From: Aliivibrio fischeri | GTDB lineage: Bacteria; Pseudomonadota; Gammaproteobacteria; Enterobacterales; Vibrionaceae | NCBI GenBank assembly: GCA_038993745.2 | Contig: CP160630.1 | Span: 1,054,001-1,118,000 of the forward strand | Direction of reading: 5' to 3' | DNA length: 64,000 nucleotides | In this document: positions 1 through 64,000 of the stretch, one piece after another | Position numbering within the stretch: position 1 is the first letter of the stretch | Layout: every line of letters begins with the position of its first letter | Notes under the pieces: generated by a model | Told to the model about the DNA's origin: nothing | What the model saw: the letters and a program-made list of their open reading frames with translations, nothing else | Database searches by the model: none | Position numbers and translations under genes: made by a program

Positions 1-213
1 GTGACGCCGCTTGGTAAAATTCTTCGAGCTATTCGAATTAAAGAGTGTTTAACGTTGAGAGATATGGCGGTATCTATCGGAATTGGTTCTGCCTATCTTT
101 CTTCAATTGAGTACGGAAAGATAATAGATTCTAATGTTGTAGAGAAAATTAAAACTGTATACAAGTTAAATTCTACTCAGATTTCAGCACTAAACAACCA
201 GTCAGAAAACTAA
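1..213 (+). CDS. Small helix-turn-helix (XRE-type) regulator of the prophage
   Basis: This 70-residue protein begins with GTG at base 1, so the true start could lie before the window, although MTPLGKILRAIR is a typical beginning for this family. Residues 5-60 have the XRE/Cro-like pattern: a first helix, then LRDMAVSIGIGSAYLSSIEYGK as the helix-turn-helix, ending in the usual SxIExGK sequence. It probably binds phage DNA in the middle region of the prophage. It is followed by an intrinsic terminator, so it closes its own transcription unit ahead of the Mor-type activator. It is too small, and too far from the left end, to be the Mu Repc repressor; its target is unknown. Confidence 0.75.
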   Translation: MTPLGKILRAIRIKECLTLRDMAVSIGIGSAYLSSIEYGKIIDSNVVEKIKTVYKLNSTQISALNNQSEN

Positions 214-249
214 AAACCATCCCACCACCCAACACCTCAAGGTAAAATA

Positions 250-280
250 AAACCACCCAATCAAACGGGTGGTTTTTTTT
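250..280 (+). terminator. Intrinsic terminator before the Mor/C gene
   Basis: Arms AAACCACCC and GGGTGGTTT enclose an 8-base loop and are followed by a run of T. The T-run ends a few bases before the ribosome binding site of the activator gene, so transcription entering that gene from upstream would have to read through this site. Confidence 0.85.
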
Positions 281-294
281 ATTTGGAGGTAATC

Positions 295-711
295 ATGAGA
301 CCAGCAACCCAAAGTGCAGAGCACAATCAAGACCTGTTTGGATTTACAGAAGTCACAGCAGAAGATATCGACAACATGGTCGATGAAGAAGAGAAAGTAA
401 GATGGCCAGAAGACATGCGCCAAATGTATGACTTACTTGCAACCGATTTAGAAAACGCAGGCATAGACAAATCACTTGCCATTACTCAGTTAAATTCTAT
501 TTGCAAAACCTTCGGTGGGATGCAATTCTACCTCCCACGCGGCGAAGCACTCAGTAACATGATCTTAAAGTTTAGCGTCTGGAACGATTTTAAAGGCGAC
601 AACGTTAGAGAACTAACCCGAAAATACGACATGAGCGAAAACCATGTTTATCGAATAGTCAAGATGATGCGAGCAAGAGAAATCAAACGCCGTCAACCTA
701 GTTTGTTTTAA
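295..711 (+). CDS. Mor/C-family transcription activator
   Basis: The product is a 138-residue member of the Mor activator family, the Mu proteins that switch on middle (Mor) or late (C) transcription. The N-terminal half (residues 35-80) is the acidic dimerisation region, and the C-terminal RKYDMSENHVYRIVKMMR is a helix-turn-helix. The start at 295 is chosen over an upstream TTG at 283 because GGAGGT lies five bases ahead of the ATG. It sits just upstream of the lysis genes, which is the position of C in Mu, so it more likely plays the late role. Only one Mor/C paralogue is visible in the window. The family call is firm; the Mor versus C assignment is inference. Confidence 0.88.
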   Translation: MRPATQSAEHNQDLFGFTEVTAEDIDNMVDEEEKVRWPEDMRQMYDLLATDLENAGIDKSLAITQLNSICKTFGGMQFYLPRGEALSNMILKFSVWNDFKGDNVRELTRKYDMSENHVYRIVKMMRAREIKRRQPSLF

Positions 712-721
712 GGATAGAATA

Positions 722-1183
722 ATGAAACATTTATTAATCGCTATGTTGGTACTTGCTTTTTCAATGCCATCTTTAGCTAAAGAACTACCAAATGTAGATT
801 TAATGGTAAGCAGGATTAATGACAGTGGGTTTACAAAATCCAATGAATGGAAAGATATTGGAGATAGCAAAAGTCAATCAGTAAAAAATGGGGTTATTTT
901 TGTTAGTAAAAATAATGTATCATCTATGATGACAATTGCTGGAGAAAGTGAAGCTGAGATAATGCTTTCTTATTCTTTTGCTAATCTTCATTGTGTTACC
1001 ACTTCATTGTCTGCTATAAACATGCTTCAAAATGAAACGCTAAAAAAGTCAATGATGGAGAGCTTCACATCTGCGCTTGGTGCTTATGAAAATAAAGTAA
1101 GCACACTAGTATGGGGCTACCATTTTAAAACGAAATTAACAAAAACAAAGCTAGGATTAATAGCTTCTTGCTCACTTGAGTAA
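722..1183 (+). CDS. Exported protein of unknown function (possible prophage cargo gene)
   Basis: The protein has 153 residues and starts with a clear signal peptide: MKHLLIAMLVLAFSMPSLAK has a positive N-terminus, a hydrophobic core and an SLA-K cleavage site. The mature part has only two cysteines (near residues 98 and 151), which could form a disulfide, and no motif I recognise. It sits 10 bp after the Mor/C gene and before the lysis genes, where Mu carries nothing equivalent. A secreted, non-structural protein in this place is typical of a cargo ('moron') gene acting on the host envelope, but that role is only inferred from position and export signal. Confidence 0.7.
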   Translation: MKHLLIAMLVLAFSMPSLAKELPNVDLMVSRINDSGFTKSNEWKDIGDSKSQSVKNGVIFVSKNNVSSMMTIAGESEAEIMLSYSFANLHCVTTSLSAINMLQNETLKKSMMESFTSALGAYENKVSTLVWGYHFKTKLTKTKLGLIASCSLE

Positions 1184-1222
1184 CATCACCGAAGGTTAAT
1201 TTATCCCACCTCCTAACATAAA

Positions 1223-1268
1223 GCACAATCTATAAAAATTAACTTCCGTTAATGTTTATAGGTTGTGC
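1223..1268 (+). promoter_or_regulatory. Near-perfect 21-bp hairpin abutting a start codon
   Basis: Arms at 1223-1243 and 1248-1268 pair at 19 of 21 positions around a TTCC loop. The right arm contains the only plausible ribosome binding sequence (AGGTTG) and ends one base before the ATG at 1270. In RNA it would hide the translation start of the DUF5675 gene. As DNA it is a dyad that could be an activator site, since Mor/C proteins bind dyads. There is no T-run, so it is not a normal terminator. Confidence 0.7.
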
Positions 1269-1269
1269 A

Positions 1270-1692
1270 ATGAAAACACTAACTCTCCACCGAAATTATT
1301 TCACACATGGCACGTTCTCCATTCTTTGCGATGAGAACGGCAACCCAATGCTAAAAACCGTCGAGCGTGAATGGGCTAATAACACGCCTAATATCTCGTG
1401 CATTCCTGAAGGTGTTTATGATGTAACACCGCACGATTCACCACGCTTTGGTAAATGTTTAGCGCTATCAGCACCATCACTTGGTGTCACTATTTACGGT
1501 CCATCAATTCGTACACACTGCCTAATCCATGCCGCAAACAAACCATCACAGCTTCAAGGTTGTATTGCACCAGGTCTAGATTTTGGTGTGGTTGATAACG
1601 AGTGGGCAGTATTAAGCTCTCGTGATGCACTTCTTGAGTTGATGAACTACATCGACCACAAGCCTGCAAAATTAATTATTCGCAAGGCATAA
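1270..1692 (+). CDS. DUF5675-family protein in the lysis position
   Basis: The product has 140 residues from the ATG at 1270; an in-frame ATG at 1252 would add six residues but lies inside a strong hairpin. The pattern ERxWxxNxPxxSCIPEGxYxV, followed by THCLIHAAN and LQGCIAPG, is characteristic of the DUF5675 fold, which resembles L,D-transpeptidase/peptidase-like domains with conserved His and Cys. It occupies the place of the Mu lysozyme gene (gp22), immediately before a holin-like gene, so a role in wall degradation is plausible. The enzymatic activity of the family is not established to my knowledge. Confidence 0.8.
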   Translation: MKTLTLHRNYFTHGTFSILCDENGNPMLKTVEREWANNTPNISCIPEGVYDVTPHDSPRFGKCLALSAPSLGVTIYGPSIRTHCLIHAANKPSQLQGCIAPGLDFGVVDNEWAVLSSRDALLELMNYIDHKPAKLIIRKA

Positions 1693-1694
1693 CC

Positions 1695-1961
1695 ATGGGC
1701 GCGAATTGGGAATACTCAAAAACCAAAGGGCGTGAAATGCGCTTAGAAGCAGAGTTACGCTTTGCTACCACTGGTGAGCCAGTCCCAACCGCACCCCCTT
1801 TATTCAGTCACGATGCCACCATGCAAAGTCTATTTTCAAAAGCATGGAACCGTGTCACCCCTGTTGATATTCGAGTCCATTGTAAAAAGGATGTGCCAAT
1901 ACAACCCAAAGGGGATCGATTATCAAAACTTAGGAGTTTACGAAAATGTCACTTTCATTAA
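1695..1961 (+). CDS. Small phage protein of unknown function
   Basis: This 88-residue ORF starts two bases after the DUF5675 stop, with AAGG eight bases ahead of its ATG, and overlaps the next gene's start by 16 bases. The tight packing supports it being translated. The protein is basic towards the C-terminus (KGDRLSKLRSLRKCHFH) and has no membrane segment or signal peptide. I do not recognise a family. Phages often keep small unnamed lysis or regulatory genes here. Confidence 0.55.
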   Translation: MGANWEYSKTKGREMRLEAELRFATTGEPVPTAPPLFSHDATMQSLFSKAWNRVTPVDIRVHCKKDVPIQPKGDRLSKLRSLRKCHFH

Positions 1962-2485
1962 TGGCATCCGTCGCTTCACTGGCGGTAAAGCTAGGGCCAA
2001 CGGTAATACGTGGTGTGTCCAGTTTATTTGGTGGCTCAGACACCGCAGATAAAGTAGCAAACATTGTTGAAGTAGCCGACAAGCTAACCGACCAATCAGA
2101 TAAAGAAAATCTGATTATGAAAGAGCTTGGAAACCTACCACCAGAATCCCTTGCTCAACTTGAAGAGTTAAAAATAGCGCTTGAAAAAGAAAACACGCGC
2201 CGTTTAGAAATTGCAGCACAAGATGCACAAGCCGAGCACGAACAAGCGCAAGCCACAATCAGAAACGGTGATGTATCTGGTGACCCTGTTGTGCGACGCT
2301 CTCGACCACGTATTGCATTTTGGAGTTTTATTGCTACTGCTATTTACGTTATTTCAATGTCAGTCGCCAATGCTTACTCATATGGAACAGGTCCAGACAT
2401 GGCCGTAGCAGGTTTATTAATGTCTCCTTGCGTGGCTTACCTTGGTTTGCGTCACCGTGAAAAAACAGTAGGAACTGCATCATGA
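1946..2485 (+). CDS. Holin-like protein of the 3TM type
   Basis: The protein has 179 residues. A moderately hydrophobic N-terminal segment precedes an acidic, Gln/Ala-rich helical stretch (residues 50-110). Two clear transmembrane helices follow (about 126-143 and 150-168), with basic residues at the end. This matches the 'holin of 3TMs' family found in Mu-like phages and gene transfer agents. Its probable role is to permeabilise the inner membrane at lysis, paired with the DUF5675 gene upstream. The next gene overlaps its stop by 4 bp, suggesting translational coupling. Confidence 0.75.
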   Translation: MSLSLMASVASLAVKLGPTVIRGVSSLFGGSDTADKVANIVEVADKLTDQSDKENLIMKELGNLPPESLAQLEELKIALEKENTRRLEIAAQDAQAEHEQAQATIRNGDVSGDPVVRRSRPRIAFWSFIATAIYVISMSVANAYSYGTGPDMAVAGLLMSPCVAYLGLRHREKTVGTAS

Positions 2486-2697
2486 CAGACCAATTTGATA
2501 GAGCTCAAGAAAATGACGAACGCTTTCAAAGCAATAGCCTAAAGCGTCATCAAGAAAATCGAATTACAGAAACACCGGATGAAGATGATCACGGCCGATA
2601 TTGTTTAACGTGTGGCAATCTCATTTCGCAAGAACGCCTTAATGCCAACCCTAGTGCAGTGCGTTGTGTTCCTTGTCAATCAAAACAGGAATCGTAA
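2482..2697 (+). CDS. TraR/DksA-type zinc-finger protein
   Basis: A 71-residue protein whose C-terminal half carries a four-cysteine zinc finger: CLTCG, then CVPCQ 18 residues later, within the YCLTCGNLIS...RLNANPSAVRCVPCQ pattern of the TraR/DksA family. The short size matches phage versions that lack most of the DksA coiled coil. DksA and TraR bind the RNA polymerase secondary channel; this one may tune host transcription during late growth. Such genes are common between the holin and the terminase genes in Mu-like phages. The start overlaps the preceding gene (ATGA). Confidence 0.85.
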   Translation: MTDQFDRAQENDERFQSNSLKRHQENRITETPDEDDHGRYCLTCGNLISQERLNANPSAVRCVPCQSKQES

Positions 2698-2997
2698 ATG
2701 GAAGTACTCAAATCATGGTGGCCGATGATTTGGGCGTTGGTTCTAACGCTCGTTCAAATCATCCAAATTCTTTTAGCCAAAACTTACGCTCGACGTGAGG
2801 AACTAGAAAAGGTGAACAAGAACGTGGCAGATTTAACCGAGCAAATAAAGCATCTACCTTCTCATCAAGATGTGCAAAATCTAAGGCTAGAGCTTTCAGA
2901 AACTCGCGGAGAGCTGCGAGAGCTAAAAGCGGAAATAAAACCAATCAACCATTTGGCACAATTGCTATTAGAGCAACAGCTAAAACAAGATAAATGA
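2698..2997 (+). CDS. DUF2730-family membrane-anchored coiled-coil protein (Mu gp25-like)
   Basis: This 99-residue protein has one N-terminal transmembrane helix (residues 8-26, WPMIWALVLTLVQIIQILLA). A long charged helix with heptad-like spacing follows (residues 33-85). Position, length and architecture match Mu gp25. In other transposable phages proteins of this shape are suspected to act as spanins or lysis accessories, which would fit the neighbouring holin, but no lipoprotein partner is visible. It starts directly after the stop codon of the zinc-finger gene. Confidence 0.78.
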   Translation: MEVLKSWWPMIWALVLTLVQIIQILLAKTYARREELEKVNKNVADLTEQIKHLPSHQDVQNLRLELSETRGELRELKAEIKPINHLAQLLLEQQLKQDK

Positions 2998-3004
2998 GGT
3001 TCAA

Positions 3005-3295
3005 ATGAGCTTTAAAGAACTTTTAAAACAAGACCAACACTTGGTCATTTTGCGATCATTGCTTGAAATGCCATCTTACGAAGCAAACGAATCTATTATT
3101 GATTCATGCCTAGATTGTTACGGCCACAATGTAAGCCGTGATACGGTTCGCACTCGTATCAGTTGGTTAGAAGAGCAAGAGTTAGTGACCACTCGTGAGT
3201 TAGCAGGTTGCATGATTGCTAAGTTAACTAGCCGTGGTGAAGATGTGGCAACAGGTCAAGCCGTTGTCCCTGGCGTAAAACGCCCACGAGCATAG
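3005..3295 (+). CDS. Mu gp26-like protein
   Basis: A 96-residue protein of the family that lies between gp25 and the small terminase in Mu-like phages. Residues 30-80 resemble a winged helix: NVSRDTVRTRISWLEEQELV followed by a beta-wing (TTRELAGCMIAKLTSRGEDVA). This suggests nucleic-acid binding, perhaps helping packaging. GAGG precedes the ATG. The placement is firm; the function is not known. Confidence 0.75.
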   Translation: MSFKELLKQDQHLVILRSLLEMPSYEANESIIDSCLDCYGHNVSRDTVRTRISWLEEQELVTTRELAGCMIAKLTSRGEDVATGQAVVPGVKRPRA

Positions 3296-3304
3296 GAGCA
3301 ACCA

Positions 3305-3889
3305 ATGACGATTACTGCACCTGTAAACCGAAAGTCTAAAATTTCGCTATTACCAGAAGAGATAAAGCAGCAATTAAACGTGCTTATTCGCTCTGGCAAT
3401 ATGCAGCAAAAAGACATACTCGCCGCTGTGCACGAAATGATTGACGAAGCAGGACTAGGTGAAGATGCCAAGCCAAGCCGTTCAAGCTTCAACCGCTACG
3501 CCAAGAAAATGGAAAACATGGGGGCACGTATTCGTCAGGCTCGTGAAGTGGCCGAAGTCTGGACAGCAAAACTTGGAGATGCCCCTACCTCAGAGTTAGG
3601 TAAGTTGCTGCAAGAGTTCGTTCGTACTATGGCGTTTGAAACATCATCGCACATGATGGAAGAATCAGAAGCTAACCAAGAGCCAATACCACCAAAGGCA
3701 TTAGCACAATTAGCATTGGTTATTCAACGTATCGAGCAATCATCAATGGTGTCTCATAAAGTTGAGCAAGAAATTCGTAAAGCCTTTGCTGAAGAGATGG
3801 TTGCAAAAACTGATCAAGTAGCTAAGAAAGCAGGACTAACGTCAGACACCGTGAAGATGTTGAAAGCCGAGCTACTAGGAATTTCATAA
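3305..3889 (+). CDS. DUF3486-family small terminase subunit (Mu gp27-like)
   Basis: A 194-residue protein with the DUF3486 pattern: RKSKISLLPEEIKQQLNVLI at the start, a helix-turn-helix-like segment (residues 40-75, ending SRSSFNRYAKKME) and a long helical C-terminal half. It is predicted to recognise the packaging site and recruit the large terminase encoded next, whose start overlaps its stop by 1 bp. The call rests on family pattern and on conserved order with gp26 and gp28. Confidence 0.88.
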   Translation: MTITAPVNRKSKISLLPEEIKQQLNVLIRSGNMQQKDILAAVHEMIDEAGLGEDAKPSRSSFNRYAKKMENMGARIRQAREVAEVWTAKLGDAPTSELGKLLQEFVRTMAFETSSHMMEESEANQEPIPPKALAQLALVIQRIEQSSMVSHKVEQEIRKAFAEEMVAKTDQVAKKAGLTSDTVKMLKAELLGIS

Positions 3890-5484
3890 TGACAGAATCA
3901 CTGAACGTCAATTCGATTACTGAAAACATCCTTGTCAAGTTCGACAAGGATGAGCTTTTACTTGGATATCAGAAACGTTGGATAGCCGATGAATCAGTGC
4001 TTAAGATTGCAGAGAAGTCACGTCGTACTGGTTTGACGTTTGCTGAAGCGGCAGATTCTGCGCTGAGTGCTGGCACTGCCAAAAGTGAAGGTGGAAATAA
4101 CGTCTTCTATGTTGGTTCGAACAAAGAAATGGCACGAGAGTTTATTGATGCTGTTGCTCTATGGGCCAAGATATTCGATAAAGCGGCTGGAGAAGTTCAA
4201 GAAGATATTCTCAACGATGAAGACAAAGACATTCTTACCTTTGTCATCTACTTTGAATCGGGTTTAAAGGTTCAGGCGTTATCGAGTAACCCTTCAAACC
4301 TTCGTGGTATGCAAGGAACGGTTATTATCGATGAGGCTGCATTTCACGAGCGATTAGCTGAAGTACTAAAAGCCGCCCTTGCATTAACCATGTGGGGTTC
4401 TAAAGTCCGTCTTATATCTACTCACAATGGTATAGACAATCAATTCAATCAGTTAATCCAAGATAGCCGAGCAGGTAAAAAGCGTTACTCAATCCATACC
4501 GTTACCCTTGATGATGCTTGTTTAGAGGGGCTCTATCAGCGAATTTGTCAGGTAACAAAGCAAGAATGGACTCAAGAAAAAGAAGATGAATGGAAGAGTA
4601 ATCTTCTCAAAGACACCGCAACTGAAGAAGATGCATTAGAAGAATATCAGTGTATACCAAAGAACGGCGGCGGTGCTTATATTAGTCGCGGATTACGTGA
4701 ACGAGCTGCACGTTTAACTGATGCACCAGTTTTATCCTTTACAGGAACGTCAGAGTTTAACCAAGCTAAAGAGCACATTCGTGAAGCCGAGATGAAAGAA
4801 TGGCTAGATGAACACGTTCAGCCAGAGCTTGATAAGTTGGATCCTAAACTTCGTCATTCACTAGGGGAAGATTTCGCGCGTTCTGGAGACTTAACTGTTT
4901 ATGCACCAATAGCGGTTCATAATGACACAACGCGAGAAGTTCCATTTTTATTAGAACTTGGTAACGTGCCATTCAAACAGCAAGAACAAGCCCTCTATTA
5001 TATATGTGATCAACTGCCTCGCCGTGATGGTATTTATCTCGATGCACGTGGTAACGGCCAATACTTAGCCGAGCAAGCAAGATACAAATACGGTGAAGAA
5101 GTAGTGGAAGTCATGTTGTCTGTGTCTTACTACCGTGAAAATATGCCATCGTTTAAAGCCGCTTTTGAAGACGACGAACTACTGCTACCAAAGCATGAAG
5201 ACGTCATTACCGACTTGGGACAAATACAAATCAAGGCCGGAGTGCCAAGTATTGATTCAAGCAGAACCAAAGGCGAAAACGGAAACAAACGACACGGCGA
5301 TAGTGCTATCGCTATTTGGTTTGCCTACTTAGCATCAAAGGCTGATATCACCCGTTACGGTCTACATACCATTAAAGCCGTTGGTGATGAAACAACGCGA
5401 TCCTTTTATGGAACAGCAGAAGACAACAACCGATTTGAAGATATGCCGCATCAAGACTTGCGCGGTAAAGGAATTAGACTATGA
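3889..5484 (+). CDS. Terminase large subunit (Mu gp28-like)
   Basis: A 531-residue packaging motor. Residues 39-55 carry a degenerate Walker A (KSRRTGLTFAEA), as in Mu gp28, and residues 145-152 the Walker B (VIIDEAAF). The C-terminal half holds the RNase H-like nuclease, with acidic positions in GEDFARSGDLT, IYLDARGNG and HGDSAIAIW. It drives headful DNA packaging into proheads and makes the cut in flanking host DNA. Length is normal for the family. The portal gene overlaps its end by 4 bp. Confidence 0.94.
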   Translation: MTESLNVNSITENILVKFDKDELLLGYQKRWIADESVLKIAEKSRRTGLTFAEAADSALSAGTAKSEGGNNVFYVGSNKEMAREFIDAVALWAKIFDKAAGEVQEDILNDEDKDILTFVIYFESGLKVQALSSNPSNLRGMQGTVIIDEAAFHERLAEVLKAALALTMWGSKVRLISTHNGIDNQFNQLIQDSRAGKKRYSIHTVTLDDACLEGLYQRICQVTKQEWTQEKEDEWKSNLLKDTATEEDALEEYQCIPKNGGGAYISRGLRERAARLTDAPVLSFTGTSEFNQAKEHIREAEMKEWLDEHVQPELDKLDPKLRHSLGEDFARSGDLTVYAPIAVHNDTTREVPFLLELGNVPFKQQEQALYYICDQLPRRDGIYLDARGNGQYLAEQARYKYGEEVVEVMLSVSYYRENMPSFKAAFEDDELLLPKHEDVITDLGQIQIKAGVPSIDSSRTKGENGNKRHGDSAIAIWFAYLASKADITRYGLHTIKAVGDETTRSFYGTAEDNNRFEDMPHQDLRGKGIRL

Positions 5485-7033
5485 CCGGAATTTTAGACGC
5501 ACAAGGTAAACCAATAAAAGCAGATAAAGCACTGCTGTCTGAAGATATTGCTAAAGCCTTCACCACCAGTGTAAGAAACCCACGCCCTTCAAGTGTGGCA
5601 TCAACAGTGACTCCTCAACGTTTGGCCGGATTACTTCGTGCAGTGATTGATGGCAACGACCCAGAAGCGTTCATGACATTAGCTGAAGAAATGGAAGAGC
5701 GTGATCTACATTACGCTGCGCAACTTCGTACCCGTAAATTAGCCGTCGCTGCTATTTCTCCAAGTGTAGAGCCATGCAGTGAAAGCGAACAAGACATGCT
5801 AATGGCAGAGCGCGTTCGTGAAGTGATGAATGATGATCAAATTCCAGAGTTGTTTTTTGATTTACTCGATGGACTTGGTAAAGGGTTAGCTGTTGTTCAA
5901 ATTCTTTGGAATACACAAAAGTCACCGTGGAAACCAAAAGATTACACATGGGTAGACCCAAGATATTTGCGCCAAGATAAAGACACGTTATCTAAAATTT
6001 TACTTATCAGTAATGACGCTCCAAGCGGTGAACCTTTAGAGCCTTATAAATTTATGGTTCATACCCCACGCTCGAAATCGGGCAGCGTATGGCGCAATGG
6101 CCTAGCTAGATTAGTTGCCGTGATGTACATGCTAAAGTCATTCACCATTCGTGATTGGTGGGCCTTTGCTGAAGTGTTCGGTATTCCAATTCGTGTGGGT
6201 AAGTATGGCGCGAACGCAAGTCCAGATGACATCAATACGCTAGTCAATGCCATTGGTCGTATTGCCAGTGATGCAGGTGCAGTTATTCCGGAATCCATGA
6301 AACTGGAGCTAATTGAAACCGCAAAAGGCAATGGCGGTAATACTCTATTTGAGAACATGGCACGTTGGTGTGATGAGCAAATAAGTAAAGCCGTGCTTGG
6401 TCAAACCATGACAGCCGACAATGGCAGCTCACAATCACAAGCCACTGTTCATAACGAAGTGCGTTTAGATATTGCAAAATGGGACGCAAGACAACTAGAA
6501 GCGTGCGTTAACGAATACCTGGTTAAGCCTTACATTATTCTTAATTGGGGTGTACAAGACTGTTACCAAAAGTGCGCATCAAAGTTCATGAGCCAGAAGA
6601 TCTAAAAGTCTTTGTTGACTCTTTAACACCAATGATTGATCGCGGCGTTCGTGTGACTGAAGATTCAATCTTAAATAAGTTCGGACTAAAAGCGGCAGAA
6701 GATAGCGAACGAGTACTTCATCCCGTTAACCAAGTTCAAACCCCAACCCCAACAGAGTTAGGGTTAAACCGTCGCCTTGCTATTAACCAAGTAAGCAAAA
6801 CGGTAGATAAAGAAATTGAAGACATGACAAACGAAGCCATGAAAGATTGGGTAGAAACCGCAGAGGATTTCATGAACCCAATCTTATCATTGGCAAATTC
6901 TGTCGATACCTTTGAAGAGTTCAACGCCAAGTTACCGCAACTTCAAGAAGAACTAGGTGCAGACGCGTTCGTCGCAGCTATGACGGAGTATATGTTTAAA
7001 GCAAGAGGATTGGGAGACGCGAAAGATGCCTAA
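5481..7033 (+). pseudogene. Portal protein, DUF935 / Mu gp29-like, split by one frameshift
   Basis: The first frame gives about 360 residues of the DUF935 portal family (RLAGLLRAVIDGNDPEAFM, DWWAFAEVFGIPIRVGKYG). It then runs out near 6566, and the rest continues in the next frame as KVRIKVHEPEDLK to the stop at 7033. Restoring one C in the CC at 6566-6567 gives DCYPKVRIKV and a single 517-residue protein, matching Mu gp29. The portal is the ring through which DNA enters the head. The neighbours on both sides are intact and overlapping, so this is probably a base-calling error; a real mutation would disable the phage. Confidence 0.9.
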
Positions 7034-7808
7034 TGAAAGCGTGATCTCAAAAGAAGCATTAGCATGGTTTAAAAAGAAAGGCATAGAGCCTTCTTTTGAT
7101 TACCGTGACGTGTGGGAAGAAGAGCACGCAAACGCCTTCACCGTAGCAAAAATGCTCAATGCTGATTTGCTTGTCGAAGTAAAAGGGTTAATCGATGAAG
7201 CCATAGAGCAAGGCCAAACCTTTGTACAGTTCCGCGACATACTAAAACCACTGTTAGTAAAATCCGGTTGGTGGGGCATTCAAGAAATGGATGACCCAAC
7301 CACCAAAGAAACAAAGCTCGTTCAATTAGGCAGTGAAGGACGTATAAAAACCATTTACAAAACCAACATGAGAACAGCAAGAGCTGCTGGGCAATGGGAA
7401 CGAATAGAACGAACAAAACGAGCTATGCCCTATTTGCTTTATCAGCTAGGCCCATCTCTTGAGCATAGACTTGAGCATGTTAAATGGAATGGAATATTGC
7501 TGCCAGTGGGTGATGAGTTTTGGATTAACCATATGCCCCCAAATGGATGGGGGTGTAATTGTTGGATAAGGCAGGTATCAAAGTTTGAAGCCGATAAACT
7601 TATCCAGGATAAAAAAGTAACAACCACTGCACCACCAGATAAAACTAAGAAGTGGGTAAACAAAAGAACAGGAGAAGAAACCACCTTACCAGTAGGAATT
7701 GATCCAGGTTGGAACTACAATCCTGGTAAAGAGCGAGAAAAAGCACTTTCTCTAGACCTAGTTCAAAAAGAGACGTTAATGCGTCAAACGCTCTCTAAGG
7801 GCGTTTAA
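7026..7808 (+). CDS. Phage Mu F-like minor head protein (gp30-like)
   Basis: A 260-residue protein with the SPP1 gp7 / Mu gpF head-morphogenesis domain in residues 100-200. Markers are IKTIYKTNMRTARAAGQWER, LEHRLEHVKWNG and the HMPPNGWGCNCWIRQ segment. It is thought to be a minor capsid or portal-associated protein injected with DNA or needed for head assembly. It is shorter than Mu gp30 (over 400 residues), ending soon after the conserved domain without an obvious frameshift. It overlaps the portal gene by 8 bp and is the last gene before an intrinsic terminator. Confidence 0.87.
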   Translation: MPNESVISKEALAWFKKKGIEPSFDYRDVWEEEHANAFTVAKMLNADLLVEVKGLIDEAIEQGQTFVQFRDILKPLLVKSGWWGIQEMDDPTTKETKLVQLGSEGRIKTIYKTNMRTARAAGQWERIERTKRAMPYLLYQLGPSLEHRLEHVKWNGILLPVGDEFWINHMPPNGWGCNCWIRQVSKFEADKLIQDKKVTTTAPPDKTKKWVNKRTGEETTLPVGIDPGWNYNPGKEREKALSLDLVQKETLMRQTLSKGV

Positions 7809-7898
7809 AATGAAATTAAGATAATCACGAGATAAAAAAAGTTTAAACGCGCTCAGTTAAATTTAAACAGTGTTTAAATGCGGTTTTATAATGTATTT

Positions 7899-7937
7899 AG
7901 GTTAGCAGTTGTCTTTCAGCTTGCTAACCTGATTTTT
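7899..7937 (+). terminator. Intrinsic terminator after the F-like head gene
   Basis: Arms AGGTTAGCA (7899-7907) and TGCTAACCT (7922-7930) are a perfect 9-bp stem followed by GATTTTTAT. It ends the packaging/portal unit, so the protease-head-tail genes need their own promoter in the following 170 bases. Confidence 0.85.
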
Positions 7938-8111
7938 ATCTGTAATCTATAAAGCCTTCCCCTTCGCAATACCTAATCCAAAACTCACCTATTTTAATCA
8001 ATCGATGTTATTCACAATGTCTTCGCACGTCGGTGCATTATGAACTCCTACCAAGAAACATATCAATCAACCACAAGGAGATTGCTATGTAACGGTCAAT
8101 TTATGGAGTAA
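7938..8111 (+). promoter_or_regulatory. Leader before the protease gene, with a start-stop mini-ORF
   Basis: The gap 7809-8114 contains no gene. Upstream of the terminator are three TTTAAA-centred repeats, GTTTAAAC, ATTTAAAC and GTTTAAAT, between 7838 and 7878. After the terminator, a strong AAGGAG (8075-8080) precedes ATG at 8087 that is followed at once by TAA. A second ATG (8103) is followed by GAG and TAA (8109-8111). The true protease ATG is at 8115. In Mu the late promoter PI lies at this place. No clear -10/-35 pair was identified, as expected for an activator-dependent late promoter. Confidence 0.5.
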
Positions 8112-8114
8112 GTA

Positions 8115-9083
8115 ATGAGTCGCAAATTATATACCGCCCTTTGCTTTAGTCTTTCCAATACGGTTTCACCAGAAGGCCTTTGGCTTCCTATGATTCCTGC
8201 TGGAAATTTTTCAGGTATTGATAAGCGTTCTTGGACAAACTCAAACCCTGATGCCGTTGTTGCTGCGTTTCAAAAAAAATTGCCTTTTGATATCGAGCAC
8301 TCAACACATATCAAAGCACCAAACGGTGACCCTGCGCCTGCTGTCGGTTGGATTGTAGAGTTACAAAACCGTAATGGCGAAGTGTATGGAAAAGTTGAAT
8401 GGAACAGCGAAGGCCACGAGTTAATTGAAGAAAAGAAATACGCTTATTATTCGCCATCGTTCACTTACGATGAAAATGGAACTGTCATCGAGTTGGCAAG
8501 TTCTGGTTTAACTAACAGCCCTAATTTAAATGTACCAGCCTTAAATAGAATAGAGGACGAAGACATGAAGTTTTCTCAAGCAATCGTTGCGGCCCTGTCG
8601 CTATCAGCAGAAGCAACAGAAGATCAAGTGTTGACTGCTATCAACTCCCTTAAGTCAGAAAAGCAAGTCGCATTAAACAGTGCGCAGCATCCAGATTTAA
8701 CCAAGTTTGTTCCAGTTGAAACACATAACGTTGCGCTTAACCGTGCTGAAACCGCCGAAGGTAAATTAAAAGCAGTTGAAGATGCTGAGATTGAAGCATT
8801 AGTTGATAGTGCGATTGCCGACGGAAAAGTAGCGCCTGCAAATAAAGATATGTTTGTTGGTATGTGTCGTTCTGAAGGTGGTAAAGAGCAATTCGCCAAG
8901 TTCGTAGCTACTGCGTCTGCGGTTGTCTCTGATAAAGAAGACAAAAAACCAAACCTTGCAACTAACAGCAAGTTGGATAAAGAAGAGCTTGCGTTATGCC
9001 GCAAGATGAATTTAACCGAAGATGAATTCCTTAAATCAAAGGAAAGCATCGCGGCTTACAATGAACAGAATAAGGACGCGTAA
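8115..9083 (+). CDS. Mu gpI-like prohead protease with scaffold domain
   Basis: A 322-residue protein equivalent to Mu gpI. The N-terminal 150 residues form the protease (PAGNFSGIDKRSW, FDIEHSTHIKAPNGDPAPAVGWI, then YYSPSFT and LTNSPNLN), with His and Ser in positions typical of phage prohead peptidases. Residues 151-322 are helical, charged scaffold. The protease trims scaffold and capsid during head maturation. GGAG ends six bases before the ATG. The internal start for the scaffold alone is listed separately. The major head gene follows after 2 bp. Confidence 0.9.
   Translation: MSRKLYTALCFSLSNTVSPEGLWLPMIPAGNFSGIDKRSWTNSNPDAVVAAFQKKLPFDIEHSTHIKAPNGDPAPAVGWIVELQNRNGEVYGKVEWNSEGHELIEEKKYAYYSPSFTYDENGTVIELASSGLTNSPNLNVPALNRIEDEDMKFSQAIVAALSLSAEATEDQVLTAINSLKSEKQVALNSAQHPDLTKFVPVETHNVALNRAETAEGKLKAVEDAEIEALVDSAIADGKVAPANKDMFVGMCRSEGGKEQFAKFVATASAVVSDKEDKKPNLATNSKLDKEELALCRKMNLTEDEFLKSKESIAAYNEQNKDA
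8565..9083 (+). CDS. Nested scaffold protein (Mu gpZ-like), internal in-frame start
   Basis: An ATG at 8565 lies in the frame of the protease gene at codon 151. It is preceded by GAGG at 8553-8556 with eight-base spacing, which is far better than chance within coding sequence. It would produce a 172-residue scaffold beginning MKFSQAIVAAL, separate from the protease. In Mu, gene Z is nested within I in exactly this way, which is why the call is made. The product is expected to fill the prohead during assembly and be removed by gpI. Confidence 0.75.
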   Translation: MKFSQAIVAALSLSAEATEDQVLTAINSLKSEKQVALNSAQHPDLTKFVPVETHNVALNRAETAEGKLKAVEDAEIEALVDSAIADGKVAPANKDMFVGMCRSEGGKEQFAKFVATASAVVSDKEDKKPNLATNSKLDKEELALCRKMNLTEDEFLKSKESIAAYNEQNKDA

Positions 9084-9085
9084 TC

Positions 9086-9982
9086 ATGGCGACTGAAGCT
9101 CAAATTATTGAAGCACTATTTGTATCTATGAACGCTGCATATGTGAAAGGTGTTTCACGTGCACAGCCTCAATGGGACAAAATCGCAACCGAAGTTCCAT
9201 CATCGGGTGCATCAAACTTTTACGGTTGGCTAAAAGACTTACCAGAGATTAAAGAATGGGTTGGCGATCGTCAGCTTGCTGATGTGGGTAAACATGGTTA
9301 TGCCATCACCAACAAAACGTTTGAAAGTTCTATCTCTATCAGTCGTGAAAATGTTGAAGACGACCAAATCGGTCAGTACTCAGTATTAGCAGAGCGTTTT
9401 GGTGACCAAGTTACCATGTTCCCTGATAAGTTAGCGTACCCACTATTGGTAGCTGGCTTCACAACATTGTGTTACGACGGCCAAAACTACTTTGATACGG
9501 ACCACCCATTAGATACTACACCAGCATCGACGTTCTCAAACGTAGTCGGCGACCCATCTACGGATACAGGTTCACCTTGGTTCTTGATTGATAACTCTCA
9601 AACGCTAAAGCCGATTGTGTATCAAACCCGTCGTCCATTCGTGTTTAAGAACATGAACCCGACAGAAGAATACACCTGGTTCAACAACAAATTTGCAGCA
9701 GGTACAGATGGCCGTTGTGAAGTTGGTTTCTCATTCCCTCAATTAGCGATTGGTTCTAAAGCTGCGCTAACTGAAGCGAACTATGAGCTTGCGGTTAAAC
9801 AACTTGGTGGCATGAAGCGTGCGGATGGTACACCACTTGGCGTGCGACCAACGACATTGGTGGTTGGTTACGCTAACCGTGCAGCGGCTAAGAAGTTAAT
9901 CGATCGAATGCTGATTGAAGGTGGCGATACCAATATCTACTACCAGGATGTGGAAGTTGTGGTTTCACCATTCATCGCATAA
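9086..9982 (+). CDS. Major head protein (Mu gpT-like)
   Basis: A 298-residue protein of the Mu gpT capsid family (PF10124 type). Markers are QWDKIATEVPSSGASNFYGWL near the start, LPEIKEWVGDRQLAD, and the C-terminal LVVGYANRAAAKKLIDRMLIEGG...NIYYQDVEVVVSPF. It forms the icosahedral shell. The gene is intact, follows the protease/scaffold gene by 2 bp and is of normal length. A small stem-loop lies just after it. Confidence 0.93.
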   Translation: MATEAQIIEALFVSMNAAYVKGVSRAQPQWDKIATEVPSSGASNFYGWLKDLPEIKEWVGDRQLADVGKHGYAITNKTFESSISISRENVEDDQIGQYSVLAERFGDQVTMFPDKLAYPLLVAGFTTLCYDGQNYFDTDHPLDTTPASTFSNVVGDPSTDTGSPWFLIDNSQTLKPIVYQTRRPFVFKNMNPTEEYTWFNNKFAAGTDGRCEVGFSFPQLAIGSKAALTEANYELAVKQLGGMKRADGTPLGVRPTTLVVGYANRAAAKKLIDRMLIEGGDTNIYYQDVEVVVSPFIA

Positions 9983-9991
9983 TCAACTCAT

Positions 9992-10015
9992 TATGGCGGT
10001 CTCAGTGCCGCCATA
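9992..10015 (+). other. Stem-loop after the major head gene
   Basis: TATGGCGG (9992-9999) pairs perfectly with CCGCCATA (10008-10015) around an 8-base loop. There is no T-run, so it is more likely an mRNA-stabilising or partial attenuation hairpin in the leader of the next gene than a terminator. Confidence 0.6.
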
Positions 10016-10032
10016 TTTAAAGGAACAAGGCC

Positions 10033-10317
10033 ATGACAGTTAAAGTTAATCTAAACCCAGATACATGGACTCTTATTTCTTCTGCGGCTGTTGGATACAT
10101 GGATAACCAATCGGGCAGCGTGGTTAAGTATCGACTTGAAGATTTCGCACCAGATGATGCCGAAATATGGGGGCATCAACTAAAGCTTGAAAAAGGCATC
10201 GGGTGGTCACTATCAACGCCGAAAAACATTTACGGAAGAACATCCGGCTCTATCGGTGACGTAATAGTAACGGAAGCCGATAATGTCTGGGGATCTCATG
10301 ATCTTTTTGTGAATTAA
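10033..10317 (+). CDS. Small phage protein between capsid and gp35; function unknown
   Basis: A 94-residue acidic protein with alternating hydrophobic residues suggesting beta structure (WTLISSAAVGYMDNQSG, VVKYRLEDFAP, GSIGDVIVTEADNVW). AAAGGAAC precedes the ATG. Its position after the major head gene is where some Mu relatives encode a head-decoration or minor head protein, and beta-rich small proteins fit that, but I see no diagnostic motif. Not recognised by family. Confidence 0.65.
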   Translation: MTVKVNLNPDTWTLISSAAVGYMDNQSGSVVKYRLEDFAPDDAEIWGHQLKLEKGIGWSLSTPKNIYGRTSGSIGDVIVTEADNVWGSHDLFVN

Positions 10318-10362
10318 ACCCTGATTAATCCCTCTTTATATTGTGTTTAAAAGGAGCTTACT

Positions 10363-10944
10363 GTGAGTGAAGCATCTAAAAAGAAAACCACAAATAAGTC
10401 TAAAACGAAAAAGACAAAGGCTAGTGCAAGCACAAAGCCAGTTCAAGATGGTGATGCCATCAAAACAACGCAAGCCGAACAGAAGCAAACCAAGTCAGAA
10501 GTGGCTGCGTTAACGGGTCACTATCAAGTGCCAATCGCGCCAACAAGTGGTTCTGTAGTTGAAAAAGGAAATGGTAAAGATGGTGATTTGGAAACTGGAA
10601 ATGAAGTGGAAACACAATTGGTCAGCAATTCTGAAAGCAACAATGAGCTTTTTGGGCTTCTTGATCGCAAAACCGATATCGAAGTGCTTGGCGCTATGGA
10701 AGTCAGCTCGCGTTCAGACAATGGCTTCTGGCGCAGCGGTGTTCATTTTTCTCGCCTTGAGAAAACAGTGGTTATTGTTGTCAGCGATGATGACATTAAA
10801 AACCCTGAGTTATCTCAAAGTGGACTTGGTATTGAAAGCGCGTTTCCTGTGGTGTTTATGGCACCATCACAAGCGAAAAGAGTACACGATGAGCCTCACT
10901 TAAATGTTGACGTTCTAGAACTTGAATCCTTGATTGGAGAATAA
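10363..10944 (+). CDS. Mu gp35-like head-tail region protein
   Basis: A 193-residue protein starting with GTG after AAAAGGAG. The first 100 residues are Lys/Thr/Ser-rich and probably disordered. Residues 105-190 resemble the FluMu N-terminal / HI1506-type domain found in Mu gp35 relatives (MEVSSRSDNGFWRSGVHFSRLEKTVVIV). Its exact role is unknown; it lies between capsid and head-completion genes. The long basic leader is unusual and may reflect interaction with packaged DNA (inference). Confidence 0.7.
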   Translation: MSEASKKKTTNKSKTKKTKASASTKPVQDGDAIKTTQAEQKQTKSEVAALTGHYQVPIAPTSGSVVEKGNGKDGDLETGNEVETQLVSNSESNNELFGLLDRKTDIEVLGAMEVSSRSDNGFWRSGVHFSRLEKTVVIVVSDDDIKNPELSQSGLGIESAFPVVFMAPSQAKRVHDEPHLNVDVLELESLIGE

Positions 10945-10946
10945 GC

Positions 10947-11381
10947 ATGGCTATCTACGCAACCAAGCAAGATTTAATAGACCGTGATGAACAAATGCTT
11001 TGGAACGTTGCGATTGATAGAGCAACAGACCAATTGAATGACACTGCAATCGAGCAGGCGTTGGAGCAAGCAGACGAAGAGATCGATTCTTTTATCGGTC
11101 GTCGATATGTCCTTCCTCTTCCAACCGTGCCAGGCATGTTAAACAAAGTCGCAATGACTATCGCGTTTTACTGGTTATCAGACCGTGACCAACAAGCCAC
11201 TGAATTAGTAGAAAAACGTTATGAAATGGCATTAACCACATTACGTGAAATTGCGAATGGTAAACGTGAGCTTGGCCTTCCAACGGTAGACACACCAGAA
11301 GAAGGAAGCGTAGGTAAAGTAGAGCTTGTTCAAACTAACGAGCGATTATTTACCAGAAACACATTGCGAGGCGTTCTGTAA
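10947..11381 (+). CDS. DUF1320 head-tail completion protein (Mu gp36-like)
   Basis: A 144-residue protein opening MAIYATKQDLIDRDEQMLWN, with the family's helical pattern (ALEQADEEIDSFIGRRYVLPLP, VAMTIAFYWLSDR). DUF1320 proteins occupy the gp36 place in Mu-like phages and resemble head-tail adaptors of the gp6/gp15 fold. The gene starts 2 bp after gp35 and overlaps the next start by 1 bp, so the three are translated together. Confidence 0.88.
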   Translation: MAIYATKQDLIDRDEQMLWNVAIDRATDQLNDTAIEQALEQADEEIDSFIGRRYVLPLPTVPGMLNKVAMTIAFYWLSDRDQQATELVEKRYEMALTTLREIANGKRELGLPTVDTPEEGSVGKVELVQTNERLFTRNTLRGVL

Positions 11382-11923
11382 TGGGTATTAGCGTTCAGGT
11401 TACTGGAGCAGAAGAGCTTGAGCGCTATCAACGCTTGGTTGATACCTTATCTGATTCGAAACATAAAGATGAATTACTCGATAGCCTTGGTGCCATCGTT
11501 GAAAGCCAAACAAGACGACGCATTGCGGATGAAAAAACCGCACCAGATGGTACTGCATGGCAAGCATGGTCAAGCGGTTATGAAAAGACCAGGCATGGTA
11601 ATCAATCTTTACTGCAAGGAGAAGGCGATTTATTAGATTCAATCCAATACATCGTTGAGAAAAACCAAGTCAGAATTGGTTCACCTCTGCCCTATGCAGG
11701 CGTTCATCAAGATGGGTTTTCAGGTCAGGTTCAAGTTGATGCTCACACTAGGCTCATTACTCAAGCGTTTGGTAAAGCGTTAGCATTTCCTGTTTATCAA
11801 TCCGTTGCAGCATTTAGCCGACAAATGGAAATACCACAACGTCAGTTCTTAGGGCTTAGTAGCGACAACCAAACCGAAGTCTTTGCGGTTATCGGTGACT
11901 TTTGGAAGGAAGTAATGGCATGA
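11381..11923 (+). CDS. Phage virion morphogenesis protein (Mu gpG-like)
   Basis: A 180-residue protein of the phage virion morphogenesis / tail completion family. It shows SQTRRRIADEKTAPDGTAWQAW, LLQGEGDLLDSI and VRIGSPLPYAGVHQDG, followed near the C-terminus by IPQRQFLGLS, the usual family signature. It is needed to join or complete the tail. In Mu the G gene lies before gp36; here it follows it, as in several Mu-like prophages. It overlaps the next gene by 4 bp (ATGA). Confidence 0.88.
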   Translation: MGISVQVTGAEELERYQRLVDTLSDSKHKDELLDSLGAIVESQTRRRIADEKTAPDGTAWQAWSSGYEKTRHGNQSLLQGEGDLLDSIQYIVEKNQVRIGSPLPYAGVHQDGFSGQVQVDAHTRLITQAFGKALAFPVYQSVAAFSRQMEIPQRQFLGLSSDNQTEVFAVIGDFWKEVMA

Positions 11924-12534
11924 CAACATCAAGACCCAGTTTACAAACGCTTGGTTCTACCGTATGGGCAAGCGAACAAGTGGTTTCTTATCTTAAGACC
12001 AAGCTTGAAGGTGGAAAGAACGACGTAGACAAAGTTCAAAGTGTTGAACGTCATATCGGAAAGTTCGATAAACCAGATGAAGTAAAGCGTTGGATGGGAA
12101 ATCGTGATGGTGGTATTCGTGTTGCGGCTGTTCGTATTCCAAAGATAGAGAACATCGGCTCAGAACTAATCGGAACCATTAACTTTGCAGCCTATGTGTT
12201 CATGACCGACATGTGGGGATATTCAAAAGACGTACGTGCTGAAGTCGTCACGGCCAAAGTAGCTCAAGCAATCATGAGCCGAGGATGGCACAAAACCTAC
12301 AACGCAAAATCAACGGCGTTAGATGTAAGAGCCGATAATTTATATAGCGGAAAAATTGATGAATTAGGTGTATCTATTTGGGTGGTGACATGGACACAAG
12401 ATTGGCGTCTCGATGTGGAGATTAATCTTGATGATCTAGACCCATTCCTAACGTTTGATTTTAAAGCCCCAATTGCTGATGGTGCACCAGTGCTAGAAGC
12501 AGAGATTCAATTACCACAGGATCCACAACCATGA
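11920..12534 (+). CDS. DUF1834 protein (Mu gp37-like)
   Basis: About 204 residues from the ATG at 11920, chosen because it overlaps the preceding stop as ATGA and follows GGAAGG; a TTG at 11902 is less likely. The family pattern includes GGIRVAAVRIPKIENIGSE, NFAAYVFMTDMWGYSKD and the WVVTWTQDWRLD segment. DUF1834 proteins resemble tail terminators that cap the sheath and tube, and the gene lies immediately upstream of the sheath gene. The precise role is inferred from position. Confidence 0.8.
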   Translation: MTTSRPSLQTLGSTVWASEQVVSYLKTKLEGGKNDVDKVQSVERHIGKFDKPDEVKRWMGNRDGGIRVAAVRIPKIENIGSELIGTINFAAYVFMTDMWGYSKDVRAEVVTAKVAQAIMSRGWHKTYNAKSTALDVRADNLYSGKIDELGVSIWVVTWTQDWRLDVEINLDDLDPFLTFDFKAPIADGAPVLEAEIQLPQDPQP

Positions 12535-12740
12535 TGATTACTGTAAAACCTAAAAAAGAAGACGTTCTTGTTCGTAAGCCTGACGGAACGCACCTAGACA
12601 AAAAAGGCGAAAAAGTAAAGCGCACTGCTTTTTGGGTTCGCCGTATTAATGATGGTGATGTTATCCGCGTTGAAGCCGAAGAGCACAAAGCCAAAGAAGC
12701 GAAAGCTAAGGCAAGCACTAAAGATAAAGGAGACAAATAA
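12531..12740 (+). CDS. DUF2635 protein (Mu gp38-like)
   Basis: A 69-residue protein of the DUF2635 family, with VRKPDGTHLDKKGEKVKRTAFWVRRINDGDVIR. The C-terminus is a highly charged Lys/Glu/Ala tail. It always sits just before the sheath gene in Mu-like phages, and here overlaps both neighbours (4 bp upstream, 1 bp downstream). No biochemical role is known to me. Confidence 0.85.
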   Translation: MMITVKPKKEDVLVRKPDGTHLDKKGEKVKRTAFWVRRINDGDVIRVEAEEHKAKEAKAKASTKDKGDK

Positions 12741-14218
12741 TGTCACTAGGTTCTATCCCCAATGATATTCGCGTTCCTCTGGTTTATATCGATATTGATA
12801 ACAGCCAGGCACTAAGCGGAACGCCAGCGCAAGCACAAAAGATTTTGGTGATTGGTCAGCAATTATCAGGCGCAGCAGCAACGCCGTTAACCCTAGAGCG
12901 CATCACTACGAGCGAAAGCCGTTGGGACGAGTTATACGGAAAAGGCTCAATGATGGCTCTTATGCTTAAAAAGCTGCGTAAGGCTAACTTCTCTACCGAT
13001 GTTTACGCTCTTGGTGTTGCTGATTTAACCGCAGGAACGCAAGCAAAAGCAGAGTTAACTATTACTGCATCCAATGCAAAAGCAGGTGTGATCGCTTTAT
13101 TAGTGGCTGGTCAATCGGTTCAAGTAGCAGTTAAAGACGATAACACCGCTGCTGAAATTGCTACTGCTGTTATCGCAAAGGTCACTGAGCTAACAAACCT
13201 TCCTGTTTCAGCTGCACTAAAATCAGGTGAAACAGAAGTCGTTGAATTTACTTGTAAGCACAAAGGCGTAACGGGTAATGACTTAGATATTCGCTATAAC
13301 TACTATGATGGTGAAGTGCTTCCTCAAGGTGTCACACTGGTTAAAACGGCATTTACAGGTGGTGCAGGCACACCAGATATGGCGTCCATTGTCGCCGCTA
13401 TTCCTGATGAATGGTACAACCACGTGGTCAACCCATACAACGACACTCAAAGCATGAACGACTTGCGTGATGAATTAGTCGAGCGTTGGGGTCCACTTAA
13501 AATGATTGAAGGTATTGCCTATACCGCTTTTCGTGGCACGTTTGCTGAATCGGGATCTTACGGCCAAGCACGTAATGATTTCTTATTTAGCTGTATGGGA
13601 ACCAATGCCGCACCTAACCCAACATGGGAATGGGCAGCAAGTTATGCAGGTATTGCCTCATACAACTTAGCGATTGACCCAGCGCGTCCGCTGCAAACGT
13701 TAATCTTGCCAAGTTTATTACCACCGCAAAAAGAAGTGGTTTGGGATTTAACCGAGCGCAACCTTCTACTTAAAGATGGCATTGCAACGTATACCGTCAC
13801 ACCGGGTGGACAAGTCGCCATTGAGCGTGAAATCTCAATGTACCGTGAAAACATTTACGGTGACCCAGACCCAAGCTATTTAGATATTACTACGCCTGCA
13901 ACATTGGGCTACTTACGTTACTCGATGCGTACCATGGTAACCAACCGTTACCCACGCCATAAGTTAGCAAATGATGATGTTCTGCCACAGTTAGATCCTG
14001 CTCAACCCGTGGTAACACCAAAGCTAATGCGTTTAGCTATTTTAGACTTAGCTCAGCAATGGGTAACGCAAGGTCTGATTGAAGATTACGATCTCTTTGC
14101 GGAAACCTTAGAAGTGTATCGTGATGCGAATGATAAGAACCGCTTGAACTGCGTAGCGCATCCAGACATCGTGAATCAGTTACGAATCTTTGCAGCACTG
14201 TTTCAATTTAAACTTTAG
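12740..14218 (+). CDS. Contractile tail sheath protein (Mu gpL-like)
   Basis: A 492-residue sheath protein. It begins MSLGSIPNDIRVPLVYIDIDNSQA, has a central Gly/Ala/Val-rich insertion domain (about 100-215), and ends with the conserved C-terminal sheath domain (LGYLRYSMRTMVTNRYPRHKLA, ending RIFAALFQFKL). It wraps the tail tube and contracts during DNA injection. Length is normal and the frame is intact. The tube gene follows after 13 bp. Confidence 0.94.
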   Translation: MSLGSIPNDIRVPLVYIDIDNSQALSGTPAQAQKILVIGQQLSGAAATPLTLERITTSESRWDELYGKGSMMALMLKKLRKANFSTDVYALGVADLTAGTQAKAELTITASNAKAGVIALLVAGQSVQVAVKDDNTAAEIATAVIAKVTELTNLPVSAALKSGETEVVEFTCKHKGVTGNDLDIRYNYYDGEVLPQGVTLVKTAFTGGAGTPDMASIVAAIPDEWYNHVVNPYNDTQSMNDLRDELVERWGPLKMIEGIAYTAFRGTFAESGSYGQARNDFLFSCMGTNAAPNPTWEWAASYAGIASYNLAIDPARPLQTLILPSLLPPQKEVVWDLTERNLLLKDGIATYTVTPGGQVAIEREISMYRENIYGDPDPSYLDITTPATLGYLRYSMRTMVTNRYPRHKLANDDVLPQLDPAQPVVTPKLMRLAILDLAQQWVTQGLIEDYDLFAETLEVYRDANDKNRLNCVAHPDIVNQLRIFAALFQFKL

Positions 14219-14231
14219 GAAGGAATAAATT

Positions 14232-14585
14232 ATGGGAGCGATTCTTGGCGAAGTGGTTGTTCGTGCTAACGGCAAGCAATTCAAAACGAAGAAAGGTTCA
14301 CAACTTAACCCAGGTGGTTACACGCGAACCTCACATGTTGGCCCTAGTCGTGTATGGGGTCAATCAAAAGAGTACACAGTACCAACCATTACGATGGTGA
14401 TTGCGGCGGATGAAGATGTCGATGTACTTGAAATTAATGCGATCGAATTTGCTACGTTAACGTGGGAAGGCGATAACGGCGTTGATTACATGATGACAGA
14501 CGCAGCACCACAAGGACCAGCCACATTGTCCGACTCAGGTGACATCAATGTCGTATTCCAAGGTAATAAAGTGAGTAAAACCTAA
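14232..14585 (+). CDS. Tail tube protein (Mu gpM / gp40-like)
   Basis: A 117-residue protein starting MGAILGEVVVRANGKQFKTKKGSQLNPGG, the pattern of the Mu tail tube family (PF10618 type). It is beta-rich, as expected for hexameric ring subunits stacked inside the sheath. It overlaps the next gene's start by 1 bp, linking synthesis of tube and chaperone. GGAAGGAATAAATT precedes the ATG. Confidence 0.9.
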   Translation: MGAILGEVVVRANGKQFKTKKGSQLNPGGYTRTSHVGPSRVWGQSKEYTVPTITMVIAADEDVDVLEINAIEFATLTWEGDNGVDYMMTDAAPQGPATLSDSGDINVVFQGNKVSKT

Positions 14586-14941
14586 TGGCATTAATGACGT
14601 TTGAACTAAAAGACGGCTTCAAGGTGGGTGATGATATCCACACTGAAGTGGGGTTAAAAGAGCTAAGCAGTGGTGATTTGATTGATGCTCAAATGGCTGC
14701 CGAAAAAATCATTATTCATGATGGAACGCCAGTCGCTTATACCTCTGATGTGCTTTATGGATTAGAAATGCTTGTTCGCCAAATTGAATACATCGGTAAT
14801 GTTCAAGGTCCATTTCAAATCAAAGAGCTTCGTAAGTTATCACCAGGTGACTTGAATGAAATTCAAAAGCAATCAAGCAACCTAGATAAATTATTAATGA
14901 AGGAGTTTGAACAGCGGGGGCGATCTAACGGCGCTTCCTGA
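14585..14941 (+). CDS. Tail assembly chaperone, short form (Mu gp41-like)
   Basis: A 118-residue protein of the Mu gp41 / tail assembly chaperone E family (MTFELKDGFKVGDDIHTEVGLKELSSGDLIDA). It is predicted to coat the tape measure protein during tail assembly. Near its end the frame passes through GGGGGCGA, where a fraction of ribosomes should shift to make the longer gp41-gp42 fusion. The zero-frame product ends at TGA 14939-14941. Confidence 0.85.
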   Translation: MALMTFELKDGFKVGDDIHTEVGLKELSSGDLIDAQMAAEKIIIHDGTPVAYTSDVLYGLEMLVRQIEYIGNVQGPFQIKELRKLSPGDLNEIQKQSSNLDKLLMKEFEQRGRSNGAS

Positions 14942-15065
14942 TATTTGCCAAAATCTGCTGCTCGCCATGAGTGGCAGATTTCCAGTAAGTGCCTTATCTC
15001 CCCTTCCAATTCGTCGGTTATTGAAGTTGTATTATCAGCTTAAGGAACTTCAGAATGTCCAATAA
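14585..15065 (+). CDS. gp41-gp42 fusion made by programmed -2 frameshift
   Basis: Downstream of the gp41 frame, a different frame is open without any ATG and gives a well-formed peptide: GDLTALPDICQNLLLAMSG, then RFPVSALSPLPIRRLLKLYY and QLKELQNVQ. It stops at 15063-15065, overlapping the tape measure start at 15055. The two frames meet if a ribosome on GGG at 14918-14920 slips back two bases to GGG at 14916-14918. Tail chaperone pairs made by frameshifting are conserved in long-tailed phages, and I recall a -2 shift on the same octamer in Mu itself. The gap 14942-15054 is therefore coding. Confidence 0.85.
14916..14923 (+). promoter_or_regulatory. Recoding (slippery) site GGGGGCGA
   Basis: Five G residues followed by CGA, placed seven codons before the zero-frame stop of gp41. 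The gp42 reading frame is reached only by a -2 (or +1) shift here: the -1 frame hits TAA at 14926. Re-pairing of GGG with GGG after a 2-base backward slip is perfect. Confidence 0.85.
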
Positions 15066-16782
15066 ACTAGTTACCGATATTGTTCTTAATCTCGCGGGTA
15101 ACCTTTCTCAAAAAGCAAAACAATACGGCGCGAACATGTCGGAGTTCGCAAAGAAAAACGAGCGAGCCATGAGTCTTGTCAAAAAATCATCCGAAGCCGC
15201 AGGTCGTGGTATTGACTCATTAGGTAATCGTTATATGGGGCTTGCTAGTACGGTTGTTGCAGGAACGGCGGTTAAGAACGTTGCTGCATTTGATGCACAA
15301 ATGACTCGTATCGGAACGAATGCGATGTTACGTGCTGAACAAGTCGATATGTTAACCGCTTCCATTCAAGAGATGTCAAATCAAAAAGATATTCGTGTAG
15401 CAACAACTGATTTAGCCACAGGGGTTGATGAGCTGTTAGCCAAGACTGGTGATCTAGAGTTTGTAAATGACAACCTTGAAAACATGGGTTTGTTCATGCA
15501 AGCGTTCGGGGCCGATGCAAAATCTACCGCAGCTATCTTTGCTCAGTTTCGTGAGAAAGGCGTTAAATCGTCAACCGATGTAATGAACACCATTGATGAA
15601 TTATACGGTCAGTTTGCCGTTGGTAGCGTTAACGTAAGTGACTTAGCTAACGTATCAGAGCAATTATTCTCTGTGTATCAAGGAAAAGGACCACAAGCCA
15701 TTTCACAAATGGCAGGGTTGGTTCAACTGTTTGCTAAAACAAAAGGCAGTGCCGATGAATCAGTAACATCTATCGAGGCGGTATTCTCAGCGTTTCAAGA
15801 TAAAAAGAAAGTCGAGTTTTTAGATCAACAAGGTATCGAAGTGTTCAAGAAAGGAACCAAAGAACTGAGAGAGCCTATTGAATTATTAATGGAGATTTTA
15901 GATAAAGCTGAAAATGATCCTATGAAGTTAGGCGATGTGTTTGATGGCACCGCAATTAGCGGATTAACGTCTCTATATTCAGAAGAAAACAAACAGCTAT
16001 TAATGAAGATGACGTCAGGTACTGCCGAATTAGGCGCAACGCAAAAAGCAGCAGCTACTAACGCCGCCACGTTTAACAGTGCAATGGCATCAATGAATAA
16101 CACCTTCAATGAAATAGCCAATGACAAGCTTGCTCCACCCATCCAAGACATTGCAGATGCGATAAACAGCGTAGACAGCGAAACCATTGATGATTGGCTT
16201 AAGTGGGGTGAAACCGCTGTCATCGCTATTGGTGGCATTATTGCAGCAAAGAAAGGAATGGACTTTGTAAATACCACTCGTGACTTTTTCGGCAAAGGTG
16301 GTAAAGGCGGTTCTGGTGCAGGCGGAATGCAAGACTTAGGCGCAATGCCTGTTTATGTTGTGAATATGCCAGGTGGTGGTATGGGTGGCGGTGCTGTTGG
16401 TGGTTCAGGTAATGGTCCAACACCAAATCAACCGAGATCTAAAACATCAAGCCTGATTAAATCAGGTGCTGCGAATTTACTTTCTGGTGCGATTCTTTAT
16501 CAAGCTGGAGAATCAATTGCAACGGGTGTTCAAGAGTTTAGCCCTTTTGATGTACGTCGTAAGAGTAGCGTCGATACTTCACAACTTCCTGAAAACTTCC
16601 CTGTATCAGCAGGATTACTTGATGTGTTAGATGATATCAAAGGATTCTTTGGAGGTTCATCATCGACGACTGGTGGTGCAAATATTGGTTTGGATATTAA
16701 AGTTTCTGATGATCGTATCCAAGTGACTCAATCTGCAAGTTCTCCAACTATTGCCATAAATCTTGATAATGGTCGAAATTAA
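15055..16782 (+). CDS. Tail tape measure protein (Mu gp42/TMP type)
   Basis: A 575-residue tail length-determining protein in the TP901 tape measure family (residues 60-350, e.g. TRIGTNAMLRAEQVDMLTAS, FAQFREKGVKSSTDVMNTI). A helical core is followed by a Gly-rich linker (about 420-470, GGKGGSGAGGMQ...GGGMGGGAVGGSG) and a short C-terminal domain. It sets tail length and is threaded through the tube. It is somewhat short for a myovirus, predicting a short tail. It overlaps the gp41-42 frame by 11 bp. Confidence 0.9.
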   Translation: MSNKLVTDIVLNLAGNLSQKAKQYGANMSEFAKKNERAMSLVKKSSEAAGRGIDSLGNRYMGLASTVVAGTAVKNVAAFDAQMTRIGTNAMLRAEQVDMLTASIQEMSNQKDIRVATTDLATGVDELLAKTGDLEFVNDNLENMGLFMQAFGADAKSTAAIFAQFREKGVKSSTDVMNTIDELYGQFAVGSVNVSDLANVSEQLFSVYQGKGPQAISQMAGLVQLFAKTKGSADESVTSIEAVFSAFQDKKKVEFLDQQGIEVFKKGTKELREPIELLMEILDKAENDPMKLGDVFDGTAISGLTSLYSEENKQLLMKMTSGTAELGATQKAAATNAATFNSAMASMNNTFNEIANDKLAPPIQDIADAINSVDSETIDDWLKWGETAVIAIGGIIAAKKGMDFVNTTRDFFGKGGKGGSGAGGMQDLGAMPVYVVNMPGGGMGGGAVGGSGNGPTPNQPRSKTSSLIKSGAANLLSGAILYQAGESIATGVQEFSPFDVRRKSSVDTSQLPENFPVSAGLLDVLDDIKGFFGGSSSTTGGANIGLDIKVSDDRIQVTQSASSPTIAINLDNGRN

Positions 16783-16793
16783 AGGAGCTTTAA

Positions 16794-18113
16794 ATGTCGT
16801 TTGAAACCCGTTTAATGGCCTCTATTCGTGGCATTGAATTTAAACTTGAAGATGCAGACGGTAACTCTGGCCGTCGTGCAGTTCCTCATGCTTACCCAAA
16901 AAGAAACACAGGATGGACAGAAGACAACGGCGCAGTGCTTACCAATCAAACCATTACTGGAATTGTGGTTGGTGATAATTACGTTAAAGAATTAGTCGAT
17001 ATTCTTGCTGCATTAAATAAACCAGGGTCGTGTGAGTTAATCCACCCTTGGTTTGGGGTGCAGCAAGTTCAAGTGGGTAAAGTCAGCCATAAGCTTGTCA
17101 ATAAAGAAGATGGTATTGCCACTTTTAGCTTTGAAGTGTTTGAAGCAGGGAAAGCATTATTCCCTGTTGCTGGTATTGATACGGTTCATGCAGTAAAAGC
17201 AGAATCAGCAGCCAGCCAAGAAGCCAGTAATAAAGAGTTTGAAAAGGAATGGAATAAAGACGCAGAGCAAGGCGCAGGCGATATGATTGATGCGTTCTTG
17301 GATGACTTGGAAGAGTTTACGCGAGGACTTCCTTCCCTTCCTTCTGAATTAAGAGAATGGACAGACCGATTAATTCGAGTAAAAGATTCTGTAGGAAAAC
17401 TGCTTGCTTATCCTGGCGAATTAGCTCGTGAAGTAATGGGGTTATTAGAAGACATTAAAAGCGTGGTTAAGGATCCTATTCGTTCACTCGAAGTTTATGA
17501 CCAAGTAAAAAACCGTTGGGATGGCGAACGAGCTGAGTTAGCTATTACGGGTGGTTTAACAAAAAACATTGTTACTGATGGCACTAACGCAAGCTCAGTA
17601 CCAAACAGTGCAAACCCGATTACTCAAGCGAATATCATTCAAAACAGTGAAACTTTTAAAACACTAGTTCTTGAATCCGCTGTGGTATCTAAAGCATCCG
17701 CATTAGGCGACTCAATCATTATTCAAGATTTGTCCGCAAAAGTTGAAGTGATTACAGGTTTAACCGGTGCAGACAGTCAAGCCGTCCTTACTGGTCAGCA
17801 ATTACGAAATATTGGTTATACGATAGCGGATGAATTGGCAGAACGAGCAGCCATTGCGGTTGATGTTGGCAGTTCTTCAGTTTGGCGTCAGTTCAGAGTG
17901 CTACGTCAAGCTGTACTTAATGATACAAAAGAGCGTGCAGAGCTGTTGCCTCAACTTAGTATTTATACGCCTATTATAACGAACCCTGTTGCCTTGGTGG
18001 CTTGGAGAGAAACAGGCAATACCGAATTAAGACAAAGCATAGTTCGTCGTAATGGAATTAAGAATCCATCATTTATTCAAGCGAATGAGCCTATCGAGGT
18101 AATTAATGGATAA
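16794..18113 (+). CDS. DNA circularisation protein N-terminal family (Mu gpN, gp43-like)
   Basis: A 439-residue protein whose N-terminal 90 residues show the family pattern (GIEFKLEDADGNSGRRAVPHAYPKRN...TEDNGAVLTNQTITGIVVGDNY). A long helical middle and a variable C-terminus follow. In Mu, gpN is a tail/baseplate component; the name 'DNA circulation' comes from a P22-era annotation. The gene is intact and overlaps gp44 by 8 bp. Confidence 0.88.
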   Translation: MSFETRLMASIRGIEFKLEDADGNSGRRAVPHAYPKRNTGWTEDNGAVLTNQTITGIVVGDNYVKELVDILAALNKPGSCELIHPWFGVQQVQVGKVSHKLVNKEDGIATFSFEVFEAGKALFPVAGIDTVHAVKAESAASQEASNKEFEKEWNKDAEQGAGDMIDAFLDDLEEFTRGLPSLPSELREWTDRLIRVKDSVGKLLAYPGELAREVMGLLEDIKSVVKDPIRSLEVYDQVKNRWDGERAELAITGGLTKNIVTDGTNASSVPNSANPITQANIIQNSETFKTLVLESAVVSKASALGDSIIIQDLSAKVEVITGLTGADSQAVLTGQQLRNIGYTIADELAERAAIAVDVGSSSVWRQFRVLRQAVLNDTKERAELLPQLSIYTPIITNPVALVAWRETGNTELRQSIVRRNGIKNPSFIQANEPIEVING

Positions 18114-19182
18114 GGTGTCTTTGAAAATCAATGGTGCGGTATATTCTGGATGGACTAATGTTCAAATCACAAGAGCGCTTGATGCTATGTCGGGAAGTTT
18201 TGAGTTAAGTCTAACTTGGGATTTAAAGAACGCCATTGATAAGCCAATTAATGAAGGCGATAGCTGCGTGGTTGAGTTAGGTACTGACCGAGTGATTACA
18301 GGCTTTATTGATGATTGGATCCCAAGCTATGACGAATCTGAAGTCACCATCGCAGTAAGTGGCCGTGATAAAACGGGAGACTTGGTGGATTGCTCTGTGG
18401 TTGGTCACTCTCAGTTTCTTAATTTAACCTTATCTCAAATCGCCATCGAAATATGCAAGCCCTTTAATATTAAAGTTGTGGTCGATGCAAATGTGGGTGA
18501 AGCGTTTAGTCGCGTTTCTGTAGAGCAAGGTGAAACATGTCACGAGCTGCTTACTCGCTTAGCAAAGCAACGTGGCATTATGCTAACCAGTGATGTTTAC
18601 GGAAACTTAGTGCTGACTAAAGCAAGCAATGAAGTGCTACCAACTGCGCTTGTGTTAGGTGAAAACATCAAAGCAGCGCGTGGGCGATTCTCTCGACGTG
18701 ATCGCTTTAGTAAGTTCATCGTTAAAGCGACGGGTTATGGTGGAGGTAATGAGTGGGACAGTACGGCAGTTACTTCAGTTGGTGGTCAAAAAGCTGAAAT
18801 CACCGATAAACAGATTACTCGATACCGTCCTAAAATCATTATTAATGACGAAATATCAACAGCTGAAGGTGCGAGCAAGCGCGGACAGTGGGAACGTCAA
18901 CGTAGCATTGGCGAGTCAAATACTTCTGAGATAACCGTAACAGGTTGGAGAATGCAGGAAGGCGGTAAGCTTTGGGAAACCAATAAACTGGTTACGGTTA
19001 AAGATCCAATTCAAGGTCTTGATGGTAATTTATTAATTAAGACGATCATGTTTAGTGAAGATGATTCTGGACGATTAACCGTGATAGGTGTTATTCCACG
19101 TGAAGCGATGGACATTCCTGTATCAATTGAAAAAGAAACACAAGTAGACGCTGGATGGTCTGGCGCAGTAATTGAACGTTAA
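18106..19182 (+). CDS. Baseplate hub protein (Mu gpP, gp44-like)
   Basis: A 358-residue protein in the family of Mu gp44, which forms the T4 gp27-like baseplate hub trimer around the tail tube. Signatures are MDKVSLKINGAVYSGWTNVQ, the GFIDDWIPSYDESEVTIAVSGRDKTGDLVDCS segment and the C-terminal KLWETNKLVTVKDP. It is intact and of family length. Its gene start lies within the end of gpN. Confidence 0.92.
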   Translation: MDKVSLKINGAVYSGWTNVQITRALDAMSGSFELSLTWDLKNAIDKPINEGDSCVVELGTDRVITGFIDDWIPSYDESEVTIAVSGRDKTGDLVDCSVVGHSQFLNLTLSQIAIEICKPFNIKVVVDANVGEAFSRVSVEQGETCHELLTRLAKQRGIMLTSDVYGNLVLTKASNEVLPTALVLGENIKAARGRFSRRDRFSKFIVKATGYGGGNEWDSTAVTSVGGQKAEITDKQITRYRPKIIINDEISTAEGASKRGQWERQRSIGESNTSEITVTGWRMQEGGKLWETNKLVTVKDPIQGLDGNLLIKTIMFSEDDSGRLTVIGVIPREAMDIPVSIEKETQVDAGWSGAVIER

Positions 19183-19190
19183 GGCTTATT

Positions 19191-19793
19191 ATGAACAATA
19201 GAATGATTGAAAAATTGTTGGCACCAATACGCCGTCGTTTAAGTTTAATGGTCGCACGAGGCATTGTAACGTTAGTTAATGATGGCACTAAACGACAAAA
19301 CATTCAGGTTATCGGCTTTGCAGATGAAGTTGTCGATAATATGGAAAGGTTTCAGAACTACGGCCTAACCTCTGTACCACCAAAAAGCAGTGAAGTCGTT
19401 GCGGTGGCGACATCGGGATTGCGTTCTGGATTAGTTGCTGTTTCTGTAGAAGATAAAGAATGCAGACCTAAAAATCTGGAAGAGTTGGCCGTAATGCTTT
19501 ACCATCTTGAAGGTCACGGCATCACTCTTTCCAAAGACGGTAAAATTCACATATCATCAACTGATGTTATTCTCGAAGCGTCAAACTCATTCACTATTAT
19601 ATCCCCAGAGACGTTAATTCAAGGCCCTCTGCATGTTACTGGCGGCATATCAACTGATTTAGGTATGTTTGCAAATAGTGGAATTACTTCAAATGGGATT
19701 ATTACTGGTTCTGATTTATCAGCAGGTAACTTTTCTTATCTTGGTCACTATCACAATGCAGGAGGGTCAAATACTTCACCACCGATTGGGTAG
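19191..19793 (+). CDS. Baseplate spike protein (Mu gpV, gp45-like)
   Basis: A 200-residue protein with the Mu gp45 pattern: an N-terminal IRRRLSLMVARGIVTLVND, an OB-fold-like middle (YGLTSVPPKSSEVVAVATSG) and a repetitive beta-rich C-terminus (IHISSTDVILEASNSFTIISP...ITSNGIITGSDLSAGN). The C-terminal end GHYHNAGGSNTSPPIG has the His-x-His element (HYH) that binds the iron at the tip of the membrane-piercing spike in this family. Intact. Confidence 0.9.
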   Translation: MNNRMIEKLLAPIRRRLSLMVARGIVTLVNDGTKRQNIQVIGFADEVVDNMERFQNYGLTSVPPKSSEVVAVATSGLRSGLVAVSVEDKECRPKNLEELAVMLYHLEGHGITLSKDGKIHISSTDVILEASNSFTIISPETLIQGPLHVTGGISTDLGMFANSGITSNGIITGSDLSAGNFSYLGHYHNAGGSNTSPPIG

Positions 19794-19800
19794 ATAGCAG

Positions 19801-20247
19801 ATGAGCGCACGCATCGTTTATGACAGCGCAGGTGTAATGATAGAGAGCGGAAGTGTTCAAGATGACTCACTTACCGCTCTTGTTTTTATCTCTATGTTTA
19901 CCGATGCTAGAGCTGAAGATTCAGATGTATTACCAGATAATTCTAACGACCGTCGCGGTTGGCCTGGCGATACATTTTATGACGAACCATGGGGCTCTCG
20001 CCTATGGCTTCTTTACCGCGAAAAACTCACCACTGATGTTCGTAACCGTGCCGTTAAATACACTGAAGACTGTTTGTCTTGGATGCTTGTAGAGAGTGGT
20101 GATGGCGTTACTGCAAAATCAATTACAGTAACGGGTTCTATTCCTCAATATCAAGTTCTTGCCTTAACGGTGGTTATCACAAAACCAGATGATAGCGTCA
20201 TTACACTGACTGTATCTAAACAATGGGATATTCAATATGCCTTATAG
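19801..20247 (+). CDS. Baseplate protein GP46-type (Mu gpW-like)
   Basis: A 148-residue protein of the Mu gp46 family, related to T4 gp25. Key stretches are SLTALVFISMFTDARAEDSD, the DRRGWPGDTFY...WGSRLWLLYREK segment, and VKYTEDCLSWMLVESG. It belongs to the sheath-initiating inner baseplate. It overlaps the next gene by 11 bp. Confidence 0.9.
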   Translation: MSARIVYDSAGVMIESGSVQDDSLTALVFISMFTDARAEDSDVLPDNSNDRRGWPGDTFYDEPWGSRLWLLYREKLTTDVRNRAVKYTEDCLSWMLVESGDGVTAKSITVTGSIPQYQVLALTVVITKPDDSVITLTVSKQWDIQYAL

Positions 20248-21304
20248 TGTTCCTACTCTTAGACAGCTCATTGAAACGGGTTTAATTGATATTGAATCAT
20301 CGTTAGATGAAGTGCTACCAAAGTTCGGAATTGAGCAAGCGCTTAATGTTTCTGTAAGCGGAAGTGTGCGTGATTTATACGACTACATTACCTTTGTTGT
20401 TCGACAAATTATTCCAACTACAGAGTCAGAAGACCAAACGATTATTGATACCGCTCGTTATGAAGGTATTGTTCAAAAATTGGCAACTTATGCGGTTGGT
20501 CCTGTCACTTTAACTGGTAATACATCGGTTCCTATTGGCACGAAATTAAGCCATCAAAACGGTCAAGTTTATACGGTTACTTTTGCTAATCCGCCATCAA
20601 GTGGAACGGTTGTTGTTACGGTTCAAGCCGATGAAGTTGGTGTTGATGGTAACTTGGTTTCAGGCGAAATATTAACCTTGGTTTCTGCGGTTCCTGGTAT
20701 TCAAACAAATGGTATTTCAAACGGCATTATTGGTGGTGCAGAAGATGAGTCAATCGCCTCAGTTTTAGACCGATTATTGTTTAGAAAACGTAATCCGCCA
20801 ATGGGTGGTGCTGTGTACGATTACGTTGCTTGGTGTCGTGAAGTTCCGGGCGTAAGTCGTGCATGGGCTGTAGACTTTTATCAAGGCGGTTCCACCGTTG
20901 GTTATGCGTTTGTTTTTGATGAAAGAGAGGATATTTTACCAACCTATTCCGATTATGTAGCGATGAATAGTTACATATTTCGTCATCCTGACCCATCAAC
21001 AGGATCTAACGTTGGTAGGCCAGCAGGAATTGAAGTAATAGCAATTCAATTAACGTTAAAAACTATCGATATTGATGTAATTATTTCTCCAGATACGCCC
21101 GATAATAGAACCGCTGTCGAGCGGAGTATTCGCTCTTTTACACAAACGTTAAGTCCAGGGCAAACTATGTATAAAAACAGTCTTGGAACCGCCATTGGTT
21201 CTACGCCTGGTATTGATAATTATACGATCGATTTAGCTGCTGATGTTCCTGCTCAAACTGAGGAATTAAACACAATAGGAGCCATCATATGGGGCACTCT
21301 ATAG
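20237..21304 (+). CDS. Baseplate wedge protein J-type (Mu gp47-like)
   Basis: A 355-residue baseplate J / gp47 family protein. It starts VPTLRQLIETGLIDIES, contains the family signature PGVSRAWAVDF in the middle, and ends in a domain with SVERSIR-like and SLSPGQTMYKNSLGTAIG sequence. It builds the wedges around the hub. Overlaps of 11 and 16 bp with its neighbours indicate coupled translation. Confidence 0.92.
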   Translation: MPYSVPTLRQLIETGLIDIESSLDEVLPKFGIEQALNVSVSGSVRDLYDYITFVVRQIIPTTESEDQTIIDTARYEGIVQKLATYAVGPVTLTGNTSVPIGTKLSHQNGQVYTVTFANPPSSGTVVVTVQADEVGVDGNLVSGEILTLVSAVPGIQTNGISNGIIGGAEDESIASVLDRLLFRKRNPPMGGAVYDYVAWCREVPGVSRAWAVDFYQGGSTVGYAFVFDEREDILPTYSDYVAMNSYIFRHPDPSTGSNVGRPAGIEVIAIQLTLKTIDIDVIISPDTPDNRTAVERSIRSFTQTLSPGQTMYKNSLGTAIGSTPGIDNYTIDLAADVPAQTEELNTIGAIIWGTL

Positions 21305-21882
21305 CAGCATGGACAAGTGCGCTTCAACAGCAAATGCCACGTGGTTTAGCTTGGCCTACGGATACGTCAGGAAACCTATATAAATATGTTTCTGGATACG
21401 CACCAAGACTGCAAAGAGTAGAAGAGAAAGCCACGGGATTGCTTTCTGAAATGCGACCAGAAACCATGGTTGAATCACTCGAAGAATGGGAAGCATATTT
21501 AGGCCTTCCTGAGTGCTTTGTTCAGTATCGAACGTTTGAAGATAGACGTAACGCAGTTATAGAAAAATACCATCGTAAAGGCGGCTTGCAAGCGTGGAAC
21601 ATTGAAGAACTGGCCGCTAAGTTAGGCTTTGATATTTCAGTTGATGAGGTGTATCCACATCATTGTCTACGTGATTGCACTTACCCACTTTATGAAGAGA
21701 GTTTAAGGCATGTAATTCAAATTACTGTATATGGAATTACTCAAACTTATTCGACGTGTTTGGATGATGTTTTAACACCAATAGCATCATCAAATAACGC
21801 CGCTATTCTTGAATGTACATTGAACAAATTCAAGTTAGCAGGCAAGTACTACAACTTTATTTATCCACAAGAGGACGCATAA
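21289..21882 (+). CDS. DUF2313 tail protein (Mu gp48-like)
   Basis: A 197-residue protein of the DUF2313 / YmfQ family (LQQQMPRGLAWP, ETMVESLEEWEAYLGLPECF, the FEDRRNAVIEKYHRKGG motif). It lies between the baseplate J gene and the tail fibre in Mu-like phages and is thought to link fibres to the baseplate. Its stop overlaps the fibre start as TAATG. Confidence 0.88.
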   Translation: MGHSIAAWTSALQQQMPRGLAWPTDTSGNLYKYVSGYAPRLQRVEEKATGLLSEMRPETMVESLEEWEAYLGLPECFVQYRTFEDRRNAVIEKYHRKGGLQAWNIEELAAKLGFDISVDEVYPHHCLRDCTYPLYEESLRHVIQITVYGITQTYSTCLDDVLTPIASSNNAAILECTLNKFKLAGKYYNFIYPQEDA

Positions 21883-22760
21883 TGCATTTTCTTCAAAATA
21901 ATACTCAGGTTGCTGTAAAACCTCCTCTTAAGCCACGAACTGGTACTCCTGGTTTCTTTACTGAAAGTGGAGTAGATAACCGACCTTCGATACCGGGGCA
22001 AGATTGGTTTAACGCATGTATTGCTGAATTTCAAGGTGCTCTTGCTGCGAATGGTGTAGCGTTTGACCCTGAAAAGTTTGATCACCTTACTAAACTACTT
22101 GCAGGAAACGGTAGTCAGTTCGCCCCATACCGAGCCGATCGCGAATACGCAACAGGCGAAACTTGTACGACGGTAGACGCTACAACGGGTATGTTAAAAA
22201 TCCATCAAATGTATGATGGACCAAACAAAACTTGCATAGGTAAAGACCCAGACGATCCTCTAAACCGTCGTGAAGGTTGGCCCGACTATCCAAAGCCATT
22301 CATTTGGATTGAATACACAGGCAAAGCACCAGGAGAGACGGTTTGGTGGGGTGGCGCAGACTTACCATCATTCGCACTACAAGAAATGAACCAAACAGTA
22401 AGCGCAGAGTTCTATTGGCGTTTAGCGCTAGCACGACCTGAACTGGTTTCTGGTGGCGATATCAATTTACTAGACGCATCTGGCCGCTTCGTTCGTGCAG
22501 CAGATGGTACAGCGTATATTGCAGGTCAGACGCATGAGGATGGAATTAGAGAAATTTCAGGGTCTATGAATTCTATCGTTAATCAAAACGGCCTTGGTAC
22601 TGGTTCATTTGAAACGATAGTTAATTCGAGCTTAAACGTACCGAGTGGCTCTAGCTCTTGGAAAGATACAACAACAAACTTCAAAGCTTCTGATTCGACA
22701 AATGTAACCACTCAAGTTATGCCTGTTGGGTTAATTGAAAATAAAGGAGTTATAATTTAA
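21882..22760 (+). CDS. Tail fibre protein
   Basis: About 292 residues from the ATG at 21882, preferred because GAGG lies seven bases upstream and it overlaps the gp48 stop by one base; an upstream in-frame ATG at 21813 falls inside gp48. The N-terminus (LKPRTGTPGFFTESG...IPGQDWFNACIAEFQGALAANGV) matches the fibre module that joins the baseplate in transposable phages. The rest is Gly/Thr/Asn-rich and variable, as expected for a host-binding tip. It is short for a fibre gene. The receptor cannot be predicted. Confidence 0.75.
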   Translation: MHFLQNNTQVAVKPPLKPRTGTPGFFTESGVDNRPSIPGQDWFNACIAEFQGALAANGVAFDPEKFDHLTKLLAGNGSQFAPYRADREYATGETCTTVDATTGMLKIHQMYDGPNKTCIGKDPDDPLNRREGWPDYPKPFIWIEYTGKAPGETVWWGGADLPSFALQEMNQTVSAEFYWRLALARPELVSGGDINLLDASGRFVRAADGTAYIAGQTHEDGIREISGSMNSIVNQNGLGTGSFETIVNSSLNVPSGSSSWKDTTTNFKASDSTNVTTQVMPVGLIENKGVII

Positions 22761-23326
22761 TGATTTACTTCAAGTACAACAAAGAAACATTAGTTGTTGA
22801 ACACGGTCTAGTACGAGCAACTCAGCACGCGGTTGGACAATTTTCAATTCCAATAGATGCAATTACCGATGCATCAATAATTAAAACGCATAAAGAAGGT
22901 TTTAAAGTTATCGCCGCTGATATTGATGAAAATGGAAAGCCGCACGCAACTGAGTACATTCGTAATTTAATAGGGAAAACCGTATACGCTAAATCAGATT
23001 GTAACAAATCAAAATGTATGGATAATCTTGGTGAGCCTGACTTCGAATGGACATTAGACAAACCTAAAACGCGCTTTGATGAATGGTTTGATGGTTTAGG
23101 GTGGGTTACTAATACTCAAAATAAATTTCAATCAGAAGTCCTTGATGTTGATTCTAAACGTCGTTATTTGTATTCGACTATTGTAGATCCTCTTCGTGCT
23201 GAATCCATTGACGAAGCGTTACAGGGTAATACTGAAAAAGCTAACGAGTTAGACAAGCAGCGTATCGAAGCAAGAAAGAAAATTAAATCTGAAAACCCAT
23301 TCCCAGAATACCCAACCGACTTATGA
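22760..23326 (+). CDS. Putative tail fibre accessory or assembly protein; last prophage gene
   Basis: A 188-residue protein overlapping the fibre stop by 1 bp. The N-terminal third is beta-like (FKYNKETLVVEHGLVRA) and the C-terminal part is charged and helical (EALQGNTEKANELDKQRIEARKKIKSENPFPEYP), a layout common in fibre-assembly chaperones. It contains a short CNKSKC element near residue 75. No firm family is recognised. Its stop codon lies in the first arm of the long hairpin that precedes the prophage end. Confidence 0.6.
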   Translation: MIYFKYNKETLVVEHGLVRATQHAVGQFSIPIDAITDASIIKTHKEGFKVIAADIDENGKPHATEYIRNLIGKTVYAKSDCNKSKCMDNLGEPDFEWTLDKPKTRFDEWFDGLGWVTNTQNKFQSEVLDVDSKRRYLYSTIVDPLRAESIDEALQGNTEKANELDKQRIEARKKIKSENPFPEYPTDL

Positions 23327-23390
23327 ACAATAAAGCTAGAGTATTGAGCAGTTTAAGCCGTGCTCATTTCTCTAGCTTTTATTGTTCATA
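23322..23390 (+). terminator. Long extended hairpin at the prophage right end
   Basis: The 20-base arm at 23322-23341 pairs with 23370-23390 with one bulged T. Inside, TGAGCA (23345-23350) pairs with TGCTCA (23361-23366). The result is a 69-nt rod overlapping the last prophage stop codon. Tail bases after it are not T-rich in either direction, so termination efficiency is uncertain, but insulating phage from host transcription is the simplest role. Confidence 0.65.
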
Positions 23391-23965
23391 CTACGCGCCG
23401 CGCTACAATCGCTTTGAGGTTGATAACCATTAATTAAGTAATAAGGTTGATAACGTTCTATAAATCGACGAAAAAAAACGTTCTGCTGAATATATGCATA
23501 ATTTTGTATGTCAGGCTTTGCGATGCACAACACCATATCAGCACTAGCTAATAATTCGTCATAATGCTCATTAAGCTCATGCACAGCTGGTAGTAAGATA
23601 ATTTGCCACATATTCTCAAGCTCAGGTTGAATAGGAAATATATCCAACAGACCTTCAGATGTGCTCATCAACTTTTGTTCAAATGTAAGCCTTTCATCTA
23701 ACGTTAATCCACCATAAGGAATAAATGAAAGAGAATTTGGGCTTATGTATGCTGCATTTTTCCATGATTCACCGTTAAGCCATCTCTTAGCCCAACCATC
23801 TTGCACTGACAAATCCATAGCAAAATGAAACCGCATTAAATTTTCAGGACGAACATCAATAATATGGACACTTTCATCATTTAACTTTAATGCTTGGATT
23901 AAATTAGCAGCAACAGTTGTCGCTCCGACACCACCACGAATACCCGTTATTATTATTCTTTTCAT
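23372..23965 (-). pseudogene. bcsQ: Cellulose synthesis ATPase BcsQ, truncated by the prophage
   Basis: BcsQ is a MinD/ParA-like ATPase that helps place the bacterial cellulose synthase at the pole and is essential for secretion in E. coli. The N-terminus IRGGVGATTVAANLIQAL carries the deviant Walker A (GGVGATT), followed by VHIIDVRPENLMRFHF. After YYLINGYQPQSD (186 residues, ending at 23408) the sequence turns into phage DNA and adds 11 unrelated residues ending NNKS. Family members run to about 240-250 residues, so the C-terminal quarter is lost. The missing part, and bcsA, should lie on the far side of the prophage. It is translated from ATG overlapping the stop of bcsR. Confidence 0.9.
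23391..23412 (+). other. Prophage right attachment end and probable 5-bp target duplication
   Basis: The phage sequence is inferred to end ...GCGCGCTACA at 23407, with the terminal CA typical of transposable phages; the next five bases, ATCGC (23408-23412), are the predicted target duplication. BcsQ homology begins exactly at 23408 on the minus strand. The left end of the prophage, outside the window, should begin with TG and be preceded by the same five bases. Confidence 0.7.
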
Positions 23966-24177
23966 AGTACGGATTCTTTACTTATCGTTTCACCATTAAC
24001 TTTATTCTCCAATGTATTAACTACACATTTTGGAGTTTCTGATAATAACTCTAAGGCTCGCCATGCTTTTTTTATTTTCTGATAACGTTCATTTTCTGTT
24101 AGCTCATTATATGAACGTTCATTAGTATCAAAGGCTGAAAATAAATCTGTAATATCTTGGCTAAAATGATTAGAGAT
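23962..24177 (-). pseudogene. bcsR: BcsR-like small protein whose start codon reads ATC
   Basis: An open frame of 71 codons ends in TGA that overlaps the bcsQ ATG (ATGA). It reads SNHFSQDITDLFSAF, then YNELTENERYQKIKKAWRALELL, which parallels E. coli BcsR/YhjR (DIxxLxxAF...YxDI...ALKRWPLLAE). BcsR regulates cellulose synthesis together with BcsQ. No ATG, GTG or TTG is available at the N-terminus: the expected start position holds ATC (24175-24177), with AAGGAATAGG correctly spaced before it and an in-frame TAG two codons upstream. A single G-to-C change would explain it. Either translation is lost or strongly reduced, or the base is miscalled. Confidence 0.7.
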
Positions 24178-24446
24178 AACCTATTCCTTACTGGATATTG
24201 AATCCAAATTAATTTAACAATTAATTCTATTACATATAGCTATAGATATAACACTCAACATTTGTACCATTTGTGAGAATGGGCGATATATTTGTTTAGT
24301 TAACTTTTAAAGATAAATACATACTTAAAAAAAGAATATAAAATAATTCTCTTAATCAAGAATCTTAAATAAAAGAAATATTCTATTGTTCTTTTTTTGT
24401 TATAGAAATAATCACCAACAATAGATAAATATAAAAAATACAATGA
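24178..24446. promoter_or_regulatory. Divergent promoter region of the cellulose locus
   Basis: This 269-bp, very AT-rich gap separates leftward bcsRQ from rightward bcsEFG and must carry both promoters. I see no clear operator or repeat and no ORF with coding character; the minus-strand ORF covering 24383-24871 is a shadow of bcsE. Confidence 0.6.
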
Positions 24447-26000
24447 GTGATCGTCATGCCACAAACTCCAAAAGAGACTGATATAAAAGGGAAAAAATTA
24501 AAGTCTAGTATATACATATCTACTTTTAGCAATCGAACTCTGCTAATCAACAATGTTAATAAGTTGATGATAAATGAAAAACAAAATAGCTTTATTTGTT
24601 TTTCCACACTGGAATCATTCACGAAATCATTGAATGATAAGTTTATACATTTATTTAAATCCACTTTAAATAAATATTGTGAAAACATATTTTTCGCAAA
24701 AAATAAAAGCATTACCTCATTGATATCATTAACTAATGACATTACAAGATTGCAAACTAAAAAACATAGCACCATAACAATTACGATCCCAGACAACATT
24801 TTTACAACAAAAAGTGAGTCAGATGTTATATTCTTTATAAAAAAGCTAAACGAATGGTCAATTAAAACCACGTCTACAATAAACTTGTTTGTTTATGGTC
24901 GAGATACACACTTAATAAAAAAATCAATTACACAAAATCCTAATCTTTGTGTTGGTTACGCTAATTACCAAAGCATTGATAAAAATACGTATTTAGAGCA
25001 CGTATATTATTGGGGATTAAATACAGGAATGAATGGAGAAAGCGAAACCTACCATTCACTCCACAACAATAGCGCAACAAATTACAACATAAAACATCCG
25101 CATTCATTATCATCATCAGCTAATCTTGACGATGAAGATACTGTTTATATTGCAAAAACCGCCATTGAATACGGTAATAAAATACCCGACACCATGATCT
25201 GTGCCTCTACAAATGTTGAACTAGTCAACAGTCTAACTAGCGTGTCAAAGGCTGCTATTGTATTAAGTTGCTCAGAGCAAAATGATGTATCTGAATTAGG
25301 TATGCAGGCGTTTCAATTACGTCAACGATATGGACAACAGATCAAAATCATTATTAAAGAGATGAAACCATGCCTACGTTACGCTGATGAAATGTATTTA
25401 CTGCAAGCAGGCATTAACCTAATTGTTCATTTTGGAACTCGTTTTTCTAGAATGCAAAGCGGTATTGAGATGTTAAAGGGCCAAATATTCACTCGCCCGT
25501 TACCGAGCTCTATTGAAGAATTACTAAGCTTTCATGTTGAAACTATCGCCGTTAAGGGCTTTGTTGATTTCAATAGTTTTATCTACTATACCAAAACCTT
25601 CTTATCACAATTAGAAACGTCACAAACACAATTTGCGTTAATCAAACTCGAACGTCTTCCAAATATTAAAATCGCGAATTATCTATCAATGTGTAGTATC
25701 CAAAGAGAAGGGGATATTATGACCATCACTAATAACTCTATGTACCTGTTTTTACAAGGAGTCCGCATTAATGATCTTGCGACGGCACTACACAATATTT
25801 TTAAATTGCCAATTCAAGATATCTTCATTAGTGAAACGAGTTTGACCTCAATAGGTAGAATTGAGCATGAGTTACATCATATTGAACAAAATGGCCTTAC
25901 TATCGACAATATAACTTTAATCGAAAATAAAGAAAAAGAGCCATTATCAGCAATCCCACAACAAGCATCTCTTGCTGTACATAAACCGTTGGATTTTTAA
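24447..26000 (+). CDS. bcsE: BcsE, c-di-GMP-binding cellulose regulator
   Basis: A 517-residue protein (GTG at 24447; ATG at 24456 would remove three residues). BcsE boosts cellulose production by binding c-di-GMP through a degenerate GGDEF-like (GIL) domain and recruiting BcsF and BcsG. The C-terminal part contains IQREGDIMTI near residue 425, whose REGD corresponds to the RxGD c-di-GMP-binding I-site. The N-terminal 220 residues are poorly conserved, as in other BcsE proteins; the middle (residues 240-340) is the better conserved REC-like region. It is the first gene of bcsEFG and appears intact. Confidence 0.88.
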   Translation: MIVMPQTPKETDIKGKKLKSSIYISTFSNRTLLINNVNKLMINEKQNSFICFSTLESFTKSLNDKFIHLFKSTLNKYCENIFFAKNKSITSLISLTNDITRLQTKKHSTITITIPDNIFTTKSESDVIFFIKKLNEWSIKTTSTINLFVYGRDTHLIKKSITQNPNLCVGYANYQSIDKNTYLEHVYYWGLNTGMNGESETYHSLHNNSATNYNIKHPHSLSSSANLDDEDTVYIAKTAIEYGNKIPDTMICASTNVELVNSLTSVSKAAIVLSCSEQNDVSELGMQAFQLRQRYGQQIKIIIKEMKPCLRYADEMYLLQAGINLIVHFGTRFSRMQSGIEMLKGQIFTRPLPSSIEELLSFHVETIAVKGFVDFNSFIYYTKTFLSQLETSQTQFALIKLERLPNIKIANYLSMCSIQREGDIMTITNNSMYLFLQGVRINDLATALHNIFKLPIQDIFISETSLTSIGRIEHELHHIEQNGLTIDNITLIENKEKEPLSAIPQQASLAVHKPLDF

Positions 26001-26004
26001 TATT

Positions 26005-26208
26005 ATGAATATTCAAGACTTTATTATTACTGCTGTGTTCAGTGGTCTAATTGGCCTTATTATTGGCTATTTTTTACGTGATATTATTTCATTTTTTTGG
26101 CGATTTTACACAACGAAAATCCGCCAACCAAAGCATCTCGTCCAATATCATTTTGAAGATATACAAACGCATTCCTCTCAGCTCGCAAGAAAAGGAAGCT
26201 CAAAATAA
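26005..26208 (+). CDS. bcsF: BcsF, small inner-membrane cellulose protein
   Basis: A 67-residue protein with one N-terminal transmembrane helix (MNIQDFIITAVFSGLIGLII) and a basic cytoplasmic tail (SFFWRFYTTKIRQPKHL). BcsF links BcsE to BcsG in the membrane. The start at 26005 is chosen over an upstream ATG at 25972 inside bcsE, since it restores normal family length. Its stop overlaps the bcsG ATG by 1 bp. Confidence 0.85.
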   Translation: MNIQDFIITAVFSGLIGLIIGYFLRDIISFFWRFYTTKIRQPKHLVQYHFEDIQTHSSQLARKGSSK

Positions 26209-27836
26209 TGAATACACGCTCATCCCAACACACATTGAATGGCCTTGGCTGGTGGAATATTTATTTCATAATAAAAATTGGGCTGTTCTTACAAGGTATC
26301 ATCGATTTTCATCCAATCGAAAACTTTGCATTAGTAGCATTTTTACTGATCCCAATACGCCATAAAATACTAAATGTAATTCGTCAGTGTCTAGCTATAC
26401 CCTTTGGATTATGGCTAATGCATTATGATTCATTTTTACCTCCGTTAGATCGTCTATGGAGTCAAATGGGTCAATTATTACAATTCAATCTCAGCTATTT
26501 AATTGAATTAGCCTCACGATTTGTCTCGTTAGAAACACTACTTGGTTTATTTGTATTAGTTTTCGCTTATTATTTTTTAAATCAAATATTCCGTATCTCT
26601 GTATTTGTTGTCATTACTTTGATCGCGATAAGTCTTCCTTCTGATTTATTCAGTAGCCAACCAAATGCAGTGGCTAACGTTTCTCAACAGCCAGAGATCG
26701 CAGAAACTGCGCAAATTTCCGATCATCAAGTGAATGAAACTGGCCCCGTAAATGATGCTGTATTAAATAATGCAAAAGAGCTGTTTTTTAGAAACGAAGC
26801 ACAACGTAGAGTCAGCTTTCCAACCACATCACCATCGACTGATTTTGATCTTCTTTTCTTAAGCATTTGCTCTGTCGCTTGGGATGATATTGAAATTGCA
26901 GGCTTAGAAAGCCATCCTCTATTTAAAGAGTTTGATGTTATGTTTGATAATTTCAGCGCAGCGACCTCTTATAGTGGTCCTGCGGTTATTCGTCTATTAA
27001 GAGCCAGTTGTGGACAAGAATCACATCCAGAATTATTCAAAGCTCCAGCATCGAAACAGTGCTTCTTATTTGATAACTTGGCGAAACTTGGATTCCAAGA
27101 AAACCTTTTATTAAACCACGATGGTAAATTTGATGACTTCCTTGGTTTATTAAAAGAAGATGGTGATCTAAAAGCACCTTTAATGTCTCAAGCAGGATTA
27201 ACTCAGTATCAATCTGCATTTGATGGCTCGCCGATTTATCGAGATAAAGATGTATTAAACCGTTGGCTAGATAAGCGTGAAAAATCACAAGATGGACCTA
27301 CAGTTGCACTGTACAACACCATATCTCTACATGATGGTAACCGTATCATTAAGGCCAGTGGTAAAGTCGGCCTAGTCAGTTACAAACTGCGATTAAAAAA
27401 TCTATTAGATGATTTATATGACTTCTTCCAAGAACTCAAAGCATCAAATCGTAATATTGTCGTAATGTTAGTTCCCGAACATGGTGCTGGTATGCGTGGA
27501 GATAAAATGCAAATTGCAGGTATGCGTGAAATTCCATCAGCAACCATTGTGCATACTCCTGTTGGAATGAAAATTTTCGGCCAAGGTATGACACGAGTGG
27601 GTAGTACCGCACATATCTCTGCTCCATCAAGCTACTTAGCGGTATCGACATTAGTAAGCCGTATTATTGAAGAAGACATATACGCAACGAAAACATTTAA
27701 TACTGCAGAGTTAGTAAAAGACCTACCTACAACAAAAATGGTAGCGCAAAACTCTGGGACTACCGTTATGGAATACAATAAGAAACCTTATGTGTCCCTT
27801 GATGGAACCACTTGGTCTGAGTACCCAACAAAATAA
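26208..27836 (+). CDS. bcsG: BcsG, cellulose phosphoethanolamine transferase
   Basis: A 542-residue inner-membrane enzyme that adds phosphoethanolamine to cellulose. Four hydrophobic segments lie in residues 15-145, followed by a periplasmic alkaline-phosphatase-like domain. The nucleophile is the Ser in ATSYSGPAV; SICSVAWDDIE supplies the metal-site Cys, and LVPEHGAGMRGDKMQ the Glu and His ligands. It is intact and ends just before a strong terminator. With bcsQ cut by the prophage, this enzyme may be expressed without substrate. Confidence 0.93.
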   Translation: MNTRSSQHTLNGLGWWNIYFIIKIGLFLQGIIDFHPIENFALVAFLLIPIRHKILNVIRQCLAIPFGLWLMHYDSFLPPLDRLWSQMGQLLQFNLSYLIELASRFVSLETLLGLFVLVFAYYFLNQIFRISVFVVITLIAISLPSDLFSSQPNAVANVSQQPEIAETAQISDHQVNETGPVNDAVLNNAKELFFRNEAQRRVSFPTTSPSTDFDLLFLSICSVAWDDIEIAGLESHPLFKEFDVMFDNFSAATSYSGPAVIRLLRASCGQESHPELFKAPASKQCFLFDNLAKLGFQENLLLNHDGKFDDFLGLLKEDGDLKAPLMSQAGLTQYQSAFDGSPIYRDKDVLNRWLDKREKSQDGPTVALYNTISLHDGNRIIKASGKVGLVSYKLRLKNLLDDLYDFFQELKASNRNIVVMLVPEHGAGMRGDKMQIAGMREIPSATIVHTPVGMKIFGQGMTRVGSTAHISAPSSYLAVSTLVSRIIEEDIYATKTFNTAELVKDLPTTKMVAQNSGTTVMEYNKKPYVSLDGTTWSEYPTK

Positions 27837-27846
27837 ACTAACAAAA

Positions 27847-27890
27847 AAGCCCAAAGTAGTGATTTACGCTTTGGGCTTATCTATTCTTTT
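27847..27890. terminator. Bidirectional terminator between bcsG and yhcH-like gene
   Basis: AAGCCCAAAG (27847-27856) and CTTTGGGCTT (27869-27878) form a perfect 10-bp stem. A T-rich tract follows on the plus strand and an A-run precedes it, so it can stop convergent transcripts from both sides. Confidence 0.88.
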
Positions 27891-27911
27891 CGATAAAACT
27901 GAGGATGTACT

Positions 27912-28382
27912 CTACACCAACAATGCACTATTCACTTTAATGATTAACTTCTTCACTGCTGCTGGCGTATCATTAACCGCTACAAGAGGACGATGAGGTT
28001 GCTTAGGGTTAAAGATAATAAACTCTCCTTTACCTAGCGTTACAAATTGCTCATCTTTTACATCATTACTAAAAGCAATGTCTTTATCTTCTAAGTAATC
28101 GTCTTCAATCGATATTAATGGATACTCACTGTAGCCAAACGTCTCACTACCTTCTAATAATAGTTGTACATCTAGGTATTTGTGATGAATTTCAGAGCGG
28201 CGGTTTTCCTTTAACTCCGTTTTATCATCAACAATAAAATACACCGACTCATCATGAGGCAATGGGTAATTCCCTACCGATGTATTCTGCTCAGTTTGCT
28301 CTTTTACATATTGAATAATTTCGATAATCACAGGATGCAAATCTGCTCCTTGAATATCTTCACTCCACTTACCTATAAACAC
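27912..28382 (-). CDS. YhcH/YjgK/YiaL family protein
   Basis: A 156-residue cupin-fold protein of the EbgC/YiaL family. Typical elements are NYPLPHDESVYFIVDD..., the RRSEIHHKYLDVQLLLEGSE motif with metal-binding His and Glu residues, and FIIFNPKQPHRPLVAV with the third His. Members are thought to act on sugars such as sialic acid derivatives or as anomerases. It is a lone gene here, convergent with bcsG and divergent from an AraC regulator, so no pathway is evident. Confidence 0.88.
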   Translation of the reverse strand: MFIGKWSEDIQGADLHPVIIEIIQYVKEQTEQNTSVGNYPLPHDESVYFIVDDKTELKENRRSEIHHKYLDVQLLLEGSETFGYSEYPLISIEDDYLEDKDIAFSNDVKDEQFVTLGKGEFIIFNPKQPHRPLVAVNDTPAAVKKLIIKVNSALLV

Positions 28383-28495
28383 GATGACCTCAAATTAATG
28401 CGTTTAATTGAAGTAAAATAGTAGCATGAGTTATTCCTATGAGTAAGTTATAATCAGCATGGTAATTCATTGATGATATTCAAAAAAGGGACTTC

Positions 28496-29505
28496 ATGGC
28501 TAAACAAAACCCTATTTACCTTATTCGTGTATATGCAGCCAAAATGCTGATTGAGCATGCTATGAAGCATTATGGGTTAAGTCATTCAGACTTTAATATG
28601 CCAAGTGATTTATTTAATTATGAATTAAAACTAATGCCCTTACGTGATTTTGAAGCTTTACTTTGTAAGATAGAAGATTTAACTCAAGACCCAGCTTATA
28701 CAGCCAAATTATCGCAATCCACTAACTTGAAACAGTTTGGCCCTTTCGTGCAATTAATCGCAAGCTCAACCAATCTTGGTATGGCAATTAAACGAGTTAA
28801 TACTGTTCATAATGCGATTCAATCTGGGGTTCAAGTAAATATGTTACTTAGTGGCTCAATAGCTAAGTGGCGTTTTTTAAGCCAACAACTCTACCTCAAG
28901 CACGCATCCATGAAAGCATTCTTGCTGCCGGGTCTTTTTTACGTTTGCTGAAATTATTTCACGGTGAAGATTACCAACCTATCGCAATTCACTTAACTGG
29001 AACACCATCGAGCAATCAGCATGAAGTTGAATCCATTTTCAATTGTCCCATCACATGGAACTGTCCAAACACTCAAGTATGGTTCCCAGTTAAAGACATT
29101 ACATGTCCAAGACGTTTTGAGCTGCCGACCTCGCAAATCAAAGCCTTTACTGTTGAACAAGCAATGAGTTACATGTTGATTCCACAACCACATGACATTT
29201 TAAAAGTCGTATTCGAACTAACCAAATACGCTTTATTTTATGGCTATCCAACTCTTGAATTTGTGGCTGACAAGGTTGGTATGAAACCTCTTACGTTACA
29301 GCGTCGCTTACAAGAACAAAGTATTTCTTTTACTAACATTGTTCACCACAGCGTTTGTGATGAGGCCATAACCTTAATGAGCACAAAGTTAACAATGGAC
29401 GAGATTGCACGCCGTGTAGGTTATAAAAACACAGCCTCTTTCTCTGTTGCATTTAAACGTATGTATGGTGTAACACCACAATTATATCGACAAGACTATA
29501 TTTAA
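28496..29505 (+). pseudogene. AraC-family transcription regulator, frameshifted
   Basis: The first frame encodes an N-terminal arabinose-binding-like domain (YPIYLIRVYAAKMLIEHA-type start). At the T6 run near 28873-28878 the frame changes and continues as FFKPTTLPQARIHESILAAGSFLRLLK. It ends with a C-terminal double helix-turn-helix (DKVGMKPLTLQRRLQEQ, MTMDEIARRVGYKN-like, SFSVAFKRMYGVTPQ). Adding one T restores a 336-residue protein of normal length. The regulated target is unknown; yhcH is divergent, and the Ig-like lipoprotein lies downstream. Confidence 0.88.
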
Positions 29506-29565
29506 TTAAAATAACTCAAAAACCATCAAACCTGTAAAATCAGGAAGGTTAAAAAGTAAGCAATA

Positions 29566-29585
29566 AGAGTTCTAATTAGAACTCT
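29566..29585. repeat. Perfect 20-bp palindrome upstream of the Ig-like lipoprotein
   Basis: AGAGTTCTAATTAGAACTCT is a perfect palindrome 22 bases before the ATG of the next gene. It could be an operator for a dimeric regulator (the AraC-type gene lies immediately upstream) or a hairpin in the leader. Confidence 0.6.
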
Positions 29586-29606
29586 ACATTAATTACTATC
29601 TGGTTT

Positions 29607-31058
29607 ATGAATATTATGATTAAAAAACTTCTGAAATTAAAATTAATTTTATTAGTGCTCACTAGCTTACTGCTCGTCTCTTGTAAAAATGACAATGGCA
29701 CTAACGAAGATCACTCCAATATTTCCACAATCACTATCACACCAAAAGAAGTGCCGACACAAGGTATCAGTGGTTACGTTCTAAGGCCCGCCCAACAACT
29801 AGAACTTATCGCTACGGCTGAAAACAGGGATAACACCACTCATGATATTACAAAATATGTAACATGGCATAGCACTTTCCCTGAAGCGGCCAAAATGAAT
29901 GGCTCTACAGTTGTGGGAATTGATATTGGCGAAGCAGATATATCAGCACGCTATAATGGCATTGAAAGTAATGACTCAATACACATCAAAGTAGCCTATG
30001 GTAAAATTAAAAACCTTCGAATAACCCCTGCAGTAACATCAATATCAAAAATGCTCCCAGTGCAGCTAAATTTAACAAGCGTATTTAGAGATCATACGAC
30101 AGCCAACATAAGTACTCGTAGATGGTCATCATCAAACGAAGACGTTGCGAGCGTATCAATAACAGGATTAGTTACACCTAAAAAAGTTGGTGAAACAACA
30201 ATCACAGCAAGAAAAGGGGCAAAAAAAGCAACAGCAAAAATCATCGTTACAGATGCAAAGCTTGAAAAAATTACAATTTTCCCCTTAAAATTTATGGTAC
30301 CGATCGGAAAAAAGACCCACCTAACGGCGATAGGTACACTTAGTGACCACACAACCTTAAAACTTAATTCATCAGTCACTTGGAAGTCAGAAGACGAGAA
30401 AATAGCAACGGTATCGAACCAAGGGGAAATAACCCCAAAAAAAATAGGCAGAATTAATATCACCGCAACCAAAGATGGTATAAGTGGAACATCACAACTT
30501 GAAGTGATATCAGCTAAAATAGCAAAAATAATGATAGAGCCCACTGGCAAGATTGAAACTCCACTAGGTCGTGAAATTCAATTAACCACTTCAGGAATAT
30601 TGACTGACGGAAGAAAAGTACAAAATTTGGCAACACATATTAGACTTCTCCCAACCAATGCTGCAACGATGAGATATGAGATAGGCAAACCAGCAGTTCT
30701 AGTTCCTCTTGCCCTCGGAAACGCAACTGTTATCACAAGTTTAGAGGGTGATAAAACCGCTAGCTCAACGATAACTGTAACCCCTGAAGTATTAGAAAGA
30801 ATTACAATAATACCAGAAGGAAATACGACTTCTATACCAGTTAATAAAACGCTCCAACTAACCGCAAATGGGATTTTCTCAAACTCTAACAAACCGAAAA
30901 ACATTACGAATGTAGCTTGGGACACAACAAGATACGATATTATATCCCTTAATAATAAAGGTAAAATCATACCATTGAAAGAAGGCTCCGCAGACGTTAT
31001 CGCTACAAAAGACTCTATTCAGGCTACAGTAACAATAACAATTGAATCGGAAGAATAG
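29607..31058 (+). CDS. Lipoprotein with bacterial Ig-like (BIG2) repeats
   Basis: A 483-residue protein with a lipoprotein signal: a hydrophobic stretch ending LLLVSC at residues 22-27, so Cys27 would be lipidated. About five Ig-like group 2 repeats follow, each with a VTWKSEDEKIATVSNQGEI-like core, then PKKxGxxxITA (for example near 170-215, 250-300 and 430-480). Such repeats are found in surface adhesins and intimin-like proteins; here there is no barrel or cell-wall anchor beyond the lipid. A surface or periplasmic binding role is inferred. It appears intact. Confidence 0.82.
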   Translation: MNIMIKKLLKLKLILLVLTSLLLVSCKNDNGTNEDHSNISTITITPKEVPTQGISGYVLRPAQQLELIATAENRDNTTHDITKYVTWHSTFPEAAKMNGSTVVGIDIGEADISARYNGIESNDSIHIKVAYGKIKNLRITPAVTSISKMLPVQLNLTSVFRDHTTANISTRRWSSSNEDVASVSITGLVTPKKVGETTITARKGAKKATAKIIVTDAKLEKITIFPLKFMVPIGKKTHLTAIGTLSDHTTLKLNSSVTWKSEDEKIATVSNQGEITPKKIGRINITATKDGISGTSQLEVISAKIAKIMIEPTGKIETPLGREIQLTTSGILTDGRKVQNLATHIRLLPTNAATMRYEIGKPAVLVPLALGNATVITSLEGDKTASSTITVTPEVLERITIIPEGNTTSIPVNKTLQLTANGIFSNSNKPKNITNVAWDTTRYDIISLNNKGKIIPLKEGSADVIATKDSIQATVTITIESEE

Positions 31059-31298
31059 CCTCTATTTCTTTCAAAGAAAATCTAGAAATCTAAGTTATAT
31101 TTTTCATGTAAACAAACGATATTCCAAGAAAGTCTTTTTTGTTGACTTTCTTGGCCCCTACTCTGTAATAAACCCTAAAGATACTTCATTCATAAACATC
31201 AAAAATAAACAAATAATGATATAAACAAACAAAAAACGTCGAGTTTTTTCCAATTTTACCACATGATGCTCGCCCATTATTATTGAGGTGAGTCATTT
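31059..31298. other. Gene-free AT-rich interval
   Basis: These 240 bases hold no ORF with coding character and no clear terminator. A GAGGTGAG ribosome binding site for the next gene lies at its end (31285-31292). The promoter of the DUF3302/HlyD pair should be here. Confidence 0.6.
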
Positions 31299-31661
31299 AT
31301 GAGTTTAGTCAGTATGCCGTTTGTTGGTTCTGGACAAGATTTAGGGTTACACATTGCAGCAAGCGTCGTTATGATAGGAAGCATAGTCGCTCTTGGTTAT
31401 GGTTTTTGGAAACTTCATGAATTACCAATTAACAAAGCACATAGCAAACAACATCAACAAATTGGTCTAATTACTGCCCTCACATGGATAGGATTTGTTT
31501 GGCATTGGGTGTGGGTTTTAGCCGTTATTTGTGCCTTTGTTGATGCAGAAAAAGCCTTAATTAAAGTTCGAGATATTTGGCGACAGCCTCCAACCATTGA
31601 ATCATCGACACAAGAAGCATCGACGGCTAAACCAACTCAAGAGGAGAATCATCATGCTTGA
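31299..31661 (+). CDS. DUF3302 / YiaW-like small membrane protein
   Basis: A 120-residue protein with two transmembrane helices (about 18-38 and 56-80). Between them is the YGFWKLHELPINKAHSKQHQQ loop, and ITALTWIGFVWHWVWVLAVI follows; these resemble YiaW/YibI proteins. It overlaps the HlyD-type gene by 8 bp, the same pairing as yiaW-yiaV in E. coli. The C-terminal tail is Thr/Glu-rich and disordered. The pair probably forms an export or envelope complex of unknown substrate. Confidence 0.75.
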   Translation: MSLVSMPFVGSGQDLGLHIAASVVMIGSIVALGYGFWKLHELPINKAHSKQHQQIGLITALTWIGFVWHWVWVLAVICAFVDAEKALIKVRDIWRQPPTIESSTQEASTAKPTQEENHHA

Positions 31662-32876
31662 GGGTTTAGCGGTATGGCTCTATTTATATATCTACTTAGA
31701 ATGGTAGGTATGCCTTGGAATAAATTTACCCAAGCTTTTGCTTATATTGGTGGCGGATCTTGGTTGCTATTTGTATGGGCAGGGTTACTCAATTATACCC
31801 CAATGGATCTTTCTGGTGGTTCTGTTGTTCAATCACCACACATCCAGTTACGTCCTGCAAGCACTCAAATTAAAGGTACAGTAAAAGCCATTCATATCGA
31901 GCCAAACCAAGAGGTCAAAAAAGGACAGTTAGTTTATGAACTCGATGATGAGCTTTACCAAATCGCACTAAATAAAGCAGAAGTTGCTTTTGAAGCAAGT
32001 GAAGTGGCATTAGCGGTAGCAAAGCAAAATGTAAAACTGGCCAACCAAGCAATTATTGCTTCAGAAAGTGATATTGTGGTCAGTCAAAAACAAATTGAAG
32101 CCAAGAGCCAAGATTTAAAATACAAAAAACTGACATTGCAACGTTACGTTGAGCAAAATAGAAAAGTAAAAAATACCATCACACAAAGCGCATTAGATGA
32201 ACAAGGTACACTCGTTTCTATTGGTGAAATTGAAGTTGCTAGTGCCATTGCTCAACTTGATAAAGCCAAGTTAGCAAACGAAAAAGCTCAGCTTGATTTC
32301 GACAATGCAAAGTTAGGTGTTAAAGCAAAAGAAAGTGAATTAGCCAGCGCACAAGAAAGCGTAACACAAGCACAATGGAACTTAGACAATACTAAAGTTT
32401 ATGCGCCAGCAGATGGTTATGTTACCAACTTTATCTTACGTGAAGGTCAATATGTTGGAACCGTTCCTCGTATGCAAATGTACACCAATGAAAAATATGT
32501 GTTAATGCGTGTAAATCATCAAGCAATACGTAACGTAAAAGTTGGACGTCCAGCTGAATTTTCAAGTGCGGTATATCCAGGAAAGATATTTGTAGCCGAA
32601 GTTGAAGGTATCATTGAGGCAACAGGTGAAGCACAAGCAAACCTACTCGGTCGAGAAACCAATGTTCGTCAAACTACGGGGCTAAACGTCAATAACAAAC
32701 ACCATTTTGTACGTTTAAAACTCCAAGAAGACCAAGGATATGATATTCCTGTTGGATCCGTTGGCTTAGCTTGGGTATCCGGTGAAAAACCAATTGGGTT
32801 CATGGCCTTTTTAGATGTAATTCGTGGCATCATCATTCGTATGAAATCACAAATTTACTTCTTCTATTCACTATAA
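31654..32876 (+). pseudogene. HlyD/EmrA-type membrane fusion protein (YiaV/YibH-like), frameshifted near start
   Basis: The natural start is ATG 31654 (GAGGAG ahead, 8-bp overlap with the DUF3302 gene), giving MLEGLAVW. Inserting one G in the GG at 31677-31678 continues it as ALFIYLLRMVGMPW and gives a 407-residue protein. As given, only a form from an internal ATG (31674) could be read. Architecture: two N-terminal membrane helices, a lipoyl-like half-domain (STQIKGTVKAIHIEPNQEVKKGQLVYELDD), a long coiled coil (about 95-220), and a second half-domain (VYAPADGYVTNFILREGQYV). It bridges the inner membrane and periplasm; no dedicated transporter is adjacent. Confidence 0.88.
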
Positions 32877-32889
32877 ATACTTTCGTTTT

Positions 32890-32929
32890 GCCCTTCTGCT
32901 CAACTCTCTCGAGCGGAGGGGCTTTTTTA
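32890..32929. terminator. Terminator between HlyD and LysR genes
   Basis: GCCCTTCTGCTC and GAGCGGAGGGGC pair with two G-T type pairs around a 9-base loop, followed by six T. It terminates the HlyD transcript and overlaps the end of the convergent LysR gene. Confidence 0.85.
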
Positions 32930-33789
32930 TAACCCCATCCATTCCATAAATGGTTTTTTCTTACTCAATTTGTCAATAATTTGCTGTCTTACTTTTCTAT
33001 GCTGTGGGTCATTAATGTAACGCTTGTGATATATAAACTTATACTTAGCATTATCTAATTTTACAGGACACGGATAAATCGCTAAATTCAGTTGTTTTTC
33101 CCACCGCTTTGCAAATGATTGAGAAACTAAACCTAAAGAATCCCCCTGCGAGACAAACATAAGCACACTTGATAATGAAGATACGGTTAATGCAATATTC
33201 CTTTCTTCAACAGGTTCTTGCGCTATTTGTTCAAATCCATTCATTCCCTGCCATAAAGCAGAATAAATCACATGTGATTCTCTGTAATAATCCGCTTTTG
33301 TCAGTTCTCCTTGAATCGAGGATGATTTTTTGCACACACAACAACTAAAGGTTCAACATAAGCATCTTCAATAACAAAAGCAGAATCTTTCATTGTCGCA
33401 ACGTCTAAAACTAAATCAACTTTTTGTTCTCTCAAGTGTTCAAACAACATTGATTGACTTCGTGGAGATTCTGCAAAATTAATTTGTTCTAAACCAACCA
33501 ATGAATGAAGAATAATTTCAGCACAATACACCGATAGCGTATTTTTATCATTAACCGCGTCATTAATCGTATCTAATGCGAATTGAAACTTAGTTGCTAA
33601 TGCATGAGCCTTTGACGTTGCTTCTATTCCTCGACCTTTCTTAATAAATAATTGCTTACCTATCTCAGATTCAAGACGTTTAATTGCAGCACTCACCGCA
33701 GGTTGAGTCAGCACCAATAATTCAGATGCTTTTGTATACGATTGGCAACGATATACCGCCATAAACGTACGAACTAGATTTAAATCCAT
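32927..33789 (-). pseudogene. LysR-family regulator, frameshifted
   Basis: The N-terminal helix-turn-helix is clear (MDLNLVRTFMAVYRCQSYTKASELLVLTQPAVSAAIKRLE). The co-inducer domain starts in the same frame and then breaks near 33314, after VVCAKNHPR. Adding one A gives the classic NHPRIQGELTKAD sequence, and the second frame runs to 32927, for 287 residues in total. It is divergent from the outer-membrane protein and sulfatase genes, separated by 184 bp, so it likely controls them (inference). Confidence 0.88.
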
Positions 33790-33973
33790 AACTCACTGAT
33801 ACTCACTTAGGGTTAGAAAACAGTCAAAACTGACCTGATTCATAAATTAAATTTTGGTAATGGCATAAGTTCACCTTATTTATCACCACTCTACCACTGG
33901 TATATTTATTGCGCACTTACTCAATAGCAGTAATGTGCGTTGACTCATTAAAGATAAATAAAAAGAGCAAATA

Positions 33974-34734
33974 ATGAAAAAAACACTTTTATTGATTTCG
34001 CTTCCTCTATTTTCATTATCATGCATTGCAGAAGAAACAACACAAGACATGTCTGACCCTCTGGCGGTTTACACTCAAGCAGGTTTTGGCATAACAGATA
34101 AAGGCATAAACCTAAAAGTAGGTCAAACTTACGATACGGGTAATGCCGATACTGCTGCAATGAACATAATTGAACTTAAAGGGATTGGCGGAGAGCTGCT
34201 GAACCTACGCAACCTTGATGATTACCCTTCTGTCGATGATTCTATCGATTCGTTTCGTTTTCGTAATTTTAGCGCAAACATGAAGAACGGAAGTGGTCAT
34301 CAAATAGATATGTCTTATGACGTAGAGACTGAAACCCTCTCAAGCTCATACAGTATTATCCAAGCACTGCCCAAGATGGGAATATTCAGTTTTTTCCTCT
34401 TGCTGGGGCAGGCGTCACAATCCAAAACGATCAAACAGGAGCTAATGGATACAGTATTCCAGGTACTTTTGCTTTAGTTGGTATGTATGCGAAAGCTCAA
34501 TTAACCGACAAGGTTTGGATCAACTACAACCCTATGTATATGTCTGCCCTTTCCGGATCAGATAACTACAAAGAAAGTGCTTATGGCAATGGAAACAGCG
34601 ACATTTTAACTCATGAATTCGCTATTTCTTATCAAATAAATCCGAGATCTAATATTCGATATTTTGCTAATTGGAATGAATATAACGACATCTCCAAAGG
34701 CGATCACCGCATCGAATATAACTACCAATTTTAA
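33974..34734 (+). pseudogene. Outer-membrane beta-barrel (porin-like) protein, frameshifted
   Basis: It has a signal peptide (MKKTLLLISLPLFSLSCIAEE). Alternating beta-strand sequence follows, with acidic loops, ending in YQF, an aromatic C-terminal residue typical of barrels. The frame breaks at the CCC run 34370-34372: restoring one C gives ALPQDGNIQFFPLAGAGVTIQ and a 253-residue protein. It lies directly ahead of the sulfatase and opposite a LysR gene, so it may import sulfated oligosaccharides or their products. Similar in style to the protein at 48845-49600. No exact family is recognised. Confidence 0.72.
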
Positions 34735-34784
34735 TAGCAATAACCGCTTTTAATTAAACGTACTCTACATTTTATGGAGCTTTT

Positions 34785-36305
34785 ATGAACGTGAAAAAAC
34801 TCAACACCAAAAAGTTTGCACTCAATGCGTGCACGCTTGCTCTTGGTGCCGCCTCTGCTGTAGCTCATGCTGCAGATAAACCAAACATTGTAGTTATCTT
34901 TGGTGACGATGTAGGCTACTGGAATATCAGTGCTTACAACCAAGATATGCTTGGTTATTCAACACCAAATATCGACAGTATCGCAAAAGATGGTATTAAG
35001 TTTACTAACTTTTATGCGCAACAAAGTTCAACTGCTGGACGTTCAGCCTTTATTACAGGTCAAATGCCAAAACGTACAGGCCTATCAAAAGTTGGGATGC
35101 CTGGCGCTCCTGAAGGCATCAGTGAAAAAGATCCAACAATAGCAACAATGCTAAAAGATCTTGGTTATGCCACAGGCCAATTTGGTAAAAACCATCTAGG
35201 TGACCGAGACGAAATGCTTCCAACAAATCATGGTTTTGATGAGTTCTTCGGTAATTTATATCACTTAAATGCAGAAGAAGAACCAGAAAATGTCGATTAT
35301 CCTAAAGATCCTGAATTCCGTAAGCAATATGGTCCTCGCGGAGTTATAAAATCTTCTGCCGATGGCAAGATTGAAGATACTGGTCCATTAACTAAAAAAC
35401 GTATGGAAACCATCGATGACGAAGTATTGGGCGTTGCTTCAACCTTCATTGAAAAACAAGTAAAAGCTGACAAGCCATTCTTTACTTGGATTAACACCAC
35501 TCGCATGCATAACAACACGCACATTGATGGTAAAGCTCGTGGCAAAACAGGGCTAGGTGATTATGCCGATGGCATGGTTCAACACGATGAACAAGTAGGT
35601 CAAATCCTAAAACAAATAAAAGATCTTGGTATTGAAGATAACACTATCGTTGTTTACACCACAGACAACGGCCCAATGATCGCAACATGGCCAGATGCAG
35701 CAATGACTCCTTTCCGTAGTGAAAAAAATACGGGTTGGGAAGGCGGCTTCCGTGTCCCTGCAATGGTTAAATGGCCAAATCATATCCCTAAAGGAAAAAA
35801 TATTAACGGCATGATGTCATTAGAAGACTGGATGCCTACGTTACTTGCAGCTGCAGGCAATGACCACGTTAAAAAAGATCTGTTAAAAGGCAAACGTGTA
35901 CAAGGTAAAAACTATAACGTTCACCTAGATGGTTATAACCAATTACCAATGCTTACAGGTAAAACTGAAGAAAGTGCTCGTAAAGAGTTTGCTTATTGGA
36001 GTGATGATGGTGACTTACTTGCTATCCGTTACGAGCGTTGGAAATTCCATTTCATGATCCAAGAACATGAAACCGGTCTAGATGTGTGGAGATACCCATT
36101 CACCAAGCTTCGTGTACCGCTGATTTTTGACTTAAAAGTTGATCCACTAGAGCGTGGTGATGGTGGTATGGGCTACGACAAATGGATGTATGACCGTTCG
36201 TACGTACTTGCATTAGCGAAGCGCGAAGCAGCCAAAATCTACAAATCTTTTGAAAAATTCCCGCCTCGTATGAAAGCCGGTAGTTTTGTACCAAAAGAAG
36301 ATTAA
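34785..36305 (+). CDS. Ser-type arylsulfatase, exported
   Basis: A 506-residue sulfatase with a signal peptide (cleavage after AHA, about residue 29). The metal-binding Asp pair is IFGDDVGYW (D41, D42). The activation site is SSTAGRSAF: Ser82 in S-T-A-G-R is the residue to be oxidised to formylglycine, so it is a Ser-type sulfatase needing a radical-SAM maturase, which is encoded next. Also present are FGKNHLGD (catalytic Lys/His) and VYTTDNGPM, the second metal site. It probably releases sulfate from an algal or mucin substrate in the periplasm. Intact. A terminator-like hairpin separates it from the maturase. Confidence 0.93.
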   Translation: MNVKKLNTKKFALNACTLALGAASAVAHAADKPNIVVIFGDDVGYWNISAYNQDMLGYSTPNIDSIAKDGIKFTNFYAQQSSTAGRSAFITGQMPKRTGLSKVGMPGAPEGISEKDPTIATMLKDLGYATGQFGKNHLGDRDEMLPTNHGFDEFFGNLYHLNAEEEPENVDYPKDPEFRKQYGPRGVIKSSADGKIEDTGPLTKKRMETIDDEVLGVASTFIEKQVKADKPFFTWINTTRMHNNTHIDGKARGKTGLGDYADGMVQHDEQVGQILKQIKDLGIEDNTIVVYTTDNGPMIATWPDAAMTPFRSEKNTGWEGGFRVPAMVKWPNHIPKGKNINGMMSLEDWMPTLLAAAGNDHVKKDLLKGKRVQGKNYNVHLDGYNQLPMLTGKTEESARKEFAYWSDDGDLLAIRYERWKFHFMIQEHETGLDVWRYPFTKLRVPLIFDLKVDPLERGDGGMGYDKWMYDRSYVLALAKREAAKIYKSFEKFPPRMKAGSFVPKED

Positions 36306-36325
36306 TCCACTCTAATTAACAATTC

Positions 36326-36355
36326 ATAGTGGCTCCAAATAGAGCCACTATTTTA
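36326..36355 (+). terminator. Attenuator/terminator between sulfatase and maturase
   Basis: ATAGTGGCTC (36326-36335) and GAGCCACTAT (36342-36351) form a perfect 10-bp stem with a TTTT tail. It should reduce, not abolish, read-through into the maturase gene, giving more sulfatase than maturase. Confidence 0.78.
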
Positions 36356-36370
36356 AAAATAAGTGATCTT

Positions 36371-37664
36371 ATGCCACACAACTCAGTCAAACATTCAACA
36401 CGTTTAGATGTTATCCCACTAAAAACTGCAGAAAAGCACCCCAACTCCCAACGTCGTTTTCATGTTATGTCTAAACCTGGCGGTTCAAAATGTAATCTTG
36501 ATTGCCAATATTGTTTTATCTTCACAAAGACGAATTACTCCATCAACCAAAGCAACCAATGATGGATGACACTACGTTAGAAGCCTTTATTAAAAGCTAT
36601 ATTGAGAGTCAAGATGGTCATGAAATTGTCTTTTCTTGGCAGGGAGGAGAACCCACTCTACTGGGTTTAGACTACTTCAAAAAAATCGTTCAGTTACAAA
36701 ATAAATACCGTCCAAGCGGAGTGAAAATCGAAAACGATTTGCAAACTAACGGTATTTTACTAAATGACGAATGGTGCCAATTTTTAAAAGACAATGGATT
36801 TCTTGTTGGCCTATCAATTGATGGCCCTAAAGAATTACATGATAAGTACCGTGTAACTCGAAGCGGAAAACCGACTTTTAACCTGGTTATGGCAGCCGCA
36901 AAACGCTTACAAGAACACCATGTACCTTTTAATGCCCTTGTTGTGGTAAACCGCCACAACGCTAAACATCCACTAGATGTTTATCGATTCTTAACGAAAG
37001 AGCTCGGTGCAACCTATATCCAGTTTACCCTTGCGTTGAGGCAAAGGACTTTACCACCACAGCTCCTCAATTTTGGAATGAAACCATGATACCAAACAAA
37101 GGGAGTGAATTGGCAAAACCGGGACACCCCATGTCTATTGTTACTGATTGGTCGGTTGACCCTGATGATTGGGGGAACTTCTTAAATACAGTATTTGTTG
37201 AATGGGTAAATAACGACTTAGGGCGTGTATTGGTGAACCTATTTGAAACAGCAGTAGCTCAAGTGATGGGGAAAGAATCTCAATTATGTGTGACTGCTGA
37301 GTTCTGCGGCAAAGGTCTAGCAATGGAACACAATGGTGATGTATTCAGCTGTGATCACTACGTCTATCCAGAATATAAACTCGGAAATATTCACGACCGG
37401 GGTTTAAACGAATTTGCTTTTTCTATTCGCCAACATGGTTTCGGAATGGCAAAACGAGACAGCCTTCCCTCTTACTGTAAATCATGCCCACATTTAAAAT
37501 TATGTTGGGGAGAATGCCCTAAAAATAGATTAATTAATACTCCAAATGGTGAACCAGGATTGAATTACCTCTGCAGTGGTATTCGTGCCTTTTTTGATGA
37601 AAGCCTTCCCATGCTTACAGGGTTATCTGTATTGCTACAGCGACAAGAAAACACACAAAAATAA
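36371..37664 (+). pseudogene. Anaerobic sulfatase-maturating enzyme (radical SAM), two frameshifts
   Basis: The radical-SAM cluster motif CNLDCQYC is at residues 41-48. The frame breaks at TTTT 36514-36517 (one T missing; repair gives CFYLHKDELLHQPKQ) and again at CCC 37028-37030 (one C missing; repair gives QFTPCVEAKDFTTTAPQFW). Together they give 431 residues, normal for the family. The C-terminal SPASM cysteines are present (CVTAEFCGKG, FSCDHYVYPE, CKSCPHLKLCWGECPK). It converts the sulfatase Ser82 to formylglycine in the cytoplasm before export. As given it would be inactive, which would also inactivate the neighbouring sulfatase. Confidence 0.92.
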
Positions 37665-37693
37665 CAATACATTTATATTATTTTGGAGTCTTT

Positions 37694-38677
37694 ATGCACA
37701 ACCCTCAAACTGCCGTCACTGAATTATTCGAGCACGTAAATCGTTCAGTTATCGGTCAACCTCATGTGGTTAAATCCCTAATAATCGGATTATTAACCAA
37801 TGGTCACGTTTTACTTGAAGGGCTACCAGGTACCGCAAAAACACGCTCTATTAAAACACTAGCTGAAGCGTTGGATGTCTCTTTTGGCCGTATTCAATTT
37901 ACTCCAGACCTACTTCCTTCTGATGTAACAGGAACAGAAGTATACCAAGATATTAATGGCAGACCTCAGCTTCATTTTCAAGCGGGTCCTATTTTCAACA
38001 GCATTGTATTAGCAGATGAAATAAACCGTGCTCCTGCAAAAGTACAAGCCGCACTTCTCGAAGCAATGGCTGAGGGCACAATTACCATTAGTGATAATAC
38101 TCATGACTTACCAGAACTGTTTATGGTATTAGCCACTCAAAACCCAGTGGAGCAAGAAGGTACTTATCCTCTTCCTGAAGCGCAAATGGATCGCTTCATG
38201 ATGAAAGTGAATGTTGATTACCCTGACGATGCTGCAGAAAAAGAAATTATTCGCTTAGTTCGTAATGAAGAAGAACAAACAAACGAGAATAAACAAAGCA
38301 AAAAAAATGTTCATATCGACCCTAATGCCATTTTAATGGGACGAAAAGAACTCGCTACTGTTCATGTTTCCGACATTGCAGAAAACTATATTGTTGCTTT
38401 GGTTATGGCTACTCGTCATCCAGAACGCTACCCCCATACACAACTAGCAAAATGGATAGAAGTAGGCTCCAGTCCTAGAGCCTCTATCGCATTAGATAAG
38501 TGTGCTCGTGCTCATGCTTGGGTAGAAAATAGAATGCATGTTCTTCCCGATGACATTCGCGCAGTGGCCCATTCTGTATTAGGGCATCGTATCAGCCTAA
38601 GTTACGACGCATTAGCCGATGGCATAACGTCAAAGGAAGTCGTACAAGTATTATTAAATAGTGTAGTTATTGGGTGA
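37694..38677 (+). CDS. MoxR-family AAA+ ATPase
   Basis: A 327-residue AAA+ protein. Walker A is GLPGTAKT (about 43-50), Walker B ends LADEINRAP, the sensor 1 region is LATQNPVEQEGTYPLPEAQ, and the lid contains the GSSPRAS signature typical of MoxR. MoxR proteins act as chaperones that insert metals or cofactors or mature partner proteins together with VWA-domain proteins. It is the first gene of a MoxR-DUF58-DUF4381-BatA-BatB-BatD block, 30 bp after the sulfatase maturase gene. Confidence 0.93.
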   Translation: MHNPQTAVTELFEHVNRSVIGQPHVVKSLIIGLLTNGHVLLEGLPGTAKTRSIKTLAEALDVSFGRIQFTPDLLPSDVTGTEVYQDINGRPQLHFQAGPIFNSIVLADEINRAPAKVQAALLEAMAEGTITISDNTHDLPELFMVLATQNPVEQEGTYPLPEAQMDRFMMKVNVDYPDDAAEKEIIRLVRNEEEQTNENKQSKKNVHIDPNAILMGRKELATVHVSDIAENYIVALVMATRHPERYPHTQLAKWIEVGSSPRASIALDKCARAHAWVENRMHVLPDDIRAVAHSVLGHRISLSYDALADGITSKEVVQVLLNSVVIG

Positions 38678-38683
38678 TTTTGT

Positions 38684-39645
38684 ATGACGCACGTATCTAC
38701 CCCAAAAACAGATAAAAAAACATTAGATCCTAGGATCCATTGTGACTACGCTCGTCTTGTAAAATTGAAAACCAATATCGATGGATTCTCACTTTTTCCA
38801 TATTTAAAAACAAGCCGACAATTATCAGGTCGTCATCTTTCTAAGTATCGCGGAAGAGGATTAAATTTCGAAGAATTACGCCATTACCACCTTGGCGATG
38901 ATATTCGTAATTTAGACTGGAAAGTTACACTTAGAACAGGAAAACCACACGTTAGATCTTACACCGAAGAAAAAGATCATAATGTCATTTTATGTGTCGA
39001 CCAACGTTCGAACTTGTTTTTTTCTTCCGTTGACACCATGAAATCTGTTGTAGCTGCTGAATTAGCAAGTTTATGCGCATGGCGTGTAATCAAAGAAAGT
39101 GACCGTGTTGGTTTTTTCTTAATAACAAATGAAAATACTGAATGGATGCCACCAAAACGCAGCCAAAACGATATATTGCACTATCTAAAAAAAATTACGA
39201 CGGCAAATCAATCATTACAAGTAAAGACTAAAGAAAAGCATTCGATTTCATTCTCGGACTCCCTTCATTCTCTTAATCGTCGTAATTTAAAAACAGCGTC
39301 ATCATTATATTCAGCGATTGGATAAATATATCAAAAGAAGACGTTTCATTATTAAAGCACCTACAAAAATATAATGACGTATTAAGTATATTAATCAGCG
39401 ATCCAATGGATTTTTCTCTCACTACAACCCCTTCATCAAAATGGGTACTCAGTAATGGCACACATCAAATCAATTTAGAAAAACGAAAAGACATTATCAA
39501 AGCTAATTGTCACCTCGAAAAAACATACCAAAACCGTTGTGAAGCATTACGTCAATTAATGGCAATAAAGCGCTTACCTTTCATGGAGGTTTCGACCGCA
39601 GGGAATCATATATCTCAATTCACGCATTTACTGAGAGCGAAATAG
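38684..39645 (+). pseudogene. DUF58 (VWA-like) protein, frameshifted
   Basis: The protein includes the DUF58 signature LRHYHLGDDIRNLDWKVTLR, with TGKPHVRSYTEEKDHNVILCVDQR following. The frame is lost at the TT of 39310-39311; one T more gives SLYFSDWINISKEDV and a 320-residue protein ending at 39645. DUF58 proteins always accompany MoxR ATPases and are thought to be their VWA-type substrates or adaptors. The gene starts 6 bp after MoxR and ends 2 bp before DUF4381. Confidence 0.9.
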
Positions 39646-39647
39646 TC

Positions 39648-40178
39648 ATGACCCATACACCACCAACAACTTATGTTTTAAAAGGGCTGTCTGATGTCCA
39701 AGTTCCAACCTCTATCTCTTGGTTTCCTCAAACTATCGGTTGGAAAATTCTATTTGTTGCCTTTACCGCATTTTCATTATTTGTAATTTACAACGCATTT
39801 AAAAAATATAAACAAAACCGCTATCGTCGCCTTGCTATAAAAGACCTTGCTTTAATAAATTGTAATTCCCCATATAAAGCGACTTGCGAACTTTTCCACA
39901 TAATGAAACGTGTTGCCGTTTATTTAGAACCATCAAATGCGTCGAAATCAGGAAAAGAACTGCTTCAGTTTTTTCTAGAAACCAAAAGCGTAGATTGCGT
40001 TCATTTCCATAAAAAACTAAGCGAGCAGGCATTCCTACAAATGTGGTTACCTGAAACCAGGTTTACGCTTATTCCTGAGCAAGTTGAAGTACTACTACAC
40101 CAATTCAGATACTGGTTACTTCATCACTCACTTGAGAGCTATCACAAAAAAGAGCAGAAGGTGAATACACATGATTAA
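39648..40178 (+). CDS. DUF4381 membrane protein of the Bat operon
   Basis: A 176-residue protein with one transmembrane helix (about 27-50, WKILFVAFTAFSLFVIYNAF) and a basic cytoplasmic part beginning KKYKQNRYRRLAIKDLALI. This is the DUF4381 pattern and the usual partner between DUF58 and BatA. It overlaps BatA by 8 bp. The role is unknown beyond membership of the complex. Confidence 0.85.
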   Translation: MTHTPPTTYVLKGLSDVQVPTSISWFPQTIGWKILFVAFTAFSLFVIYNAFKKYKQNRYRRLAIKDLALINCNSPYKATCELFHIMKRVAVYLEPSNASKSGKELLQFFLETKSVDCVHFHKKLSEQAFLQMWLPETRFTLIPEQVEVLLHQFRYWLLHHSLESYHKKEQKVNTHD

Positions 40179-41223
40179 CCTTTCTTGGTCTAGTATCGAA
40201 TTTATTCATCCTATGTGGTTATGGCTACTCCCTCTACCTTTACTGGTCACTCGAATTGCCCCTTCTTATCGAACCCAGCAATCGGCGATAAAAGTACCCT
40301 TTTTTCATATTATGGCTGAAGCATTGAATATCTCGGTATCTGATGGGGCAAGTCGTTTAACACCAGCTAAATGGCAACGGATTTTACTTTATCTCTCTTG
40401 GGGCATGATCTTAATCGCGTTAACAAAGCCAACGTTATTAGGTCCACCACAAACTCGTGAGCAATTTGGCCGTGATGTAATGGTTGTTGTAGATTTATCT
40501 GGTTCTATGGCCGAAAAAGATTTCACCTCAACTAATGGCGTAAAAATCAGTCGATTAGATGCGGTCAAAAAAGTATTGAACGATTTTGTTAAAACACGTA
40601 AAGGCGATCGCCTTGGTCTCATCTTATTTGGTGATGCTGCTTTTGTGCAAACACCATTTACAGCAGATCACAAGGTATGGCTCGATTTACTCAATCAGAC
40701 TCACGTAGAAATGGCAGGAAAAAGTACGCACCTTGGTGATGCTATTGGCCTAACAATAAAGCGCTTTGAAGACAGTAATAACTCACAACCTCTCAGCACA
40801 ACCTCCCGTGAGAAAGTCGCAATTATCCTCACTGATGGCAATGATACTGACAGTTACGTACCCCCAATGGATGCTGCAAAAGTAGCGAAAGTTAAAGGTG
40901 TACGTATACATATGATTGCCATTGGTGACCCACAAACAGTAGGAGAACAAGCCCTTGATATGGATACTATTAATACTATTGCTGATGCATCTGGCGGTCA
41001 GGCATTTCAAGCGTTAAATCAAGATGAATTAATCAATGCTTACGCTGAAATTAGTAAATTAGAACCTCAACTTTATCAAAGTACTACCTATCGAACAAAA
41101 CAAAGTATTCATCAATATCCAGTAATGCTTATGTTGCTAATCCATTTGTGCTTCTTTGGGTTTATGTCATGTAAATACGTATGGAGAAAAACGGTTAAAT
41201 CCAAAGGGGAATATCATGTTTGA
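40171..41223 (+). CDS. BatA-type VWA-domain membrane protein
   Basis: A 350-residue protein with a hydrophobic N-terminal helix (residues 13-26), a second at about 73-90, a periplasmic VWA domain, and a C-terminal helix (about 317-335). The metal-ion-dependent adhesion site is intact: VVDLSGSM (D-x-S-x-S, near 108-112), with a Thr in KSTHLGDAIG and the second Asp in ILTDGNDTDS. It probably binds partner proteins at the inner membrane under control of MoxR. It overlaps BatB by 8 bp. Confidence 0.9.
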   Translation: MINLSWSSIEFIHPMWLWLLPLPLLVTRIAPSYRTQQSAIKVPFFHIMAEALNISVSDGASRLTPAKWQRILLYLSWGMILIALTKPTLLGPPQTREQFGRDVMVVVDLSGSMAEKDFTSTNGVKISRLDAVKKVLNDFVKTRKGDRLGLILFGDAAFVQTPFTADHKVWLDLLNQTHVEMAGKSTHLGDAIGLTIKRFEDSNNSQPLSTTSREKVAIILTDGNDTDSYVPPMDAAKVAKVKGVRIHMIAIGDPQTVGEQALDMDTINTIADASGGQAFQALNQDELINAYAEISKLEPQLYQSTTYRTKQSIHQYPVMLMLLIHLCFFGFMSCKYVWRKTVKSKGEYHV

Positions 41224-42994
41224 TTCATTAAGCACTCAATGGCCTTTACTAAAACAGATAGTTTCTCACTTTCATTTTATTCGACCTTTGTGGTTATCAT
41301 TATTGATACCATTCACTAGCGTCATATATATAAAATGGCGCCAAGAGACGAAAAACAGCGATAAAAACCAACTTCCTAAACACTTGCAAAGTGTATTATT
41401 GATAGAAGAGAGCAGCTGGAAAAAGCAGTTGCCATTGAAACTATTATTTATCGTTATTTTCCTTAGTATTTTGATTTGTGCTGGCCCTACTTGGCAAAAA
41501 CAAGCCTCTCCTTTTGGAGAAGATAAAGCCCCTTTGCTCATCGTATTAGACACCAGTAATTCTATGCTTGAGAAAGACGTATTACCCAATCGGCTCATTC
41601 GTGCAAAACAGAAAATACAAGATTTAATTGCATTACGAGATGGCGGCAAAACAGGGCTTATTGTTTACTCAGGCACCGCCCATATTGCTATGCCATTAAC
41701 ACAAGACTCTGCCGTTTTTAGCCCCTACCTTGCGGCTATTGAACCTGAAATTATGCCCGTTGAAGGTAAATCAGCATACAAAACATTACCACTGATCAAA
41801 CAGCAATTTTCAGCGTTATCCCAAACTACTCCATCCTTAGGTGGAACCGTTATTTTAATCACTGATGGGGTTACAACACTAGATAACCGAGCATTTAAAG
41901 ACTATTTCACTCATTCTACAAATCAGTTATTAATTCTTGCCGTTGGTGACAACAACAAAGCCAGTAATTTTACTATTAACATGGACTCATTAAATAAACT
42001 GAGCCAATTAAGTCATGGACACATTACTCAAATAACCATAGATAATAACGATGTCATTTGGCTAAATAACCAAATTGAACGCCATATGCAACTCAGCAAT
42101 GATTCAGTTATGCCTTGGGAAGATATTGGCTATTACCTCCTGGTTCCTGTGATGTTGTTATTATTATTATGGTTTAGACGAGGTTGGTTAGTTCAATGGT
42201 GTATAACATTAGTATTAATAGGTAGTCTCGGATTTTATTCACCCGAAAGCATGGCTGAAATGGTTCAATCTACAGTCGCACAAAATGAATTAAGCACAAA
42301 TAACAAGCAAACCTTATGGGATAAAACCACCCAATGGTGGATGAACCTATGGTTAACACCAGATCAACAAGGACAATGGTATTTTGAGCGCAATGAGTAC
42401 GATAAAGCAGCACAACATTATCAAGACCCTTTACATAAAGGTGTTGCATTTTATTATGCGGCACAATATCAGCAAGCCTACACGGCTTTCATGGCAGGGA
42501 TCCCTGACTTACAAAGTGCACTAGAAGAAAAACAGTCTGTAAACACTCCAAATGAATTATTAGAGCATCAAACAAATATTGATGTTTTATTATTTAATAC
42601 TGCAACAACTCTTGCTAGACAGCGAGAGTATCTTGCCGCTCGTGACCTATTTCAAGCGATTGTAAAACGCTCTCCATGCAATAAAGCAGCCCAACATAAC
42701 CTAGCTCTAATACAAAATATTATTGATGAAATAAATCGCTTAAGTGAAAGCCAAGCAAATACTGGAGAAGTTGAGCAATCACAAGACCTCCCTGAAAATG
42801 AACCTCAAACCGCCGATGGTGCCAATGAGCAAGTCCTTGAATCTCAAATAATCAAACAGACTCTTTCAGCTGAGCAAATTTTAGCGGATGAAAAAGTTGC
42901 AGAAAAATGGTTACGCCGTGTTGAAGCTGATCCTAAATACTTTCTACAGAACAAATTTCATATGCAAACGCTTTCTGATAAAGGAAATAAATAA
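41216..42994 (+). CDS. BatB/BatC-type VWA plus TPR protein
   Basis: 592 residues from ATG 41216; GGGGA precedes it, and the in-frame ATG at 41156 lies inside BatA. Two N-terminal membrane helices are followed by a VWA domain with MIDAS LDTSNSML and LITDG, two further helices (about 305-345), and a C-terminal TPR region (WYFERNEYDKAAQHYQDPLHKGVAFYYAAQYQQAYTAF-type repeats). The tail is acidic and Gln-rich. It combines BatB and BatC functions in one chain, as in many gammaproteobacteria. It overlaps BatD by 1 bp. Confidence 0.9.
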   Translation: MFDSLSTQWPLLKQIVSHFHFIRPLWLSLLIPFTSVIYIKWRQETKNSDKNQLPKHLQSVLLIEESSWKKQLPLKLLFIVIFLSILICAGPTWQKQASPFGEDKAPLLIVLDTSNSMLEKDVLPNRLIRAKQKIQDLIALRDGGKTGLIVYSGTAHIAMPLTQDSAVFSPYLAAIEPEIMPVEGKSAYKTLPLIKQQFSALSQTTPSLGGTVILITDGVTTLDNRAFKDYFTHSTNQLLILAVGDNNKASNFTINMDSLNKLSQLSHGHITQITIDNNDVIWLNNQIERHMQLSNDSVMPWEDIGYYLLVPVMLLLLLWFRRGWLVQWCITLVLIGSLGFYSPESMAEMVQSTVAQNELSTNNKQTLWDKTTQWWMNLWLTPDQQGQWYFERNEYDKAAQHYQDPLHKGVAFYYAAQYQQAYTAFMAGIPDLQSALEEKQSVNTPNELLEHQTNIDVLLFNTATTLARQREYLAARDLFQAIVKRSPCNKAAQHNLALIQNIIDEINRLSESQANTGEVEQSQDLPENEPQTADGANEQVLESQIIKQTLSAEQILADEKVAEKWLRRVEADPKYFLQNKFHMQTLSDKGNK

Positions 42995-44235
42995 TGCGTC
43001 AAATACCTTTCTTCCTTTTGTTATTACTTAGCACTGTCTGCTTTTCTATTTATGCTAAAGAAGCAGCCCCGACGCTACAAGACCTTGCTGACAATAATGA
43101 CATAACAATCACAAGTTGGCTAAATTCAAATAAAAACAAAGCCATAACTGTAGCAATTAACCAACCTGTTATTTTAACTATTGATATTGCAACACCTCGG
43201 TGGTTCACCGATGGAACTGTCATTGAGCACATATCTATTCCAAATATCATTGCTCAACAGCGTAATTTGCAAGCCACCAATTATAGCCTAATGAATGGAG
43301 AGCAAACATGGTCACACCAGCGTTGGGAGATCCCACTATTTCCACAAAAATCAGGACAATTCACCATCCCATCAATTAGTGTAAAAGTGACCGTTTCAGT
43401 AGAAACAGGAAAGAGTGTTACTGGTATTTTATCTACTCAGCCACACCGTTTTTCTGCACAACGTCCAACAAGTCAGATGACGAATCCTGATGAATGGATA
43501 GTTGCCCCTAGCGCTTCACTCACCCAAGAGTGGCAATATTCTTCTTCTAATAAAAGTAAAATAAATAAATCAAAAGACGATAAAGCATTTCAATTAAAAG
43601 TCGGAGATGCAATAACACGAACCACAACTTTAGCCGTTTCTGATTCTCTCGCTATGTTGCTTCCAGCAATAATCCCCAATAAACAAATGGACTCACTTCA
43701 ACGTTATGTTGTTCCAGTCCAACTTACAGATCTTAATAACAGAGGTAACTTCACTTCAATCAAAAAAGAATCTGAAACTTATATCTTACAAAAAGGTGGA
43801 AAAATCACCTTACCTCAAATTTCCATTCCGTTTTGGAATACCACCACACAACAACCAGAAACATTATTCTTAGAAGGGAAAACCTTTATCGTTAAACATA
43901 CATTAATATCATGGCTAACGACCTACTGGTATTACATCGCATTAACCTTAATTAGTTGCATCACTCTTGGTTTATTAATAAAGAGAACCAGACTCTATTA
44001 TCGCACACACCCTTACCCTGATTTCTATTTATTGTGTCAATCAATCTACACCCGCACATGGCCACACATTCGACTTCATATTTATAGAAAATACGTTCAG
44101 AAAACAGAGCAATTAGAGCTGAAAAAGTACAAAACTAATAATAAAAAAGAATGGGATATTCAAAGTGAAAAACTACAAACCTCTGAAATATCGAAATTTA
44201 AAGTGCTATGGCTATGGTTCAAAATTAAGAAATAA
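42994..44235 (+). CDS. BatD-like (BatD/oxygen-tolerance) protein
   Basis: A 413-residue protein with a signal peptide (FFLLLLLSTVCFSIYAKE), a periplasmic beta-sandwich region (VNQPVILTIDIATPRWFTDG, QKSGQFTIPSISVKVTV) and a C-terminal transmembrane helix (about 304-327) ahead of a basic cytoplasmic tail. This is the BatD layout. It ends the operon; the following 221 bp are AT-rich with no hairpin that I can call. The C-terminal tail is more Lys-rich than usual. Confidence 0.85.
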   Translation: MRQIPFFLLLLLSTVCFSIYAKEAAPTLQDLADNNDITITSWLNSNKNKAITVAINQPVILTIDIATPRWFTDGTVIEHISIPNIIAQQRNLQATNYSLMNGEQTWSHQRWEIPLFPQKSGQFTIPSISVKVTVSVETGKSVTGILSTQPHRFSAQRPTSQMTNPDEWIVAPSASLTQEWQYSSSNKSKINKSKDDKAFQLKVGDAITRTTTLAVSDSLAMLLPAIIPNKQMDSLQRYVVPVQLTDLNNRGNFTSIKKESETYILQKGGKITLPQISIPFWNTTTQQPETLFLEGKTFIVKHTLISWLTTYWYYIALTLISCITLGLLIKRTRLYYRTHPYPDFYLLCQSIYTRTWPHIRLHIYRKYVQKTEQLELKKYKTNNKKEWDIQSEKLQTSEISKFKVLWLWFKIKK

Positions 44236-44456
44236 TTTAGAGAAAATCAGACTTAAATTCCGATTTTACAGTAAAGATATTAAGCAAAAAAATTAAATAA
44301 AAATATTTATCAACGAAATATAAAAGCAAAAAAAACGTTGTTAAATCACCGTGTGCTATCTCTCATGACCTAAATTTCGACCTTATTTATAACATTAATA
44401 ATAGTAAGGTTTAAATGTAACTACATGTGTATTTTAATTAAAATTGAGAAAAACTC

Positions 44457-45611
44457 ATGAAAAAAATAATAGCCAATTCTCTGATTATTGGCCTACTTAG
44501 TACCCTACTTCTAAGCGGCTGCAATAAAGAAGAAACCAAACAAGCAGTAACACCTTCACTACCTAAAGTGAAATCATTAACTCTAAATCCACAACCAATT
44601 ACCCCCCATTTAGAGTTTATAGGAAGAACATCATCAGTCAGTAGTGTGGAAATCATTCCACGTGTTGGTGGTGAGTTAAAAGCAATTCATTTTAAAGACG
44701 GAGACTTTGTAAAAAAAGGAGATTTACTCTACGAAATAGATCCTAGAATTTTCCATGCGGCGGTCAACTCAGCCGAAGCTTCATTAGAAAAAGCACGTGC
44801 TACATTAAAGATGACAACAAGTAACGCAGAGCGTGCAAAACAGCTAATCAAAGATAAAAGTATCAGTGTTCAGCAATATGACACTGCCATTGCTAATTAC
44901 GAATCTGCAAAAGCTGATATATCAGAAAAACAAGCGACATTAAAATCCGCTCAACTCGATTTGGAATTCTCACGTATCTATGCCCCTTTCTCCGGTCGAT
45001 TAGGATTTTCTCGCTACAAAGTAGGAGAGCAAATTACAGCACTTCTTCCACCAAGTTCAACAATGAAGAATAGCTTAGTTTCTCTAACAAAAGTGAATGT
45101 TATCAACTTTGACTTTAACGTAGATGAGAAGGTATATCGTCGCATTCGCAGTGCTATTGATGTCGTCAGAAATGAAAATAAAAAACTTAATTTAGATATT
45201 CGCTTAACGTTATCTGATGGTTCTGAATACGCAAAAAATGGCAAGATCGCAGCCGTTGGTAACAAGATAGACCCATCAACAGGATCAATTCATGTCCGTG
45301 CAATTTTTGATAACACCGATTATTCATTAATGCCCGGTGAATTTGGGAAAATTAAAATCGGCTTAAAAGAGCGTACTGTTAATGGCCTATTAATACCAAA
45401 ATCATCTATCCAGCAAGATCAAGCTGGTAACTATGTCATGCAGCTGACTAAAAAAAATATAGTTAAACAACAGTATGTGATCCTAGGGCAAGCTTATGGA
45501 ACGAATAAAGCCGTAATTTCAGGGTTAAATAGTGGTGACCGTATTGTGACGGAAGGCTTACAAAAAATCCGTCCCGGAATACAAGTTGAAGAAATCACAC
45601 CCGAAAAATAA
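44457..45611 (+). CDS. RND efflux periplasmic adaptor, lipoprotein
   Basis: A 384-residue membrane fusion protein with lipobox LLLSGC (Cys near residue 22). Lipoyl half-domains are VEIIPRVGGELKAIHFKDGDFVKKGDLLYEID and the ARIYAPFSGRLGFSRYKVGE-like segment near 180, around a helical hairpin (about 100-160). A beta-barrel (LDIRLTLSDGSEYAKNGKIAAVGN) and a membrane-proximal domain follow. It couples the adjacent RND pump to an outer-membrane channel. No TolC homologue is adjacent. The pair forms a two-gene operon with 21-bp spacing. Confidence 0.92.
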   Translation: MKKIIANSLIIGLLSTLLLSGCNKEETKQAVTPSLPKVKSLTLNPQPITPHLEFIGRTSSVSSVEIIPRVGGELKAIHFKDGDFVKKGDLLYEIDPRIFHAAVNSAEASLEKARATLKMTTSNAERAKQLIKDKSISVQQYDTAIANYESAKADISEKQATLKSAQLDLEFSRIYAPFSGRLGFSRYKVGEQITALLPPSSTMKNSLVSLTKVNVINFDFNVDEKVYRRIRSAIDVVRNENKKLNLDIRLTLSDGSEYAKNGKIAAVGNKIDPSTGSIHVRAIFDNTDYSLMPGEFGKIKIGLKERTVNGLLIPKSSIQQDQAGNYVMQLTKKNIVKQQYVILGQAYGTNKAVISGLNSGDRIVTEGLQKIRPGIQVEEITPEK

Positions 45612-45632
45612 TGCACAATTAGGACAGACATA

Positions 45633-48600
45633 ATGTTAAGTAAATTTTTTATTCACCGGCCTAAATTTGCATTAGTCATTTCATTGGTAATGACACTAAT
45701 GGGCTTAATTGCACTAAAAGTATTACCAATAGCAGAATACCCGGCTATTTCACCAACAGTAATTATTGTAAATACCGTTTACCCTGGAGCGAATGCTGAT
45801 GTAGTAAAAAAAACCGTCGCACAACCTTTAGAATCGAAGATCAATGGTGTAGAAGACATGATTTATATGTCTTCAAACATTGGTAATGATGGTAGCTATA
45901 GTCTTCGAGTTTATTTCCGGATTGGTGCAGATGGTGACATGGCACAAGTTCGTGTTAATAACTTAGTATCGCAAGCAACGTCAACCCTTCCACCCGAAGT
46001 GAAACAAATTGGGGTAACGGTCCGTAAAAAATCATCCGATATTTTAGGTGTTGTCACCCTTAGTTCGCCAAATAAAACTTACGACAGTATTTATTTATCA
46101 AACTACGCTGATCTTAACCTTGTCGAACGATTAAAACGCCTCGAGGGCATGAGTGACATCACCTTACTTGGTAAAAAATCATACTCTATGCGTATTTGGT
46201 TAAATCCAAATAAAATGAGTACGCTAAACTTAACAGCCAAAGATGTTATTAGCGCAGTTAAATCACAAAACATTCAAGTTGCAGCAGGGAAAATTGGTGG
46301 CATGCCTGCTCCTGATCAGCAACAAAACCAGTATGTTTTGCAAACTAAAGGGCGATTAACCTCAACCGATGAATTCGCTAATATTGTTATTAGGGCAAAT
46401 AAAGATGGTTCAATTATTCGTTTGTCGGATGTGGCTCGTTTAGAGCTTGGAGCACAAGGTTATGAAGCGGATGGTCAATTAAACAATCAACCCGCAGCCG
46501 TTATGGCTCTGTATCAACTGCCAACCGCTAATGCTCTTGATGCTATGAGCAAAGTGAAAGCTGCCATGAAGGAGTACAGCAAAACCTTTCCTGATGATTT
46601 GGAATATAACATTGCTTATGACTCCACAGAATATGTTGAAGCCTCCATTGATGAAGTGTACGAAACATTAATTATTGCCGCTTTATTAGTTGCGATTGTT
46701 GTGTATGTTTTCCTTCAAAACTTACGAGCTACCGCCATCCCTATCATTGCTATTCCAGTCTCGATTATTGCAACATTTGCGGTAATGAGCCTAATGGGAA
46801 TGACAATAAACACCATTTCACTTTTTGGTTTAATACTCGCTATTGGTATTGTGGTTGATGATGCGATTATCGTTGTAGAGAACGTTGAACGTATCATTCA
46901 CGAAAAACACATGAAGCCTATCCCTGCAACCATTGAGGCGATGAAAGAAGTAACAGGTCCAGTTCTTGCCACAACGTTAATTTTGCTTGCAGTGTTTGTG
47001 CCTGTTGCCCTACTTCCTGGTATTTCAGGAAAAATGTTTAACCAATTTGCGGTAACCATCTGTGTATCAGTATTAATCTCAGCCATTAACGCCTTAACTC
47101 TGTCACCTGCACTATGTGGATTAATCTTAACGGATAAACACAGTGAACCGGTTGCGCCACTTAGAGCTTTTAACCGCGGATTTGACGCTGTAACGAAAAA
47201 ATACCAATTTCTTGTTGGTTTTATGAGTCAACGTCTCTTGGTATCAAGTGTTATCTACATCGCCCTTATTGGCGTTTTAGGCTACACCTTTATGACCATT
47301 CCTACTGCCTTTGTACCTAATGAAGATAAAGGGGCATTTATGGTGGAAATGCGATTACCAGATTCCGCATCCTTACAACGTACCATTCCTATTCTGCAGG
47401 ATTATACTCGAGATCTTTTAGAAATGGATGGTGTCGAAGATGTGGTTTCTGTTAGTGGATTCTCTTTAATTAACATGTCTGCAATCCCTAACGCAGGGAT
47501 GCTTATCATCAAACTAAACAATTGGGATGAGCGTAAAGACCCAGCTCTGCACCAAAAAGCATTAATGAATAAAGTTCGACAAATGCTAAACACCATTCCA
47601 AACGCTAATGCTCTGGTTTTTGCTACCCCTGCTATTCGTGGCATGGGTTCTGTTGATGGCTTTAACTTTGTTCTAGAAGATAACCTAGGGCGGTCACCAC
47701 AAGCATTAGCACAAACTACACAGAACTTTGTTGCTAAAATAAATCAATTGCCTGAAGTTGCGCGCGCTTTTTCTATTTTTAGAGCCAACGTACCGCAACG
47801 TTTCATCGATGTTGATAGAGATAAAGCAATATCAATGGGGATCCCACTTAACGATATTTTCCAAACGTTACAATCTCAACTGGGTGGCGCGTACATCTCT
47901 GATTTCAATATCTATGGACGATCTTTTCAAGTAAAGGTACAAGCTGAACAAGAGTATCGAGACAGCACCGATGACATCAATAACCTATATGTACGAAACA
48001 ACACAGGCAAAATGGTGTCATTAGGAACCTTAGTGAAGATAAAGCCAATATTTGGCCCTGATTCACTCATGAATTACAACTTATTTGGTTCTGCTACCAT
48101 TAATGGTGTTCCGGCACCAGGTTACAGCTCTGGTGATGTTGTAAAAGCCATTGAAAAACTCGCAGAAAATGAACTGCCTAAAGGGTATTCATTTGAATGG
48201 TCAGGAATGACATATCAAGAGCTAGAAGCAGGCAATGCCGCTCCTATTGCCTTCGCTCTATCTCTCTTATTTACTTATCTGTTCTTAGTTGCTCAATATG
48301 AAAGTTGGAGTATTCCGACAGCTGTTATGATGGCGGTTCCTATTGCTATTTTAGGCGCGATGGCAACCCTATTCGCTCTTGGCCAACCTTTCGATTTATA
48401 CGTTCAAATTGGTATCGTCATATTGATTGGTATGTCAGCCAAAGTAGCTATATTAATCGTTGAATTTGCCAAAGTGCTAAGAGAAGAGAAAGGCTATTCA
48501 ATTATTGAGGCCGCTAAAGAAGCAGCTCGATTGCGTTTTCGAGCTGTTCAAATGACCGCTTTTGCATTTATTTGGGGCGTTTTCCCCCTGGTTATTGCAT

Positions 48601-48746
48601 CCGGTGCAGGTGCTGAATCTCGTCATTCATTGGGATTTGCAGTATTTGGCGGCATGATCCTCTCAACATTGATAGGCACAATCTTTACACCTGTCTTTTT
48701 TGTGACAATGCAGAGTTTAAGAGAGAGATTCAATCCTAAAAAATAA
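45633..48746 (+). CDS. RND multidrug efflux transporter (AcrB/MexF family)
   Basis: A 1037-residue hydrophobe/amphiphile efflux-1 pump, full length. It starts MLSKFFIHRPKFALVISLV, has 12 transmembrane helices and two large periplasmic loops. TM4 carries the proton-relay Asp pair in GIVVDDAIIVVENVER, with the partner Lys in TM10 at GMSAKVAILIVEFAK. The product exports drugs, bile salts or similar compounds using the proton gradient. Intact, which stands out against the frameshifted genes around it. Confidence 0.95.
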   Translation: MLSKFFIHRPKFALVISLVMTLMGLIALKVLPIAEYPAISPTVIIVNTVYPGANADVVKKTVAQPLESKINGVEDMIYMSSNIGNDGSYSLRVYFRIGADGDMAQVRVNNLVSQATSTLPPEVKQIGVTVRKKSSDILGVVTLSSPNKTYDSIYLSNYADLNLVERLKRLEGMSDITLLGKKSYSMRIWLNPNKMSTLNLTAKDVISAVKSQNIQVAAGKIGGMPAPDQQQNQYVLQTKGRLTSTDEFANIVIRANKDGSIIRLSDVARLELGAQGYEADGQLNNQPAAVMALYQLPTANALDAMSKVKAAMKEYSKTFPDDLEYNIAYDSTEYVEASIDEVYETLIIAALLVAIVVYVFLQNLRATAIPIIAIPVSIIATFAVMSLMGMTINTISLFGLILAIGIVVDDAIIVVENVERIIHEKHMKPIPATIEAMKEVTGPVLATTLILLAVFVPVALLPGISGKMFNQFAVTICVSVLISAINALTLSPALCGLILTDKHSEPVAPLRAFNRGFDAVTKKYQFLVGFMSQRLLVSSVIYIALIGVLGYTFMTIPTAFVPNEDKGAFMVEMRLPDSASLQRTIPILQDYTRDLLEMDGVEDVVSVSGFSLINMSAIPNAGMLIIKLNNWDERKDPALHQKALMNKVRQMLNTIPNANALVFATPAIRGMGSVDGFNFVLEDNLGRSPQALAQTTQNFVAKINQLPEVARAFSIFRANVPQRFIDVDRDKAISMGIPLNDIFQTLQSQLGGAYISDFNIYGRSFQVKVQAEQEYRDSTDDINNLYVRNNTGKMVSLGTLVKIKPIFGPDSLMNYNLFGSATINGVPAPGYSSGDVVKAIEKLAENELPKGYSFEWSGMTYQELEAGNAAPIAFALSLLFTYLFLVAQYESWSIPTAVMMAVPIAILGAMATLFALGQPFDLYVQIGIVILIGMSAKVAILIVEFAKVLREEKGYSIIEAAKEAARLRFRAVQMTAFAFIWGVFPLVIASGAGAESRHSLGFAVFGGMILSTLIGTIFTPVFFVTMQSLRERFNPKK

Positions 48747-48844
48747 TTGAAAACAATATACTCATTAACATTAAACCTACAATTGTATTTTCATACTTTG
48801 TAGGTTTATTGATTACTATCTTTATTATTTATCAGGCTTACATA

Positions 48845-49600
48845 ATGAAAATTAAACCCTTTATATTACTACCTCTTCTCTTTTCATGCGGAGCTAATGC
48901 AGCGGGAACAGTAAAACCTAATTCTGAAAAACTGGCTGACGACCCCACCCGAGTCGTAACAGAACTAGGAATTACCTACAGCGATAATTACGATACTAAT
49001 AATGATAGCTGGTCGCTCACAGGGTCTATTGCATTCGATCCCGTACGAAAAATAAATATCAGATTAAATGATGACCAGAGTGAATGGCGCGTTGGTGGGT
49101 CATGGCTCTTTGATTTTGGTATCGTCAATTTTAATTTTGGTAAAAATGAATTTGATAACAAAAATACACAAACAAACTATAGTGTAGGTACATTTGTTCC
49201 TTTGAGTTACTTCGGATTTGAACCTTTAGGTATTCAGATTTTTCCAACGATTGGTTACAACTACAACGATGGAGAAGAAGTGTGTGATGTGAATAACCCT
49301 ACAGGTAAATGCCTAGACAACACACCTACATTCGACGACCATTACATGATGGTTCCAACGAGCAATCAGAGCGGTTATGTTGGTGCTTTTGCATTAAAAC
49401 CATTAAGCCAAAAGCTAACATTAATGATGGCAACAGGAGCTGCAAAAGGCACGAATGATTACGATGCATGGTGGTTATTCGGTGGTGTAAGTTACAAGCT
49501 CGCTGAAAAACAAACCCTTAGCACTTTCACTTATATGATTGATAATAGCTACGGTCAAGAAGAACGCTTCGGTATCACGTATAAATACACATTTGATTAA
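48845..49600 (+). CDS. Predicted outer-membrane beta-barrel protein
   Basis: 251 residues from the ATG at 48845, which yields a clean signal peptide (MKIKPFILLPLLFSCGANAAG). An upstream in-frame ATG at 48809 would put extra residues before it. The mature part has alternating strands (WSLTGSIAFDPVRKINIRL, FGIVNFNFGKNEF, RFGITYKYTFD) and ends in a strand closing with Phe-Asp. One CDVNNPTGKC loop may hold a disulfide. It is related in style to the protein at 33974-34734. It lies 98 bp after the RND pump but is too small to be a TolC-type channel. Confidence 0.72.
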   Translation: MKIKPFILLPLLFSCGANAAGTVKPNSEKLADDPTRVVTELGITYSDNYDTNNDSWSLTGSIAFDPVRKINIRLNDDQSEWRVGGSWLFDFGIVNFNFGKNEFDNKNTQTNYSVGTFVPLSYFGFEPLGIQIFPTIGYNYNDGEEVCDVNNPTGKCLDNTPTFDDHYMMVPTSNQSGYVGAFALKPLSQKLTLMMATGAAKGTNDYDAWWLFGGVSYKLAEKQTLSTFTYMIDNSYGQEERFGITYKYTFD

Positions 49601-49617
49601 TTAAATTTATTTGTTTG

Positions 49618-49646
49618 TTAGATGACGCACAATAGGCGTCATCTAA
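49618..49646. terminator. Hairpin between convergent genes
   Basis: TTAGATGACGC (49618-49628) pairs perfectly with GCGTCATCTAA (49636-49646). No strong T-run follows on either strand, but its position between two convergent genes supports a terminator role. Confidence 0.65.
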
Positions 49647-49660
49647 CACTTAACCTCAAT

Positions 49661-50458
49661 TTAGCTATTCAGCGTTTCTTTTATCTCGTCTGAACTAAAT
49701 CCATGAGAATATAAGTAAGCATAAGCTTTGCTTTTCTCTTTTGAGTTACTCAAATCAAAACGTTTTTTATCTAAACGTAGTTGGCAGTTTTCATAAAAAT
49801 CAATCGAACCATCCATTTCTAATTTTTCAATTTGTTCATCAAAGTTTGTAACATCAATCAGTTTTTGTTGAAGCTCTCGTTTAATGACGGACTTTCCTTT
49901 TAACTTACGAGCCAACTTTTCTATTTCTTTAACGATATCAGCTTTCTCCGCTTTGATTTGCATTTTAGATGGAAGCGTTGATGCAATAGGATGAGACTTA
50001 ATGACTTCTCGTACGTCAGAGGATTTAAAACCGTATTTCATCAAAGTTGAATATAGCTTATCGCTTGAATACGAATCTAACGTCATATTACTTAAACGAT
50101 TGTTCAATATAGAAAATTCGCAAATCCCATCACGATTGACCAAATAATCAATCGCCTCATTTGCTATTGACTCATTTATCCCTTTTTCTTTTAACTTAGA
50201 TAAAATGAATTGGCTGCCTTTTTCTGAATTGAATGCCATCTCAGCAAAATTAATAGCAAAATCCTTATCTGATTTAAGGTAGCCTCGGCCAATAAGATCA
50301 GACAAAACCGTATCAATCCATTCTTGGTTATCCGTTTTTGCTTCTAGCTTTTTTCTCAATTCATCAATCGTACGATCTTTTGCTTCAAGGTGATAAAAAG
50401 CACTACCATAAACGTTATCAATCGTTTTTGCTTGCTTAATGGGACGTTGAGTAAACAT
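49661..50458 (-). CDS. RecX-family protein, chromosomal paralogue
   Basis: A 265-residue helical protein with the RecX repeat pattern: AFYHLEAKDRTIDELRKKLEAK near the start, WIDTVLSDLIGRGYLKSDKDFA, and the closing YLYSHGFSSDEIKETL. RecX normally inhibits RecA filaments and lies next to recA. This copy is larger than E. coli RecX (166 residues) and has no recA neighbour. It may be a second RecX-like gene of these vibrios. Target and function are unproven. Confidence 0.75.
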   Translation of the reverse strand: MFTQRPIKQAKTIDNVYGSAFYHLEAKDRTIDELRKKLEAKTDNQEWIDTVLSDLIGRGYLKSDKDFAINFAEMAFNSEKGSQFILSKLKEKGINESIANEAIDYLVNRDGICEFSILNNRLSNMTLDSYSSDKLYSTLMKYGFKSSDVREVIKSHPIASTLPSKMQIKAEKADIVKEIEKLARKLKGKSVIKRELQQKLIDVTNFDEQIEKLEMDGSIDFYENCQLRLDKKRFDLSNSKEKSKAYAYLYSHGFSSDEIKETLNS

Positions 50459-50606
50459 AAAAACCTCGAAGACAATGGAATATCTACCGACTCTAAAGCA
50501 CTTCGCCTTTGGTTACTACGACAAATTGAAAATACCTCTGATATATTGTCGTTAATTAAAATAAAAAGACCGTATTGAATGATTTCATACAGTCTTTTAA
50601 TCACGA

Positions 50607-51164
50607 TTAATTAAGCATAGATAATAGCTTGCTCGCATGGCATTCAGAACGAACATTAATATCTTCAACCGAACCATACATATCAGGGATATAAAGCATA
50701 TTATGGCTATAAACATAATTAATATCTTTAACCTGACAATACCTCAGCATTTGCTTTAATGGTTTTAACAGTTCATCTATCGTTAATGCGATTTCCTTTT
50801 CATTACCATACGCAGACTCTTGTCCACCAATAGTAAAAGAAAAAATAAACTGTTTATCTTTTAATTGCGCCCCCTTTTCACCACCAAACGCAAACCCATA
50901 GCAAATCACATCATCAATCCATTTTTTCATCAGAGCAGGGAATGAATACCAAAATAGAGGGAACTGAAAGATGATGGTATCAGCCTGTAATAAAGCCTCT
51001 TGCTCCTGAATAACATTAAACTCAAAATGCGTATTTAAATCTTCGAGCTTTCTTATGTTTAGCTGACTTTCCATAATGTTACTTTCTAAGTATTCAAGAA
51101 TCGCTTTATTACTAATGGAACTTTCATGATTTGGGTGACCAGAAATAATCGTAATTTTCTTCAT
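50607..51164 (-). CDS. NAD(P)H:quinone oxidoreductase, flavodoxin-like fold
   Basis: A 185-residue protein of the MdaB/KefF/YwrO family. It starts KITIISGHPNHESSISNKAI (the FMN/FAD phosphate loop), then shows QADTIIFQFPLFWYSFPALMKKWID, the standard flavin-binding segment, and FSFTIGGQESAYG. It reduces quinones or electrophiles with two electrons. It is divergently transcribed from a LysR gene 110 bp away, the usual arrangement for a regulator and its inducible reductase. Confidence 0.87.
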   Translation of the reverse strand: MKKITIISGHPNHESSISNKAILEYLESNIMESQLNIRKLEDLNTHFEFNVIQEQEALLQADTIIFQFPLFWYSFPALMKKWIDDVICYGFAFGGEKGAQLKDKQFIFSFTIGGQESAYGNEKEIALTIDELLKPLKQMLRYCQVKDINYVYSHNMLYIPDMYGSVEDINVRSECHASKLLSMLN

Positions 51165-51274
51165 TTTATCGCCTCTTATGTGGGTAAGTGAGTAGGATAA
51201 AATGAATATTTCATTTTGATAATATGGTACTGTTGGGCTTCACTTTTCCATTTATGGGATAATAAAAGGATTAA

Positions 51275-52182
51275 ATGATGAAGGAAGACTGGCTATTATT
51301 TGCAAAAGTTGCTCAGTATCAAAGCTTTTCAGAAGCGGCAAGACGCTTATCAATCCCTACAACAACAGTCAGTCGACGTATTCAACAACTGGAATCTCAA
51401 CTAGGGGAAAGACTCTTTATTCGTAATACAAGATCAGTAACTCTAACTGAATTTGGCCAACGTTTATTGCCTAAAACCAAACTATTAGAAATAGCGCTAG
51501 AAGAGCTGCAATCAACAATTGAAAGTCACTCACAAGAAATCAGTGGTAAACTCAAGTTATCAACCTCTGATACATTGTCCCAATTTTTGCTACCGAGTCT
51601 AATTAGCTCTTTTTCATCGCAGCATCCATTAATCAATTTTGATATTTCTTCCTCAAACAGGAATGAACAACTCCTTAATGAGAATATAGATTTTCTTTTC
51701 GTATCGGGCAACTGGAAGACTCAAACTTAATTGCATATAAACTCTGTGAGATAGAGTATGTGTTAGTCGCTGCACCTTCCTTTATTGAAAAGAGCACCAT
51801 AGGCATCACTCCGGAAACGCTAATTCAACATCCTTGCATCATTATCAATATCGATGGAAAAGAAGTCCCTTGGTTTGTATCAAGTGATGATCATGTATTA
51901 GAACTGAATACATATAAAAAGTATCGAGTTGATAATCTATTTATCGCCAAATCTTTAGCTGAATCAGGAAATGGTATTACTTTATTGCCTAAGTTTGTCG
52001 CTAAAGAAGCAATAAAAACAAACACGCTCGTTACTGTATTAGATAGTGTCAATATACAAAAGAATCCACTCAGTTTGATCTATTTTGATAAACATTTTCT
52101 ATCGGAGAAATCTAAGTGCTTTTTGAAGTACATTAAAGAGCAACGCTCTCACATAGAGAGCGTTATTAATCCAACTATATAA
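51275..52182 (+). pseudogene. LysR-family regulator, frameshifted
   Basis: The helix-turn-helix is intact (WLLFAKVAQYQSFSEAARRLSIPTTTVSRRIQQLE). The frame breaks at TTTT 51696-51699: adding one T gives FLFRIGQLEDSNLIAYKLCE and carries on to 52182 for 302 residues. It is of the subtype that controls neighbouring quinone reductases. The start is MMK at 51275; either Met is possible. Confidence 0.9.
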
Positions 52183-52185
52183 CAA

Positions 52186-52446
52186 TTAAATAAATTGCGC
52201 TTTTTTCACTGCATTAGCCTTTTCCAGTGAAGAGAGCACTTGATTTAACCGTTGAGGCGATAATTTCGTTTTCTCATAACTTACGGGGACAAAATCCCGT
52301 TGTTTATACGGAGTAAAATCTGAATACTCAGCACGACATTCATAATAACTTTTTACAATCGAATCTAATGATACATAGCCAAATCGTTGATAGGTTTTTT
52401 GCAGTCTCTCTTCGAACCGTCTTATTTTGCAATCTTTACTTATCAT
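52186..52446 (-). CDS. Small conserved-looking protein of unknown function
   Basis: An 86-residue basic protein, with no membrane segment, convergent with the LysR gene (stops 3 bp apart). It starts MISKDCKIRRFEERLQKTYQRFGYVS and ends LSSLEKANAVKKAQFI, mostly helical. I do not recognise a family. Its codon use resembles neighbouring genes, and it is not overlapped by any better ORF, so it is probably real. Confidence 0.6.
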   Translation of the reverse strand: MISKDCKIRRFEERLQKTYQRFGYVSLDSIVKSYYECRAEYSDFTPYKQRDFVPVSYEKTKLSPQRLNQVLSSLEKANAVKKAQFI

Positions 52447-52682
52447 AAAATTAAAAGATCATTGTGTGATCTGCTTACTCTCTTTTATATATGTGACACA
52501 CAATTTGCCACATGAAAACAAAAGTCTCTTGAGCATTACTAATCATATATTTGAGAAGAATGCTAAGTATCTATTCTTTCTTATTGATAAGTTGCTAATT
52601 TTGCCGCATTTCTTTATTTATGGAACTTATCATGGTATTGCTACTCAATAACCATAATCAATTCAATCAGCTAAGGCATAGA

Positions 52683-53399
52683 ATGAATCCTATTATTACA
52701 GTGAGTAGCGTATCAAAACACTATCCTGACTCGAATCAAGCTCAACAAGCCCTTGATAATATCAGCTTCACTTTATCTTCTGGTCAAGTATTAGGCCTAC
52801 TTGGACACAATGGTGCAGGAAAATCGACGCTTATCAATGCACTTTTAGGTGCACATCGTTTTTCCGGCAATATTACAATTAATGGCTTAGATCCGATTGA
52901 AAACCACGCAGAGCTAATGAAACATCTAGCATACATCTCAGATGTAAATGTGTTACCTGAGTGGATGACGATAAAACAAATTTTGAAATATACATCAGGA
53001 GTTCATCCTTATTTTGACATTAATAAAGCCCTGTCTTTAATTACAAAAACGAACATTAAATTGAGCAGTAAAATCGGTAGTTTATCCAAAGGAATGAAAG
53101 TCCAAATTCACTTAGCCCTTGTTATCGCTACCAATGTAAAGGTACTTATTCTGGATGAACCCACTCTAGGCTTAGATTTGTTATATCGAGATAACTTTTA
53201 TAACGACTTGATGGCGTGGTTTAATCAAGGAGAACGATGCTTAATTATTGCAAGTCATGAGGTTAATGAAATTGAAAAACTGCTTACTGATGTGCTCATT
53301 CTTAAGCAAGGGAAATGTGTAAAGCTAGATAATATGAATAATATCCCAAAAGGAACGCTCGCCGATCTATTTATCACTTTACAAAAGGAGGCAGTATAA
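52683..53399 (+). CDS. ABC transporter ATP-binding protein
   Basis: 238 residues from the ATG at 52683; AAGG lies just ahead, and the upstream in-frame ATG at 52620 gives an unlikely Asn/Gln-rich leader. Walker A is GHNGAGKST, the signature region is GSLSKGMKVQ, Walker B is VLILDEPTLGLD, and the switch His is in ASHE. It pairs with the permease gene overlapping its stop. This is the YtrB/CcmA-like exporter type; the substrate is unknown. The upstream gap 52447-52682 is AT-rich with no gene. Confidence 0.9.
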   Translation: MNPIITVSSVSKHYPDSNQAQQALDNISFTLSSGQVLGLLGHNGAGKSTLINALLGAHRFSGNITINGLDPIENHAELMKHLAYISDVNVLPEWMTIKQILKYTSGVHPYFDINKALSLITKTNIKLSSKIGSLSKGMKVQIHLALVIATNVKVLILDEPTLGLDLLYRDNFYNDLMAWFNQGERCLIIASHEVNEIEKLLTDVLILKQGKCVKLDNMNNIPKGTLADLFITLQKEAV

Positions 53400-54270
53400 T
53401 GCGCCCTTCTTTATATATGCTACAAAAAGAGTTAATCGAACATAAAACAGTAAGTCGTGTTCCACTGTTTATTCTATTATGTGGTGTGGTGCTTTTTTTA
53501 AGCTTAATGATGAACACCAACTTACAAGATAACTTGTTTATTTCAGTACAAACTCAAGGGGATTTTACGCCTTTTTCTACTGAATTTTCAAACGATGTGC
53601 AAATCATGCTAAGTTTTATGGCAGGTATATTATCTCTTGCTTTAAGCACAACATATTTATCTAAAACCTTGCGCAAAGAACGTAACGAAGGAAGCTCCGC
53701 TTTTTGGCGTAGTATGCCTGTAACTAGCCAACATACTCACGCAGTTAAACTTACTTTCGGACTTATTGTCATCCCACTAATTTTCTCTATTTTAGTGCTT
53801 ATTGCTAACTTATGTTTATGGTTTATTAGCTTATCCAGTGATTCTGTTCTCGTTTTGTTGCATGAGCACTCATCGCTACTTTACGTCATAACAGGGTGGT
53901 TTCAATTTTTAACTCGAATGCTATTAGTCAGTGTTGTTATGTTGCCAATAGCAGGTTAATACTGGCCGTATCTCAAGTGTCTAACTCACCATTAATTGTA
54001 TTATTCTTGGGTGGATATGCATTAAAGATATTATCTAATTGGGTACTAGGTTGGGATGGGATCTCTCAGTTTCTATCTCATATATACCAAATACCAACGA
54101 CCGTTTTATTATCACACAACCCATTAGTCAGTTTTGAACATGCTGGCATAGGTTTTTTAAGTCTATACGCTTTGCTTGGGGCTCTCGCTCTGTTTGTTAG
54201 TATTTCTTTATATCGAACAACAGAAATCTCGTGGCAATCATTAAACCCAAGTTGGTTGATTAAAAAATAA
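53399..54270 (+). pseudogene. ABC transporter permease, frameshifted
   Basis: It begins MRPSLYMLQKELIEHKTVSR and has about six transmembrane helices. The frame breaks at TT 53955-53956: one more T gives MLPIAGLILAVSQVSNSPL and a 290-residue protein that ends at 54270. This is the ABC-2 type permease partner of the ATPase overlapping its start by 1 bp. Confidence 0.87.
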
Positions 54271-54278
54271 AAACAAAA

Positions 54279-54306
54279 AAGGAGATCATATGATCTCCTT
54301 TTATTT
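54279..54306. terminator. Bidirectional terminator after the ABC transporter
   Basis: AAGGAGATCATATGATCTCCTT is a perfect 22-base palindrome with a T-rich tail on the plus strand and an A-run before it. It separates the convergent permease and CBS-domain genes. Confidence 0.88.
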
Positions 54307-54321
54307 ATTATTCTATGATTT

Positions 54322-55616
54322 CTAAACCAATTCAGACTGAACTTGAGTAACTCGAACTTTATTCGCTTTATTATTATCAATCGATAATACTTCAAAACTC
54401 CAGTCTTGATACTCTAAGGTATCTCCAACAGCAGGTACATTGCTTGTTAGCCACATAAACATACCTGTCAGTGTTTGATAATCCCCTTCTTTCTCTTCAG
54501 GTAAAGTCGCCAGATTTAAGGTATCTTTTAGCACTGTTGTCGGAATTGAACCATCTAAAACCCATTCCGTTTCTGATACTTGATCAGCCCATGCATCATT
54601 CGGGTTTCAGATTTAAACTCACCCGCTAACGCTTCTAACAAGTTCTTTTGCGTTACAATACCTTGAGCATCACCATATTCATCAACGACTAGAGCTATCT
54701 CTTCACCCGTCGTTTTTAGTAACTCCAACAATTCACTACCGTATTTTGTTTCTAAAATCGTTAAACAAGGTAATAAATTACGCATTAACCATTTGGTTCG
54801 GTGTTCTTGATGCGCTGCTTTTAGTAAAAATCGTGATGTTGTAAATCCAAGAACATTGTCCATTCCACCACGTGTTACAGGATAAATAGAATATTCTGAG
54901 CGCAATAATTTTGGTAAGTTCTCATCCCACGATTGCTCGGTGTCGAAATAAACCAATTCATTTCGTGGGATCATGAGTGATGCAACTCGTCTATCATCTA
55001 ATTGTAAGATATTGCGCACCATACTGTGTTCATGCTTTTCAATAACACCTTGCTCAGAGCCTTCTGAAAGCAAAGCGTGAATATCATCTTCAGTAATCGA
55101 TGCTTCATCGCTGTTTGAGCGACCTAATAAACGTAAAATCGCATCTGTTGAGATCGATAGTAAGAATACAAATGGTCGAGAAACAGAAGCTAACATGCTG
55201 ATCAATGGCGCTATAAGCGTTGCAATACGTTCTGCGTGAAATTGTGCTATACGTTTTGGAACAAGCTCACCAACAACAATTGAGACATAGGTGATGATCA
55301 CAACAGTCGACATAGTCGAAACGGTAGACGCTAATCCTGCTGGTACACCAAATGAAATAAGGAAATTTGAGATCGGGCCTGAAAATGCCGCCTCACCTAA
55401 GATACCATTTAAGATACCAATTCCGGTAATACCTATCTGTACGGTAGATAAGAACTGAGTAGGCTCTTCGCCTAATTTAATCGCTTTAGCAGCTGACTTA
55501 CTGCCTTCTGCTGCTAATTTCTGTAATCGACTCTTTTTTGCGGTCATGAGAGCAATCTCAGACATAGCAAACACACCATTAATCACAATTAGAAAAAGTA
55601 ATATGGCAATATCCAA
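54322..55616 (-). pseudogene. DUF21/CBS/CorC-type membrane protein, frameshifted
   Basis: 431 residues. The start is taken as TTG 55616, since GAGG lies six bases upstream and MDIAILLFLIVINGVFAMSE is the family's usual beginning; ATG 55649 lacks a good site. The DUF21 domain has four membrane helices (1-180), then CBS repeats (near 215-330), then a CorC/HlyC domain (from about 345, e.g. EGDYQTLTGMFMW). The frame breaks at GGG 54602-54604; one G more gives ETPNDAWADQVSETEW. The family takes part in Mg/Co efflux or membrane homeostasis. Confidence 0.9.
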
Positions 55617-55797
55617 TGTAAACCTCGAATTATTAAGTAATAAAAACAACGTACATACGTTATTATTTTCCTACTCTTATATGCCTGATTTACAATAAGG
55701 TCAATAACTATATTGACCTTATTTTAAGCACTTGTTAATGAATAAACATATAGTTACATTTCGTTATACTTATCCATCTTAAACACCTAATTTTTAA

Positions 55798-56358
55798 CTA
55801 ACTCTTTTTATTTTGATCAAGTCGTTTAATTAACTTGGCAGGCGTTCCACCATACAAACAATCAGATGGCACATCATGGTTCACCACTGAATTTGCTGCA
55901 ATAACAGAACGAGCTCCAATAGTAACGCCTTGATTAATCACTACACTACCACCGACCCACACATCATCTTCAATGACAATCGGTTTACAATAGGTTTCCC
56001 AACAACGACGGCTTTTATAATCTAAAGAATGTGAAGCCGTATAAAATTGAGCATTAGGACCAATTAATACATTATTACCAATCGTAATTTCTGCACCATC
56101 GAGCATGGTCACGTTCATATTAATAAACGTTTCGTTTCCTATAGAAATTGTCTTTCCAAATTCACAAAAGAACGGGGCTTGAATAAAACTCTGACCAAAG
56201 GCATTAAAGACATTTGGTAAAATAGATAACTTTTCTTTCGTTTCTGTACTTTGATTAAATTGTTGAAGGTACTTTTGTGTTTGATTACGAATAGCGTCTA
56301 TTTCAGGATCACCACCATCAAATACCAAACCACTTTTCATTTTTTCAAATTCGGTCAT
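55798..56358 (-). CDS. Maltose/galactoside O-acetyltransferase-like enzyme
   Basis: A 186-residue hexapeptide-repeat acetyltransferase of the Maa/LacA/NodL type. The N-terminal MTEFEKMKSGLVFDGGDPEI is the Mac domain; left-handed beta-helix repeats run from about 60 to 165 (IGNETFINMNVTMLDGAEITIG). The catalytic His is in TASHSLD, and IEDDVWVGGSVVINQGVTIG marks the acetyl-CoA site. It acetylates sugars such as maltose or glucose from acetyl-CoA. Single gene, intact. Confidence 0.92.
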   Translation of the reverse strand: MTEFEKMKSGLVFDGGDPEIDAIRNQTQKYLQQFNQSTETKEKLSILPNVFNAFGQSFIQAPFFCEFGKTISIGNETFINMNVTMLDGAEITIGNNVLIGPNAQFYTASHSLDYKSRRCWETYCKPIVIEDDVWVGGSVVINQGVTIGARSVIAANSVVNHDVPSDCLYGGTPAKLIKRLDQNKKS

Positions 56359-56372
56359 GCTAACTCCCTAAA

Positions 56373-56411
56373 AAGCAAAAATCGAATAGACCGTCAAAGT
56401 CTATTCGATTT
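56373..56411 (-). terminator. Terminator downstream of the MATE gene
   Basis: AATCGAATAGAC and GTCTATTCGATT form a perfect 12-bp stem. Read on the minus strand it is followed by TTTTTGCTTTTT, so it ends the leftward MATE transcript before the acetyltransferase gene. Confidence 0.85.
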
Positions 56412-56465
56412 CTATAAAATAAAAAGAGTAAATATTGGAATAAAAAATTTCCTATTTTAAATACT

Positions 56466-57834
56466 CTAATGACTCATGACCGATGTAGAAGTCAATGGTA
56501 ATGGCTTGATAATCTTCTGGGTTTTCAAATGATTCCATACCATTGGTGCAATACAGATAATCAATGCAATGTTTGATACTGGCATCGCTAACCAAACCCC
56601 ATCAATTCCAAACCATTTAGGTAAGATAAGCAAAAATGGCAATTGAATAACGATATTACTAATTGATATCACCATGGCTTTTTTGCCTTCATTTACGGAC
56701 AAAAAGTAGATAGTAATCAATACAATCATGCCATCCAAAAACATCGCAAATAAGTGATAACGAATACCAACAATCGTTTCAGCAATCAGATCTTTATCAC
56801 CATTAGTAAACAAAGCCGTCGTTAGCTCTGGTGAAATATTTAAAATAGTCACCCAACCAATGCCAGTAATGATTACCCACTTCAATGCAATCTTGAAGAT
56901 TTGATAAACTTTTTATTTTCTCTCGCACCAAAATAATAACTTATTGGTGGCTGTGCACCCTCAGCAATACCTTGCGCAAGAAGGTAATAAAGCATAAATA
57001 AGTAACCAACAATGGCATAAGCCCCCACAGTCGTTGCTGAGCCGTAATGCATCATTAACGCATTATGCATAGCAACAACAAAGCTGCCATACAAGTACAT
57101 AACTAATGCCGACGCACCTAAAGAGAGAGATTGCTTTGCCTTATTCCAAGAAAATAGCACTTCTTGTAATGTGATCTGAATACTTGAACGCTGAGTAAAG
57201 AAATAACCAATACCCAAAACGGTCACACAAGCTTGAGCCATTAACGTTGCTAATGCCGCTCCAGAAAGCCCTAACCCCATCACACCAATAAATACGTAAT
57301 CTAAAACAATATTAATTAATGCTCCAATAACGAGTAGAAATGTCGCAACATTTGGTGACTCATCATTACGCACAAGCATAGGTAGAGCCGTTGCACATGC
57401 AGTAAAAAACCACCAAACATAAGTACATTGATGTAATCCATTGCATAAGCAAAGTTTTGACCTTCCGCACCTTGTGCGAGCAATATGTCTTTTGCGAGTA
57501 ACACAATACAGGAGATCGCAATCATGCTTAAAATCGCAAGTAACCAAAAACCTGTCGTTAACGCCACTTTTGTTTTTTCTAATTTATTTTCGCCACGGTA
57601 AATAGACATAACACTGCCTGTTCCCATGCCAACCATGACACCAATAGCACCTAATATACAAATCGCAGGCCAAGCCATATTAATCCCAGCAAGACCTTCA
57701 AAACCAATGTAATGACCAACAAAGATCCCATCAATAATTTGATACAGTCCACTCACCACCATTGCAGCAATAGAAGGAATAGCATAACGCCAAAAAGTAC
57801 GTGTGATGGATGAATCTGCATGAAATGTTGTCAT
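56466..57834 (-). pseudogene. MATE-family multidrug/Na+ antiporter, two frameshifts
   Basis: The start is ATG 57834 after GAGG, giving MTTFHADSSITRTFWRYAIPSIAAMVVSGLYQIIDGIFVGHYIG, a typical MATE beginning. The frame breaks at A6 57405-57410 (repair gives GGFFTACATALPMLVRN) and at T5 56910-56914 (repair gives RENKKVYQIFKIALKW). The whole is 456 residues with about 12 transmembrane helices, normal for the family. It would export drugs or metabolites in exchange for Na+ or H+. As given it is inactive. Confidence 0.9.
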
Positions 57835-58038
57835 TTTAACCTCGGTAACAACAAAGAATGGCGTGATTCTATGATACAATTTAAGATTGAAAAAGTTAGT
57901 ATCCATCTCCTTATCGGATGGATGAGTATAAATTATAGACTATTCTTATTTTCCTCTTATTGACACATAAAAACTGTGTTATAAGCTTATGAAATGGATA
58001 AAAATATTTCTGTAAATACAGACACAAAGGGTAAATTT

Positions 58039-58481
58039 ATGATTTCTAAATGGGCAAAAAGATTCTTCCAAATGGCAGAATTAGTCGGTTCTTGGAGTAA
58101 AGACCCGTCGACTCAAGTTGGTGCAGTAATCACCAAGCATAACCGTATTGTTTCTGTTGGATTTAATGGCTACCCACATGGTGTATCAGACAGTGCAGAT
58201 ACAGATGAACGTGAAATTAAATATTTAAAAACACTTCATGCTGAAGAAAATGCCATTTTATTTGCCAAGCGTGATTTAGAAGGTTGCGATATTTGGGTTA
58301 CTCACTTCCCTTGTCCAAACTGCGCAGCAAAAATCATCCAAACAGGAATATCAAAAGTATATTGCCTGAACAAACTGAAGACTTCTTATCTCGTTGGGGT
58401 GAAAAAATTCAAGTTAGCCAAGATATGTTCTCTCAGGCGGGAGTTGAAGTCACTTGGTTACCTTTAGACACGTTAAAATAA
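58039..58481 (+). pseudogene. Deoxycytidylate (dCMP) deaminase, frameshifted
   Basis: 147 residues from ATG 58039 (MISKWAKRFFQMAELVGSWSKDPSTQVGAVI); an ATG at 57994 would add 15 residues. The zinc site is intact: LHAEENAIL (His and proton-shuttling Glu) and FPCPNCAAK (two Cys). The frame breaks at CC 58365-58366; one C more gives KVYCPEQTEDFLSRWGEK and the stop at 58481. It converts dCMP to dUMP for thymidylate synthesis. It is divergent from the MATE gene and convergent with the lux operon. Confidence 0.88.
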
Positions 58482-58482
58482 T

Positions 58483-58513
58483 AAAAAAGCCGGATTAATA
58501 ATCCGGCTTTTTT
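58483..58513. terminator. Bidirectional terminator of the lux operon and dCMP deaminase gene
   Basis: AAAAAAGCCGGAT and ATCCGGCTTTTTT form a perfect 13-bp stem around TAATA. A and T runs on the flanks make it symmetrical; it ends luxG leftward and the deaminase rightward. Confidence 0.92.
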
Positions 58514-58522
58514 ATATTCTCT

Positions 58523-59234
58523 TTATATGTATGCAAAAGCATCGGCAAAACATCTGTTCTGACTTCGCTTTTTTCTCTTCAATTAATTTTTCTTTTGCAG
58601 TTTTAGCCATCATGAAAGGCCCACAAACATAAATATCAAAATGGGTGAGATCAGTAAAATCTTCCATAACAGCATCAAGAACAGTGCCTTTTTTCCCTAT
58701 CCATTCTTCATTTTTATCTTCAATAACAGGAATATAATGAAAGTTTTTATTATTTAATGATAAATTTAGTAACTCTTCATCTTCATACAAAAAGGAACTG
58801 TCTTTTACTCCCCAGTAAAGATATATATCCTGAGTGAACCCTTTACTTAAGCAATTTTTTAAAATACTACTTATGTAAGATAATCCTGTTCCTCCAGCAA
58901 TCAATAGTAACGTTTTTTCGCTTTCTTCACGCCACCAAGCATCCCCATATGGTACATCTATCTTTATTACAGATTCTTCAACTAAAGCGTTAAGAAAATA
59001 CTCAATAGCATCTAATGATTTCTCTCTATCAGAGCCACCGACATGTAACTCAATCTCATCTTTTTTGGTTGGGCAACTCGCAATTGAGAATGGTCGTTTT
59101 TCATTATCGAAATCAACAACAACATATTGCCCGGCTTTAAAATCAATCGAGTTATTTGGTGTAATAAACACTTTATATATATTGTTTTTGATCGATACTA
59201 ATATTACCTTCTTAACTTTCCCCTCAATACTCAT
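58523..59234 (-). pseudogene. luxG: LuxG, flavin reductase of the lux operon, with a 3' frameshift
   Basis: LuxG supplies FMNH2 to luciferase. The FNR-like fold is clear: KPFSIA-type flavin site (RPFSIASCPTKK), LLIAGGTGLSYISSILKNC (NAD(P)H binding) and IYVCGPFMMAKTAKEKL. The reading frame goes wrong only in the last codons: the AAAA at 58547-58550 seems one base too long. With three A the protein ends MFADAFAYI at 58523, 236 residues, as in A. fischeri; as given it ends in an unrelated FCRCFCIHIKRI. Last gene of luxCDABEG; GGGGAG precedes the ATG. Confidence 0.95.
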
Positions 59235-59243
59235 AAATCTCCC

Positions 59244-60372
59244 CTAAATAGTATTTTGAATCAAACTTGCCATGGAAAGAGCACATCCTTTTTGCGCACG
59301 TGTATTTAAGCGTCGAATAATTTCAACTGTTACCCCTGGATAAGGATCTGGTTCTCTTATTTCTCTAACAATACCGATATCATCAGTAACAATAAAAGCG
59401 GGTAAGCAGTCGAGGAAGCGTCCATATAACTTAACAATCCGATCTCCCCTCAGCTACAGGTTTCAAGGTCTCAGGATCAAGGGCTCGAGCATACACCCAC
59501 GGTGGAACATGTTTTCTTTGAAATTCATCTTCAAAAAAGCAAGTATTAAGTTCTACCTGATTAAATGTATCCCTGATCTGACTAATATTATCTAATTGGA
59601 AAGTATTCATTATTAACTGATTAAAATCTTCTCTATTTAAAGATTTATTTTCATTAGATTTCCACCCGCCACCAGTAATAACATACACTCTATTTCCTCC
59701 TTTAAAATCAATATTATTGTCCTTCATATATTGACACAAAAGATAAACAAAAAATGGGGGGCCAATTAAGCAAATATCTTTATTACTATTATTAATCCTA
59801 AATAAATGATTTACTGTTTTTTCGAAATCAATCTTATCGTTGTTAACAGTAAATACTGTAGGATAAAGTAGCTCAACTAAGCTCATTACATATTTAAACC
59901 AAACATTACTTGCACTAAATCGATCTGGACCTAGATTCACCAACTCCATCTGATGTTCAAACCAATTTCCAACATACTTCATTCCAAAGTTAACAGAACC
60001 GAGCAACCGCTCAATAGTAAGACGATCGCGTGCAATACAGCTTTTAATCCCCTTTGTCCCACTACTTGTATACCAATTTTCAATATCATCCACACTTACA
60101 GTATGTAACTTCATATATTTAAATATTGATGTTGGAAAAACAGGTATTTCATCAATTGAATGTAAATTCTCGTTTATATGCAGACTTACACAATAATTCC
60201 GATACTTTTCATTCCTATTATAATGAAAATGAAAAGCCTCTCTAATTAACTTATTTTGTATTTCTTTTTGTTCGTCAAACGACCACTCCTGTGGTGAACT
60301 CATAAATATAAGATCATCTATTTCAGAACTAGCAATAATTTGATTTTTTTTATATTCAATATGATTAGTCAT
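59244..60372 (-). pseudogene. luxE: LuxE, acyl-protein synthetase, two frameshifts near the 3' end
   Basis: LuxE activates the fatty acid with ATP and passes the acyl group to LuxC for aldehyde synthesis. The start at 60372 ([20 protein letters not shown]) is chosen by match to A. fischeri LuxE, with AGGA upstream. Conserved [10 protein letters not shown] and [10 protein letters not shown] are intact. The frame breaks at CCCC 59446-59449 (one base short; repair gives [19 protein letters not shown]) and at GGG 59400-59402 (repair gives [13 protein letters not shown]). Repaired length is 376 residues, full for the family. As given, about 55 C-terminal residues are lost. Confidence 0.95.
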
Positions 60373-60449
60373 ATCTATCCTAATAATACATAACGTCAAC
60401 AACACTCGATAAATAATAGAAATCTAACTTAAAAAATGCCCTCAATCTA

Positions 60450-61430
60450 TTAAGGTAGATTCTTTTCAATTTTCTGATTCAACATATCAATAATATCTTT
60501 TACATCATTAATATCATTCATTGATTCAAAGGATAATAAAATATTTTTACATCCTGTTTTTTCCACTGCTAATTTTGTCGATTCATAATAGTCATCATGA
60601 GTTCCAACAGCATTCTCTTCTATAATACAGTTAATTTTTTCATCGCTGCTCATTTGAGGATAGGTTTCAGTAATATAGTCTTTTAAATACTCTCTCACTT
60701 CTTCTTGAGCCGTATCTTTATCAGAATTTAAGTTCACAATCACAGTTAATTGATGATCAACATCTGAAATATCTACACCATATTGTTTAGCTGTTTTATT
60801 ATAAAGTGCTGCGTAGCGTTCTTTCACTTCTAGGTTATCATCCCACTTAAAGATTAGAGACAGTGCTTTTTTCGCAGCCCATGTAACCACTTCTTTTGAT
60901 GTAGCTAATACATATTGCTTAGGCCCATTTTCACTATAACAATGTGGATTAACTGAAATTTTTGGAAAATCATAAAAGTCATTCTGTGGATGACAAAACC
61001 CTGTAGTTAACGCTTCGTTAATGATGTCATAGCATGCTTCAAATTGCTGTTGACGAGATGGAATATGACGCTTAAAAAACTCCATTTCAAAATCACTTTC
61101 ACAATCACTAAAACCAAAAATAAAACGCCCTTCTGTCATCTGATCTAGTAAGCTCACTTCTTCAGCGACTCGTACGGGATGGTGAGTGGTAATCACTTGA
61201 TTTAATGAGCCAATGTGCAATTTATCTGTTAATCCCAATAAAAAACCAGCAGCAGTAATAGGAGATCCAACAATGCCATTTTTTGAAAAGTGATGTTCAT
61301 TAACAAAAGCGGTATTAAAATGGTATTTAGTTGAATCTATTAATGTGACGGTATTTATCATGTTATCGAGTGTTTCTTCAGATGTAGTTCCATCTTTCTG
61401 AAAGTTTAGAAAAAATAATCCAAATTTCAT
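60450..61430 (-). CDS. luxB: LuxB, luciferase beta subunit
   Basis: A 326-residue TIM-barrel protein of the bacterial luciferase family, full length. It starts [19 protein letters not shown]. It forms the heterodimer with LuxA and stabilises the active site but lacks the catalytic loop. AAGGAACAG precedes the ATG. It is the only luciferase subunit gene here without a lesion. It is spaced 28 bp from luxA and 77 bp from luxE. Confidence 0.97.
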
Positions 61431-61458
61431 AATCTGTTCCTTATTCTCTTTAATATCT

Positions 61459-62522
61459 CTATTGAGGGTCTTTTAAGAAAGGGGCTACCTGTGTCATAAA
61501 TAGCTTCATTGACGCAATTATTTCTTCTTCAGTTCCATTAGCTTCGAATCCACATGTAATATTTGTAATACCTGTATCATCAATATCGCGTTGGATTATT
61601 TCAATGCACTGTTCAGGTGTACCTACTGGATTTATGCTATTGCTATAATCAACGCGTCGATTGGTGTTTGTATGCCCTTGTAAAACAAAATCCCGCCATT
61701 GGCCTTTATGATAATCATATCACGAGTTTGATTACTATCGTTAAAAATATTGGTCGCATTTACATACGAGTCATACCAATTTTTTAAAAATTCACGACAT
61801 ACTTCTTGTGCTTTATCGCCATCATCATCAACAGAACAAATATAGGCCATACAATGATCTATTTTACTTATGTCATGACCATGCTCTGTTGCTATCTCAT
61901 TATATAACTCCATCTGTGCCTTTTTTTCGCTGGTGTCAATAATCCAGCTAAGTACCATAGGAAGTCCTTGTCGGGCTAACCATTCTGTTGTACTTGCAGA
62001 CTCTGCGGTCATACACGTTGGAACCTTTTTAGAATATACTTTAGGGTATACGTCAACTTTAGGGAACTGGATATGCTCACTATCAGAGCTCATGCAACCT
62101 GTTTGTGCACTTTCCATTATCATTTGATGAAAATTTTGAGTAATAGCGCGGGATTGCTCCATATCAACGCCAAATACCCGAAAATCTTTATGATAGAGTC
62201 CTCGAACACCGCCAAAATTAAAGCGTCCTTTAGACATTTGATCTAACAATAAAATGTCTTCTAACTGACGAACTGGATGCTCAGTTGGAATAACCACTCC
62301 CATGGTACCTACATTTATTTTTTTAGTTCTACCTAGTACGTTAGCTGCTGCGGTAAATAAACTCCCAGTCAATCCAAACTCTGTAAAATGATGCTCCAAA
62401 ATCCAATATGTATCAAACCCGACTTCTTCAGAAGCAACGCTCAACCGAACAAAGCGCTCCATGACTTCCCTATGACTTTCACTCGGAGGTTGATACGAAA
62501 AACAAATATTTCCAAATTTCAT
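61459..62522 (-). pseudogene. luxA: LuxA, luciferase alpha subunit, one frameshift
   Basis: LuxA holds the active site that oxidises FMNH2 and long-chain aldehyde to produce blue-green light. [21 protein letters not shown] and the catalytic His pair in [12 protein letters not shown] are intact, as is the reactive Cys region. At 61720-61723 one base is missing after NQTR; adding one C on the plus strand gives [20 protein letters not shown], as in A. fischeri, and the frame runs to 61459 for 354 residues. As given, the product stops after 296 residues and lacks the C-terminal part of the barrel. Confidence 0.96.
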
Positions 62523-62544
62523 GGTTTTTATTCCTTCTTAATAA

Positions 62545-63468
62545 TTAGGCCATTTCCAATAATTCATTCTCTATTTTATTTCTTAATCTTCGCTCTTTAA
62601 CTGTTGTACTTGTCAAGTTTTCAAACCCTGGTTCAACTATTTCAATATCTAAATCTAATAAACCCTCATCTAAAGCTACTGCGGCTCTGGTTACTGATTC
62701 ATAAAAATTCCTCAAGACCACAAGATTCTCACCGAGATCGTGAGAACTTCCAATCAACGAATAAAGCTTACATCGAGTAGAATTAATACTATCAATCACC
62801 CTCTCCACTTCACTTTGCTTAACCCAACTATCATCATTCGCCGTAAATGCAATAAACGGAATATTGAGTCCTCGTACCGCCATAAATGTCGAATCTAATG
62901 TGTCCCACTTGTTTTTAAGACAGTCCGACACAAAAACCTTAGAACCTAAATTATGACCTTCAAAGTCAAGATCATCTGGCAATTCTTCGATAGGTAATGG
63001 TAAATAGTCATACTTCAAAGCCTTCTCTAAAGTATCCCGTAAATTTACAACGCCAACCGCAGTAATGAGAAACGATGCATCAATATCATTTATTACTTCA
63101 TAAGCGATCCGCGCCGATAAACTTGCTGCGATAATTCCTAGGTTTTGAATCCCTTTAGCTCTTAACCAACCAACAACAATGAGCAAACTATGTTTACCTA
63201 TTGACATCGAAAATTCATCTATTTGGCCACTACTTAAACCAACATGATGTAAGGAGTCATAGCGAATAACACGGAAACCATTGCTAGACAAATACTCAGC
63301 AAGACCAGCAAAATGATCCATCCTACGAGCAAAACCTGCAGCAATGACAACGGTACTATTTTTTTTATGAGTATCACTCTTAGGAGGAGTCTCCCAAACC
63401 CGAATCGACTGACCATTTTCAAGCTCAATAATATGATCAATGGTGAAAAAGGTACTTTCATCTTTCAT
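62545..63468 (-). CDS. luxD: LuxD, acyl-transferase (fatty acid supply)
   Basis: A 307-residue alpha/beta hydrolase, full length. It diverts myristoyl groups from acyl-ACP for aldehyde production. The nucleophile Ser is in IIAASLSARIA (near residue 114), with Asp in FTANDDSWV and His in GSSHDLGEN completing the triad. AAAAGGAAAC precedes the ATG. It is second in the operon, 15 bp after luxC. Confidence 0.97.
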   Translation of the reverse strand: MKDESTFFTIDHIIELENGQSIRVWETPPKSDTHKKNSTVVIAAGFARRMDHFAGLAEYLSSNGFRVIRYDSLHHVGLSSGQIDEFSMSIGKHSLLIVVGWLRAKGIQNLGIIAASLSARIAYEVINDIDASFLITAVGVVNLRDTLEKALKYDYLPLPIEELPDDLDFEGHNLGSKVFVSDCLKNKWDTLDSTFMAVRGLNIPFIAFTANDDSWVKQSEVERVIDSINSTRCKLYSLIGSSHDLGENLVVLRNFYESVTRAAVALDEGLLDLDIEIVEPGFENLTSTTVKERRLRNKIENELLEMA

Positions 63469-63483
63469 ACAGTTTCCTTTTAA

Positions 63484-64000
63484 CTATGGAACAAAAACTA
63501 AAAACTTATCTTCTTCTAGATAGCGTGTTTGTTCAATTTCAACCGCAACATCCTTGGTTGTATAATGAAATGGCCTTTCATGTGATATAAACCTAACTAA
63601 GTACTGAAGAGGAGATAATGAATCATGGGCTCCTCCAACTCTGAAGACGTTATTCATTCCCGACTCAACAATTCTCTCAACGCCACTCATCGCCAATTTA
63701 TCTCTATATTTTACTGAGACCTCCCAAGGATAAATAGAAACTGTCTGTGTACTATTTTTGTTTACAAAAGGAAGTACTTCATTAATATCGGATACTTGGT
63801 GTATATATACGCTCCGAGATAACGGTTGATTTCCAAAGCTATTTATAGGAGATTTAATCATTAACCAAGCTTGATTATCCCCTTTTCTTACTTCATAGCC
63901 GGAAAAGACTCCTTCTCTTTCAGTAAGAGAAAACGCCGCTTTTTCATCAAAATTATTTACACCTTTTGGTAAAATTTTTTCATATCGATCAAGCTGTTTT
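63484..64000 (-). CDS. luxC: LuxC, fatty acyl-CoA/acyl reductase, C-terminal part only
   Basis: The last 171 codons of luxC; the frame stays open to the window edge, so the gene continues to the right. It reads [21 protein letters not shown], then [15 protein letters not shown], and ends [12 protein letters not shown] as in A. fischeri LuxC. LuxC reduces the LuxE-bound acyl group with NADPH to the aldehyde used by luciferase. No frameshift is visible in this part. luxI and the lux promoter should follow upstream (to the right). Confidence 0.95.

Follow-up and report, generated by a model that had tools for sequence, protein, structure and literature searches.

In a Mu-like prophage of Aliivibrio fischeri, translation of the tail assembly chaperone gene very probably involves a two-base backward slip of the ribosome shortly before the gene ends, a conclusion as to slippage and its -2 direction that we draw from the sequence. 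With good confidence, we hold that the locus is best explained by a programmed -2 frameshift in gp41, helped by a Shine-Dalgarno (SD)-like element upstream and a stem-loop downstream of the slip site. The -2 slip of Mu is already known; as far as our literature search reached, what is new is the surroundings of the slip site, namely the SD-like element and the stem-loop, both of which were absent from the original prediction made on this DNA. We thus read the locus as a variant of a recoding signal that is already known, presumably stimulated here by the flanking elements. The features concerned, within the 64,000-nucleotide stretch that was analyzed (the window), are the following:

14232..14585, forward strand: tail tube protein gene (PF10618, E=2.6e-35; phrog_185), adjoining gp41 on its upstream side
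14585..14941, forward strand: gp41-type tail assembly chaperone gene (G-like, zero-frame product of 118 aa; PF23746 Gp41_Mu, PF10109, phrog_508)
14900..14905, forward strand: AAGGAG, SD-like element inside gp41, separated from the octamer by 10 nt; its duplex with the anti-SD core has a calculated energy of -8.3 kcal/mol
14916..14923, forward strand: slip site GG GGG CGA (GGGGGCGA), same octamer and register as in Mu
14924..14929, forward strand: 6-nt spacer between the slip site and the predicted stem-loop
14930..14993, forward strand: predicted stem-loop (outer stem 14930-14936/14987-14993 and 14938-14940/14983-14985; inner hairpin 14951-14963/14969-14981)
14919..15065, forward strand: -2 frame extension (T-like domain), an open frame that would be read from GGC at 14919 after the slip
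15055..16782, forward strand: tape measure protein gene (phrog_973, tail length tape measure, E=1.1e-100), its start overlapped by the end of the extension

The chaperone gene belongs to a Mu-like contractile-tail module that comprises sheath (12740-14218), tube (14232-14585), chaperone (14585-14941) and tape measure (15055-16782) genes, and it sits between those for the tail tube and the tape measure. Its product carries the Gp41_Mu domain (PF23746, E=2e-36, 124.8 bits versus a cut-off of 27), and phrog_508, which it also matches, is a tail assembly chaperone family. A second frame, +1/-2 relative to gp41, is open from stop to stop over 14901-15065; the extension that it encodes from 14919 matches phrog_10716 and phrog_38797, both of unknown function, and ends at the start of the tape measure gene, its stop codon (15063-15065) falling within the tape-measure ORF. 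The predicted fusion of gp41 and the extension measures 160 aa.

The zero-frame codons at the slip site are CGG GGG CGA, with TCT following the octamer, so that a P-site GGG (14918-14920) can re-pair on the GGG at 14916-14918, the GGG-to-GGG register of a Mu-kind -2 frameshift. Several elements of the original prediction hold up: the octamer GGGGGCGA does occupy 14916-14923, close to the gp41 stop and in the register required, the second frame reaches just inside the tape measure gene (it is open to 15065), and the -1 frame closes at once, with a stop at 14926. Contrary to that prediction, the second frame does not lack a start codon: an in-frame ATG occurs at 14967-14969, although this codon is ATG in only 24 of the 101 representative loci described below. 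In addition, the proposed -2 frameshift stands for the chaperone gp41 and its extension, but not the naming of the latter as gp42, which in Mu is the tape-measure protein; the D108 record calls the extension 41.5.

The octamer alone is unremarkable, with one match in the 64 kb and at least one match in 37 of 100 shuffles, while the pattern AAGGAG-N8-12-GGGGGCGA, picked after the sequence was seen, arose in 0 of 100. When the window is compared to a relative from the same genus (L008), the 36 extension codons show 8 synonymous and 2 nonsynonymous differences, and base differences at codon positions 1, 2 and 3 number 1, 1 and 9; the extension frame thus looks to be under selection. The idea that CGA is a rare codon proved false for the window, where it accounts for 19% of Arg codons (CGG and AGG together, 6%).

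The contig contains a near-identical chaperone region about 50 kb upstream; neither its octamer nor its SD-like element or stem has changed, and its five differences from 14585-15065 fall at 14707, 14728, 14758, 15050 and 15051. This second Mu-like element is probably a prophage (G000:C2, about 1004726-1018639, compared with window 2000-15065); ungapped comparison of these stretches gives 98-99% similarity as far as the chaperone and greater divergence in the tape measure. No second copy was found at positions 26000-27500 of the window.

The study behind the -2 frameshift of Mu gp41 is reportedly that of Xu, Hendrix and Duda in 2004. Mu gp41 has the same gene family, position, octamer, register, offset and end near the tape-measure start as the gene described here. 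Indeed, the -2 frame read in Mu (L023, L024) ends at locus base 2490, which is the end of the frameshift product in GenBank AF083977, a record that labels this product 'verified -2' and refers to PMID 15469818. Since both octamer and offset match those of Mu and the record calls the Mu shift verified, the slip site itself is already known; the original statement that Mu has the same octamer was right, and the offset is shared as well. Mu is cited as a -2 case in PMC5009743, PMC3498833, PMC2628397 and PMC4378225, with a low efficiency of about 2.2% (PMC3498833), and programmed -2 frameshifting is described as seldom reported (PMC5009743). Excerpts on other Mu-like phages mention a gp41 domain in KS10, for which the authors found no slip site (PMC2628397), and a putative -1 site in Pseudomonas phages (PMC4378225). 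We inspected 11 of the 24 phage records with a match; 10 are annotated, and the extension is shown in two of them, AF083977 (as frameshift product) and D108 (as ORF 41.5).

A comparison with Mu and Mu-like prophages, proposed as a check in the original prediction, extends the shared octamer and frame offset beyond Mu itself. Loci were gathered mainly through the tail-sheath protein (best 80 per list), the gp41 protein alignment having offered no conserved stretch as a query, and were thus not chosen by octamer. From 413 sources, some of which are repeat fetches of one contig, 330 had gp41 by HMM and yielded 231 unique regions; GGGGGCGA is in frame in 165 of these mostly sheath-chosen regions, although the HMM was seeded from 15 octamer-bearing sequences and may favour such sequences. 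Among the sheath-chosen genome loci (best 80 of 133), 58 of 80 had gp41, and 41 of those 58 the octamer. The 165 octamer regions were reduced to 101 representatives at less than 85% nucleotide identity, including the window; these share ancestry, so that the p-values given below overstate independence. The -2/+1 frame is open for at least 40 codons from the octamer in all 101 representatives, and the -1 frame in four.

We relied on this octamer-anchored count in place of a rule based on the longest extension, which is crude and labels the 165 octamer regions as -2/+1 (159), -1/+2 (2) or none (4). Frames were classified in 230 regions, L219 being cut at a contig end; the other 65 comprise six with NGG GGG CGC or CGT, 26 with other codons before GGG CGA and 33 with neither. 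The longest-extension rule assigns -1/+2 to 10 of the 26 GG-less GGG-CGA regions, because both frames are open there, and to 24 of the 33; of these 24, 22 remain once L042, with its in-frame fusion, and L129, with its broken extension, are removed, and many of the 22 contain a run of the -1 type (GGGAAAG, for example). L129 had been a candidate for a switch to -1 and was rejected, its extension beginning in the -2/+1 frame and being broken farther on. Mapped onto a FastTree phylogeny of 89 sheath rows, the GGG-CGA class that lacks GG requires at least 3 changes and the whole set at least 19, counts that are a rough guide since sheath and chaperone genes may have reassorted. No clear instance emerged of the contrary case named in the original prediction, loss of the octamer together with a separate start for the extension: most relatives without the octamer have a different G-rich site, and one locus (L232) is ambiguous.

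The SD-like element recurs at a fixed place. Anti-SD pairing, by a nearest-neighbour score, peaks at a single register, 12 nt from the first G of the octamer to the base opposite the anti-SD centre, where 74 of 101 representatives score at or below -2. The next-best register, one codon farther upstream, reaches 35, and all the others between 3 and 65 nt stay at 31 or fewer; at distances within 3 nt, it is the octamer that pairs. The host genome contains 15 matches to the anti-SD sequence GGCTGGATCACCTCCTTA, taken to be 16S 3' ends. Over the 101 representatives, the mean duplex energy is -7.5 kcal/mol compared to -5.1 for synonymous recodings, with a control segment farther upstream at -3.0 against a null of -3.3; for the 34 representatives below 55% aa identity, the mean is -8.4 versus -5.1 kcal/mol, the synonymous null being beaten by the element in 30 of 34 and by the control segment in 12 of 34. 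Codon choice shows the same trend, with GAG:GAA at 60:8 in the element's two codons versus 28:51 at eight nearby codons, and AAG:AAA at 16:2 versus 16:21. Taken one locus at a time, the test reached p 0.05 in only 12 of 101 (window, p 0.11), and the SD is weak in 21 of 101.

Downstream of the slip site, the predicted fold of 14924-15000 has an energy of -29.2 kcal/mol (z -5.0 versus dinucleotide shuffles), and none of 200 shuffles was as stable. With this null, z falls below -2 in 42 of 101 representatives; with a null that preserves the amino acids of the extension, though not those of the few overlapping gp41 codons, it does so in 53 and fails to in 48, the control segment being slightly negative (mean z -0.6, 12 of 101 below -2). 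In the clade of the window, 20 of the 21 representatives in the alignment lie below -2 with the latter null (mean z -4.4; window, -4.1). For covariation, 42 sequences with at least 50% gp41 identity gave 35 distinct ones, from which L154 was dropped for a deletion and L002 replaced by the window, identical there, leaving a gapless alignment of 34. Here the outer stem 14930-14936/14987-14993 is the best 6-bp register tested (mean 85% paired versus 39% over registers), and its covariation score is 0.295, compared to 0.208 (sd 0.012) when shuffled and 0.07-0.15 for slid controls. RNAalifold returned no consensus structure for the 34 sequences, since the inner hairpin differs among members.

The two elements could also be by-products of coding constraint and codon usage around a slip site that is itself real. 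This would fit the small number of loci in which the SD is individually significant, the missing RNAalifold consensus, and SD and stem strengths that are uncorrelated across the 101 representatives (rho -0.07, p 0.46). Mu, moreover, works with neither element: its SD-like energy is -1.7 versus -8.3 kcal/mol in the window, its downstream structure is not unusually stable (z -0.1 versus -5.0 to -6.1 here), and among eight hand-picked Mu-type representatives the SD is weak (above -4) in all eight and the stem strong in one. We nevertheless regard this explanation as unlikely, for the synonymous nulls are beaten collectively while the controls stay near the null (SD) or only slightly below it (stem), the SD has a sharply defined register, at 12 nt, and the outer-stem pairs covary.

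The arrangement is reminiscent of the -1 signal of E. coli dnaX, which, in the excerpts of PMC5600365 and PMC3711429, has the same three-part layout of upstream SD, slip site and stem-loop. In the window, the SD-like element lies 10 nt from the slip site, within the 8-11 nt of the dnaX type, and the predicted stem-loop follows after 6 nt. The slip sites differ, dnaX having an X_XXY_YYZ heptamer with a -1 shift and the gp41 gene GG_GGG_CGA with a probable -2 shift and a -1 frame that is closed by the stop at 14926, and the genes are not homologous. The lambda G/GT type is likewise a chaperone with a frameshifted extension before the tape measure (excerpt of PMC5009743), but there the shift is -1. 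The +1 site of prfB shares an internal SD and the same net frame; its SD, however, lies 3 nt upstream of CTTT at a TGA stop, in a description that includes no downstream stem (excerpt of PMC12421855), whereas here the distance is 10 nt and the site is GGGGGCGA followed by TCT. According to an excerpt of PMC6321510, an SD 8-11 nt upstream stimulates -1 shifting, and downstream structure stimulates -1 and attenuates +1 shifting. The layout of SD and stem is thus of the backward type and, even without reference to Mu, favours -2 over +1, with the caveat that this literature concerns -1 and +1 sites and its application to a -2 site is an extrapolation.

The same frame would also be entered if the P-site tRNA slipped +1, from GGG to GGC, with two pairs retained. 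Such a shift could accommodate the 26 of 197 unique in-frame GGG-CGN regions that have GAG, AAG, CAG or TCG before GGG CGA, where -2 re-pairing would be imperfect. The remaining 171 have GG before GGG (NGG), which is needed for -2 re-pairing and not for +1. In the 165 octamer regions the preceding codon is CGG (153), AGG (10), GGG (1) or TGG (1), and this variation in the first base indicates that it is GG that is conserved, and not only an Arg. Together with the identity of the octamer to that of Mu, annotated as verified -2, and with the position of SD and stem, this makes +1 slippage decidedly improbable. The two shifts predict tryptic junction peptides that differ by 57 Da: GGDLTALPDICQNLLLAMSGR, with two Gly (RGGDLT...), for -2, and the lighter GDLTALPDICQNLLLAMSGR, with one Gly (RGDLT...), for +1. 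One locus, L130 (CGG GGA GAG), might have served as natural evidence against +1, but its CCT TGA end is another possible +1 site and we place no reliance on it.

Separate translation of the extension, whether ribosomes reinitiate or start at the ATG within it (14967), seems to us very improbable. An ATG is indeed missing from the first 20 extension codons in only 29 of 101 representatives, and ATG, GTG and TTG are all missing in only 11, but none of these starts keeps a constant position (the codon of the window's ATG is ATG in 24 of 101, and 25 share the commonest ATG position). In addition, the window's ATG is at the hairpin tip in the predicted fold, AAGGAG is 61 nt away from it, and the octamer and the frame are conserved upstream of any ATG. 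Slippage of RNA polymerase on the G run is scarcely credible: in L042 the run is one G shorter and both parts share one frame, so that a transcript minus one G would encode the fusion, but five Gs are a short run for such slippage, and the conservation of CGA, SD register and stem would be left unexplained.

Other arrangements occur among the relatives. In Photorhabdus, Xenorhabdus, Gilliamella and Leminorella, among others, 21 unique regions have GAG (or AAG) GGG CGA followed directly by a stop (including L059-L064, L068, L070-L072, L181-L183, L272, L273 and L287). Their extension, judged by eye, is in the -2/+1 frame, with the -1 frame also open in some; -2 re-pairing would have to fall on AGG. 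The Marinomonas prophage L042, in which one G fewer (about base 6163) places chaperone and extension in a single frame, has either lost the short form naturally or been misassembled. At the gp41 end of the metagenomic L232 there are six Gs, an extension in the -1 frame and an ATG overlapping the stop, an ambiguous case of changed shift direction or homopolymer error. In more distant sheath-related loci (L069, L085, L088, L090, L229, L303, L382 and L398), the -1 frame of the chaperone gene is open, and several of them contain -1-type runs (GGGAAAG, GGGGGAAG); both shift directions thus seem to occur within one tail-module lineage.

Under a programmed -2 frameshift, a ribosome translating gp41 would pause when its P site contains tRNA-Gly on GGG (14918-14920) and its A site CGA. 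AAGGAG, behind the ribosome, would pair with 16S rRNA and pull the mRNA back, and the stem-loop ahead would resist forward movement; the peptidyl-tRNA could then re-pair two bases upstream, on GGG 14916-14918, and decoding would resume at GGC GAT CTA. Most ribosomes would produce the 118-aa G-like chaperone and a minority the 160-aa GT-like fusion; the analogy with lambda and Mu suggests that the added domain of the latter may help to start tail-tube polymerization on the tape measure.

The excerpts covered by our literature search (including PMC10885494, PMC5600365, PMC3711429 and PMC8541194) yielded neither an SD nor a stem-loop for the Mu -2 site and, apart from Mu, no bacterial -2 case described as tested. 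We lean towards the view that many Mu-type chaperone genes use a full dnaX-like cassette for a two-base backward slip, Mu being a stripped-down outlier, and that the stimulators are general for backward slipping while the slip sequence alone picks -2 over -1. If this is true, a natural -2 family with conserved stimulators would provide a tractable system for asking why two bases are slipped and not one, and G:GT ratios would be predicted to differ among Mu-like phages.
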